Below are positions 1-44,747 of a stretch of DNA of 44,747 bases, piece by piece. The notes below the pieces were generated by a model. The model was not told the origin of the DNA and did no database searches. It saw only the letters and a program-made list of their open reading frames with translations. The stretch's first letter is position 1, and the number at the start of each line of letters is the position of its first letter. The position numbers were made by a program, and so were the translations under genes. The stretch is taken from NCBI GenBank assembly GCA_020073585.1, contig JAIQEV010000032.1, positions 1 to 44,747 of the forward strand. Direction: 5' to 3'. Source of the DNA: Terriglobia bacterium (GTDB lineage Bacteria > Acidobacteriota > Terriglobia > Acidiferrales > UBA7541).

Positions 1-1373
1 TCGCGGTGCTTGATGCGCCGGTTGAGGATCTCTTTCATCTCCGGGCGGCGCGGGTCGGCGACGATGCTGCGGTTGCCCAGCGCGCGCGGGCCCCATTCCG
101 CGCGCCCCTGATACCAGCCCAGGATCTTCCCGTCGGCGATGATCTGCGCGGTGTGGCGCAGCAGCTCTTCTTCGGACAGTTCGCTCACCGCATAGCCGCC
201 CCGCGACACTTCGCTCTTCTCGATCGCCGCGCCAATCTGCTCCTTGGAATACTCCGGCCCCCAATAGGCGTGATTCATCACGAAGGAGCGCGGGCGGCCG
301 AGCGCCTGGTGCCAGACGTAGTACGCGGCGCCCACCGCCAGGCCGGCATCGCCCGCTGCGGGGTGCACGTAGACCTGCTCGAACGGCGTCTCGTCGAAAA
401 TCTTCCCGTTGGCCACGCAGTTGAACGCCACGCCGCCCGCCAGGCACACGGACTTGAGTCCCGTGCGTTCGGCCAGTCCGCGCAGCATGCCCAGGTAAAC
501 CTCTTCGAGGCGCGCTTGCAGCGACGCTGCGAGATTGTGGTGCCGTTGCTCGAGGGGAGCTTCGGGAGCGCGCGCCGGCCCGAGCCGCTTGGGCAGCGCG
601 TCGGAATACATGCGCCCGAGTGTCGGCGTCTGGTCCGCCGCGGCCCAGCTCATCTCCGGGCCCGTACGGTGGTGCGTGAAGTACTCCAGGCCGAGGCGGA
701 AGGCGGGGCCATGCGAGCGCACGATTTCGCGGAAGACTTCCATCTGTTCCGGGTGGCCGTACGCGGCCAGGCCCATCACCTTGTATTCGTCGCCGAATTT
801 CAGGAAGCCGAGGTACTGCGTGAGCGCGGTGTAGTACAACCCCAGCGAATGGGGAAAAGCCACCGCGCCCTGAATGTTCATGCGCGGGCCGGCGCCCGTG
901 CCCCACATGGTGCTGGCGAAGTCGCCCAGGCCGTCGGCGGAAAGCAGCGCGGCACGTTCGAAGGGCGAAACGAAGAACGCGCTCGCCAGGTGCGCCTGGT
1001 GGTGCTCGATGCGGTGGAATTGCGCCCGGATGCTGGCGGGTTCGGCGTCGAAGGCCTGCGCCAGGGCTTCGCGGATCCCCGTGAATTTCACCAGCACCTT
1101 GGCGCGCTCTCGGGCGAACGACGGCATGCGCAGCGCGTAGAGCAGCTTGGTGCCCAGGCGCGCGAAGGGATCACGCGGCACGGCGACGTGGTCGACATCC
1201 CCGAGCGTCAGCCTGGCGGCTTCCAGGCAGTAACGGATGGCCGCGGCCGGAAAGCCCGCGGCGTATTTCACGCGGTTGAAGCGTTCTTCTTCGACCGCGG
1301 CAACCAGCCGGCCGTCGCAGACGATGGCCGCCGAGGCGTTGCCGTGGTATGCATTGATCCCCAGGATGTTCAT
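1..1373 (-). CDS. Carbamoyltransferase, NodU/CmcH/TobZ family (3' end cut by window edge)
   Basis: Enzymes of this family transfer a carbamoyl group from carbamoyl phosphate, through a carbamoyl-adenylate made in the N-terminal Kae1-like domain, to a hydroxyl of a sugar, antibiotic or Nod factor. The reverse strand starts with ATG at 1373 ([16 protein letters not shown]) and stays open to the left edge, giving about 457 residues of a usual 570-610. Visible motifs are [14 protein letters not shown] near residue 30, a [11 protein letters not shown] metal-binding segment near 115, [30 protein letters not shown], and near the edge [18 protein letters not shown], the signature of the C-terminal carbamoyl-transfer (YrdC-like) domain. 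The C-terminus lies outside the window. It is divergent from fabH with a 212-bp gap. The family is certain; the acceptor is unknown. Confidence 0.93.
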
Positions 1374-1515
1374 ACGCAAGAGAAAGAGTGTACCTCAGCG
1401 CGGCGATTTGCGGCCGGAGAAGCGTGCTCTGCCGTTACAAGAAAACATCTCCGAGCTCTCCCGGTGTTCCGTCCGCTATCAGCTTTGCTTATAAGCGCAG
1501 TCGCTACCCGCCGCC

Positions 1516-1545
1516 TTGTCAGTCCATGGCTGCATCGCATAAACT
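1516..1545 (+). promoter_or_regulatory. Candidate sigma-70 promoter for fabH
   Basis: TTGTCA at 1516-1521 and TAAACT at 1540-1545 are separated by 18 bp, in the intergenic region upstream of fabH. The predicted transcript start lies about 33 bp before the fabH ATG at 1586. This is a consensus match only. Confidence 0.4.
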
Positions 1546-1585
1546 TTGGTTTCTTTTTAGCGGCCTGATACGGACAAGGAGCATC

Positions 1586-2581
1586 ATGTCTCATCGCATC
1601 CCCGCGAAGATCACCGGCGTGGCCGGCTACGTGCCTCCCCGCGTGATGACCAATGACGATTTCGCAAAGACCCTCGACACCAGCGACGCGTGGATTCGCG
1701 AGCGCACCGGCATTCGCGAGCGGCACATCGCCGAGAAGGGCGTGGCCAGTTCACACATGGCTACGGAAGCCGCGAAGCTGCTTCTCGCGCAGACCGGCAC
1801 GGATCCCGCCGAGATCAACATGATCGTGGTGGGCAGCGTGACCCCGGACATGTTTTTCCCGGCCACCGCCTGCCTGGTGCAGGACCGCCTCGGCGCGAAA
1901 AAGGCTTGGGGCTTCGACCTCTCCGCGGCGTGCTCCGGTTTTGCCTACGCGCTGACCGTGGGCGCACAGTTCGTCGGCGCCGGCACCCATAAGAAGGTGC
2001 TGGTCATCGGCAGCGACAAGATGAGCGCCATCCTCGACTATAAGGACCGCGCCACCTGCGTGCTCTTCGGCGACGGCGCGGGCGCGGTGCTCCTCGAGCC
2101 AGCCGGCGCAAACGAGGGCATCCTCGATTTCCACCACGACGTGGACGGCTCCGGAGGGCAGTATCTCTATATGCCCGGGGGCGGCTCGCTCAATCCCTCC
2201 ACGCACGAAACCGTGGACAAGAACATGCACGTGGTCCATCAGGAAGGCTCCAACGTTTTCAAATACGCGGTGCGCCGCATGGCCGAGGTAGCCGCGGAAC
2301 TCGTGGAGCGCAACGGCTTCAAGAACGACGACCTGGCCCTGGTCGTGCCGCACCAGGCCAACCTGCGCATCATCCGCGCCATGCAGGATCGCCTCGGCTT
2401 GGACGATTCCAAGGTCATGGTGAATATCGACCGCTACGGCAACACCACCGCAGGGACGATCCCGCTGGGGTTGCGCGACGCGGTGGCTCAGGGCCGGCTG
2501 AAGAAGGGCGATCTGGTGCTGCTGATGGCCGTGGGTGCGGGCTTCACCACCGGCAGCATCCTCCTCCGCTGGGCGTATTAG
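1586..2581 (+). CDS. fabH: 3-oxoacyl-ACP synthase III (KAS III)
   Basis: FabH condenses acetyl-CoA (or another primer CoA) with malonyl-ACP to start fatty acid synthesis in the cytoplasm. The product is 331 residues, normal for the family. The catalytic triad is visible: Cys116 in [13 protein letters not shown], His256 in [10 protein letters not shown] and Asn286 in [11 protein letters not shown]. The N-terminal [14 protein letters not shown] and [14 protein letters not shown] are typical. I chose the ATG at 1586 because AAGGAG lies 5 nt upstream (1576-1581) and homology begins there; the open frame extends 66 codons further without it. It is divergent from the carbamoyltransferase, so a specialised KAS III priming a modified lipid cannot be excluded, but nothing in the active site departs from housekeeping FabH. 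Confidence 0.95.
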
Positions 2582-2635
2582 AAGAGGCGTGGTCCGGAAC
2601 TCGTGGCCGGAGTTTCGTGAGGAATGCTCCCGCCG

Positions 2636-3061
2636 CTAGGTTTGGGACGGCAGGTCGATCCGCGGCGTCCAGATCAATAGCAGGAAAATCGCTGTCGCAA
2701 AGAACGGTCCTCCCACGAACCAGCTCGCTCCGAGAAACTTCAAGACAAGTCCGAATAGGGCCACACTTTGCGCCAATGTGATACTGACGAGATTTCCCTC
2801 GCGCCACCGTCCCAGTGCCTGCGCATCGTCGGGATTCGAACGCAATGTTTCCATGCAGGGTGCCAGCAGGCGTGCGCGCAGAACCAGCGCCACTGCGATC
2901 TCCGCCGCACAGCAGACCGTGATGGCTTCGGGTATGACCGGAGAGAGATGGCCCTCGCTCGGATGAATCTGAAAAATCACGAGCATATAGAGCAGAACGG
3001 AAACCAGCATGACCCCATGAATGATGCGTAGGTCGCGGAGTGCCGTCTGCAACTTGTTCAT
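2636..3061 (-). CDS. Small integral membrane protein, unknown function
   Basis: A 141-residue protein with about four hydrophobic segments: residues 14-32 (IHGVMLVSVLLYMLVIFQI), 41-62, 91-111 and 113-130. A hydrophilic loop between the second and third segments carries METLRSNPDDAQALGRWREG. No catalytic motif is recognised. It is convergent with fabH (55 bp between stops) and on the same strand as the next small membrane protein, but 130 bp apart, so an operon is uncertain. Coding status is supported by the clean alternation of membrane segments and loops. Function unknown. Confidence 0.65.
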   Translation of the reverse strand: MNKLQTALRDLRIIHGVMLVSVLLYMLVIFQIHPSEGHLSPVIPEAITVCCAAEIAVALVLRARLLAPCMETLRSNPDDAQALGRWREGNLVSITLAQSVALFGLVLKFLGASWFVGGPFFATAIFLLLIWTPRIDLPSQT

Positions 3062-3192
3062 CGCCCCTCTCTAGTTGTCGCGGGAAGACGGCTGGCATTG
3101 TGCCGTGTTCAGCGGGGTACCGCAGGGAGCGCCAGTGCGCCAGGGATTTTCAGGAGGAAAGGGATGCTTGGGGGAACGTCCGTGGCCGCCGC

Positions 3193-3597
3193 TCAGCAGG
3201 AGCGCAGCGAAGCGGCCAGGGCCAGATTTTCGCGCAGGCGGCGGTCCACCTGCACCGCGGTATAGAGGGCGCACACCGTGCGTTCGCGCTCGCTCCACTC
3301 GGCCAGGGCCGGGAACTTCTGGCCCGCCCACGCGCCGATCCCTTCCACCAGACGGTAATACACGGGGACAAAACCCAGGCCATTCTGGCCGGGGTGCAAT
3401 TCCGGAGTCAGGGCGTGCAGCCCGGCGAGGGCATCGAAATCCCGCGAGGTGACGCGATTCTGGTTGATGCCGGCGGCCGCAAAGACGCGCTCGGAAACAG
3501 GCTGCGCCGCTACCCCCGCAAGAATCGCCCGCCAATAGTACAAGGCGAACTGCGCCAGCGCCGTTATGGAGAACGCAATAAGCATGGCGGAGAGCAT
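3193..3597 (-). CDS. Hypothetical membrane-anchored protein
   Basis: A 134-residue protein with one N-terminal hydrophobic segment (residues 3-30, MLIAFSITALAQFALYYWRAIL) followed by a soluble region of about 100 residues rich in Leu, Ala and Arg. It ends with two cysteines in the last 45 residues (CALYTAVQ and a terminal Cys). The topology suggests a single-pass anchor with a globular domain. No family is recognised. The longer overlapping frames on both strands here are low-complexity, Arg/Pro-rich readings and were not preferred. Confidence 0.55.
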   Translation of the reverse strand: MLSAMLIAFSITALAQFALYYWRAILAGVAAQPVSERVFAAAGINQNRVTSRDFDALAGLHALTPELHPGQNGLGFVPVYYRLVEGIGAWAGQKFPALAEWSERERTVCALYTAVQVDRRLRENLALAASLRSC

Positions 3598-3978
3598 GCG
3601 CTCAGCCTCTGCGAGAAAGTTTGCAGGAGAGAAAGGGACGGGCCAATAGTTCTGTGGTACCAGTGGCCCGAAACGCCAACAGGGGCCTCCTTCGCTAAAG
3701 CCTTACAATACAATCACATACCATATGGTAGATCCGAGGAAGGAACTAGTACGCACAATACCGGATCCAGCTCTTCTTTCTCCGCGCCGCCCGCTGGCGC
3801 TTCCCGGTTGACCTGCCTGCGCCAGGATGGTACTCATGAAGGGTTGTGCGGGCGGTCGTGGGGCGTCTCGATGACGGCGGCAGGCCGAGTCAACGTTCCC
3901 CGGGGCGTACGCATCTCACCGAAAACACAATGGCGCCGCGGTTTCTCCCGTCGCTCGCCGCAGGAAAAAGGAGTTTTG
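3598..3978. other. Intergenic region with a 12-bp perfect palindrome
   Basis: This 381-bp stretch separates two divergent genes. It holds the perfect 12-bp palindrome TACCATATGGTA at 3719-3730, just after an AT-rich run (3700-3720). That is an operator-like site midway between the two starts. No convincing -35/-10 pair or conserved RNA was seen. Confidence 0.4.
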
Positions 3979-5160
3979 ATGAAGCGGTCTCTGGCAGCGC
4001 TGGCGGTTGCGCTTGGCGCTCTGTTTACGACGGCAAGCTGCAACGATACGAACAATACGTTTCAGCCGAATACCGGCGCAGTGATCACATTCCTCTCGCC
4101 CGCGGATGCCTACGCCGGCCGCGCGGCTTTTACGCTGACCGTGAACGGCGGCGGCTTCGTGGCCCAGAGCGTGGTGCAGTGGAACGGCCAGAACCGCGCC
4201 ACGACTTTCGTCAGCACGTCGCAGGTCACCGCCGCCATCACCGCCGCGGACATCGCCACGGCCGGTACGGTCTACGTCAACACCCTGAACCCCTCGACGA
4301 AATCCACCGACAACGGCCTCTCCAATTCCGTCGCCTTCATCATCCATCCGGGTCCGGTTGCCTCCCACGGCGCGACGGGCACGGTGGCTGCACCCCTTGC
4401 AGGAACGTCTGCGGCGCCCGCCGCCGTGCCCGCTGCCGTGGAAGATACCCCGGCCCTCAGCGCCGACGGGCGCTACGTCGCCTATGCGGGCACGCAAGGC
4501 GCCTCTGTGCAGATTTTCCTGCGCGACACCTGCACCGGCGCCGCCACCGACTGCCAGCCCAGCACACGGCTTCTCTCCGTGGCGCCGGACGGCACGCCGG
4601 CCAATGGCGACAGCCACTCGCCTGCGCTCAGTGCGGACGGCCGCTACGCCGCCTTCAGCTCCGCGGCCACCAATCTGGTTGTCGGCGCGCCGGCCGGCCG
4701 CCAGGTCTACCTGCGCGACACCTGTCTGGGCGCCGCTTTGTCCTGCACGCCTTCCACACAGCTCATCTCCACGGACCCCGCTGGCGGGTTGTTGGGCGCC
4801 GAGAGCATCCTCCCCTCGATCAGTTCCACGGGGCGCTTTGTGGCTTTCCTCGCGGTGACCCCGAGCAATGCTCCCGCTTCCTCCGCGCCGCCTTCTGGCG
4901 CGACAGGGATCAACAGTGGCTTCCGCCAGGTCTTCATCCGCGACACTTGCCTCGGCGTCGCCAACTGCACCCCCGCGACCACGCGCCTCTCCTTGCAGCC
5001 CGGCGATGTCCCGGTCGCCGGCGGCGTGCCGCCGGGTCCGGCGCTCAGCGCCGGCGGTCAGTTCGCCGCGCTCGCGGATGCCTCCATGATGACCCTCTTC
5101 ACGCGCGCCGTTGCGGTCAGCGACGCCGTTTTCCTCGCGGCGGCGCAAAGCTCCCGCTAG
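3979..5160 (+). CDS. Lipoprotein with IPT/TIG-like domain and propeller-type (PD40) repeats
   Basis: The 393-residue product starts at ATG 3979, 5 nt after AAAAAGGAG. It has a signal peptide and a lipobox ending TTASC, with lipidation at Cys21. Residues about 36-120 look like an IPT/TIG immunoglobulin-like fold ([25 protein letters not shown]). From about residue 155 come TolB/PD40-type blades ([55 protein letters not shown]). Three blades carry a repeated strand with paired cysteines: [36 protein letters not shown] and [17 protein letters not shown]. It is probably anchored at the outer membrane and exposed to the periplasm or surface. Only about four blades are present, fewer than a closed six- or seven-blade propeller. 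Substrate or partner unknown. Confidence 0.82.
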
Positions 5161-5189
5161 TCCGCCGTTCCGCGGAAATCACAATCCTC

Positions 5190-5220
5190 GTAGGGGCACG
5201 GCACGCCGTGCCCGTCTTTT
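5190..5220. repeat. Palindromic repeat of the GTAGGGGC type, also a likely terminator
   Basis: GGGCACGGC (5194-5202) pairs perfectly with GCCGTGCCC (5205-5213), preceded by GTAG and followed by GTCTTTTT. It lies between two convergent genes (stops at 5160 and 5245), where the hairpin plus T-run could end transcription on the + strand. A second element with the same GTAGGGGC head lies at 42510-42534. Confidence 0.7.
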
Positions 5221-5244
5221 TCGGGTTCCTGCTGCTTTCGAGGA

Positions 5245-6231
5245 TTAGTAGAACCGCACCTTCACGTCGGGGCGCTTTTCCAGATGCACGGAATCGACGA
5301 AGCGCACCTGGCGGTCGTCGTAGGTCAGGATAAGCGAGTGCGTGCGGATGCCCTCGCCGAAGAAATGCACGCCGCGCAGCAGGCTGCCCTCGGTCACCCC
5401 CGTGCAGGCGAAGATGATCTTTTTCCCGGGCGCCAGATCGTCGGTGTCGTAAATTCTCTTGCCGTCCTTGATGCCCATATTGGACAGGCGCTCCTCGTGC
5501 TCCGGCTTGCTCACCACCAGCCGCGCCAGGATCTGTCCGTTCAGGCAGCGCAGGGCCGCGGCGGTCAGCACGCCTTCCGGCGCGCCGCCAGTGCCCATAA
5601 CCGCGTGCACTCCGGTACCCACCACGGCCGCGGAGATGCCCGCGGAGAGGTCGCCGTCGCCGATCAGCTTGATGCGCGCCCCGGCATCCCGAATGTCCTG
5701 AATGAGCTTCTCGTGGCGCGGGCGGTCGAGCACCACCACCACCAGGTCGTCCACCCCGCGGTCCAGCCGCCGGGCGATCGCTTTTAGGTTGTCCGCCACG
5801 GGTGCATCCAGATCCACCGCGCCCTTGCACGACGGTCCCACCACCAGCTTTTCCATGTACAGGTCGGGGGCGTGCAGCAGGCCCCCCTTTTCGCTGGCGG
5901 CCAGCACGGTGATGGCATTGGGGGAGCCGGTGGCGCAGAGGTTGGTGCCCTCGAGGGGATCCACGGCGATATCCACGGGGGGATAGAGGCCGCGGGGATT
6001 GTGCGCGGCGGCGCCGACCTTCTCGCCGATGTACAGCATGGGAGCCTCGTCGCGCTCGCCCTCGCCGATGACGATGGTGCCGTCCATCTGCACTTCATCC
6101 ATGGTTTCGCGCATGGCGGTCACCGCGACTTCGTCGGCTTTGTTGCGGTCGCCGAAGCCCATGGTGCGGGCCGCGGCGATGGCCGCGTTTTCCACCACCC
6201 GGAGAAACTCGAGGCTCAGTTGTGTTTCCAT
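5245..6231 (-). CDS. glpX: Fructose-1,6-bisphosphatase class II
   Basis: GlpX hydrolyses fructose 1,6-bisphosphate to fructose 6-phosphate in gluconeogenesis, as a metal-dependent cytoplasmic enzyme. The 328-residue length is typical. Signature segments are [12 protein letters not shown] near residue 30, [16 protein letters not shown] near 52 (metal-binding acidic residues), [16 protein letters not shown] near 88 (the DPxEGT phosphatase motif) and [17 protein letters not shown] near 210. The start at 6231 has AGGAGG upstream. The next minus-strand gene upstream (DUF711) ends 146 bp away, so glpX probably has its own promoter. Confidence 0.96.
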
Positions 6232-6377
6232 GGCAGGCGTCCTCCTGGCAGGCGCGAACGAAGGAAAGTCAGCAATCGCCGGCGGAGAGTCGCGAGTATA
6301 CCCGCGTTCTCCCTTGTTCCTGCCCGATTACTTTCGACTTTTAACTTTTAACTGTCAACTTCTCTCTCCGCCCGCGT

Positions 6378-7700
6378 CTAAAAATTGGCCCCGCCGCGCT
6401 GCAGCGGCTGGATCGTCGCGTTCACCAGATGCGGATCGTCGAACTCCGTCCGCTCACCCGGCCCCTTGCCGCTCACGGGCAGCAGCCGCGCCGCCAGCGG
6501 CTTGTGCCACTTGAAGGCCAGGCTGGCCATGTCCCCGACGATCAGCGCCAGCTGCTCCTCGGTCGTATTGCCCGGAAGCGGGATGGTGTCCAGGCCCGTC
6601 CCGCACACCGCGGAATAGGCGAGCAGGGCATCAAGCGAAATGTTCCCTTCGCTCCAGCGCTGCGCCAGCCGCGCATCCTCGAGCACCGGAAGCATCAGCC
6701 CGGAATAGCCCGTGCGCTTCACGGTAATCTCGCGCAGGGCCGCGGTGATCGTGGCTGCGGCGGTCAGCGTGCCGCTCGCCCCAAAGGGCTGCGCCGTCAA
6801 ATTCTCGATGGCCGCGCCGATCGAGACGTTCTTCATGGGCGCGGGGGAAAGATCCATGCCCACATACGACCAGCCGGTATCCCGGTCCGCGCGCTCGGCG
6901 AGGTGCTGGATATCGAAGGCTTGCGCCGCGAGGTTGTCGGTGAGCTGGTGCTTGGCCGTTTCCAGGTCCGTGGCGTCGCGGAACGTTGCGGCCACCACGT
7001 TGGCCGACTCCAGGGCGATGGCGAACTGGTGGCCGAAGCCGCTGTGATACGACCCGGGATAAAACGGCGTGAGTGGCGGCACCATGGCGATGGCCGAAAA
7101 ACGGAAATTGCCCTGGCTGTGCTTGGTAGTCTCCGCGAGCTTCTTCATCACCTGCGCCGCGGCCCCCACCGCCGGCCAGCGCACCCCGTCTTCGCCCGCG
7201 ACCACCACGCTTCCGTTCAGCACGCTCGTCTGGCTCAGGATCTCGCCGAGCAGTTCGCCCTCCGCTGGCGAGGCGTCGGCCTCGAGCATGGCCGGGCCGA
7301 TGGAGGCGTCGAAGCCCTCTTTCGCGGCCAGCGCGTCGTACTCGCGGAAAAAAGCCACGGCCTGCGCGGTCGTCAGGCCCTGCGTGTATTGCGGGAAGGG
7401 CTGCGTGGAGATGCGGATGGTTTGCACTTCGTAACCGCCGCTGCTCTCCAGGATGGTTCTGGCGCGGCGCAGAAAGGTCAGCGTCTCGGCGATCTCTTCG
7501 CGGTAGTTCTCCCGGTCCAGATTGATGAAGGCGGTGATGGCGCGGATCTTGGGTTTTTCCCCCGAGGCGGTGCCCGCGCGGCTTTCCGGCGGCGCGCTGC
7601 GCTGGGCTGCGCCGCCGGCCGCGCACAGCAGCAGCAGCGCCGCGGCGCAGAGTGTGCGGAGAGCGGAAACTCGGTACGGAGCGGACGCGTGGCGGCTCAT
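6378..7700 (-). CDS. DUF711 (UPF0210) family protein with signal peptide
   Basis: The open frame reaches 7781, but ATG 7700 ([18 protein letters not shown]) has a strong GGAGGGAG site, giving 440 residues. After a hydrophobic segment at residues 13-32 ([20 protein letters not shown]) the DUF711 domain runs to the C-terminus: [35 protein letters not shown], the central [11 protein letters not shown] and [19 protein letters not shown] near 375. DUF711 proteins are normally cytoplasmic and of unknown function; a relation to glycyl-radical or deacylase-like folds has been suggested but I cannot confirm it. The signal peptide implies a periplasmic version. It lies 43 bp downstream of the acyl-CoA dehydrogenase, probably co-transcribed through the hairpin at 7720-7739. 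Confidence 0.85.
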
Positions 7701-7719
7701 CGGTGCTCCCTCCAGCGCT

Positions 7720-7739
7720 GGCGCCCCGGCCGGGGCGCC
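7720..7739. repeat. 20-bp perfect GC palindrome between two minus-strand genes
   Basis: A perfect inverted repeat (GGCGCCCCGG / CCGGGGCGCC) fills the gap between the acyl-CoA dehydrogenase stop (7744) and the DUF711 ribosome-binding site. There is no T-run, so it is more likely a processing, stability or attenuation hairpin or a REP-like element than an intrinsic terminator. Confidence 0.6.
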
Positions 7740-7743
7740 GGAT

Positions 7744-8916
7744 CTAAACGTATGCGGCGATGCCGGTGATGCGCTCGCCAATCACCAGCTTGTGGATGTC
7801 GTTGGTGCCCTCGTAGGTGAACACCGATTCCAGGTTGTTCATGTGCCGCATGATGCAGTAGTCGTCCACGATGCCGTTGGCGCCCAGGATGTCGCGGGCC
7901 TTGCGCGCCGTTTCCAGCGCGATGCCCACGTTGTTCATCTTCAGCATGGAGATGTGCGAGGGATGCACCTTGCCCTGGTCCTTCAGCCGCCCGGCGTGCA
8001 GCGCCAGCAGCTGCCCCTTGGTGATCTCCGTGATCATCCAGGCCAGCTTCTCCTGCACCAGTTGGTGCGCCGCGATCGGTTTGTTCGCGAACTGCTTGCG
8101 CGTCTTGGCGTACTGCAGCGCCGTGTCGTAGCAGGCCATGGCCGCCCCCAGCGCCCCCCAGCCGATCCCGTAGCGCGCCTGGTTCAGGCAGCCCAGCGGC
8201 CCCTTCAAGCCCGCCACGCCGGGCAGCAGATTCTCTTCCGGGATTTCGCAGTCGCCGAACGACAGCCCGGAGGTCACCGAAGCGCGCAGCGACCATTTCC
8301 CGTGCACGTCCCAGGCCTTGAAGCCCCGCGTGCCTTTCTCCACCAGGAAGCCGCGCACCTTTTCGTCCTCGCACTTGGCCCACACCACCGCCACGTCGGC
8401 GATGGACCCGCTGGTGATCCACATCTTCTCGCCGTTCAGGACGTACTTGTTCCCCTTCTTCACCGCCCGCGTCAGCATCCCCCCGGGATTCGAGCCGAAT
8501 TGCGGCTCGGTCAGCCCGAAGCAGCCGATGGCCTTGCCGGACTGCAGCGCCGGCAGCCACTTCTGTTTCTGCGCTTCGCTGCCGTAAGCGTGGATCGGAT
8601 ACATCACCAGCGCGCCCTGCACGGAGACGAAGCTGCGCAGCCCGGAATCCCCGCGCTCCAGCTCCTGCGTCATCAGCCCGTAGGCCACGTTGGACATCCC
8701 CGCGCAGCCGTAGCCCTGCAGGTTGGCCCCGAAGAAGCCCAGCTCGCCCAGTTGCGGCACCAGATGCCGCGGAAAGGTCGCTTCGCGGTTGTGCTTCTCG
8801 ATGATGGGAATGATTTCGTTGTCCACGAACTGCCGCGCCGTCTGCCGCACCAGCTTCTCTTCATCGTTCAGCAGCGAATCAAACTCCATGAAATCCACTC
8901 CGGCAAATCCAGCCAT
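7744..8916 (-). CDS. Acyl-CoA dehydrogenase, glutaryl-CoA dehydrogenase-like
   Basis: A flavoprotein of 390 residues that oxidises an acyl-CoA at the alpha-beta carbons; glutaryl-CoA dehydrogenases also decarboxylate to crotonyl-CoA. I chose ATG 8916 (MAGFAGVDFMEFDSLLNDEE) because GAGGAG lies just upstream; the frame extends to 9057 without homology. Visible motifs are GCFGLTEPQFGSNPGGM near 137 (FAD/substrate loop), YVLNGEKMWITSGSIAD, LRASVTSGLSFGDCEIPEEN, and the C-terminal VFTYEGTNDIHKLVIGERITG near 368, where the Glu is the catalytic base. The ending strongly resembles GcdH. No electron-transfer or lysine/tryptophan degradation genes are nearby to confirm the substrate. Confidence 0.9.
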   Translation of the reverse strand: MAGFAGVDFMEFDSLLNDEEKLVRQTARQFVDNEIIPIIEKHNREATFPRHLVPQLGELGFFGANLQGYGCAGMSNVAYGLMTQELERGDSGLRSFVSVQGALVMYPIHAYGSEAQKQKWLPALQSGKAIGCFGLTEPQFGSNPGGMLTRAVKKGNKYVLNGEKMWITSGSIADVAVVWAKCEDEKVRGFLVEKGTRGFKAWDVHGKWSLRASVTSGLSFGDCEIPEENLLPGVAGLKGPLGCLNQARYGIGWGALGAAMACYDTALQYAKTRKQFANKPIAAHQLVQEKLAWMITEITKGQLLALHAGRLKDQGKVHPSHISMLKMNNVGIALETARKARDILGANGIVDDYCIMRHMNNLESVFTYEGTNDIHKLVIGERITGIAAYV

Positions 8917-9329
8917 GCTTGCTCCTCGTGCGCGGCGGTCCGCACCGCCTGCGCTGTGCCCGGCCTGTTCTGCTCCTGAGAAAGGCTGCGCGGGAATTGA
9001 AAAATCGCGTGCGCCGTTTCGCTTGCCTGTGTTCGGCCACGGCTTTTCTGGCGTCATTGTAGCAAGCTCGCGGAAGCCCCAGCAAGGAACTGCCCGCCGG
9101 TCCGGGCCGAGGCGAGTTCCATCTGGCAGCAGTGCAACCGCGCGCGCCGCAAAGAAGCCGGGCAGTTCCCGGGAAACCTCTTGAAAACGTGGTGGATAAC
9201 GAAAACCGACCCGCTGTGCAGAGCGGAGCCAACTCTGCGCCTCAAGTCCCGAGCGGGATCAGCCGATTAACAGAGTAGGCGCTTAATGTTCTGGCGCCCG
9301 GCCCTCGCAAGAATCGGGAAGTCCGAATC
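8917..9329. other. Divergent intergenic region upstream of the pilin block
   Basis: This 413-bp gap separates the acyl-CoA dehydrogenase (minus) from the first PilV-like gene (plus). It holds a short hairpin (GCAGAG 9218-9223 with CTCTGC 9233-9238). No convincing promoter, c-di-GMP riboswitch core or other RNA was recognised, although leader RNAs are common before pilin genes. Confidence 0.3.
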
Positions 9330-9875
9330 ATGAAACCACAAAGGAAAGCACGCGATCTGTTCCGCCGCAAATCCGAAGCGGGCACGACCCTGATTGAAAC
9401 GCTCATTGCCCTCGCCGTGTTGTTCATCGTTTCGGTGAGCATGATGGCCCTGGCTGTGGCCGCCATCAAGACCACGGAAAACCAGGGACACCTGGCGTCC
9501 CGTACCGCGGAATACGCCTCCGATAAAATGGAACAACTCTTGGCGCTGGCCTATACCGATGCAGCCTCCAATACCGCCGTCTTTCCTACCGCCCCCGCGG
9601 GAGGACAGGGTCTGACGATTGGCGGCAGCGCCGATCCTAGCAGTCCGGTGGCGGGTTACGTGGACTATCTGGACGTCAACGGCAACCTCCTCCAGGTGAA
9701 CGAAACGACCCCGGTGGGCAACTGGTATTACATCCGCGTCTGGCAGATTTCCGCGCCCGCCGGCACCACCCACTTGAAGCAGATCACCGTCACCTCGCGC
9801 GTGAGTTACATGATCGCCACGGGCGGGCTGTTCCCGCAGTCCACGGTGGTCACGCTGAAGTCGGATCCGCTCTGA
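9330..9875 (+). CDS. PilV-like minor pilin/pseudopilin (copy 1)
   Basis: A 181-residue protein with a type III (prepilin) signal: a basic leader (MKPQRKARDLFRRKSEAG), cleavage after Gly18, then TTLIETLIALAVLFIVSV with the conserved Glu at mature position 5. The mature first residue is Thr instead of Phe or Met. The C-terminal half carries GYVDYLDVNGNLL and NWYYIRVWQIS. It is a close paralogue of the gene at 11041-11577; leader, transmembrane helix, TTENQGHL and DKMEQL are shared. PilV-like minor pilins sit at the tip or initiation complex of type IV pili or related secretion systems. It is separated from the rest of the block by 541 bp. Confidence 0.85.
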   Translation: MKPQRKARDLFRRKSEAGTTLIETLIALAVLFIVSVSMMALAVAAIKTTENQGHLASRTAEYASDKMEQLLALAYTDAASNTAVFPTAPAGGQGLTIGGSADPSSPVAGYVDYLDVNGNLLQVNETTPVGNWYYIRVWQISAPAGTTHLKQITVTSRVSYMIATGGLFPQSTVVTLKSDPL

Positions 9876-10416
9876 ACAGCCGGAAAAAGTCTGCGTGGAT
9901 GTCGTACTGTCTCGGTGTCTTGCATCGGGCCTGAGGATTTCCTCTTTCAGAGTCTGCAATATTTCATGGAAGATCCTCCGGCGAAGCGGAGCGCTTCGCT
10001 TCGGCAAGACATGCGTGCATTTTTCGGGGTCCGGTGAACCGGCGGCGCAATCCCGTTGGAAAGAAGCCGCGAGAATTGCCTCCGCAGGCTTTGCGTAAGC
10101 GACGATTCATCTGCGCTATGGACTCCCCGATTTGTAACCTTTTCACCCGCCGCTCCTATAGATTCGGGATTATGGCTCCGCAATATGTTTATAACTCCTT
10201 GCTGTAGTTGCAGCTACGGCGCCTCGCGAATGGCCGCCGAATTGCCTATCAATGTCATGTTACCTGTCCGCAGAGGCAGGAGAAACACCGTACCGATTGG
10301 CCAGTTGAGTCCCGGACGGCGCAGCGGAGATCATGAGAGCGGCGTCCTCGGCGCGTGACAGGCAGAAAACCGGCAGTCCCGCTTCGGACGCGAATCTCAG
10401 TTGAGGCAGTGGAGAA
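9876..10416. other. Long gap inside the pilin block with a hairpin
   Basis: The 541-bp stretch has no supported gene. GCGAAGCG (9981-9988) pairs with CGCTTCGC (9992-9999) around a 3-nt loop. The rest (10100-10400) is less GC-rich than the flanks and may be an untranslated leader for the downstream pilin genes or remains of a lost gene. No known riboswitch core was found. Confidence 0.35.
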
Positions 10417-11031
10417 ATGATGAACGGAATGCACAAGAACAGACAACGCGGCTTTTCGATGATCGAGTTACTCATCGTCACCCTGATCGCTCTGGTCATT
10501 GCGGCTATGGCCGTCCCGGGTTTTCAGAGCATCGAACGCTACCTGCGCATTGCCGGAGATTGCCGCAATATTTTCAGCATCACTGCGCAGGCCAAGATGC
10601 AGGCCGCCTCGCAGTTCACGCATGCGCGGGCGCGAGTCGGCCTCGCCAGCAACATGTATGGCATCGAGATATGGGATAAGGCCAGTAACCAGTGGTCGCC
10701 GGTGGGCGGCCGTCAGACGTTCTCCCAGGGTGTCACACCGGGTTTCGGAACGGTCGCCAATCCGCCCCTCAATACGCAGGTCACGCTGGCCCAGGCGCCC
10801 CTGTGCGTAACCACCGCGCCTGGCTCCGCGTCCCCCTCGACCACCCCGAACGACGTGTGCATCGAGTTCAACTCCCGCGGCATCCCGGTGGACTACAGCG
10901 GAACTCCCGCCGGCAATGGCGCTTTCTACGTGACGGACGGGAACTCCGTCTACGGAGTCACGGTTTCCGTCTCCGGTTTGATCCAGAGCTGGTACATCAA
11001 CAAGAATGACACCAACTGGCAGAGGCGTTAA
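10417..11031 (+). CDS. FimT/GspH-like minor pilin
   Basis: A 204-residue prepilin. The leader ends RQRG and the mature protein begins FSMIELLIVTLIALVIAAMA, a classical N-terminal methylation helix with Phe at +1 and Glu at +5. The following IERYLRIAGDCRNIFSITAQAK fits the amphipathic part of the helix. The C-terminal domain ends with a Gly/Val-rich beta segment (SVYGVTVSVSGLIQSWYI), as in GspH/FimT. There are two consecutive candidate starts (10417 and 10420). Spacing to the next gene is 9 bp, indicating an operon with the PilV-like copy 2, PilW-like and PilX-like genes. Confidence 0.87.
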   Translation: MMNGMHKNRQRGFSMIELLIVTLIALVIAAMAVPGFQSIERYLRIAGDCRNIFSITAQAKMQAASQFTHARARVGLASNMYGIEIWDKASNQWSPVGGRQTFSQGVTPGFGTVANPPLNTQVTLAQAPLCVTTAPGSASPSTTPNDVCIEFNSRGIPVDYSGTPAGNGAFYVTDGNSVYGVTVSVSGLIQSWYINKNDTNWQRR

Positions 11032-11040
11032 GGCGAACTT

Positions 11041-11577
11041 ATGAAACGACAAATAAAAACGCGCAACCTGCTCCGCCGCAAATCGCAGGCCGGCATGACC
11101 CTGATCGAAACCCTCATTGCCCTGGTCGTGCTCATGATCGTCGCCGTCAACGTCATGGCCCTGGCCATCGTTGCCATCTCCACCACCGAAAACCAGGGGC
11201 ACCTCTCCGCGCGCACCGCCGAATATGCCCAGGACAAGATGGAACAGCTCATGGCTCTGGGCTACGGCGATCAGATTTCCAACACCACTGTTTTTCCCAC
11301 GACCACCAGCCCGGCAGGAACGGGCTTGAGCATCGGCGGCAGCTCCAACCCCAACGCTCCGGTAGCGGGTTACGTGGACTATCTGGATGTCAGCGGCAAC
11401 CTGGTCTCGTCCACCGCCAATTGGTATTACATTCGTGTTTGGCAGGTTTCTGCCGCGGGAAGCTCCGGCCAGTTGAAGCAGATCGCGGTCACCTCCCGCG
11501 TAAACGCCCTGGTTGGCGCCAATAGCGGTGTTCTGCCGCAGTCCACCGTGGTCGCATTGAAGTCGAACCCGTTCTGA
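11041..11577 (+). CDS. PilV-like minor pilin/pseudopilin (copy 2)
   Basis: A 178-residue prepilin, paralogous to 9330-9875. The leader MKRQIKTRNLLRRKSQAG is followed by MTLIETLIALVVLMIVAVNV, with Glu at mature position 5. It shares ISTTENQGHLSARTAEYAQD, GYVDYLDVSGNL and NWYYIRVWQVS with copy 1. The stop overlaps the GAGGAGG ribosome-binding site of the next gene, so the two are translationally linked. It is the second member of the four-gene pilin operon and may form the initiation complex with the FimT-, PilW- and PilX-like proteins. Confidence 0.88.
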   Translation: MKRQIKTRNLLRRKSQAGMTLIETLIALVVLMIVAVNVMALAIVAISTTENQGHLSARTAEYAQDKMEQLMALGYGDQISNTTVFPTTTSPAGTGLSIGGSSNPNAPVAGYVDYLDVSGNLVSSTANWYYIRVWQVSAAGSSGQLKQIAVTSRVNALVGANSGVLPQSTVVALKSNPF

Positions 11578-11586
11578 GGAGGCGAC

Positions 11587-12645
11587 GTGTTGCAGCTTGA
11601 AAGATCTCGCAAGGTTTTAGCCCCTCGCGGGCACAGGCAGGGCGGCTTCACGCTCATCGAGATGCTGATCGCCATGATGATCCTGCTGGCCGTCGCCGGC
11701 ATCGTCATGTCCGGCATGGTGCAGATGATGTTCGTGCAAGGCTCGGTCGCCAACCGCTCGGAGATGCACAGCAGCGTGCGCAGCGCCACGGAATTGCTGC
11801 AGCAGGAGATCGGCCAGGCCGGCAGGGCCACCTTGCCCGCCCCGGTCACCATGAGCACGCCCGTGGTGATTCCTCCGGGCACTCAGGGCACGGGGGTTAC
11901 GCAAACGGTGAGCGTCAGTTCCACCACCGGCATGTTCAACGGCGAATACCTGGTCGTGGACACCGGCGCGGACCAGGAAACCGTGCAGATTTCCGGCCTC
12001 ACACCCACCACCTTCACCGCCACTTTCTACTATTCCCATCCCACCGTGGTGGGGGCGACGAGCTGGCCGGTGACCGTGCAGGGCGCGTTTATCACCGGCA
12101 TCGTGCCCCCGGACAAAGTCAACACTTCCGTTGCGGGGCTGCCGCTGGTACCCAACACGAATGCTTCGGGCGTTCTGGTGGGTTCCACGGGCACGAAGCT
12201 GAAGCTCTACGGCGACATCAACGGCGACGGCAATATGGTCTATATCGAATACACCTGCGACACCTCCATCGTCCCCGGAAATCTCTACCGCAACGTCATC
12301 CCCGTACCCGCCGAGGGAGTGACCATCACTAAGCCCGGTGTGAACCCCTCGAAGATCGTGCTCTCCAACATTCTGGCCAATCCCCCCGATACGAATGGCA
12401 ACGCGGTTCCCTGTTTCACCTATCAGGAAAAGCAGTTGGGCCAGAATGTTTTCGTTCTCAACGTGGCCGTCACCTTGACCGTTCAAACCCCTCTGCAGGA
12501 TCCCAAGACCCACGTCTTTCAGACCGAGACCAAGGCCTTGTTGAACGTCTCCCCGCGCAATGTCTTTGAAGCCTGGCAATTGGTCAGCGGAAACTCCAGC
12601 AACCGCGCCCAGCCCATGCCTTCGAGCGTCGCGAATTTACTGTAG
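11587..12645 (+). CDS. PilW-like minor pilin
   Basis: A 352-residue prepilin with GTG start at 11587, 7 nt after GAGGAGG. The leader ends GHRQGG and the mature helix is FTLIEMLIAMMILLAVAGIV, with Glu at +5. A long C-terminal domain of about 300 residues is rich in Thr, Val and Gly (GMFNGEYLVVDTGADQETVQ, TKLKLYGDINGDGNMVYIEY); GDINGDGN resembles a Ca-binding or dockerin-like loop. The length and the SSVRSATELLQQEIGQAGR helix after the membrane segment match PilW-type proteins. The next gene begins 19 bp downstream. Confidence 0.86.
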   Translation: MLQLERSRKVLAPRGHRQGGFTLIEMLIAMMILLAVAGIVMSGMVQMMFVQGSVANRSEMHSSVRSATELLQQEIGQAGRATLPAPVTMSTPVVIPPGTQGTGVTQTVSVSSTTGMFNGEYLVVDTGADQETVQISGLTPTTFTATFYYSHPTVVGATSWPVTVQGAFITGIVPPDKVNTSVAGLPLVPNTNASGVLVGSTGTKLKLYGDINGDGNMVYIEYTCDTSIVPGNLYRNVIPVPAEGVTITKPGVNPSKIVLSNILANPPDTNGNAVPCFTYQEKQLGQNVFVLNVAVTLTVQTPLQDPKTHVFQTETKALLNVSPRNVFEAWQLVSGNSSNRAQPMPSSVANLL

Positions 12646-12664
12646 ATCTGGAAAGAGAGAAACG

Positions 12665-14167
12665 ATGATGAAACACGCAAACCAAAAAGGTTCGGCCCTG
12701 ATTCTGGCCATGATCCTGGTCCTGGTGCTTTCCGTGATGGCCGCCTCCATGATGTTTCTCTCGCAGTCGGAGACCTGGTCCAGCATGAACTACCGGCTGA
12801 TGACCCAGTCGCGCTATGGCGCGGAAGCCGGCCTCAACGCGGCTGCCAACTACCTCATCTACTCCTACGCGCCGCCGGGCACCGCCTTGGATCCGCTGAG
12901 CGCGTATGACACGACGCAATACCCGGTGGCCCTCGCCGGCACTAACACCGCCGTCATTCTCTCGACCTTCTACGATGATGCGGATGACGCCCAGACCTAT
13001 CCGGTCGCCGCGGTGCAGACCGCCTTCAATTCCGCCGCCAAAGGCCCGCTCCAGGCCGGCACCACCCCCGTGACCTACGACGCCTCGGCCCAGTTAATCG
13101 CCATGCGCCAGGTCAGTGTGTACGGCTCGCCCACGCCGGTTACCGTGCAGACTTGGCGGATCACCGGGCGCGGCGGCATCGTCGGCCTGAGCAACGCCAG
13201 CGTGGAAGTTTCCGCCATCATGGAGCGCATGGTTTCGCCGTTGTTTGGCTATGCGGCCTTCGCCTCCTCGGCTGGCTGTGGCGCCCTGAATTTCGGCGGC
13301 GGCGGCACCACCAACAGTTATGATTCCGCCTCCCTCCTGGCCAACGGTGGAACACTTGCAGCGCCGGTATTCATGGCCAGCGGCGGCAACGTTGGCACCA
13401 ACGGAAACCTGAACACAGTCGGCAGCACCACGGTGATTAACGGCACCCTTTCCACGCCGCGCGTGGGCACCGGCACCTGCAGTACCGGTAACTTGACTGC
13501 GTTTTCGGGTAGCGGTTCGGTGTCGGGCGGGCTCGTCGAATTGCCCCAGCCGGTAACCTATCCGACCCCCCCGGCGCCAAATCCCATGCCCCCCACGGGC
13601 AATCTGCGGCTGAACATGGGGACCTGCACTTATATTGGCTGCACCGGGACCGCCGGACTTTACGCGCTGGCTCCAGGTACGGCCCCTGGCACGCTCCCGG
13701 GCCCGGCGCTCTATCCCGACGTCATCGTCCAGGGTGTGGTCCATTTGTCGGCGGGCTATTACAATATGAATAGTTTGCAAGTTACCAGTGCTGGCGCAAC
13801 CGTAATTATCGACTCCGGCCCGGTGGTCCTGAACGTTGCGGGTGTAGGCATTCCCGTTAGCCAGGCCGTCGTGGACTTCACCGGCGGAAGCCTCTCCAAC
13901 CCGTCCCTGAACCCCTTGAATTTCCAGATTCAGTATGCGGGGACCGGGCTGATCAAACTGGCAGGCGGCGTGGCTTCCTCAACCGTCCTCTATGCTCCCA
14001 ATTCCAGCGCCAGCATTACCGGCGGCAGTGATTTCTACGGCTCCATCATCACCGGCCAGTTGACGGACATGGGCGGCGCGGCCGTGCACTATGACCGCCG
14101 CTTGCAGGTCAGTAACTTCTACGTCGGCAACTGGATGCTCGATTCCTTCAGTTGGAGCAAATACTAA
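12665..14167 (+). CDS. PilX-like minor pilin with large C-terminal domain
   Basis: A 500-residue protein starting at ATG 12665 (MMKHANQKG). The short leader is followed by SALILAMILVLVLSVMAASM, with no Glu at +5, as is common for PilX-type proteins. QSETWSSMNYRLMTQSRYGAEAGLNAAANYL is the typical PilX region after the helix. Residues about 220-500 are Gly/Ser/Thr/Asn-rich with VGTNGNLNTVGST-type stretches and NFQIQYAGTGLIKLAGG, like the DUF7305 domain of large acidobacterial and deltaproteobacterial pilin-associated proteins. It is the last gene of the pilin operon, ending 34 bp before a strong terminator. Confidence 0.85.
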   Translation: MMKHANQKGSALILAMILVLVLSVMAASMMFLSQSETWSSMNYRLMTQSRYGAEAGLNAAANYLIYSYAPPGTALDPLSAYDTTQYPVALAGTNTAVILSTFYDDADDAQTYPVAAVQTAFNSAAKGPLQAGTTPVTYDASAQLIAMRQVSVYGSPTPVTVQTWRITGRGGIVGLSNASVEVSAIMERMVSPLFGYAAFASSAGCGALNFGGGGTTNSYDSASLLANGGTLAAPVFMASGGNVGTNGNLNTVGSTTVINGTLSTPRVGTGTCSTGNLTAFSGSGSVSGGLVELPQPVTYPTPPAPNPMPPTGNLRLNMGTCTYIGCTGTAGLYALAPGTAPGTLPGPALYPDVIVQGVVHLSAGYYNMNSLQVTSAGATVIIDSGPVVLNVAGVGIPVSQAVVDFTGGSLSNPSLNPLNFQIQYAGTGLIKLAGGVASSTVLYAPNSSASITGGSDFYGSIITGQLTDMGGAAVHYDRRLQVSNFYVGNWMLDSFSWSKY

Positions 14168-14201
14168 TCCTCTCCGGCATCGCAGCTTGGACTGCCTGCC
14201 A

Positions 14202-14242
14202 GGCGGGGGCCGGGTGCCAACCCGGTCCCCGCCTTTCTTTTT
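14202..14242 (+). terminator. Rho-independent terminator of the pilin operon
   Basis: A 14-bp stem (14202-14215 with 14220-14233, including one G-T pair) with a GCCA loop is followed by TTTCTTTTT. It is placed 34 bp after the PilX-like stop codon. Confidence 0.92.
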
Positions 14243-14340
14243 CCGCGCGGCCTCTCTTCCGCGCGGCATGGTATCTTTATAGCGAGGAGAATTTACCCCG
14301 GTCGAAACAAGTTTGTTCCATCCGGCCCAGCCCCAGACCC

Positions 14341-15042
14341 ATGAAACGCAGACTCGACCCGCAAATCCTCATCTTCGACGTTGACGGCGTCCTCGTGGAC
14401 GTCCGCGGCACCTATTGGCGCTCGGCCATCGAGACGGTGCGCTTTCTCAGCGGCCGCCGCGTCACCTACAAGCAGCTCCATGAATGGAAAAGCCGCCCCG
14501 GCTTTAACGACGACTGGCGCATGACCGCCGCCTGGGTCACGCAGCTCGGCCGCCCCACCACCTACGAGCAGGCCCGCGCGGCCTTCAGCCGCTTCTACTG
14601 GGGCACGCGTGGCAAGCCCGGCAACGTGCGCAACGAAAAGCTGGTCGTCACCCCCCGGCTGATCGAGCGCTGGGCCCGCCGCTACGAGCTGAACATCTTC
14701 ACCGGGCGCACCCGCCAGGAGTTTGGCCACACCTTCCGGCGCTGGCCCGCCACTCCGCACTTCCGTACCGTCATCACCATGGACGACGTGAAGCGCAAGA
14801 AACCGCACCCCGATGGCCTGCTGAAAATTCTCGGCAGGCGCGATCCCGCGCAGGCCCTCTACCTCGGCGACAACGTGGACGACGCCCTGGCCGCGCGCGA
14901 TGCCGGCGTACCCTTTCTGGCCGTCCTGCCGCGCTCCGCCCACGCCTACCGCACGCAGGCCGCGCAGTTCCGCAAGCTCGGCGCCCTGGCCCTGCTCCAA
15001 CGCGCCACCGAACTCACCCGCTGGCTCGCCTCGCCGCGCTAA
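14341..15042 (+). CDS. HAD-superfamily hydrolase (subfamily IA)
   Basis: A 233-residue haloacid-dehalogenase-type phosphatase. Motif I is LIFDVDGVLVD (nucleophile Asp near residue 12 and Asp14), motif II is IFTGRTRQ, the motif III lysine is in VKRKKPHPDGLLKIL, and motif IV is YLGDNVDDALAARDAGV. An alpha-helical cap lies between motifs I and II (residues 30-110). It most resembles the archaeal/cyanobacterial type sometimes linked to histidinol phosphate or sugar phosphates; the substrate is not predictable from sequence. The start is chosen at the ATG directly before homology; a longer reading from 14152 runs through the terminator. It is followed by 162 bp before the next gene. Confidence 0.85.
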   Translation: MKRRLDPQILIFDVDGVLVDVRGTYWRSAIETVRFLSGRRVTYKQLHEWKSRPGFNDDWRMTAAWVTQLGRPTTYEQARAAFSRFYWGTRGKPGNVRNEKLVVTPRLIERWARRYELNIFTGRTRQEFGHTFRRWPATPHFRTVITMDDVKRKKPHPDGLLKILGRRDPAQALYLGDNVDDALAARDAGVPFLAVLPRSAHAYRTQAAQFRKLGALALLQRATELTRWLASPR

Positions 15043-15204
15043 CGCCTTTGTAGCGGAGGCCGGTATTTGTTCCAAGCCGGTCGGAGGTCGCCTCCTCTTA
15101 TTTTCCAGTGCAAGCCCGCCTACACTCGGCCGCTGCAAGCTTGCGCTGCGCTTCGGCCTTCTTTATCCTCGCCGTATTCGCTCGACGCCTTGTGGGAGGC
15201 ATTC

Positions 15205-15702
15205 ATGCGCACCGGCCAAGCACTTTCCGCCGCCCTGCTCTTGTTGCTCGTGGCCCTGTTCTCCGTATCCGCCCGGCGCGCTCGCGCTGCGCAGACAGCC
15301 GAGCCCCATGCCGCTTCCCGCCGGGACATCGAACAGCTCCTCCGCGAACAGCAGCAAGCCTGGAACCGCGGCGACATCGAAAAATTCGTGGACGGCTACT
15401 GGCGCTCCCCGGAGCTCACCTTCTCCGGCAGCAACGGCGTGCAGCGCGGCTGGGACGCGGTCTTGGCCCGCTACCGCCGCAGCTACCCGGATCGCGCAGC
15501 CATGGGCCAGCTCGATTTCACGGATCTCGAATTCCGTTTTCTCGCTCCGGATGCCGCCCTGGTCCTCGGCCGCTGGCGCCTCTCGCGCCCTCCGAACAAC
15601 GATGCCGGCGGCGTCTTCTCCCTGGTGTTGCGGAAATTTCCAGAAGGCTGGCGCATCATCCACGACCACACCAGCGCCGTTGCCGAACCCCGGAACAAGT
15701 GA
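15205..15702 (+). CDS. Exported SnoaL/DUF4440-like (NTF2-fold) protein
   Basis: A 165-residue product from ATG 15205, with GGGAGG 6 nt upstream. The signal peptide covers residues 1-29 (ALSAALLLLLVALFSVSARRARA). The mature part is an NTF2-like cone: QLLREQQQAWNRGDIEKFVDGYW, LTFSGSNGVQRGWDAVLARY, DLEFRFLAPDAALVLGRW and FPEGWRIIHDHTSAV. DUF4440 proteins are small ligand-binding or isomerase-like folds of mostly unknown role; the exported version suggests periplasmic location. The C-terminal HDHTS histidines could bind a ligand or metal. The gene is 71 bp upstream of the glycosyltransferase. Confidence 0.8.
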   Translation: MRTGQALSAALLLLLVALFSVSARRARAAQTAEPHAASRRDIEQLLREQQQAWNRGDIEKFVDGYWRSPELTFSGSNGVQRGWDAVLARYRRSYPDRAAMGQLDFTDLEFRFLAPDAALVLGRWRLSRPPNNDAGGVFSLVLRKFPEGWRIIHDHTSAVAEPRNK

Positions 15703-15773
15703 CCCGTGCCCCGCGCGAAAAAACCAGCTATCCGTCACCCGGCAACCGTCGCGGACTCAGGTAGAATTCTCCG

Positions 15774-16988
15774 GTGCGCATTCTCCTCCTGAATCTCTAC
15801 TATCCGCCGGACACCTCGGCCACCGCCAAAATGGCCGCGACGGTGGTGGGCGCTCTCGGCGCGCGCCACGACGTGACCGTGCTCTGCGGCCGCCCCTCTT
15901 ACGACCCTTCCGCGCGCCGCCCCTGGCGTCTCTGGCAGAGCGAACCCGACACCGCCCCGCGGCGCGCCACCGTGCTGCGCGTGGGCTCCAGCGACTACCC
16001 GCGCTTCCGGATGAGCAAGCGCGTGCTGAACTATCTCAGCTATGTGGCACTGGCCGTGCCCCGCGCCCTCTTTGTGCCTTGCGAGATCGTCCTGGCCATG
16101 ACCGATCCGCCCTTCGCAGGCATCGTCGGCGCCTTCGTCGCCCTGCTCCGGCGCAAGCCCTTCTTCTACAACATTCGCGACATGTACCCGGACATGGCTC
16201 TGGGCGGCTCGCTCCTCCCGCCGGGACGCCTGGGCCGCTTCTGGGAGCGCCTGCATCGCTGGGCGCTGCGCCGCGCCACGCGCGTGATCGTCCTCGGCGA
16301 CGACATGCGCGAGCGCATCATCGCCAAGGGTGTGGACCCTTCGCGCGTGGTGATCGTCCGCGACGGCGCGGAGATCGCTCCGCCCGGCGCCCCGCCTCCT
16401 GCGCTCGATCCCCAGGTGCTCCGTGCGATTCGCGGCGGCTTCCGCTTTGTCCTTCTCCACGCCGGCAACCTCGGCTTCTACGGCGCCTGGGAGTCGCTGC
16501 TGGCGGCCGCGCGCCTCGTCGAGAACGACGGCATCGGCCTGGTGTTCGTTGGCGAAGGCGCGCAGCTCGGCGCGCTGCGGGCCGCCGCCGCGGATGCGAA
16601 AAATGTGCGCTTCCTGCCCTTTTTCCCGGCCGAAAAAATTCCCTCGGTTCTCGCCGCCGCGGACGTCCACGTCATCACCGTGAAGCGCGGGCTGGAAGGC
16701 GTGGTCGTTCCCAGCAAACTTTTCGGCATCCTCGCGGCCGGCAAACCCGTCCTGGCGGTGGCTCCGCCGGAATGCGATGCCGCGCGCATCGCCATCGCCC
16801 GCGGCTGCGGCGTTGCCGCCGACCCCGCGAATCCCGAAGAGGTCGCCGCGGCCGCGCGGGCGCTGGCCGCCGACCCCGAAAAATTGAAATACATGGGGGA
16901 ATCCGCGCGTGTCGCGGCTCCTGCCTATGATAGATTGGGTGAATTGCAGCGCTTCGTTAAAATCGTCGAGGAGGCGGGACCCGCGTGA
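15774..16988 (+). CDS. Glycosyltransferase family 4 (WbuB-like)
   Basis: A 404-residue GT-B enzyme that adds a sugar to a lipid-linked acceptor at the cytoplasmic face. The N-terminal Rossmann domain (ILLLNLYYPPDTSATAKMA) is followed by YNIRDMYPDMAL, typical of WbuB/WbpL-linked transferases, and LHRWALRRATRVIVLGDDM. The C-terminal donor domain has LLHAGNLGFYGAWESLL, VRFLPFFPAEKIPSVLAAADVHV and the EGVVVPSKLFGILAAGKPVLA nucleotide-sugar motif. The start is GTG at 15774; no ATG fits. The stop overlaps the GTG of the next gene by 4 nt (GTGA), so the two are co-translated. Confidence 0.9.
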   Translation: MRILLLNLYYPPDTSATAKMAATVVGALGARHDVTVLCGRPSYDPSARRPWRLWQSEPDTAPRRATVLRVGSSDYPRFRMSKRVLNYLSYVALAVPRALFVPCEIVLAMTDPPFAGIVGAFVALLRRKPFFYNIRDMYPDMALGGSLLPPGRLGRFWERLHRWALRRATRVIVLGDDMRERIIAKGVDPSRVVIVRDGAEIAPPGAPPPALDPQVLRAIRGGFRFVLLHAGNLGFYGAWESLLAAARLVENDGIGLVFVGEGAQLGALRAAAADAKNVRFLPFFPAEKIPSVLAAADVHVITVKRGLEGVVVPSKLFGILAAGKPVLAVAPPECDAARIAIARGCGVAADPANPEEVAAAARALAADPEKLKYMGESARVAAPAYDRLGELQRFVKIVEEAGPA

Positions 16989-18016
16989 GAACCGGAGAGA
17001 CATTCTGGACAGAGAAGCTGGTGTTGGTGACGGGTGGTGCGTCGTTTATCGGGTCGCATGTGGTGGACCAGTTGCTCGCGCGCGGCGCGAAAGTTCGCGT
17101 GGTGGATGATATGACCAGCGGGCGGCTGGATAATCTGCGCCCCCATCTCGGCAGCGCGAAACTCGATCTTCTGGAAACCGATCTGCGCGAGCCCGGCGTG
17201 ACCCGTGCGGCCATGCACGGCGTGGACACCGTCTTTCACCTGGCCGCGGACCACGGCGGCCGCGGCTACGTCGAGCTCCATCAGGCCGGCCCGGCGTCCA
17301 ATTTCTTTCTCGATGGGCTGGTCTTTGCCGAAGCCCTGAAGGCCAAGGTCAAGAAGGTCGTCTTCGCTTCTTCCGGCTGCGTCTATCCCAATTTCATGCA
17401 GGCCGATACCAGCCAGGTGCTGTACCTCACCGAGGATTTGACCAACGGTCCCAACGACGCCGACAACACCTACGGCTGGGCCAAGCTCATGGCCGAGTTC
17501 ACTCTGAAAGCCTATGTCAAGGAGCACGGCCTGGGCGCGGCCTCCTGCCGCTACTTCACCGTGTATGGCCCGCGCGGCGTGGAAAATCACGCTGTGATCG
17601 CCATGATCGCCCGCGCCTTCCTCAAGCAGGATCCCTTCGAGGTCTGGGGCGACGGCACGCAGATCCGCAACTGGACCTACATTGACGACATCGTCTCCGG
17701 CACCATCCTCGCCGGCGAGAAGATCAGCGACGGCACCGCCGTGAACCTCGGCACCATGGAACGCATCCAGGTTCTCGACGCCGTGAAAATGGTTTTCGAT
17801 TTCACCGGACATAAGGCCAAAATCAAGCTGCGCCCGGACATGCCCACGGGTCCGCTGAATCGCGTGGCGGAAAACTCTCTGGCCAAGAAGCTGCTGGGCT
17901 GGGAGCCCAAGGTGCCCTTCCGCGAGGGCCTCCAGCGCACCATCGACTGGTACTACAAAACCAAAGACCGCGAGGAAGTGCAGCGCATCTTCGCGCGCAT
18001 GCTCACTTCCCGCTGA
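16985..18016 (+). CDS. NDP-sugar epimerase, GDP-mannose 3,5-epimerase-like (extended SDR)
   Basis: A 343-residue SDR enzyme with the NAD-binding TGGASFIGSHV motif at 16-26 and catalytic Tyr163/Lys167 (YGWAK). Two features point to the GDP-mannose 3,5-epimerase branch rather than plain 4-epimerases: HLAADHGGRGYV (86-96), and ASSGCVYPNF with Cys132, where ordinary SDRs read SSSAVYG. The cysteine is the acid/base in plant GME. VWGDGTQIRNWTYIDD and the C-terminal LLGWEPKVPFREGLQRTIDWY are also typical. The GTG start overlaps the glycosyltransferase stop. It probably supplies a C3/C5-epimerised NDP-sugar for that transferase. The substrate is inferred. Confidence 0.83.
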   Translation: MRTGETFWTEKLVLVTGGASFIGSHVVDQLLARGAKVRVVDDMTSGRLDNLRPHLGSAKLDLLETDLREPGVTRAAMHGVDTVFHLAADHGGRGYVELHQAGPASNFFLDGLVFAEALKAKVKKVVFASSGCVYPNFMQADTSQVLYLTEDLTNGPNDADNTYGWAKLMAEFTLKAYVKEHGLGAASCRYFTVYGPRGVENHAVIAMIARAFLKQDPFEVWGDGTQIRNWTYIDDIVSGTILAGEKISDGTAVNLGTMERIQVLDAVKMVFDFTGHKAKIKLRPDMPTGPLNRVAENSLAKKLLGWEPKVPFREGLQRTIDWYYKTKDREEVQRIFARMLTSR

Positions 18017-18027
18017 ACTGGCCGTGC

Positions 18028-18053
18028 CCCGGGGCGGCCTGCGCCGCCCCGCG
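18028..18053. repeat. GC-rich hairpin after the epimerase gene
   Basis: CGGGGCGGC (18030-18038) and GCCGCCCCG (18043-18051) form a 9-bp perfect stem with a CTGC loop, 13 bp after the stop codon. There is no T-run. REP-like or a 3' stability hairpin. Confidence 0.5.
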
Positions 18054-18230
18054 CTCCCGGTGTACCGCGAGCGCACGCGGCCTGCGTTTGCTGTTGAACC
18101 GCTCCCCCTTCCGGGTTATCGTCCTGTAGCTGCGTGGGGCAGCCATCTTCGGCATTCCGCCGCAAGAGCCGGGTGCCGCGTGTGCCCAGCGCCGCTGCAT
18201 CTGGCTGTTTCCCGCGTTTTTCGAGGACGC

Positions 18231-19268
18231 ATGTACATAGACATTCTTGCCTTTGTCGTTGCGCTCTTATCCTCCTTGATCCTGACCCTCCCGGTGAAAG
18301 CTCTTGCCCTGCGCGTGGGCATGGTGGATCTGCCGGGCCCGCGTAAGGTCCATCACGCGCCCATCCCCCTCCTCGGCGGCTTGGCCATCTACGCCGGCGT
18401 CATCCTGGCCTTTCTCTTCGTCATGAGTCCCGCGGCGCGCGCGCAGAGTGTGGGCATTCTTGCCGGCGCCACGCTGGTCGGGCTCGTCGGGGTGCTCGAC
18501 GATCGCGGCTTGTTGCATCACCAGGTGAAACTCTTCCTCGGCATGCCCGTCGCGGCGCTCATCCTGCTCGCCAGCGGCATCCATTCGGGCATCTTGAGCT
18601 TGCTCATCGGCGGCCGCATCGGTTCCATTCTGGATGCCGTGCTCACGGTGATCTGGGTCGTGGGCATCACCGCGGCGTTCAGCATTCTGGACCACATGGA
18701 CGGCCTGTGCGCGGGCGTTGCGGCCATGGCCTCTCTCTTCTTCGCCGTCTTTGCCGGCCTCAACGGCCAGCCCCTGGTGGCCACGCTGGCCGCCGCCGTC
18801 CTCGGGGCCTCCGTCGGTTTTCTGCGCTGGAATTTCAAGCCCGCGAAAATTTTCATGGGCGATGGCGGAGCCATGTTCCTGGGCTTCCTGATGGCCACCC
18901 TGGGACTGAAGCTGCGCCTCGCCGATGCCACTTCGGTGGCCGAATGGCTCGTGCCCTTGCTGATTCTTATTGTGCCCATCTTCGACACCACCCTGGTGAC
19001 CATCTCGCGCTCGCGCCGCGGCCTTGTCCCCTTTACCACCCCGGGCAAGGACCATGCTGCGCATCGCCTGGTGAATCTGGGCCTCGGGCAGCGCGGCGGC
19101 GTACTGGCCCTCTACGCCCTCGGAGCCTTGGGCGGCAGCACCGCTCTCGTGGTCAGCCATTTCTCCGTGCGTGATACCTTGTTGACTGGCGGCGCCTGTG
19201 CCGTGGTTGTGCTCCTGGGCGTGGCGCTGTTCGAACGCGCTCCCTACCAGCGCCAGCAGAAGCCCTGA
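18231..19268 (+). CDS. WecA/TagO-type polyprenyl-phosphate sugar-1-phosphate transferase
   Basis: A 345-residue polytopic membrane enzyme of the PNPT family, which transfers a HexNAc-1-phosphate from UDP-HexNAc to undecaprenyl phosphate to start glycan synthesis. ATG 18231 has GAGGA upstream. Motifs are DLPGPRKVHHAPIPLLGG (residues 30-47), LVGVLDDRG near 88 (Mg-binding Asp-Asp), ILDHMDGLCAG near 160 (LxDxMDGL), KPAKIFMGDGGAMFLGF near 204, PIFDTTLVTISR near 248 and the final HAAHRLVNLGLGQR loop. About ten transmembrane helices alternate with these loops. The central motif reads SILDHMDG where most WecA have N[LF]LDNMDG; His for Asn is unusual but tolerated by conservative size. Confidence 0.9.
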   Translation: MYIDILAFVVALLSSLILTLPVKALALRVGMVDLPGPRKVHHAPIPLLGGLAIYAGVILAFLFVMSPAARAQSVGILAGATLVGLVGVLDDRGLLHHQVKLFLGMPVAALILLASGIHSGILSLLIGGRIGSILDAVLTVIWVVGITAAFSILDHMDGLCAGVAAMASLFFAVFAGLNGQPLVATLAAAVLGASVGFLRWNFKPAKIFMGDGGAMFLGFLMATLGLKLRLADATSVAEWLVPLLILIVPIFDTTLVTISRSRRGLVPFTTPGKDHAAHRLVNLGLGQRGGVLALYALGALGGSTALVVSHFSVRDTLLTGGACAVVVLLGVALFERAPYQRQQKP

Positions 19269-19274
19269 ACTGTG

Positions 19275-19293
19275 GCGGTCTCTTCGGGACCGC
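19275..19293. repeat. GCGGTC/GACCGC hairpin after the WecA-type gene
   Basis: GCGGTCT (19275-19281) pairs with GGACCGC (19287-19293, one G-T pair) around CTTCG, 6 bp after the stop. There is no T-run. The stem core is the same GACCGC/GCGGTC as in the tandem hairpins at 19553-19596. Confidence 0.45.
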
Positions 19294-19395
19294 ATGCGCT
19301 GCTGGCCGCCCCATTGCTCTTCGCGCTCTCCGTTCGCGGCGTTTCTCTGTAATCCCCCTGTAACAAACGGTTTATTTTTCCGCGTGCTCCTTGCT

Positions 19396-19423
19396 TTGCC
19401 ACTGTGCACGGTTTCGTTATAAT
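19396..19423 (+). promoter_or_regulatory. Strong sigma-70 promoter for the flavoenzyme gene
   Basis: TTGCCA (19396-19401), a 16-bp spacer and a perfect TATAAT (19418-19423) form the best promoter in the window. It predicts a transcript start near 19430 and a leader of about 190 nt before ATG 19621, containing two copies of a hairpin repeat. The rest of the 352-bp gap after the WecA-type gene holds no supported gene. Confidence 0.65.
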
Positions 19424-19551
19424 TGCCCGGCGCCCTCTCACGCATCCGCATGCTGCATGCCCCACGCGTTGGGAGAATTGAATGAAGAGTTGATGCCGGG
19501 ACACGGGCAATCCGGTGCTCCGGATTCCCGGCACTGCGTATCTGAAGATCG

Positions 19552-19597
19552 TTGACCGCTTCGCGGTCACAAAAATCGTTGACCGCTATGCGGTCAC
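19552..19597. repeat. Tandem 27-bp hairpin repeat, locus 1
   Basis: Two copies of TGACCGC-N3-GCGGTCA (19553-19569 and 19580-19596) are spaced exactly 27 bp apart. Each is preceded by GT or T and followed by C and A-rich sequence. They lie 25-68 nt upstream of the flavoenzyme start, inside its predicted leader. The same pair with the same 27-bp period occurs at 23426-23469. Confidence 0.85.
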
Positions 19598-19620
19598 AGA
19601 AGTCACAGAAGAGAGTGTCC

Positions 19621-20793
19621 ATGGCGGAACGAAAACCGGTGGGCAAGACCGCCGAAGCGGATGTTGTCGTCGTCGGGGGATCGGCGGCGGGCCTGTTCAC
19701 CGCGGCGCTGCTGGCGCGCGGTGGCCGGTCCGTACGCGTGCTGGAAGCGGCTCCGGAACTCGGTCCGGCTCCGCGCACGCTCATCGTCACCCATCAGTTG
19801 CGCCCTTTGCTGGGCCCGGCCGCCGGCGCGGCCACGGTCAATGAAATCCGTCGTTTTGAGCTCTTCACCAACGGCCGCTCGGCCCAGGTGGCCCTGGCCA
19901 AGCCCGATCTGATCATCGAACGCACGAAATTGATCCGGGCCCTGGCCGCCGATGCCCAGCACGCCGGCGTCAAGATTGATTGCAGCACGCGCTTCCAGGG
20001 TGTCGCCGCCAATGCCCGCGGTCTCCGCCTGGAAGTGGAGTCCGGCGGAAAGCGCGAGGAGTTCCATGCCGCCAGCGTGGTCGGCGCGGACGGCGTCGCC
20101 AGCCGCGTGGCTCGCTCGGCCGGCTGGCCCCCCCTGCAAACCGTCTCCCTGTTGCAGGCCATCGTGCGCCTGCCCAAGGATTGCCCCCCGGACACGGTGC
20201 GGGTGTGGTTCGTCCCCGAAGATACTCCCTATTTCTACTGGCTCATTCCGGAATCCCCGCAACGCGCCGCCCTGGGCCTGATCGCCGCGGATTCCGCGGG
20301 GGCCATGGGCTGCCTCACGCGCTTCCTCGAGAAAAAAGGCATGGAGCCGCTGGAGTGGCAGGGCGCGCGCATTCCCGAGTACCGTCGCTGGATTCCGGTG
20401 CGCCGCCGCCTGGGGCGGGGCGACGTCTATCTGGTCGGTGATGCCGCGGCGCAGGTGAAGGTCACCACCGTCGGCGGGCTGGTTACCGGCTTCCGCGGCG
20501 CGCGCGGTGTGGCTGAGGCCATCCTGAACGGCGGACACAGCGCGGAACTTCGCGCCCTGCGCCGCGAACTGGGCGCGCATTGGCTGATCCGCCGGGCCCT
20601 GCACGATTTCGCGCAAGCCGATTATTGCCGGCTGGTGGACATGCTGAATGTTTCGGCGTGCAACGCCCTCGGCGCGATCTCCCGCGACGAAGCCGCGCGC
20701 CTTCTCTGGCAGACGGTCCGCCAGCAGCCCCGCCTGGTCTTGCTCGGCCTGCGCGGCCTGCTCCTGGGCCGCGGTGGTGCCCGCCCTGCCTGA
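19621..20793 (+). CDS. FAD-dependent oxidoreductase, geranylgeranyl reductase family
   Basis: A 390-residue flavoprotein. The N-terminal Rossmann motif is ADVVVVGGSAAGLFTAALLA (13-32) with the acidic residue in VLEAAPE. The second FAD motif is VYLVGDAAAQVKVTTVGG near 273-287, as in geranylgeranyl reductases, followed by GFRGARGVAEAI. The middle domain has VVGADGVASRVARSAG and YFYWLIPESPQRAALGLIA. Family members saturate isoprenoid double bonds (chlorophyll, archaeal lipids, menaquinone side chains) or hydroxylate aromatics. ATG 19621 is chosen at the start of homology; the frame upstream reads through the hairpin repeats. Its place next to a polyprenyl-phosphate glycosyltransferase suggests a polyprenol or quinone substrate, which is inference. 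Confidence 0.82.
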   Translation: MAERKPVGKTAEADVVVVGGSAAGLFTAALLARGGRSVRVLEAAPELGPAPRTLIVTHQLRPLLGPAAGAATVNEIRRFELFTNGRSAQVALAKPDLIIERTKLIRALAADAQHAGVKIDCSTRFQGVAANARGLRLEVESGGKREEFHAASVVGADGVASRVARSAGWPPLQTVSLLQAIVRLPKDCPPDTVRVWFVPEDTPYFYWLIPESPQRAALGLIAADSAGAMGCLTRFLEKKGMEPLEWQGARIPEYRRWIPVRRRLGRGDVYLVGDAAAQVKVTTVGGLVTGFRGARGVAEAILNGGHSAELRALRRELGAHWLIRRALHDFAQADYCRLVDMLNVSACNALGAISRDEAARLLWQTVRQQPRLVLLGLRGLLLGRGGARPA

Positions 20794-20843
20794 CCTTTAC
20801 CGGTCTGCTCCCCAGGCGCTTGATCTTCCGTGTGCTCGCGCAA

Positions 20844-20872
20844 CGGGCAAGTCGTACGGTTTGGCTTGCCCG
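20844..20872. other. Inverted repeat between flavoenzyme and ugd
   Basis: CGGGCAAG (20844-20851) pairs with CTTGCCCG (20865-20872) around a 13-nt loop. It may stabilise or end the upstream transcript, but there is no T-run. Confidence 0.4.
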
Positions 20873-20997
20873 CTGTTGTGCAACCCGCTGCACCGGCCCG
20901 GCAGATCACTTTTCCGGCGGTCTCCGATAGTGTAGAAAAGAGAGCAGTCATTGCGGGCATGCGGGACGCCCTTGGCCTAAACGGAGCGGAGGTCTTT

Positions 20998-22350
20998 TTG
21001 CGCATCTCGGTGATTGGTTGCGGGTACGTCGGTCTGGTGACCGGCGCGTGTCTGAGCGAAGCTGGCCACCAGGTCATCTGCACGGACATTGACGCCGCGC
21101 GCATTGCCCAGCTGCAAGCCGGCGAAGTCCCCATCTATGAGGAGCACCTCGGCGAATTGCTGGACTCCTGCCGCCGGGCCCAGCGCATCTCCTTCACCGC
21201 CGACGCCGCGGAAGCCATCCGCGCCAGCGACGCCATTTTTATCTGCGTGGGCACGCCCCCGAAGGAGTCCGGCGCCGCCGATCTTTCCGCCATCGACCAC
21301 GTTGCCAGGCAGATCGCGCGGGAAGCGCGCACCCCCAAGCTGGTGGTGGAGAAGAGCACCGTGCCGGCGCGCACCGGGATCGAGCTGAGCCGCGCCCTCA
21401 AGGCTTACGGCAAGGACAGCGGCGTCCAGTTCCGCGTCGCTTCCAATCCCGAATTTCTCCGCGAGGGCACCGCGATCCTGGATTTCTTCCACCCCGACCG
21501 CATCGTCGTCGGCGTCGAGGACGAAATTGCCGCCGAGCAGTTGCGCGAGATCTACCGGCCGATCCTCGAGCGCAAATTCCACTGCCCCGTGCACGACGGC
21601 AAGTGCGGCGGCAATCCGCAAGCCACCTTTCTGGTCACCACCATCAACAGCGCCGAACTCATCAAGCACGCCTCCAACTCTTTCCTGGCCCTGAAGATCA
21701 GCTATGCCAACGTCATCGCCGATCTCTGCGAAAAAATCGGCGCCGACGTCGAAGAGGTCACCCGCGCCATGGGCCTCGATCCCCGCATCGGCGCGCCCTT
21801 TCTCAAGGCCGGCCTGGGCTTCGGCGGCTTCTGTTTTCCCAAGGACATTCAGGCCTTTATCCATCTGGCCGATTCGGTCGGCGTGGATTTCGAAATGCTC
21901 AAGGCCACCGAGCGCGTCAACAAACAGCGCCTCGACCGTTTTCTCGACAAGGTGCATAAGGCCCTGTGGGTGGTCAAAGGAAAGAAGATCGCCGTGCTCG
22001 GTCTGGCTTTCAAGGCCAATACCGACGATATCCGTTTCGCCCCGGCCCTCGAAGTCGTCAGCCGCCTGCTCGCCGAGGGCGCCGAAGTGCGCGCCTGCGA
22101 TCCCCAGGCCATCGCCCGGACCCGGGCGCAATTCCCCCAGGTGAGCTACCACGAAGATCCCTACGAAGCGCTGCTCGATGCCGATGCCGCCCTGCTCTGC
22201 ACGGAGTGGGACCTCTTCCGCACGATCGACTGGGCCCGCGCCGCGAAAATCATGGCCCGGCAACTGGTGATTGATGGGCGCAATCTCTACGCTCCGGCGA
22301 AGATGCGCGAACTGGGCTTCGAATACCACTGCTTCGGCCGCGCGGAATAA
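20998..22350 (+). CDS. ugd: UDP-glucose 6-dehydrogenase
   Basis: Ugd oxidises UDP-glucose to UDP-glucuronate with two NAD+. The protein is 450 residues from a TTG start at 20998 (LRISVIGCGYVGLVTG), with GGAGG five nt upstream; an ATG at 20959 adds 13 unmatched residues. Motifs are GCGYVGLVTGACLSEAGH at the N-terminus, VEKSTVPARTG near 118, NPEFLREGTAILDFFHPDR near 155, and the catalytic cysteine at about 279 in GFGGFCFPKDIQAF. VLGLAFKANTDDIRFAP marks the C-terminal UDP-binding domain. It is convergent with the UDP-glucuronate decarboxylase and shares a terminator with it; together they would make UDP-xylose. Confidence 0.95.
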   Translation: MRISVIGCGYVGLVTGACLSEAGHQVICTDIDAARIAQLQAGEVPIYEEHLGELLDSCRRAQRISFTADAAEAIRASDAIFICVGTPPKESGAADLSAIDHVARQIAREARTPKLVVEKSTVPARTGIELSRALKAYGKDSGVQFRVASNPEFLREGTAILDFFHPDRIVVGVEDEIAAEQLREIYRPILERKFHCPVHDGKCGGNPQATFLVTTINSAELIKHASNSFLALKISYANVIADLCEKIGADVEEVTRAMGLDPRIGAPFLKAGLGFGGFCFPKDIQAFIHLADSVGVDFEMLKATERVNKQRLDRFLDKVHKALWVVKGKKIAVLGLAFKANTDDIRFAPALEVVSRLLAEGAEVRACDPQAIARTRAQFPQVSYHEDPYEALLDADAALLCTEWDLFRTIDWARAAKIMARQLVIDGRNLYAPAKMRELGFEYHCFGRAE

Positions 22351-22392
22351 CGAAGGCCGTTGACCGTCAAGCGTTGCAAATTTCATGCCGGT

Positions 22393-22436
22393 AAAAAAAA
22401 GAGCGGGCGCGCAAGCGCCCGCTCTTTTTCCTTTTA
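22393..22436. terminator. Bidirectional terminator between ugd and the decarboxylase
   Basis: GAGCGGGCGC (22401-22410), loop GCAA and GCGCCCGCTC (22415-22424) form a perfect 10-bp stem. It is flanked by eight As on the left and CTTTTTCCTTTT on the right, so it can stop transcription from both convergent genes. Confidence 0.93.
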
Positions 22437-22463
22437 ACTGGCGGCGGTTCGCTTTCCGCTGCG

Positions 22464-23411
22464 TTACGCGGACTTCCCCGCCGCAAACTGCTTCTTGAAA
22501 TAATCCAGCGTCAACCCCAGCCCCTCTTCCAGATTCACCTTGGGTTCCCACTTCAGGATCCGCCGGGCCTTGCTGATGTCCGGGCAGCGCCGCTTCGGGT
22601 CGTCCTGCGGAAGCGGCTCGAAAATGATCGGTTTCGCGCCCGGAAAATGCGCGCGCACGCGTTCCGCGAATTCCAGGATGGTGATCTCCTGCGGATTGCC
22701 GATGTTCACGGGCAGGTGCTCGTCCGATAGCATCAGCCGGTAAATTCCTTCGATCAGGTCGGAGACGTAGCAGAAGCTGCGCGTCTGCTTGCCGTCCCCA
22801 TACACCGTCAGCGGCTGCCCCGTCAGCGCCTGGTGCACGAAGTTCGGCAGCGCCCGCCCGTCGTTCAGCCGCATGCGCGGTCCGTAGGTGTTGAAGATCC
22901 GCACGATGTGCGTGTCCACCCCGTGCGCGCGGTGGTAGGCCATGGTCATGGCTTCCGCGAAGCGCTTGGCCTCGTCGTACACCCCGCGCGGCCCGATGGG
23001 GTTCACGTGGCCCCAGTATTCCTCGTGCTGCGGCGAAATCTCCGGATCGCCGTAGCATTCACTTGTGGAGGCCAGGAAAAACTTGGCCTTCTTGGCCAGC
23101 GCCAGCCCCAGCGCGTTATGCGTCCCCAGCGAGCCCACCTTCAGCGTCTGGATGGGCAGCTTCAGATAGTCCACCGGGCTGGCCGGGGAGGCGAAGTGCA
23201 GCACGTAATCCACGGGCCCCGCAACTTCGATATAGCGCGTGACGTCCGCCCGCGCCATCTGAAACCGCGGATTCCCCCGCAGGTGCGCCACGTTGCATTC
23301 CATCCCGGTGACCAGGTTGTCCAGCGCCAGCACTTCCCAGCCTTCGGCGAGGAGCCGGTCGCACAGATGCGACCCGAGAAAGCCCGCCCCGCCGGTGACC
23401 ACTGCGCGCAT
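22464..23411 (-). CDS. UDP-glucuronate decarboxylase (UDP-xylose synthase)-like SDR
   Basis: A 315-residue NAD-dependent [13 protein letters not shown] is at 6-15. The active site [16 protein letters not shown] has Thr116 and Glu118, and [16 protein letters not shown] has Tyr145 and Lys149. [19 protein letters not shown] is the hallmark of UXS enzymes, which decarboxylate UDP-glucuronate to UDP-xylose; dTDP-glucose dehydratases and ArnA decarboxylase domains differ here. [16 protein letters not shown] and [16 protein letters not shown] also match UXS. The start is ATG 23411; upstream in frame the sequence reads through the tandem hairpin repeat (DRRAVN-type peptides) and is not coding. With the convergent ugd it forms the UDP-GlcA to UDP-Xyl route. 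Confidence 0.9.
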
Positions 23412-23424
23412 GTTTCCCCCTGAG

Positions 23425-23470
23425 TTGACCGCTCTGCGGTCACACCTGAAATTGACCGCTCTGCGGTCAC
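23425..23470. repeat. Tandem 27-bp hairpin repeat, locus 2
   Basis: Two copies of TGACCGC-TCT-GCGGTCA (23426-23442 and 23453-23469), again spaced exactly 27 bp. They lie 15-58 nt upstream of the decarboxylase ATG (minus strand). They match locus 1 at 19553-19596 in stem, period and position relative to a start codon; only the 3-nt loop and 8-nt spacer differ. Confidence 0.85.
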
Positions 23471-23510
23471 GCAAAAAGTCCGTGAAGGATTGTAGCCTGT
23501 GCCGCGTGGA

Positions 23511-23539
23511 TTGACCACACACCCCGCCAACGTTAAGAT
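23511..23539 (+). promoter_or_regulatory. Sigma-70 promoter for the DUF218 gene
   Basis: TTGACC (23511-23516) and TAAGAT (23534-23539) are separated by 17 bp, with a predicted start about 27 nt before ATG 23573. Confidence 0.55.
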
Positions 23540-23572
23540 GCTCGAACTCCTGGGGAACTCTGTATCGCTCGC

Positions 23573-24241
23573 ATGCCCGAAACCGATAATCGGCCCTTGC
23601 CGCGCCGCCGCCCCTGTTGCTGGACGCTTCTCGTAATCGGCGTCCTCGCTTTTCTTTTTCTGCTGGCCGCCACCGCGGCGCTGTACCGCGCCGGCCGCTG
23701 GCTGCTCGTCCAGGATCCCCTGCAAAAAGCGGCCGCCATTGCCGTCCTCAGCGGGCGCATGCCCTTGCGCGCCGAGGAGGCCGCAGCCCTCTACCGGGAC
23801 GGTTGGGCGCCGCAAGTCTGGATCACGCACGCCCCGGAACCAGGCAGGGAACTGCAGATCCTGGGCATTGATTTCGTCGGGGAGGACTTTTACAGCGTGC
23901 GCGTGCTTCTGCGCCTGGGCGTCCCGGCGGACGCCATCCGCGTGCTCCCTTCCGGCGCGGTGAACACCGCCGCCGAGTTGGACCTCCTCGCTAAGCAGCT
24001 CGAGCAGAGCGGCGGGCGCTCGCTCATCGTGGTTACTTCCAAATCGCACACCCGGCGCGTGCGCACTCTCTGGCGCATGCTCGCAAAACCCGGCCAGAGC
24101 CTGATCGTGCGTCCGGCGGCGGACGACCCCTTCGATCCGGCCCATTGGTGGCGCACCAGCGGCGACGCCCTGGAAGTCGTGCGCGAGCTCCTTGGCTTGG
24201 CCAATGCCTGGGCCGGCCTGCCCTTGCACGCCCGGCAATAA
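23573..24241 (+). CDS. DUF218 (YdcF/SanA-like) membrane protein
   Basis: A 222-residue protein. An N-terminal transmembrane helix ([20 protein letters not shown], 17-36) is preceded by basic residues, so the body is probably outside the cytoplasmic membrane. The DUF218 fold is seen in [49 protein letters not shown] and [20 protein letters not shown]. The family includes ElyC/SanA, linked to undecaprenyl-phosphate recycling and envelope integrity in enterobacteria. That fits the surrounding glycan genes. It has its own promoter and is convergent with cpsB. Confidence 0.85.
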
Positions 24242-24335
24242 CCGCGCGCGTTAGGGCCCGAAAGTTGCCGATGGAAAAGAACCGCGGCTGCCTGGCGGGA
24301 GAGTTGCTCCCCTCTGCCGCCTTCCCACTTTCTTT

Positions 24336-25106
24336 TCAGAAAAAGAAAAACCGCTTACGCCTCGCTGCCGGCCGCTTATCCGCCAGCGGCGGAACGTGCG
24401 GCAGCGCCTGCCCTTCCAGGGCCGCACGCGGATTGTCGCGGAACAGCGCCTGCGCCTTTTCCGCTCCGAACAATTCCGTGACCGCCCGGTAGCTCTTCTT
24501 CATCATCAGTGGCCGCCTCCGGGAATCGTGTGCGTCGCTGGCGGCGAAGTGCACCAGGCCCTCCGCGATCCAGGTTTCCGCAATGCGCCGCGGCGCCGAT
24601 CCGAACGCCCCGATCAGCGCCCCCGCGGTCACTTGCGCGTAGCAGCCCTGCTCGATCCACTGCCGCAGCCGCTCCGGGTGGCTGTTGAGAATGCTGTTCC
24701 GCTCGGGATGCGTGATGATGGGTTGCAGACCGGCCAGTTGCAGGTCGTGCAGCGTCTGGTCCATCGACCGCGGTATCGAATAATCGCTGAATTCCACCAG
24801 CAGGTAGTTGTTCTGGTTGATGCAGAAGCGCTCCCGCCTGTCCTTCAGCGCCTGGAGATTTTCCGTGTTGAGATGGAAGTCGCACCCGGTCGCCAGCGTC
24901 AGCCGGTCTCCGACCAGGCCCTGCAGTTCGTCGCGCTCCCGGCGCACCCGCGCGTATTCGAAGGGGTACTCGCTGCTGGCGTGCGGCGTGGCCACGATAT
25001 GCGTGATGCCCTGGGCGATGGCCGACTCCGCCATCGCCAGCGATTCCTCCATCGTTTCCGGACCGTCATCGACCCCGGGCAGGATATGGCAGTGAATATC
25101 GACCAT
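24336..25106 (-). CDS. CpsB/CapC-type tyrosine phosphatase (PHP family)
   Basis: A 256-residue metal-dependent (Mn) PHP phosphoesterase. The first metal motif is VDIHCHILPGVDDGPETMEES (His5, His7, Asp13-14), followed by ITHIVATPHASSEYPF near 35, ATGCDFHLNTEN near 71, LQPIITHPERN and VHFAASDAHDSRRRP near 190-205. These are the metal ligands of CpsB/YwqE, which dephosphorylate BY-kinases and so regulate polysaccharide export. No BY-kinase or Wzx/Wzy gene is in the window. The last residues KRFFFF come from a T-run before the stop and may double as part of a terminator. Confidence 0.9.
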   Translation of the reverse strand: MVDIHCHILPGVDDGPETMEESLAMAESAIAQGITHIVATPHASSEYPFEYARVRRERDELQGLVGDRLTLATGCDFHLNTENLQALKDRRERFCINQNNYLLVEFSDYSIPRSMDQTLHDLQLAGLQPIITHPERNSILNSHPERLRQWIEQGCYAQVTAGALIGAFGSAPRRIAETWIAEGLVHFAASDAHDSRRRPLMMKKSYRAVTELFGAEKAQALFRDNPRAALEGQALPHVPPLADKRPAARRKRFFFF

Positions 25107-25127
25107 GGATCGCGCCAGTCTCTTTCT

Positions 25128-25511
25128 TTAGTGGTGCCAGGCGGCGATCGCCTGCCACGCCCCCAGCACAAACATCGCCCCTGCAAATATCTGCCGCATC
25201 CGCCGCGGCTTCAAGCTCTCGGCGAGCCGGCTCCCGGCGATGCCGCCCAAAAAAATTCCCGGGATCAGCAGCAGCCCGACGCGCCAGGAAACGTCGCCCG
25301 CCTTCCAGTACGTCAGAAATGCCAGCAGGCCGGTTGGCGGCACCAGCGCGATCAGGCTCGTGCCCTGCGCCCGGTGCTGGCTGAAACCAAACAACAGGCC
25401 GAGCAGGGGCACGAGCAGGACTCCTCCGCCCGCTCCGAAGAGCCCCGCGGCAACGCCGCAGGCACAGGCCACGGCAAAGACCGCTGTCTGCCGCAGCACC
25501 GTATCAGGCAC
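25128..25511 (-). CDS. TauE/SafE family permease, half-size (second of tandem pair)
   Basis: A 127-residue membrane protein with four helices. GVAAGLFGAGGGVLLVPLL near 19 and HRAQGTSLIALVPPTGLLAF near 45 are the first-repeat signatures of TauE/SafE anion exporters (sulfite, sulfoacetate and similar). Full-size members have about 250 residues with two such repeats; here each repeat is a separate gene. It starts with GTG at 25511, overlapping the preceding gene by 8 nt. The two products probably form a heterodimer. Substrate unknown. Confidence 0.8.
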   Translation of the reverse strand: MPDTVLRQTAVFAVACACGVAAGLFGAGGGVLLVPLLGLLFGFSQHRAQGTSLIALVPPTGLLAFLTYWKAGDVSWRVGLLLIPGIFLGGIAGSRLAESLKPRRMRQIFAGAMFVLGAWQAIAAWHH

Positions 25512-25911
25512 CGGACCTCACCGTAGGCGCGTCCGCCGTGTTAGGGGACGTTTGCAGGGTCTTGCGCCACAGCAGGAACGCGGAAACCATCACGAAACAC
25601 CCGAATCCGCCCCGTAGATGGTTGGAAGCCATTGGGATGGCAATCCGGCTGCCCAGATACCCCCCCACGAGGATGCCCAGCGCGCTGAGAATCCCCGCGC
25701 GCAGATCCACGTCGCCCCGCTTCCAGTAATGGAACAGCGCTCCGAGTCCCAGCGGCGGCAACAAAATGAACAGGGAAGTGCCCTGCGCGAGGTGCTGGTC
25801 CATGCGCAGAAGATACACCAGCGCCGGCACGACCACGATGCCTCCGCCGATCCCGAACAGCCCGACCAGGAGGCCGACACCAAATCCGAAAAGGATGATC
25901 ACCAGACTCAT
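25504..25911 (-). CDS. TauE/SafE family permease, half-size (first of tandem pair)
   Basis: A 135-residue product from ATG 25911 (MSLVIILFGFGVGLLVG). Four helices; GLFGIGGGIVVVPALVYL and HLAQGTSLFILLPPLGLGAL repeat the motifs of the downstream paralogue, so the pair arose by duplication. The longer frame starting at 25983 adds 24 unmatched residues. Its stop lies inside the next gene (8-nt overlap), suggesting coupled translation and an obligate pair. Confidence 0.8.
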   Translation of the reverse strand: MSLVIILFGFGVGLLVGLFGIGGGIVVVPALVYLLRMDQHLAQGTSLFILLPPLGLGALFHYWKRGDVDLRAGILSALGILVGGYLGSRIAIPMASNHLRGGFGCFVMVSAFLLWRKTLQTSPNTADAPTVRSGA

Positions 25912-26108
25912 GGGCTCGCGTATTCTGAAGCGAAAACATCTTCGCCCGAATAGGCGGGTCTGGCAACTGGAATTGCTCTGCAAGCAAACGCCCCGGCGTC
26001 CCCCGCTTTTTCGCCGGGTCGATTCCCTGCTATAGTAAAGAGTCTTTGACCCGTCGATCGTGCGACTTTTGGGCCTTTGCAGAAGCCTTGAGGAGAGATA
26101 CGGAGTTT

Positions 26109-27464
26109 ATGGCCACAGACCGCAAACCCGAATTTTTCAAGGGCGCTCAGTTGAATGTTGGCATCATCGGCTGCGGCTATGTCGGTCTGCCGCTGGCTCT
26201 GCGTTTTGCCGAAGCCGGGCACCGCGTCACCGGCTTTGACAGCGATCCCGAAAAGGTGGCCAAGCTCAACGCCGGCAAGACCTATATCGAGCACATTCCG
26301 CAGACCAAGATCCAGCAGTTCGTCCACAGCCGGCATTTCTCCGCCACCACCGATTTCTCGCGCCTCAAGGGCATGGACGCCATCCTCATCTGCGTTCCCA
26401 CGCCGCTCGATGAGCGCCGCGAGCCGGACCTCTCCTACGTCGAGGCCACCGTGCGTTCCATCCAGCCGCACCTGCAGAAGGGCCAGCTCGTCGTTCTCGA
26501 ATCCACCACTTATCCGGGCACCACCGAGGAACTCGTCCTGCCCATCCTGGAAAAATCCGGCATGCGCTGCCCCATCGCCAAAGGTCCCGAGGCGGAAAAG
26601 CTGCCCGTGGATTTCTTCCTGGCCTTTTCCCCGGAACGCGAAGATCCCGGTAACAAGCAGTTCGGCCTGGCGCAGATCCCCAAGGTGGTCGGCGGCATCA
26701 ATCCCGCCAGCGGGCAGGCCGCGCAGGCGCTCTACTCGCAGGTGGTGGCCCGCGTGGTGCCGGTCAGCACGGCGCGCGCCGCGGAAATGGCCAAGCTCCT
26801 CGAGAATATTTTCCGCTGCGTGAATATCGCCCTGGTGAACGAGCTGAAGCTTCTCAGCCTGCGCATGGGCATTGATATCTGGGAGGTCATCGACGCCGCG
26901 GCCACCAAGCCCTTCGGCTTCATGCCCTTCTATCCCGGGCCGGGCCTGGGCGGCCACTGCATCCCCGTGGACCCCTACTATCTCTCCTGGAAGGCCCGCG
27001 AGTACGACTTTTCCACGCGCTTTATCGAGCTGGCCGGCGAGGTCAATACCGCCATGCCTTATCACGTCGTGGACGCCATCGCCGCGGCCCTCAACCAGCG
27101 CGAAAAAAGCCTGAAGGGCGCCAAAGTCCTGCTGCTGGGCATGGCCTACAAGAAGGACGTGGACGACCTGCGCGAGTCGCCGACCTTGAAGATCATGCAG
27201 TTGCTGCACGAGCGCGGCGCCAAGCTCGACTACAACGACCCCTATTTCCCGAAGCTCCACAAAATGCGCCACTACGACTACAGCCACATGAAGAGCGTGG
27301 CCCTTGATCCCAAGACCATCGCCTCCTACGATTGCGTGGTCATCGCCACCGACCATTCCAGCTACGATTACGCCGCCATCGTGGACGCCGCCAAACTCGT
27401 CGTGGATACCCGCAACGCCACGCGCCGCCTCGTCCGCCACCGCGAGAAAATCGCCCTCTGCTGA
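26109..27464 (+). CDS. Nucleotide-sugar dehydrogenase (WbpA/WecC type)
   Basis: A 451-residue enzyme that oxidises C6 of a UDP-HexNAc (UDP-GlcNAc or UDP-ManNAc) to the uronate, distinct from Ugd. ATG 26109 is 18 nt after AGGAGAG. The NAD site is VGIIGCGYVGLPLALRFAEA (18-37); LVVLESTTYPGTTEE near 126; LAFSPEREDPGN near 178; the catalytic Cys284 is in GGHCIPVDPYYLSWKA; the third domain has VLLLGMAYKKDVDDLRESP. The GHCIPVDPYYL form separates this subfamily from Ugd (GFCFPKD). It lies 16 bp upstream of gmhA. Confidence 0.93.
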   Translation: MATDRKPEFFKGAQLNVGIIGCGYVGLPLALRFAEAGHRVTGFDSDPEKVAKLNAGKTYIEHIPQTKIQQFVHSRHFSATTDFSRLKGMDAILICVPTPLDERREPDLSYVEATVRSIQPHLQKGQLVVLESTTYPGTTEELVLPILEKSGMRCPIAKGPEAEKLPVDFFLAFSPEREDPGNKQFGLAQIPKVVGGINPASGQAAQALYSQVVARVVPVSTARAAEMAKLLENIFRCVNIALVNELKLLSLRMGIDIWEVIDAAATKPFGFMPFYPGPGLGGHCIPVDPYYLSWKAREYDFSTRFIELAGEVNTAMPYHVVDAIAAALNQREKSLKGAKVLLLGMAYKKDVDDLRESPTLKIMQLLHERGAKLDYNDPYFPKLHKMRHYDYSHMKSVALDPKTIASYDCVVIATDHSSYDYAAIVDAAKLVVDTRNATRRLVRHREKIALC

Positions 27465-27480
27465 GCCCCGGAAAACGAAC

Positions 27481-28059
27481 ATGCCGTCACACGCCGAAGA
27501 GATTCGCCGCCAGCTCGAGGAAAGTTGCCGCGTGAAACAAAGTTTTTCGCCGGAGCTCATCGCGCGCATCGCCGCCTTTGCCGAAAAATCCGCCGCGGCC
27601 TTGCGCGCCGGCGGCAAGCTGGTCTTCTTCGGTAACGGCGGCAGCGCTGCTGATGCCCAGCACCTCGCCGCCGAACTCGTGGTGCGCCTGCGCACCGACC
27701 GCCGCGGCCTGGCGGCCCTGGCGCTGACGGCCAACCCCTCCGTGCTCACCGCCGCCGGGAACGACTACGGCTTCGAGCACATCTTTTCCCGTCAGGTGGA
27801 ATCCCTGCTCGCTCCCGCGGACGTCCTCGTGGCCCTTTCCACCAGCGGCGCCAGCCCCAACGTGGTCCGCGCCGTGCAAGCCGGGCGCGCCCGTGGCGCC
27901 TGCCTCGTGGCCTTCACCGGAGAAACCGGCGGCGCGCTCGCCGGCCAAGTCGACCTGCTCCTCAACGTCCCCTCGCGCGATCCCCAGCGCATTCAGGAAG
28001 CGCACCTCACCATCGGCCACATCGCCTGCGCCCTCATCGAGCAGTTGGCCACCGCCTGA
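27481..28059 (+). CDS. gmhA: Phosphoheptose (sedoheptulose 7-phosphate) isomerase
   Basis: A 192-residue SIS-domain enzyme converting sedoheptulose 7-phosphate to D-glycero-D-manno-heptose 7-phosphate for LPS core or S-layer glycans. Motifs: LVFFGNGGSAADAQHLAAEL near 48-67 (phosphate loop), LTANPSVLTAAGNDYGFEHIF near 79, LVALSTSGASPNVVRAV near 118 (second SIS loop) and the C-terminal QEAHLTIGHIACALIEQ helix with conserved Glu and His. No GmhB/HldE homologue is nearby. It lies 16 bp after the nucleotide-sugar dehydrogenase gene and is probably co-transcribed with it. Confidence 0.93.
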   Translation: MPSHAEEIRRQLEESCRVKQSFSPELIARIAAFAEKSAAALRAGGKLVFFGNGGSAADAQHLAAELVVRLRTDRRGLAALALTANPSVLTAAGNDYGFEHIFSRQVESLLAPADVLVALSTSGASPNVVRAVQAGRARGACLVAFTGETGGALAGQVDLLLNVPSRDPQRIQEAHLTIGHIACALIEQLATA

Positions 28060-28175
28060 ATAGCCCATCATTAGACGTTTGAAGTGGAACGCAAGACTGG
28101 CCAGAAGTTCGTGCGTGGGGTTCTTTCGGCTCTTAACTGGCGGCTTTCAAAGGTTGCTGGTTCGTTTCCATCCGC

Positions 28176-29036
28176 TCACTGCGCCCGCAGCAGCTCCACC
28201 CGCGCCGTTCCCAGGGGCAGCACCGCTTCCAGCAGCACCGGCGTGCGCGCCGTCGTGTTCGCCAGATACACCGCGAGGTGCGTGTCCTTGCTCTCTGTGC
28301 CGTTCTCAAAAACGTGCAGCTCGATCTTCGACGCCGTAAATTCCCCCGCGGGAACCGTTACCTTCTCCGCGCTTCCGGCCAGCCGCGCGCGCACCTCGTA
28401 CAGCTTGTGCCCGTCGAAAACCGGGCTGCGCGCCTCGGGGCTTTTCGCCCAGTTCACCGTGCGCAGATATTGCAGCATTCCCAGCGGATCGCGGGTGCCG
28501 GGCAGGACCCGCGCAGCCGTGGCATCCGCCGGCGCCGCCTCTTTGCCCGTGCTCATGCGCAGCACGGAATCCACCCGCTGCCCGCGCTCGTTCAGCCGCA
28601 GCTCGTATTGCAAGCTCGCCAGCGTTGCGGCGTCGCTGTAGGAGTCGAATTGGTCATCCAGCACGAAGACCATGCGCAGCGGGTTCTGCGTGTGCGCGAA
28701 GGCCTGCAGGTGCCACGCCGCGCGTCCCAGGAACATGCGCTGCTCCCCCGCGACAAAGCGCAGTGAGGCCACGTTGTTGATCTTGGCCACATGCGCCGTG
28801 AATTCCAGGGTTTCGCTCTGCGGGAGCAGGGAAGCGGCCTCCCGCTCCCCCGCGGGCTTCGCTTTCGTCGCGGGATGCTCCGCCGGCGCTCCCGTGCTCG
28901 CGCCCGGTGCGGCGGCGGCGGACGTTGTGCCAGGCAGTGGCCGCCGCGGCGCGCGCCCGTGCCACAGCAGGGCCGTGGCGGTGAGCCCCAGTAAAATGAT
29001 GCCGGCGGCGCTCCAGTTGCGGATTGGGTGGTTCAT
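28176..29036 (-). CDS. DUF3108-containing exported protein
   Basis: A 286-residue product from ATG 29036 (MNHPIRNWSAAGIILLGLTA), preceded by AAGAGG. An N-terminal membrane anchor (10-27) and a low-complexity Ala/Pro/Gly linker (31-70) precede a DUF3108 domain: ETLEFTAHVAKINNVASLRF, MVFVLDDQFDSYSDAATL, KLYEVRARLAGSAEKVTV and a C-terminal LLEAVLPLGTARVELLRA. The domain is a beta-rich periplasmic fold of unknown function, often next to envelope genes. It is convergent with gmhA and divergent from the epimerase. Confidence 0.75.
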   Translation of the reverse strand: MNHPIRNWSAAGIILLGLTATALLWHGRAPRRPLPGTTSAAAAPGASTGAPAEHPATKAKPAGEREAASLLPQSETLEFTAHVAKINNVASLRFVAGEQRMFLGRAAWHLQAFAHTQNPLRMVFVLDDQFDSYSDAATLASLQYELRLNERGQRVDSVLRMSTGKEAAPADATAARVLPGTRDPLGMLQYLRTVNWAKSPEARSPVFDGHKLYEVRARLAGSAEKVTVPAGEFTASKIELHVFENGTESKDTHLAVYLANTTARTPVLLEAVLPLGTARVELLRAQ

Positions 29037-29251
29037 GCCTCTTATGCGACGTCGCGCAAATTCCGAACGCTTCCCCGCGCGGATTCCGTCGTACAATATC
29101 CCTTCGTGGGGGGTGGGCCTCATCGCGCTGGGCCCGTATTCACCGTACAAGCGTAACAGAAAGGCGGGGGCAGCGTCCCCGTAGGCCTCAAACCAGCGCC
29201 GCCGCGCCGCGGCGCCTGCAGCGGATAAACTTTCCAAGGAGGCACTCCTCA

Positions 29252-30202
29252 ATGCGTTACCTGGTGACGGGCGGCGCCGGTTTTATCGGCTCGAACACCG
29301 TCGACGAACTCGTCCGCCGCGGCCACAGCGTGGTGGTCCTGGACGACCTGTCTGCCGGCAAGGAAGAAAACCTCGCCGACGTCCGCGGCAAGATCACCTT
29401 CATGAAGGCCAGCATCACCGACCTCGAGGCCGTCCGCCGCGCCGTGCACGAGGCTGATTACGTCCTGCACCTCGCTGCGCGCACCTCCGTGCCCCGCTCG
29501 GTGAAGGACCCGCTCGAGACCAACCGCGTCAATATCGACGGCACGCTCAATGTTCTGGTGGCGGCCCGCGATGCCAAAGTCAAACGCATCGTCTTCGCCG
29601 CTTCCTCCTCGGCCTACGGCGAAACTCCCACCCTGCCCAAGGTCGAGACCATGCAGCCCGCCCCTATCTCTCCCTACGGCGTGACCAAGTACGTCGGCGA
29701 GCTCTACGCCCAGGTTTTCGGCCGCTGCTACGGCATCGAGAACGTTTGCCTGCGCTACTTCAACGTCTTCGGCCCGCGCCAGGATCCCAGCTCGCCCTAT
29801 TCCGGCGTGCTCTCCAAATTCATCACCTGCTGCCTCGACGACACGCAGCCCACCGTCTTTGGCGATGGCGAGCAGTCCCGCGATTTCACCTACGTGGACA
29901 ATGCCGTGCAGGCCAATCTCCTGGCCTGCGAAGCCCCCGGCGTTTCCGGCAAGGTTTTCAACGTGGGGACAGGGGCGCGCTACACCCTGAATCAGACCCT
30001 GCAACTCCTCGGCCAGATCGCCGGCAAACCCCTCGATGCCAAGTACGACCCGCCCCGCGAGGGCGACATCCGCGATTCTCAGGCCGACATCACCCTGGGC
30101 CGCAAGCTCCTCGCCTACGACCCCCAGGTCCACTTCGAAGAAGGACTGCGCCGCACCTTCGCCTGGTACCGCGCCGCCCAGCCCAAACCCGCCGAAAAGT
30201 AA
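29252..30202 (+). CDS. UDP-hexose/UDP-HexNAc 4-epimerase-like SDR
   Basis: A 316-residue extended SDR. ATG 29252 has AAGGAGG upstream. VTGGAGFIGSNTVDEL (5-20), VFAASSSAYGETPTLPKVE near 115 and ISPYGVTKYVGELYAQ (Tyr/Lys pair) near 140 give the active site. LRYFNVFGPRQDPSSPYSGVL is the form seen in WbpP/Gne UDP-GlcNAc C4-epimerases. FGDGEQSRDFTYVDNAV and an EGLRRTFAWYR tail complete the fold. It probably interconverts gluco and galacto sugars for the same glycan pathway. The substrate is not fixed by sequence. Confidence 0.87.
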   Translation: MRYLVTGGAGFIGSNTVDELVRRGHSVVVLDDLSAGKEENLADVRGKITFMKASITDLEAVRRAVHEADYVLHLAARTSVPRSVKDPLETNRVNIDGTLNVLVAARDAKVKRIVFAASSSAYGETPTLPKVETMQPAPISPYGVTKYVGELYAQVFGRCYGIENVCLRYFNVFGPRQDPSSPYSGVLSKFITCCLDDTQPTVFGDGEQSRDFTYVDNAVQANLLACEAPGVSGKVFNVGTGARYTLNQTLQLLGQIAGKPLDAKYDPPREGDIRDSQADITLGRKLLAYDPQVHFEEGLRRTFAWYRAAQPKPAEK

Positions 30203-30303
30203 CCGTAACCGGCTGGCCTCCAAGAAATCAGGGCGTCCCGACCCGCTCGGGGCGCCCCGGCATCACTCACAAGTCACAAGTCACGAATCACGAGTCACGT
30301 CTT

Positions 30304-33300
30304 CTACGGCTGCACCGTCTTCCCGTAGCTCAGCGGCTCCCCGGCCTTGGGCTGGTCGTAGTTCCAGAAAAACAGCGGTTCCAGCTTCTTCTGCTCCGGC
30401 CACACCTGATCCAGCGTGTCGCCTTCGAAGAGTTCGCCGTTCTTCATCACCCAGTGAATCGTGTTCGTGTTGCGGATGTCCTCGAGCGGGTTCTTGTCCA
30501 GGATCACTAGATCGGCCAGCTTCCCCGGCTCGAGCGACCCCAGGTCCTGCGGCCGCCCGATGATCTTTGCTCCGTTCAGCGTGGCGCAGCGCAGGACTTC
30601 CAGCGGCGTCATCCCCCCGCTCGCCAGCATCCACAGCTCCCAGTGGTACCCCAGCCCCTGCAGCTGCCCGTGGCTGCCCACCCCGATCAGCCCGCCGGCC
30701 CGCGCGATCTTCGCCGTCTGCGCCGCCAGCTTCGCGAACGCGTACTCGTCCTTGCGGAACCACCCCTCCCGCCTCTTCGTCTTTTCGTCCAGGATGCGGT
30801 GCGGCGTGAAGTGGTTCAGCTTGGCGTTGTCGTGCACCTCGCTGTTCTCGTACCAGTAGTTCTCCCCGAACGGCCCTCCGTAATTCACGATCAGCGTCGG
30901 CGTCTCCGCGATCCCCGACTGCGCGAACAACTGGATCACGTCCTTGTACAGCGGCACGATGGGCAGCGAGTGCTCGTTGCCGTGGAAGCCGTCGATCACG
31001 TGCGTCAGGTCCAGCTTCAGGTCCAGCCCGCCCTCCGTCGTCGGCATCATCTCCAGCTCTTTCGCCGCCTGCACCATGTACTGCCGCTGCTTGCGGTTGC
31101 CCACGATGTAGCTCTTGATGTTGTGCGTGCCGTAATACTTCCGGTACTTGGTCAGCACGCCCTTTGCTTCTTCCGCCGATTGAAAATTATTGTCCGAGAA
31201 CACTCCCGGCCCCGTCGAAAACGCCCGCAGCCCCAGAATCTCCCCGCTGTCCACCAGGTCCTCGTACGCGAACATGTCGTTCGTCGCCGTCTGCACGTCC
31301 AGTCCGGCGGTGACCCCGTAAGCCAGGTTGGCCAGGAAGTTCCAGTTCTGCGTGTCCAGGATGCCGCGCCGGATCTCGAACCAGTGCGCGTGGGTGTCGA
31401 TGAACCCCGGCACGATCGTCTTCCCGCGCACATCGAACACCTTGGCCCCCGCCGGCACGCTGCCCCGCGCTCCCACGCTCTTAATCCGGTTGTTTTCCAC
31501 GACGACGTCCGCGTTCTTCAGCACCTCGTCGCCCTTCATCGTCACCACCGTCGCCCCGCGCAGCACCACCGTGCCCTGCGGCTTCTTGCGCGGCACTTCC
31601 AGGTCCACGGCGATCTCTTCCACGCTCTTTTCCTGCTCCTTGAACTTCTCCGGCTTCTTCTCCGCGGCTTCGTCCTTCTTGCCTTCCTCTTTCTTTTCGC
31701 CGTTCTTCTTTTCCTCCTTGGGCGCCTCAAACGAGACGGCGCTCAGCGCCTGGCGGAAGAAGCTCGCGCCCACCGCCCAGGTAATCGTCTTGCCGTCATC
31801 GGCCCAGCCGAAATAGTCCGCCCCGATGTCCGTCAGGCGCTTCGCCGGAACCGACGCGCCCGTCACCAGCACCGTCGGCGCCTCTCCGCCCACCATCGGC
31901 ATGGCCACCACGTACAGCTGGTTCATCACGTGCGCCAGCACCCAGTTGCCGTCCGGGCTGACCCGCACGTCATCCGCCGCCACCGGCTCGTCGAACGCAT
32001 ACAGCCCCTGCCCCTTCACCTGCAGGTGCGTGCGCCGGTCCGTCCCGTCGTAGCGCAGGGACACCAGCCCATTCGGTGTATACACGTACACGCGCTCCTT
32101 CTCGTGCGTGAAGTGCGGCTTGCCCGCGCCCCGCGCCGGTAGGATCAGGTTGGCCGCTCCGCCCTCCGCCGGAATCCACACCAGTTCCGTGGCCGGAGTC
32201 TGTCCGAAGTCGTATTCGCTGTTCTCGTGGTCATAAGCATTGCCGCGCAACGCCACGATGCGCGTCCCGTCCGGCGACCACACCGGATCGCTGTAGAACG
32301 CGGTCACCTGCGTGAGCTGCTGCGGCGTTCCCCCCGCTGCCGCTACCTTCCAGATCTGCCCGCCTTCGGCCGACCACGTCACGTACGCCAGCGATTTCCC
32401 GTCCGGCGACCACGTCGGCTGGAATTCCCGCGCCGCTCCGCTGGTCACCCGCTGCGCTTTCCCGCCCGGAATCTCCATCACGTAGAGATGCGTCAGCGCC
32501 GAGAACGCCAGCTTCTTCCCGTCCGGTGATTCCACGGCATCCTGAATCAGCCGCACCTTCACCGGCCCGTCCTCCACGCGCTGCGGGAAATCCAGCTTCG
32601 GCCCCAGTTCCTGGGAAACCTGTGCGGTGAAGGGAATCACGCTTTCCTTGCCCGTGGCCAGTTCCAGCCGGCGGATCTTCCCGTCCTGGTTGTAGACGAT
32701 CTCTTGGCCCCCGGGCAGAAATGCATAGCCGGGAAAGAGGTCGCGCGTGAAGCGCGATTCCTGATCGTCGCGCGTCACCGGATACTTCACCCAGCGGTCC
32801 TCCCCGCTCTGCAGATTTCGCAGCCGCAGTCCGCTCTCCGTCTCGTAGCGCGTCACGTACAGCAGTTGCGTCCCGTCCGGCGACAGCACCGGGCGGAAGC
32901 TGCTCTCCAGTTGCTCCAACAGCACGTCCTCGTCGCCGGTCTTGCGGTCGCGCCGCGCCACCTGCCACAGCGGGAACTTCGCGTTGTACTGGAAGCCGCC
33001 CTTGCGCATCGCGTAATACAGATAGCGCCCGTCCGGCGAAGCCACCACGCCGATGGCGTTGTTCCGCTCGCGCCGCGGCGTGGTTGGCGTCATCTTTGCC
33101 TTGGTGATCTGCACTCCCGTGCCGCCCTGCAGGTGGTACATCCACAGCTCGAACGTGGTGATCCCGAACCCCGCCTTGGACACGAAAATGTACTGCCCGT
33201 CCGGCGACCAGCTCGGCGAAGCGAACTCGTTGTTAGGGTCCTTCGAGACTTGCTTCGCGTCGCTCCCGTCCGGCTTCATGATCCAGATGTTTTCGCTGCC

Positions 33301-33705
33301 CTCCCGGTCGCTGAGAAACGCGATCCATTTCCCGTCCGGCGAAAATTTCGGCTGGCTGTCGAACGCCATGCCCCCGGAGATGAGCTTCGCCTGCCCGCCC
33401 TCCACCGGCAGCGTGTAGATGTCCCCGAGCAGCTCGAACACGATCGTCTTGCCGTCCGGCGCGGCGTCCAGCGACAGCCATGTACCTTCGTCCGTCGTGA
33501 ACTCGATCTTGCGCGCGGATTTCAGCGACAGTCCCTTCTTCTCCTCTTTCTTCTCTTCCTTCTTTTCTTCTTTTTTCTCGTCCTTCGCCTGCGCCGCGCT
33601 CTCCTGCGGCTGCGCCATGCTGCGCGCCGCAAATCCCCCCAGGATCATCGCCCCCGCAACCAGCCATCCGGCCACACGGTGCCGCTTCACATGCTTCGCG
33701 TTCAT
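30304..33705 (-). CDS. Exported beta-propeller amidohydrolase fusion
   Basis: A 1133-residue protein from ATG 33705 (AGAGGAGAG upstream). A signal peptide (10-31) is followed by a Lys/Glu-rich stretch (41-57). Residues about 65-640 contain eight SPDG-type PD40/TolB blades plus one APDG (for example WSPDGQYIFVSK, LSPDGTQLLYVTR, WSPDGTRIVALRG). A second Lys/Glu-rich linker (about 660-690) leads to an amidohydrolase domain: KTIVPGFIDTHAHWFE near 768 (metal HxH), VSHGQLQGLGYHWEL and LRCATLNGAKIIGRPQDLGS near the end. Such fusions are annotated as imidazolonepropionase-like or tricorn-like and are probably periplasmic peptide or amide hydrolases; the substrate is unknown. It is on the same strand and downstream of the Asp-box gene. 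Confidence 0.88.
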   Translation of the reverse strand: MNAKHVKRHRVAGWLVAGAMILGGFAARSMAQPQESAAQAKDEKKEEKKEEKKEEKKGLSLKSARKIEFTTDEGTWLSLDAAPDGKTIVFELLGDIYTLPVEGGQAKLISGGMAFDSQPKFSPDGKWIAFLSDREGSENIWIMKPDGSDAKQVSKDPNNEFASPSWSPDGQYIFVSKAGFGITTFELWMYHLQGGTGVQITKAKMTPTTPRRERNNAIGVVASPDGRYLYYAMRKGGFQYNAKFPLWQVARRDRKTGDEDVLLEQLESSFRPVLSPDGTQLLYVTRYETESGLRLRNLQSGEDRWVKYPVTRDDQESRFTRDLFPGYAFLPGGQEIVYNQDGKIRRLELATGKESVIPFTAQVSQELGPKLDFPQRVEDGPVKVRLIQDAVESPDGKKLAFSALTHLYVMEIPGGKAQRVTSGAAREFQPTWSPDGKSLAYVTWSAEGGQIWKVAAAGGTPQQLTQVTAFYSDPVWSPDGTRIVALRGNAYDHENSEYDFGQTPATELVWIPAEGGAANLILPARGAGKPHFTHEKERVYVYTPNGLVSLRYDGTDRRTHLQVKGQGLYAFDEPVAADDVRVSPDGNWVLAHVMNQLYVVAMPMVGGEAPTVLVTGASVPAKRLTDIGADYFGWADDGKTITWAVGASFFRQALSAVSFEAPKEEKKNGEKKEEGKKDEAAEKKPEKFKEQEKSVEEIAVDLEVPRKKPQGTVVLRGATVVTMKGDEVLKNADVVVENNRIKSVGARGSVPAGAKVFDVRGKTIVPGFIDTHAHWFEIRRGILDTQNWNFLANLAYGVTAGLDVQTATNDMFAYEDLVDSGEILGLRAFSTGPGVFSDNNFQSAEEAKGVLTKYRKYYGTHNIKSYIVGNRKQRQYMVQAAKELEMMPTTEGGLDLKLDLTHVIDGFHGNEHSLPIVPLYKDVIQLFAQSGIAETPTLIVNYGGPFGENYWYENSEVHDNAKLNHFTPHRILDEKTKRREGWFRKDEYAFAKLAAQTAKIARAGGLIGVGSHGQLQGLGYHWELWMLASGGMTPLEVLRCATLNGAKIIGRPQDLGSLEPGKLADLVILDKNPLEDIRNTNTIHWVMKNGELFEGDTLDQVWPEQKKLEPLFFWNYDQPKAGEPLSYGKTVQP

Positions 33706-33981
33706 GCGTCTCTCCTCTGTCGTTGCTCGCAATCGTGGAAACTGGATTCTTGCCGGGCCGCCAACCTCAGCGCTCCCCCCGGCCCTCGGACACACCCCTT
33801 ATTGCCCTGTTTAGACGCACCGCGCCCGAAATCGTCTCGCCCAGTAGCACAGACTTCAGTCTGTGCTCTTCAGCTTTTGCCCGTCCCACACAAGCACAGA
33901 CTTCCGTCTGCGCTCTTCGCTTTTGCCCTTCCACCCCTGCACAGTCTCCCTCGCCTGCGCTCGGGACAACTTCCGCCTGTG
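33706..33981. repeat. Decaying 47-bp tandem repeat with internal hairpin
   Basis: Between the two large minus-strand genes, AGCACAGACT (33846-33855) pairs with AGTCTGTGCT (33858-33867). The unit reappears 47 bp later (33893-33914) as a mismatched copy with a TTCC loop, followed in both cases by CTCTTC and GCTTTTGCCC. A third remnant, ACTTCCGCCTGTGCT, lies near 33969. No gene is supported here. Confidence 0.75.
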
Positions 33982-36900
33982 CTACCTCTCTGACTCCTCT
34001 TCTTCGTCCCCGCCGCCCGCCGCCGGGGCCCCCGCCGCAGCCACGATGTGCGGAATCCCCGCCTCGTTCATCTTCTTGTTCAGCGCCGGCAGATCCTCTT
34101 CCGCCAGCTTCTTCACCTGCGCCGAAGCCTCCGTCACCAGCGCCGCCAGCTCCGCCATCTTCTCCTTCTGTTGCCCCCCGGGTGTCGCGACGAAACTGTC
34201 CAGTCCCGCCAGCAGTTCCTGCACGCGATTCGGCAGCGGATCCGGTTTCCATTCCAGCGGCGGTCCCGCGCTGCCCAGGCCCTCGCGCGGCCGCAGATAC
34301 TTCTCCGCCACCGCGTCCACCTTCTTCTGCAGCTCTTCTGCGGCTTTCTGGATCTCCTCCGGGATCTTCATCCCTCCCGCCTTGGCGGCCTCCTTCTTCC
34401 ATTGCTCGCGCGCGGCGGTCAGCGCCTCCTTCATGCCGGAGATCGTCTGGCGGTCCTTCCCCGCGATTTTCGCTATTTCGTACAGCTTGCTGATCGCCTC
34501 CCGGCGCGCGGCGCGTTCCGCCGGCGTAACCTGCACCCGCGGATCCTCTTCGACCACCACCTTTTGCGCCGCTTCCTTGGCCCCCGCCTTGATCTTCACC
34601 GTGTATTCACCCGGCTCGGCCAGCGGCCCGCGCGGCCCCGCGGACCAGCCTCCAGCTATGGCTTCCAGCTCTTCCGGTCTCGGCTCCGTGGTGGCATTCC
34701 AGCGCAGATCCCAGTTGGTGCGGTTTACCCCCGCCGCGCCCGGCCCGTCCATCTCCCGGACCACCTTCCCATCCTTGTCCAGCACGGTGATCTTCACCTT
34801 GCCTTCTTTCTTCGCCGCCGCCTTCTCTTTGTCCTCCGCCCCGGCCTTCGCCGCCTCGGGCGCCACCGCCTCCTTCAGGTAATAGTTCAGCACCGCTCCG
34901 TACGGCGGATTCTTCGCCGTGAACATCTTCTGTCCCGCGCTCCAGCGCCGCTGCCGGTGACGGAAGCTCGTTGCCGGCCGCACCTCGAAGAACGTCAAGT
35001 CCGACGCCAGCACCTCCGCGTTCAGTTTCTCGATCGGCGTCAGGTCGTCGAAGACCCAGATCGATCTCCCGTGCGTTCCCACGATCAGGTCGTTTTCCCG
35101 CGGCTGAATGGCGATATCGTCCACCGGCACCGTCGGAAAATTGTTCTTCAGCGCCGTCCAGTTCCCCCCGCGGTCCCAGGAGACCCACAGCCCGAACTCC
35201 GTTCCGGCAAAGAGCAGATTCGGGTTCCGCGGATGCTCGCGCACCACGTGCACCGACCCCGCCGAGTTGGGTATCCCCGTGCGAATGGCCTTCCAGTTCT
35301 CCCCATAATCCGTGGTCATGAAGAGGTACACGCCGTAGTCGTTCCCGCGGTGCCCGTCGAACGCCGCGTACGCCGTGCCTTCCGCGTATTTCGACGCCAC
35401 CACCCGGCTCACGTACGTTCCCTTGGGCACCCCGGGCGCCTTCCCCGCCACGTTCTTCCAGCTCTTCCCGCCATCCCGCGTTACTTGCAGGTTCCCGTCG
35501 TCCGTCCCCGCCCACAGCACGTTCGCCGTCAGCGGCGATTCGCTGATCGTCGTGATGCACGGATAGTCCTGAACGCCGTCGTGCCGCGAGAGCGTCTCCT
35601 TGTCCGGCACCTTGCCCAGGATCGGCAGCTTGTTGCGCTCCACCCCGGTGGTCAGGTCGCCGTCCAGCCGCGTCCAGGTGTCTCCGCGGTCCGTGGATTT
35701 GAAGAAAAAGTTTCCGCCATAGTAGATCGTGTTGTGGTCGTGCGCGGAGATGGCCACCGGAGAATTCCACTGAAACCGGTAGTGCGCCTCGCTCTCCTTG
35801 GCCTCCGGCATGACCTTGCGGTGCTGCATCGTGCGCAGGTCGAAGCGCGACAGCTCCCCGTCCTGCGATTCGTAATACACGGTCGCGGGATCCGCCGGGT
35901 CGGGCTGCACGTAGAAGCCGTCCCCGCTCGGAAACACCATCCAGTCGTCGTTGATGATCCCTTCGCGCGTCAGCGAATTGCTCGGCCCGCACCACGCTCC
36001 GTTGTCCTGCAGCCCCCCGCAGATGTGGTACGGCTTCTGCAGGTCGTAGCCCACTTCGTAGAACTGCCCGATGGCCAGGGTATTCACGAAGTCCCACGTC
36101 TTGCCCGCGTCGTAGCTCCAGTGAATGCCCCCATCCGACCCCGTGATCATGTGATTCGCATCCGCGGGATCGATCCACATGGCGTGGAAGTCCCCGTGGA
36201 TGCTCTTCACCCGCTGCGTCGTGAACGTCTTTCCCCCGTCCTCCGAGTAGTACATGTTCGCGCCCAGCACCCAGATGCGCAGGTCGTTCGTCGGATCGAT
36301 GCGGATCTGGCTGTAGTACGACGGCCGCGGGTCCGTGTCCCCCATCTTCTTCCACGTCTCGCCCTTGTCCTCGCTGCGGAACACCCCGCCCTTCTCGTGC
36401 TGCACCACGGCGTACACGATGTTGGAATTCCTGCGGTAGATGTCCAGCCCGATCCGCCCCACCTCTCCGCCGTTTTCATACGGCAGGCCCTTCGTCAGCT
36501 TCTTCCAGCTGGCCCCGCCGTCCGTCGTCTTGTAGATCGCCCCGCTCGTTCCCCCGCCGTTGAACCCGTACGCCGTGCGCCGCCTCTGGTACGCCGCCGC
36601 ATACAGCGTCTCCGGGCTCTCCGGATCCAGCGCGATGTCCGCCACGCCGGTGTCTTCGTTGATCTTCAGCACCTGCGACCAGCTCTTCCCGCCGTCCGTC
36701 GTCTTGTACACCCCGCGCTCCGCATTCGCTCCCCACAGGTGCCCGAGCGCCGCAACGTACACCACATCCGGATTTTTCGGATGGATCACGATTCGCCCGA
36801 TGTGCTGCGTCGCCTCCAGCCCCATCTTCTGCCACGTCTTCCCGCCGTCCAGCGACTTGTAGACTCCGTCGCCCCACGACGAGCTCTGCCGGTTGTTCGG

Positions 36901-37257
36901 CTCCCCGGTCCCCGCCCACACGATCGACGGGTCGGACGGCGCGATGGCCACGTCCCCGATTGTCGAGACGCCCTCTTTGTCGAAGACCGGCTCCCAGGTC
37001 GTCCCGCTGTTCGTGGTTTTCCACACTCCGCCTGAGGCCAGCCCCGCAAACACCACATTCGGAGTGCTCTCCACCACCGCAAAGTCGTCCACCCGCCCGC
37101 CCATCACCGCCGGCCCCAGCTCCCGGAATTCCAGATTCTTCAGCTTGTCCGCGGGATTCCCCTGATCGCCCCCCGGCGCCGCCCCTGCCGCGGCGGCCAG
37201 CAGCAGGCAGATCAGCATGGCGAGCATTGCTCTCGAGCTGTGCGATTTACGATTCAT
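33982..37257 (-). CDS. Exported VPS10/sortilin-like Asp-box protein
   Basis: A 1091-residue product from ATG 37257 (MNRKSHSSRAMLAML). Signal peptide 10-27. The body is a large propeller of the BNR/Asp-box type; I count eleven boxes of the S-x-D-x-G-x-T-W form (KSLDGGKTWQKM, KTTDGGKSWSQV, RSEDKGETWKKM, FKSTDRGDTWTRL, VTRDGGKSWKNV and others). It resembles acidobacterial and bacteroidete proteins annotated as glycosyl hydrolases, but no catalytic sialidase arginine triad was seen. The C-terminus (about 790-1091) is Lys/Glu/Ala-rich, probably helical, with an FGxA-like beta domain before it (KVKITVLDKDGKVVREM). Probably periplasmic or outer-membrane; ligand unknown. Confidence 0.86.
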   Translation of the reverse strand: MNRKSHSSRAMLAMLICLLLAAAAGAAPGGDQGNPADKLKNLEFRELGPAVMGGRVDDFAVVESTPNVVFAGLASGGVWKTTNSGTTWEPVFDKEGVSTIGDVAIAPSDPSIVWAGTGEPNNRQSSSWGDGVYKSLDGGKTWQKMGLEATQHIGRIVIHPKNPDVVYVAALGHLWGANAERGVYKTTDGGKSWSQVLKINEDTGVADIALDPESPETLYAAAYQRRRTAYGFNGGGTSGAIYKTTDGGASWKKLTKGLPYENGGEVGRIGLDIYRRNSNIVYAVVQHEKGGVFRSEDKGETWKKMGDTDPRPSYYSQIRIDPTNDLRIWVLGANMYYSEDGGKTFTTQRVKSIHGDFHAMWIDPADANHMITGSDGGIHWSYDAGKTWDFVNTLAIGQFYEVGYDLQKPYHICGGLQDNGAWCGPSNSLTREGIINDDWMVFPSGDGFYVQPDPADPATVYYESQDGELSRFDLRTMQHRKVMPEAKESEAHYRFQWNSPVAISAHDHNTIYYGGNFFFKSTDRGDTWTRLDGDLTTGVERNKLPILGKVPDKETLSRHDGVQDYPCITTISESPLTANVLWAGTDDGNLQVTRDGGKSWKNVAGKAPGVPKGTYVSRVVASKYAEGTAYAAFDGHRGNDYGVYLFMTTDYGENWKAIRTGIPNSAGSVHVVREHPRNPNLLFAGTEFGLWVSWDRGGNWTALKNNFPTVPVDDIAIQPRENDLIVGTHGRSIWVFDDLTPIEKLNAEVLASDLTFFEVRPATSFRHRQRRWSAGQKMFTAKNPPYGAVLNYYLKEAVAPEAAKAGAEDKEKAAAKKEGKVKITVLDKDGKVVREMDGPGAAGVNRTNWDLRWNATTEPRPEELEAIAGGWSAGPRGPLAEPGEYTVKIKAGAKEAAQKVVVEEDPRVQVTPAERAARREAISKLYEIAKIAGKDRQTISGMKEALTAAREQWKKEAAKAGGMKIPEEIQKAAEELQKKVDAVAEKYLRPREGLGSAGPPLEWKPDPLPNRVQELLAGLDSFVATPGGQQKEKMAELAALVTEASAQVKKLAEEDLPALNKKMNEAGIPHIVAAAGAPAAGGGDEEEESER

Positions 37258-37590
37258 GGTATTTCCTCTCTGGTTGTTCCGGGTGTGCCACGCGCAGGCC
37301 AAAATCATACCGCCGCTGCCCCCTGCGCTGCATCCTTTGTTTCTGGAAATGGTGTTTGTTCCCGTTGAATACAGGACGTGCGGCGTTCCGCCCGCGTTTC
37401 ACCCCGCGGGACAGGCAGTCCTGTTTCCCCTCTTTTGTGGCACAGCCATTCCTGGCTGTGCTCTTCATCCTCCCGCGGACATGCGCCGCCTCTCTTCCTT
37501 GACCCGCCCTCAACTCGCGCCCCGCGCTCCGCCCCCGCTACACAACCTCCACCCTGCGTGCTAGGCTAGCGGACTGTTTTGACTGGACCC
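37258..37590. other. Divergent intergenic region with palindromic elements
   Basis: This 333-bp gap separates the Asp-box gene from lptD. It holds ACAGGCAGTCCTGT-type and GCACAGCCA-TTCC-TGGCTGTGC hairpins; the second (37440-37461) is followed by TCTTC, as in the 33846 repeat. No coding sequence is supported. Confidence 0.5.
37440..37461. repeat. GCACAG-type hairpin repeat
   Basis: GCACAGCCA (37440-37448), loop TTCC, TGGCTGTGC (37453-37461), then TCTTC. It shares ends and loop with the tandem repeat at 33846-33914, so both probably belong to one family. Confidence 0.65.
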
Positions 37591-39924
37591 ATGGTGCGCG
37601 TGAACTCTTTCCCCCACACCCGGCTTCCGGCGCTCCCCCGCCCGGCCCTCCACGCGGCGCTGCGGCGCGCCGCGGGCGCCCTGCTCGTTCTCTTCTTGGC
37701 CGGGCTTCTTCTGCCGCGCCCCGCCCGCGCCGCCCAGCAGGTGCGCCTGCCCGCGGGCAAGGGCGGGATCGTCGAGCTTTCCGCCGCCGGGCCGCAGCGC
37801 CGCCAAGGTGAGCTTTTCACGGCCGATGACGACGTGCAGATCGCCTACCAGGGCATGCGCCTGCGCGCCGACCACGTCGAATTCAACTCCCGCACCTCCG
37901 AAGCCCTGGCCCGCGGCCACGTCCTCTTCGAGTTCGCCAACCAGCGCCTCGAAGCCGACGAAGCCCAGTACAACGTGCGCACCGGCCACGGCACTTTCCG
38001 CAACGTCCGCGGCACCGTCAAGATGGAGCGCCGCGCCAACCCCGCCGTGCTCCTCTCCGACAATCCTCTCTATTTCCAGGCCCGCGAAGTCGAGCGCCTC
38101 GAGAACGATCTCTATGTCGTGCGCCATGCCTGGGTCACCGTCTGCGATCCCGTCCGCCCCAAGTGGCAGTTCTTTGCGCCCCATGCGCGCATCCGCGTGG
38201 GCAAGACCGTGGCCCTGGTCAACGCCAATTTCCGCTTCTTCCGCGTGCCCTTGGTCTGGCTGCCCTACGCCAGCGCCCCCGCCGGGCGCAAGATCCGCCA
38301 GTCCGGCTTTCTTGTTCCGGACATCGGCAGCAGTACCCGCAAGGGCTTCATTCTCGGCGACGCCTTCTACTGGGCCCCCGCTCCGTGGATGGATGCCACC
38401 CTGGGCGCGCAATTCATGAGCCGCCGCGGTTTCAGCCAGCACGCCGACTTCCGCGCCACCCCCTCGGAGAACACCTCCTTCCATTACAGCTACTTCGGCG
38501 TCGTGGATCGTGGCCTCCCCGACTCTCTCGGCGTCCGCCACCCCCAGGGCGGCCATCAGCAGGAGTTCCAGTTCATCTCCCTCCTCCCCAGCGGCTGGCG
38601 CGCCGTCGCCGACATCAACCAGATCTCTTCGCTCACTTTCCGCCTCGCCTTCGCCGACAGTTTCGGCGAGGCCGTCAACTCCGAACTGCGCAGCGCCGGC
38701 TTCCTCACCAATAATTTCCGCGGCTTCAGCCTCAATTTCGCTGCCGTCAACGACCGCAGCTACCTCACCATTCAGCCCGAGACCAGCGTCGTCCTGCGCC
38801 GCGCGCCGGAGGCCCGCTTCAGCTCCGTCGAGCAGGCCCCCTGGAAAAACCTCCCCGTCTATTTCGGCTTTTCCGCCGTGGCCGGCGCCCTCCATCGCGA
38901 CGATTCCACCCTCGACACTCCCTCCGCCGTGCAACGCTCGGAGTTCGCCCCCCGCGTCACCTTCCCCTTTCATTTCGGCCCCTGGCTCGGCGTCACCTCC
39001 ACCGCGGCCATCCGCGTCACGCGCTACGGCGCTTCCCTCGATGGCTCCGGCGCTCTCTCCGCGCAATCCGTCACCCGCAATACCGGCGAGTTCACCCTCG
39101 ACCTCCGCCCTCCCGCCTTCGAGCGCATCTTTTCCAGGCCTTCCTCGCGCCGCAAATGGAAGCACACCGTCGAGCCGGGCATCCTCTACCGCTATGTCAC
39201 CGGCGTCCGCGATTTCAGCCGTTTCATCCGCTTCGATCAGGACTCCACTCTCTCCGACACCAGTGAAGTCGAATACGGCGTGACCCAGCGCCTCTTCCGC
39301 AAGGATGCCGGCGCCCAGTCCGAGGAGTTCCTCTCCTGGCGCGTCCTGCAAAAGCACTATTTCGACCCCACCTTCGGCGGCGCCATCGTTTCCGGCCAGC
39401 GCAACGTCCTGCAGGCCCTCAATTCCCTCACGCCCTTCGCCTTCGCCGACGGCCCCCGCCATTTCTCCCCCGTCGTCAGCGACCTCAAGGTCACCCCCGG
39501 CGGGCGCTACGACGCCGAGTCCATCCTCGAATACGACACCCAGCGGAGTAAGCTCACGGTCATCGGTTCGCTCCTCAAGATGCGCCCCTACGCCAATTTC
39601 TCCGCCACCCTGGCCCATTTCCGCGTCCAGGCCAATCCCTTGCTCCAGCCCTTTTCCAATCAGGTCCGCGCCCTCCTCGGCTACGGGGAGATGAACCGCC
39701 GCGGCTTCAACGCCGCCGGCGGCTTCACCTACGACATCACCCGCGGCTTCCTCCAGAACCAGATCGTGCAGGTAAGTTTCAACGGCGGCTGCTGCGGCAT
39801 CGCCGTGGAATACCGCCGCATCGCCCTCGGCCAGGTGCGCACGGAGAACCAGTTCCGCGTCGCCCTCATCCTCGCCAACATCGGCACCTTCGGCAACCTG
39901 CGCCGCCGCGAAAAGATTTTCTAG
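37591..39924 (+). CDS. lptD: LPS-assembly protein LptD (OstA)
   Basis: LptD is the outer-membrane barrel that inserts lipopolysaccharide into the outer leaflet. The protein is 777 residues from ATG 37591; a TTG at 37579 adds four residues. A signal peptide (27-49, ALRRAAGALLVLFLAGLLLPRPARA) is followed by an OstA/LptA-like periplasmic domain (FTADDDVQIAYQGMRLRADH near 70, EADEAQYNVRTGHG). The barrel domain follows, with RKIRQSGFLVPDIG, TVEPGILYRYVTGV near 528 and SWRVLQKHYFD. The C-terminal GGCCGIAVEYRRIALG carries the paired cysteines typical of LptD; the N-terminal partner may be in VTVCDPVRPKW. It is divergent from the Asp-box gene. Confidence 0.92.
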   Translation: MVRVNSFPHTRLPALPRPALHAALRRAAGALLVLFLAGLLLPRPARAAQQVRLPAGKGGIVELSAAGPQRRQGELFTADDDVQIAYQGMRLRADHVEFNSRTSEALARGHVLFEFANQRLEADEAQYNVRTGHGTFRNVRGTVKMERRANPAVLLSDNPLYFQAREVERLENDLYVVRHAWVTVCDPVRPKWQFFAPHARIRVGKTVALVNANFRFFRVPLVWLPYASAPAGRKIRQSGFLVPDIGSSTRKGFILGDAFYWAPAPWMDATLGAQFMSRRGFSQHADFRATPSENTSFHYSYFGVVDRGLPDSLGVRHPQGGHQQEFQFISLLPSGWRAVADINQISSLTFRLAFADSFGEAVNSELRSAGFLTNNFRGFSLNFAAVNDRSYLTIQPETSVVLRRAPEARFSSVEQAPWKNLPVYFGFSAVAGALHRDDSTLDTPSAVQRSEFAPRVTFPFHFGPWLGVTSTAAIRVTRYGASLDGSGALSAQSVTRNTGEFTLDLRPPAFERIFSRPSSRRKWKHTVEPGILYRYVTGVRDFSRFIRFDQDSTLSDTSEVEYGVTQRLFRKDAGAQSEEFLSWRVLQKHYFDPTFGGAIVSGQRNVLQALNSLTPFAFADGPRHFSPVVSDLKVTPGGRYDAESILEYDTQRSKLTVIGSLLKMRPYANFSATLAHFRVQANPLLQPFSNQVRALLGYGEMNRRGFNAAGGFTYDITRGFLQNQIVQVSFNGGCCGIAVEYRRIALGQVRTENQFRVALILANIGTFGNLRRREKIF

Positions 39925-39951
39925 CACTATGTTGAAAAGAGCATAAAACGC

Positions 39952-40022
39952 CGTCATTCCGAGCGGAGCGAGGAACCGCTGCCCCTTCGTCCGCGTAGTT
40001 GGCGGGCGAAGAATCTCTCTTC
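39952..40022. repeat. GTCATTCCGAGCG-type repeat element
   Basis: The sequence begins CGTCATTCCGAGCGGAGCGA, contains CCCCTTCGTCCGCGTAG and ends GAAGAATCTCTCTTCGAAG. It fills most of the 132-bp gap between lptD and the amidase. It resembles the widespread GTCATTCCGAGC...GAAGAATCTC repeats of soil bacteria, seen here from memory and not verified. Confidence 0.6.
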
Positions 40023-40056
40023 GAAGCGGCCAGGAAAATTCGGACAGGACAAGCCA

Positions 40057-42513
40057 ATGAACGACACCGATCTCGCCTTCGCTTCCATCCCCCAGGTCGC
40101 CGCGCTCTTCCGCAAGCGCCGGCTCTCCCCCGTCGAGCTCACCGAGTTGATGCTCGCGCGCATCGCGCGCCTCAATCCCAGACTCAATGCCTACCTCACC
40201 CTTACCGCCGAACTCGCCCTCGCCCAGGCCAAAAAAGCCGAAGCCGAACTCTGCGCCCCGCGCGGTCGCAAGAGCCGCCGCGATCGCGGCCCCCTCCACG
40301 GCATCCCCATCTCCCTCAAGGACAACATCTACACCAAGGATGTCCGCACCACTGCCGGTTCCAGGATCCTGAAGGATTTCGTCCCCCTGCATGACGCGCA
40401 GGTTGTCCTCCAACTGAAAGAGGCCGGCGCCGTGATCCTCGGCAAGACCAACATGCACGAGTTCGCCTACGGCGTTACCTCCAACAATCCGCACTACGGC
40501 GCCGTCCGCAATCCCTGGGACACCGAGCGCATTTCCGGCGGCTCCAGCGGCGGCTCCGCCGCGGCCGTCGCCGCCGGCCTCTGCTACGCCAGCATCGGCA
40601 CCGACACCGGCGGCTCCATCCGCATCCCCGCCGCCCTCTGCGGCATCGTCGGCCTCAAGCCCACCTTGGGCCGCGTGTCCGTGGAAGGGGTCATCCCGCT
40701 CTCTCCCCGCCTCGATTGCGTCGGGCCCCTGGCGCGCACCACCCAGGATGCCGCCATTCTTCTCGATTCCATTTTCCTGCGCGTGCCCGGCGAACCGCCT
40801 CTGCGTTCCCTGGGGAAACTCCCCGCGCCATCCCGCAAATTCCGTCTCGGCCTGCCCCGGGAATTTTTCTTTGACCGGGTCTCCGGCGAAATCCGGAATG
40901 TCTTCGAGGCCGCACTCCGCTCTTTCCGCGGACACGGCGCGGAAACGAAAGAAGTTTCCATCCCTCTATTGGAAGAAACGGAAGATGCCGGCAATCAGAT
41001 CGCCTGGGCCGAGGCCACCCACTACCACCAGCAGTCGGGATGTTTCCCGGCCCGCGCGGCGCAGTACGGCGAAGATGTCCGCACCCGCCTGGAAATGGGA
41101 ACTAAGGTTTCGGCAACGGTCTACTTGGAAGCGCTCGAGAGGCGCGATAAATTCATCCAGCAGCTCCACCTGGCGCTGGCCGACGCGCGCCTCGATACGC
41201 TTGTTGTTCCCACGACTCCGATCGCCGCGCCGCTCCTGGGCGAAGACGCCACCCGCATCGGGGAAAGGGATTATCCCACTCGTGCGCTGTTGCTTCGTCT
41301 GAACCGCCCCGCCAATCTCGCGGGCGTTCCGGCCATTTCCGTCCCCTGCGGCTTCACGCCCTCCGGCCTCCCCGTCGGCCTGCAACTCATTGGCGCCGTG
41401 ACCGATGAGCCTCTTCTCCTGCCGCATCAGCTTCCCGCCCAGCCAGTAGCCCAGCGTCCCGGTGACAATGCCCCCGAAAATATCCACCATGTAGTGATAC
41501 CGCCCGTACACCGTCGAGATGCACATGCTCACCACCAGCGGCAGAAACACCCAGAACACCCGCCGCCGGTGCGCCCACGCCCCCCACAGCGCCGCAAACG
41601 CTCCCGCCACGTGCTCCGAGGGAAACGCCGCCCCGCGCACCCGCCCGTAGTGCTCGATGAAACCGATCAGTGCCGTGAACGGCCCGCCGCGCAGTTCCGT
41701 GTGCCACGCTCCCGCCAGTTGAAACCACGGGCTCTGTATCGGGAACACCGCCGCGATCACGTACCCCATCGCGTACCCGGCCATCGAATACGTCATCACC
41801 GACCAGTAGCCCTGCCAGTCCCGCCGGTAATACAGAATCCCCCCCAGAATCAGCAGGTACGTGAAATACGTGATGTAGGCGAACTGCATGTACTCGTTCA
41901 GCACGGGATTCGCGAAGCGCTCCAGCCACAGCACCGGATTCACCCCGGTGATCCACGTATCCGCCGCGATCAGTTTCCCGTCGAACCAGCCCGGATGGAC
42001 CATGTGCACGAGATACGCCAGCTCTTCGAAGCAAAAGAGGAAAAAGAGGTGCGGGTACCAGTGCCGCCAGAAATGCCAGAAGCGGCTCGCAAACGATCCC
42101 CCGTTCCGCGCCGCGCGTTCCGCCGACCGCGCGTAGATCCAGCACAGCCCCAGAACCGCCGCGGAGAGCAGCCCCTGCGTCGCCACCAGCCGCCCCGGAT
42201 GCGCCAGGTTCCGCGCAAACACCGCGATCAGCGCCGACGACACCCCCAGGTAGCCCAGCGCCACCCATTCGTAGGCGCCGCACGCCTTCCACGCCGCGGT
42301 CAGTTCCCGTTGCACCCGCCCTGCGATGGTCTGCTCCCTTGCCGGCTCGCGCGCGCCCCAAGTTCCGCCGGGCCACGGCAGCGCCGCGCTGTTTTGCGAA
42401 TATCTCGTTTCTTCCATTTTACTCACAGGTTCGACTCCCACCGGCTCTTCCTCCCTCCCGTTTCTCCCTGCACACGCCCTGCCCCGCTTCTCTCACAAGT
42501 GATCCCTCTGTAG
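40057..42513 (+). CDS. Amidase (GatA-like) with lost stop codon; frame runs on into antisense PAP2 gene
   Basis: An amidase-signature hydrolase with Lys88 (PISLKDN), Ser163 (ISGGSSGGSAAA) and nucleophile Ser187 (GTDTGGSIRIPAA), the Lys-cisSer-Ser triad. Homology continues to GLPVGLQLIGAVTDEPLLL near residue 454 (about 41420). After that the frame, open to 42513 (818 codons), reads the complementary strand of the PAP2 gene, giving Pro/His/Arg-rich sequence without homology. A normal family member would need about 25 more residues and a stop. Neither other + frame restores the ending. The catalytic core is complete, so a functional enzyme is possible. Substrate unknown; no gatB/gatC is seen. 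Confidence 0.85.
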   Translation: MNDTDLAFASIPQVAALFRKRRLSPVELTELMLARIARLNPRLNAYLTLTAELALAQAKKAEAELCAPRGRKSRRDRGPLHGIPISLKDNIYTKDVRTTAGSRILKDFVPLHDAQVVLQLKEAGAVILGKTNMHEFAYGVTSNNPHYGAVRNPWDTERISGGSSGGSAAAVAAGLCYASIGTDTGGSIRIPAALCGIVGLKPTLGRVSVEGVIPLSPRLDCVGPLARTTQDAAILLDSIFLRVPGEPPLRSLGKLPAPSRKFRLGLPREFFFDRVSGEIRNVFEAALRSFRGHGAETKEVSIPLLEETEDAGNQIAWAEATHYHQQSGCFPARAAQYGEDVRTRLEMGTKVSATVYLEALERRDKFIQQLHLALADARLDTLVVPTTPIAAPLLGEDATRIGERDYPTRALLLRLNRPANLAGVPAISVPCGFTPSGLPVGLQLIGAVTDEPLLLPHQLPAQPVAQRPGDNAPENIHHVVIPPVHRRDAHAHHQRQKHPEHPPPVRPRPPQRRKRSRHVLRGKRRPAHPPVVLDETDQCRERPAAQFRVPRSRQLKPRALYREHRRDHVPHRVPGHRIRHHRPVALPVPPVIQNPPQNQQVREIRDVGELHVLVQHGIREALQPQHRIHPGDPRIRRDQFPVEPARMDHVHEIRQLFEAKEEKEVRVPVPPEMPEAARKRSPVPRRAFRRPRVDPAQPQNRRGEQPLRRHQPPRMRQVPRKHRDQRRRHPQVAQRHPFVGAARLPRRGQFPLHPPCDGLLPCRLARAPSSAGPRQRRAVLRISRFFHFTHRFDSHRLFLPPVSPCTRPAPLLSQVIPL
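40966..42417 (-). CDS. PAP2 phosphatase, Aur1/IPC-synthase-like, with lost stop codon
   Basis: A polytopic membrane protein with helices at about 50-67, 83-96, 122-140, 178-197, 208-226 and later. Catalytic motifs are FPSEHV (His269) and GRYHYMVD (His308, Asp312), with HTELRGGPF, as in Aur1/inositol-phosphorylceramide synthases and related PAP2 transferases. The domain ends near GYWLGGKLMRQEKR (residue 336, about 41410). Beyond that the frame reads antisense through the amidase to 40966 (483 residues in all). I chose ATG 42417, one nt after the HAD stop codon; GTG 42441 is possible. It is the third gene of the minus-strand lipid operon. A role in transferring or removing a phosphoryl headgroup is inferred. 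Confidence 0.83.
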   Translation of the reverse strand: MEETRYSQNSAALPWPGGTWGAREPAREQTIAGRVQRELTAAWKACGAYEWVALGYLGVSSALIAVFARNLAHPGRLVATQGLLSAAVLGLCWIYARSAERAARNGGSFASRFWHFWRHWYPHLFFLFCFEELAYLVHMVHPGWFDGKLIAADTWITGVNPVLWLERFANPVLNEYMQFAYITYFTYLLILGGILYYRRDWQGYWSVMTYSMAGYAMGYVIAAVFPIQSPWFQLAGAWHTELRGGPFTALIGFIEHYGRVRGAAFPSEHVAGAFAALWGAWAHRRRVFWVFLPLVVSMCISTVYGRYHYMVDIFGGIVTGTLGYWLGGKLMRQEKRLIGHGANELQADGEAGGREAAGDGNGRNAREIGGAVQTKQQRTSGIIPFPDAGGVFAQERRGDRSRGNNKRIEARVGQRQVELLDEFIAPLERFQVDRCRNLSSHFQAGADIFAVLRRAGRETSRLLVVVGGLGPGDLIAGIFRFFQ

Positions 42514-43378
42514 GGGCGGACCTTGGTCCGCCCGCTGCTGCATCACCACCCCCCGCCCGCTTCGGCACCCGCCGCATCGTTCTCTCTGATTGCCCCGCCG
42601 CTTCTCCCCCGCGCCGCCTCTCCGCCTCCCGCTCCCAGCGCAAAATCGGCCACCCTTCGCGCCGGGCCCGCAGCGCCAACTTCCGCGCAGGATTCACGGC
42701 CACCGGCCGTCCCACCGCCTCCAGCATCCAGCGGTCCTCGCTGCTGTTTCCGTAGGCGTAGCACTCCTCCAGCGCGTAGCCTTCGCGCTCCGCAATCCCC
42801 TGTACCGCGCGGGCCTTCGCCGCGCCCGCCAGCGCTTCGTCCGCCAGCCGCCCCGTCCACCGCCCGCCCGCCTCTTCCAGCCGCGTCCCGCGCACGTGCA
42901 CCATCGTCGCGCAGCCCCGCGCGCGCAGCTCCGCATCCAGCGCCCGCGCCGCCAGCATCGCCAGCGGCTGCAGCGTCCCGCTCACCAGCACCAGCGCGTG
43001 TCCCTGCCGCGCATGCCAGACCATCCGTTCGAGCCCTGCGGGAAAAAATGTTGCGCCCGCCGCCGCTCCCGCCCTGCTCGCGCGGCCGGCCTCTTCGCCG
43101 CATTCCGGATTTGCCTGGAACAGCATTCCCCGGAACGCCGTCGCCGCATCCGCGCGCACCCCCCGCAGATACATCTTGTTGCCGTGTCGCAGCGCGAACA
43201 TCCCGCGCGGCGCCAGCCGCGCCGCCTCCGCCAGCCAGCTCAGCATCTGCCGCGCCCCGATCTCTCCGCGGTAGCGCAGCACCCGGTAAAACCGCATCTC
43301 CAGTGCCGGCCCTGGCAGCAGCGTGCCGTCCAGATCGAAAAACGCCGCGCTGCGCAGCGGCCGTAGCAGCAGGCTCAT
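42419..43378 (-). CDS. HAD subfamily IB phosphatase
   Basis: A 319-residue protein. Motif I is AAFFDLDGTLLPG (Asp15 and Asp17), motif II LVLVSGTLQPLA, motif III Lys in the KARAVQGIAER helix and motif IV YAYGNSSEDRWML. It matches the IB class that includes SerB-like and PgpC-like lipid phosphatases. Homology ends near residue 265; the last 50 residues are coded by a palindromic repeat (42510-42534) and a tmRNA-tail-like fragment (42428-42447) and look accidental. The start overlaps the CDP-alcohol transferase stop by 4 nt (ATGA), so the genes are co-translated. It probably dephosphorylates the product of that transferase; this is inference from context. Confidence 0.83.
   Translation of the reverse strand: MSLLLRPLRSAAFFDLDGTLLPGPALEMRFYRVLRYRGEIGARQMLSWLAEAARLAPRGMFALRHGNKMYLRGVRADAATAFRGMLFQANPECGEEAGRASRAGAAAGATFFPAGLERMVWHARQGHALVLVSGTLQPLAMLAARALDAELRARGCATMVHVRGTRLEEAGGRWTGRLADEALAGAAKARAVQGIAEREGYALEECYAYGNSSEDRWMLEAVGRPVAVNPARKLALRARREGWPILRWEREAERRRGGEAAGQSERTMRRVPKRAGGGDAAAGGPRSAPTEGSLVREAGQGVCREKREGGRAGGSRTCE
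42428..42447 (+). other. 20-nt fragment resembling a tmRNA/tRNA 3' end
   Basis: GGTTCGACTCCCACCGGCTC followed by TTCC resembles the T-loop to acceptor end of tmRNA (and of some tRNAs). The 5' half of the T stem and the rest of an RNA gene are absent, so it is not a functional gene. Such 3' fragments are commonly left as attachment-site remnants by integrative elements. Confidence 0.4.
42510..42534. repeat. Palindromic repeat of the GTAGGGGC type inside HAD 3' end
   Basis: GTAG then GGGCGGACC (42514-42522), TT loop, GGTCCGCCC (42525-42533). It has the same GTAGGGGC head as 5190-5214 and lies within the nominal coding end of the HAD gene, supporting insertion of a mobile palindrome. Confidence 0.7.
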
Positions 43379-44019
43379 GCCGCCTCCTGTGCCGCGGATT
43401 TTCCCCCGCGCCCGCTCTGCACGCTCTTCGCGAAATACCGCCACCCTTCCAGCAGCACCGGCAGTCCACGCACCAGACAGAACGCCGCCGTCGTCCACGT
43501 AAGTATTTGCGCCCCGGCGCGAATCGCGCCCTGCGCCTCCGCGGCCAGCGTGCCCAGCAGCGCCACCGGCCCGCGCGCCAGCGCCAACTCCAGCCCCAGG
43601 TAGCAGAAGCAGATGCACTTCAGCGCCGCGTACACTCCGCGGCTCCACCGCGAAGCCACCAGCGCCTGCCCGATCCGCGTCTGCAGCATCGCATTGGCTC
43701 CCCATCCGCTGTGCCCGGCCCGCGCCGCCAGTCCGCGCAGAAAATCCGTAGCCGCCCCGCGCGCGAAGAAAAACACCGGCAGCCACAGCGACACCATCCC
43801 GACCACCGCAAAATACGTGAAGTACACGTTCTCGATCATCCGGTCGCCCAGGATGTCGATCTGCGCTCCCTCCGGTGTCGCCAGATTTTTCCGCCGCGCC
43901 AGGTGTCCATCCAGCGCGTCCAGCGCAATCGCCGCCACCGTCAGCCCCACCCCCGCCAGATTGGCCCACGCCCCCCGCCCAAAGAGACACACCGCCGCAA
44001 ACCCCACCCCCACCCGCAA
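43375..44019 (-). CDS. CDP-alcohol phosphatidyltransferase (possibly frameshifted at 5' end)
   Basis: A 214-residue membrane protein. The complete family motif is present: D-A-L-D-G-H-L-A-R, then eight residues, G-A-Q-I-D-I-L-G-D (Asp34, Asp37, Gly51, Asp55, Asp59). Enzymes of this family condense CDP-diacylglycerol with glycerol 3-phosphate, serine, inositol or inositol phosphate. Several hydrophobic helices follow. The first usable codon in frame is TTG 44019. An upstream ATG at 44048 in another frame encodes MSWTPNKVTG, exactly the missing conserved N-terminal TPNxxT motif, which would join the protein if one base were added near 44020. The stop overlaps the HAD start. The headgroup is not determined. 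Confidence 0.82.
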   Translation of the reverse strand: MRVGVGFAAVCLFGRGAWANLAGVGLTVAAIALDALDGHLARRKNLATPEGAQIDILGDRMIENVYFTYFAVVGMVSLWLPVFFFARGAATDFLRGLAARAGHSGWGANAMLQTRIGQALVASRWSRGVYAALKCICFCYLGLELALARGPVALLGTLAAEAQGAIRAGAQILTWTTAAFCLVRGLPVLLEGWRYFAKSVQSGRGGKSAAQEAA

Positions 44020-44511
44020 CCCGTCACTTTATTCGGCGTCCAGCTCATAGCCCTATTGCCTGCCGAAGAGTGGAATGCAGGTCTTGTGCCACGGCTAATT
44101 TCCGTAATTTATTCTGAATGCAGCACTTACAGCCTTGTCAGCAGAGCGCCCCCACCCCCTCCCGCCGGATTATCCCGACACTGCCTGCTATTTCGTGCCA
44201 TCTCCCACCTTGCACTCGTCCTCGCTCGCTCTGGAAGCTCGGCATCTCTTCCTAACCCATCCAACACCCGCCCACCGCTCGGAATCCCGCCTCCCTCTGC
44301 CGCTCGGCTATCGTCAGTTTGCTCGTTGCGTCTAATCAGCACATGCCACGTCTCGCCCCGGGCACAGCCTTCCCCGCGCAGCGCAAACTTTCCGGGGGCT
44401 TGCCCGCGCACCTGGCGCAGCTTCTTTCCCTGCGTTTGTGCGAAAATGAAATGTGCGCGCGGATCGCCCCGCTCTTCCGGCGAGGCCGAACGACAGGAGC
44501 ATAGTTTGGGC
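44020..44511. other. Divergent intergenic region before ccdA
   Basis: This 492-bp gap lies between the lipid operon (minus) and ccdA (plus). It holds the likely lost N-terminus of the CDP-alcohol transferase (44020-44048) and the sigma-54-like site at 44076-44091. The remainder (44100-44510) is pyrimidine-rich, with no supported gene or RNA. Confidence 0.4.
44076..44091 (-). promoter_or_regulatory. Sigma-54-like -24/-12 promoter for the lipid operon
   Basis: On the minus strand TGGCACAAGACCTGCA gives GG and GC separated by exactly 10 bp, with a full TGGCAC -24 box and TGCA at -12. The expected start falls near 44066, about 18 nt before ATG 44048. No upstream activator site was identified, and one chance match of similar quality lies inside a coding region (16045-16060). 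Confidence 0.4.
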
Positions 44512-44747
44512 ATGACCGACGTTTCACTCGCAGCGGCTTTTCTGGCGGGACTGGTGTCTTTCCTCTCCCCCTGCGTCCTGCCCCTCGTCCCTGGCTACAT
44601 CTCCATGCTCAGCGGCATTGGCATGGAGCAGTTGCGCCAGGGCGAATCGCCCAAAGCCGGGCTCTTTGCCTCTTCCCTGGCCTTCGTCGGCGGCTTTTCC
44701 CTGGTCTTCATCTCTTTCGGCGCTTCGGCCAGCGCCGTCGGCCAGTT
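44512..44747 (+). CDS. ccdA: Cytochrome c biogenesis protein CcdA (5' part, cut by window edge)
   Basis: CcdA carries electrons across the inner membrane to periplasmic thiol-disulfide proteins. The first 78 residues are visible: VSLAAAFLAGLVSFLSPCVL, PLVPGYISMLSG, then two more hydrophobic stretches (SLAFVGGFSLVFISFGASAS). Cys21 in LSPCVLPLVPGY is the first of the two redox cysteines. AGGAG lies about 13 nt before ATG 44512; an in-frame TTG at 44506 would be closer to it. The second cysteine lies beyond the edge. Confidence 0.9.
   Translation, partial: MTDVSLAAAFLAGLVSFLSPCVLPLVPGYISMLSGIGMEQLRQGESPKAGLFASSLAFVGGFSLVFISFGASASAVGQ

Follow-up and report, generated by a model that had tools for sequence, protein, structure and literature searches.

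An amidase gene and a PAP2-family gene meet tail to tail in a Terriglobia genome, each without a stop codon of its own, probably as the outcome of a lineage-specific deletion that removed their facing 3' ends together with the spacer between them, an event seen here as a difference between assemblies. The genes are convergent, with the amidase on the plus strand and the PAP2-family gene on the minus strand, and they adjoin at positions 41421|41422 of the window, the whole 44,747-nucleotide stretch of DNA that was analysed. Measured against the sister genome (G009), a single deletion of 307 bp would have taken both stops, both coding ends and the spacer.

The gene pair and its reading frames

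The amidase frame opens at 40057 on the plus strand and encounters no stop until 42513, a span of 818 codons. On the minus strand, the PAP2 open reading frame (ORF; 40966-42441) encodes 491 amino acids from a GTG at 42441, or 483 from an ATG at 42417, and its only stop is at 40966. The two ORFs overlap across 40966-42513 (1548 nt) and have codon boundaries in common, with amidase codon 459 and a PAP2 Lys codon both occupying 41431-41433. An earlier note on this DNA had described the two genes as fused tail to tail, both stopless, with frames running to 42513 and 40966, and this is what the ORFs show. It had also placed the end of PAP2 homology at KLMRQEKR. That placement stands up to R332 of KLMR, whereas QEKR is the antisense of the amidase codons CCT CTT CTC CTG, and the bases that encode it align with the amidase of G009. 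QEKR does resemble the PAP2 end of one relative (L024), leaving a few bases of doubt on the PAP2 end. The features of the locus are as follows:

40057..41421, plus strand: amidase gene, codons 1-455 (amidase signature family; Pfam PF01425), without the last 18 codons and the stop of G009
41421..41422, no strand: putative deletion junction, where 307 bp of G009 are absent (nucleotide alignment with L002/L066)
41422..42417, minus strand: PAP2-family gene, codons 1-332 from the ATG at 42417 (Pfam PF14378), without the last 10 codons and the stop of G009
41422..42513, plus strand: read-through tail of the amidase frame, running antisense to PAP2 for 363 codons before a stop and matching no family in Pfam or NCBIfam
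40966..41421, minus strand: read-through tail of the PAP2 frame, running antisense to the amidase for 151 codons before a stop and likewise unmatched in Pfam and NCBIfam
41423..41428, plus strand: CGCATC at the junction, the same six bases as at both G009 breakpoints

The PAP2 gene is arranged head to tail with genes for a HAD-type hydrolase and a CDP-alcohol phosphatidyltransferase (window 41422-44019, minus strand), a run that could represent a phospholipid head-group operon. No lipid pathway was suggested by the genes upstream of this operon in G009, as judged from ORFs read by eye.

Comparison with the closest genome

G009 is the closest genome in the set (~91% amino-acid identity) and carries the same genes in the same convergent order, with orthologues 91% (amidase) and 90% (PAP2) identical in amino-acid sequence to those of the window. 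Past the point that matches window 41421, the end of amidase codon 455, its amidase continues for 18 more codons (RIAHAFERAHPDHRRPPL) before a stop. A 217-bp spacer follows, then the PAP2 stop and 10 PAP2 codons, and similarity to the window picks up again at 41422, where PAP2 codon 332 ends. The breakpoints are 0 bp apart in the window versus 307 bp in G009, with the placement of the junction ambiguous by 1 bp (a C); this 307-bp segment of G009 is without a window counterpart, and the window is otherwise colinear. The earlier note had proposed a deletion of both 3' ends, and the presence of the missing segment in G009 supports it.

Six colinear blocks, 86.6-91.6% identical in nucleotides, make up the alignment of the stretch common to the two genomes (window 27362-44747); small gaps within them were left unplaced. 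Nucleotide identity in the blocks flanking the junction is 90.8% towards the amidase and 86.6% towards PAP2, and the remaining block breaks are intergenic or at the start of LptD. When ORFs were compared over the same stretch, several starts differed, but paired loss of gene ends was confined to this junction.

Other differences from G009 lie elsewhere in the window. Two adjacent large minus-strand ORFs (30304-33795 and 33982-37308; 1163 and 1108 codons) both have G009 counterparts, and the second starts 50 codons later in the window than in G009. The HAD gene (42419-43990, minus strand) diverges from G009 more than its neighbours do (dN/dS 0.446, 77.6% identity), and the two copies also differ by about 20 codons at the end of the gene. 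The spacer between LptD and the amidase is ~50 bp longer in the window; at 39955-39975, between the same two genes, is a dispersed motif, CATTCCGAGCGNAGCGAGGAA, with 17 exact copies in the window's genome and five in G009 (none in either for a reversed control). Another short dispersed sequence, which by eye contains an inverted repeat, is located in the G009 spacer (about 2998-3066 of oriented locus L002), and the window's genome carries 36-65 nt pieces of this spacer in several places.

Gene ends and spacing across the genus

A survey of spacing covered 65 loci, of which 45 carry both genes and represent 22 genomes, the window's included; the 20 loci with one gene within reach (six amidase, 14 PAP2) were left out of the counts, and a genome with loci in two collections contributed once. 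In every one of the 21 genomes besides the window's that carry the pair on a single locus, the amidase has a stop of its own after 18-22 further residues; its end and stop are likewise present in 19 of 19 relatives of a second, overlapping set. At least 63% identity to the amidase was found in 21 of 24 other genus genomes, the G008 copy being cut by a contig end. PAP2 ends are variable among relatives in both length and sequence: in 19 of 21 the stop falls within 6-23 residues of the point where the alignment ends; in the other two the PAP2 frame runs 95 nt (G005) and 98 nt (G016) into the amidase (loci L006/L063, L016/L037), which would represent further stop shifts at the same locus. An intergenic gap of 14-1234 nt separates the genes in 13 of the 21 relatives. 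In the remaining eight they overlap by 4-98 nt (98 nt in G016, 95 nt in G005, 12 nt in G019 and 4 nt in five genomes).

When 801 bp around the junction were searched against 36 genus genomes, an unbroken match was found in the window's own genome and in none of the 35 others, in which matches reaching the junction (query position 322/323) end at most 14 bp past it. Natural ends for both genes are ruled out on these comparisons. Relatives ending at these very residues had been named in the earlier note as evidence that would count against its reading; no relative examined does so, and the amidase is longer in 21 of 21. In a table of 20 rows, one for each distinct left end, G009 has its breakpoints 307 bp apart; of the 18 other rows, 16 give distances of 86-240 bp and two exceed 1.2 kb. 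Since this distance varies among relatives, the length lost in the window's lineage may differ from 307 bp.

Why both frames stay open

With codon boundaries in common, a stop in the antisense frame requires a TTA, CTA or TCA codon. Among the 4450 codons of seven of the window's gene stretches, a sample chosen by the authors that includes both overlapping genes, 10 are of these three kinds. The explanation given in the earlier note, that such codons are rare, thus holds in this genome. At the window's codon usage, a tail of 363 codons would stay open with a probability of ~0.44 and one of 151 codons with ~0.71. Shifted into either of the other phases, the amidase frame would meet a stop after eight or 13 codons and the PAP2 frame after 49 or 10. 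The antisense phase is usually less open in relatives: counted by genome, one of 25 amidases would pass 151 codons, and five of 30 PAP2 genes are free of antisense-stop codons in their aligned part. In G009, the amidase and the PAP2 gene contain one such codon each. The tails are long for the genus, yet consistent with the low use of TTA, CTA and TCA in this lineage. How readily long open frames arise here is illustrated by an antisense ORF of 1124 codons, taken as spurious, that lies over LptD and the amidase. Chance openness nevertheless leaves the loss of both conserved ends unexplained.

Origin of the junction

The hexamer CGCATC is found at both breakpoints in G009 (L002 oriented 2866-2871 and 3174-3179, 308 bp apart as counted by hand) and may have aided the deletion. 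The window retains one copy, preceded by one extra C that CGCATC alone leaves unexplained. Slippage at a short repeat is a plausible mechanism. Elsewhere in the window's genome, no match to the missing coding ends was better than E 0.31 among the 40 of 62 first-look candidates that were scored, and the best match to the 308-nt query among these (62.6 bits) falls in its intergenic part. A second genomic copy of the missing segment was considered and rejected, as the matches among the 40 of 62 candidates scored are short pieces of dispersed intergenic sequence.

Pairwise dN/dS against G009, an average over the two branches that leaves the event undated, is 0.167 for the amidase, 0.233 for PAP2, 0.223 for LptD, 0.446 for HAD and 0.120 for the CDP-alcohol transferase. 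Derived residues, scored at positions where 70% or more of the other loci share the residue (some genomes being present twice), number six in the window versus eight in G009 for the amidase, two versus four for PAP2, 11 versus six for LptD, none versus four for HAD and two versus five for the CDP-alcohol transferase. A long-decayed amidase is rejected, given that neither measure indicates relaxed constraint. This absence of decay fits a recent event and also an artefact; if the deletion is real, it is probably recent.

Such an artefact would have arisen if the coding flanks had been joined during assembly or scaffolding with omission of the spacer, which holds short dispersed intergenic sequence in the sister genome. 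Though less likely, this reading has points in its favour: the sequence comes from a draft in 113 contigs, short-read assemblies can be broken by repeats and strain mixtures, 36-65 nt stretches of the spacer recur in the window's genome, and the amidase and PAP2 genes both look normally constrained. However, the breakpoints are in coding sequence, outside the recurring pieces, and have ~6 bp in common in the sister genome, whereas k-mer assemblers need longer overlaps. The junction is also one base longer than a simple overlap of the CGCATC repeat would give, and there is no run of N at this point. The sequence comparisons therefore favour a small lineage-specific deletion of a well-known kind, with an assembly error appearing less likely.

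Consequences for the two proteins

According to Pfam, both catalytic domains end before the junction. The amidase matches PF01425 (E 2.6e-122) over residues 27-455 and profile positions 1-445 of 445, to the last position of the profile. K88, S163 and S187, which we take to be the Lys and the two Ser of the amidase catalytic triad, are invariant in 19 sequences. Outside the Pfam definition, orthologues in the genus have a predicted C-terminal helix that is missing from the window amidase. The model built for the full-length G009 amidase places this helix at residues 451-464, in a block of pLDDT 70-81 (model mean pLDDT 54.4). No helix is predicted at 451-464 in the model of the window amidase, the sequence of which is replaced after residue 455, and nearly all of residues 448-818 fall below pLDDT 50, with three short low-confidence helices (mean 45.1). 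The models derive from shallow alignments (18 and 19 sequences) and are poor at residues ~72-225 in both; given this modest quality, only the C-terminal helix was used and the tail is treated as weak evidence. Among solved structures, 56 distinct PDB sequences match the amidase, with GatA chains matching up to residue 447-459. As modelled, the amidase has lost most of its C-terminal helix as well as its stop, and it is likely damaged and becoming a pseudogene, although the full match to the Pfam profile counts against a loss of function.

The PAP2 domain (PF14378; E 3.4e-17) is complete before the junction, covering residues 149-326 and profile positions 3-190 of 190. FPSEH and GRYHYMVD, picked out of the translation by eye, may correspond to the PSxH- and RxxHxxxD-like motifs of the PAP2 superfamily. 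The protein matches phosphoinositol dihydroceramide synthase weakly (18.8 bits against a cut-off of 480), and no PDB sequence was matched at E up to 0.1. What PAP2 has lost is a short, variable end and its stop; with its whole domain retained, it may still work. Given that PAP2 ends vary among relatives, this protein probably tolerates such change better than the amidase.

A ribosome translating either message would continue along the antisense strand of the neighbouring gene until it met a chance stop. Neither tail matches a Pfam or NCBIfam family at E 0.001. The tails are likely accidental, and the analysis gives no support to their being parts of working proteins. A functional reciprocal overlap, with both extended proteins produced under selection and each tail being an overprinted new domain, is given very little credence. 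The frames do stay open for 363 and 151 codons, beyond what the same phase allows in most relatives, and convergent overlaps do exist in the genus (in the eight relatives noted above). Against this, the tails resemble no Pfam or NCBIfam family, the openness fits the codon usage of a genome with a presumably spurious 1124-codon antisense ORF at the same locus, and the arrangement occurs in no relative examined. The very low model confidence of the amidase tail points the same way, but low confidence is expected in any case for a tail with no relatives in the alignment. It is similarly most improbable that one deletion gave rise to a reciprocal overlap of ~1.5 kb from which both extended proteins are made and one antisense-coded tail is kept by selection; were a tail under selection, it would be a new protein domain born by double read-through.

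Relation to known gene overlaps

Convergent overlaps and the movement of stop codons have been linked previously. One survey places 124 of 178 convergent overlaps longer than 60 bp in a 3'-end-extension group, as misannotations or errors, and describes 54 as possibly real (PMC2478687). Overlaps arising from a mutated or deleted stop codon are modelled in another study (PMC2174442), and it is argued in a third that convergent overlaps need stop movement (PMC4161906). The preferred reading, a deletion of both gene ends, provides a clear example of two stop codons being shifted together by one deletion, with the undeleted state seen in a sister genome, and it shows why the result looks like a very long convergent overlap in GC-rich genomes. 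It also carries a warning for annotation: the ORFs read as an 818-amino-acid amidase and a PAP2 protein of 483-491 amino acids, the tails of which are probably meaningless.

The window resembles stop-codon-loss overlaps as these sources outline them (group iii of PMC2478687; PMC2174442) in that the genes are convergent, their 3' ends exceed those of orthologues and the stops are deleted or mutated; the two genes are apart or barely overlapping in 21 of 21 relatives, and both stops are lost compared with G009. It differs in that one deletion would have taken both stops and both coding ends, and in that the nominal 1548 nt overlap arises because the frames share codon boundaries at 65% GC. The short overlaps of relatives (G016, G005, G019 and the five others) involve the same genes in the same orientation with overlapping 3' ends but, unlike the window, they keep the amidase end and its stop, and the overlap remains short.
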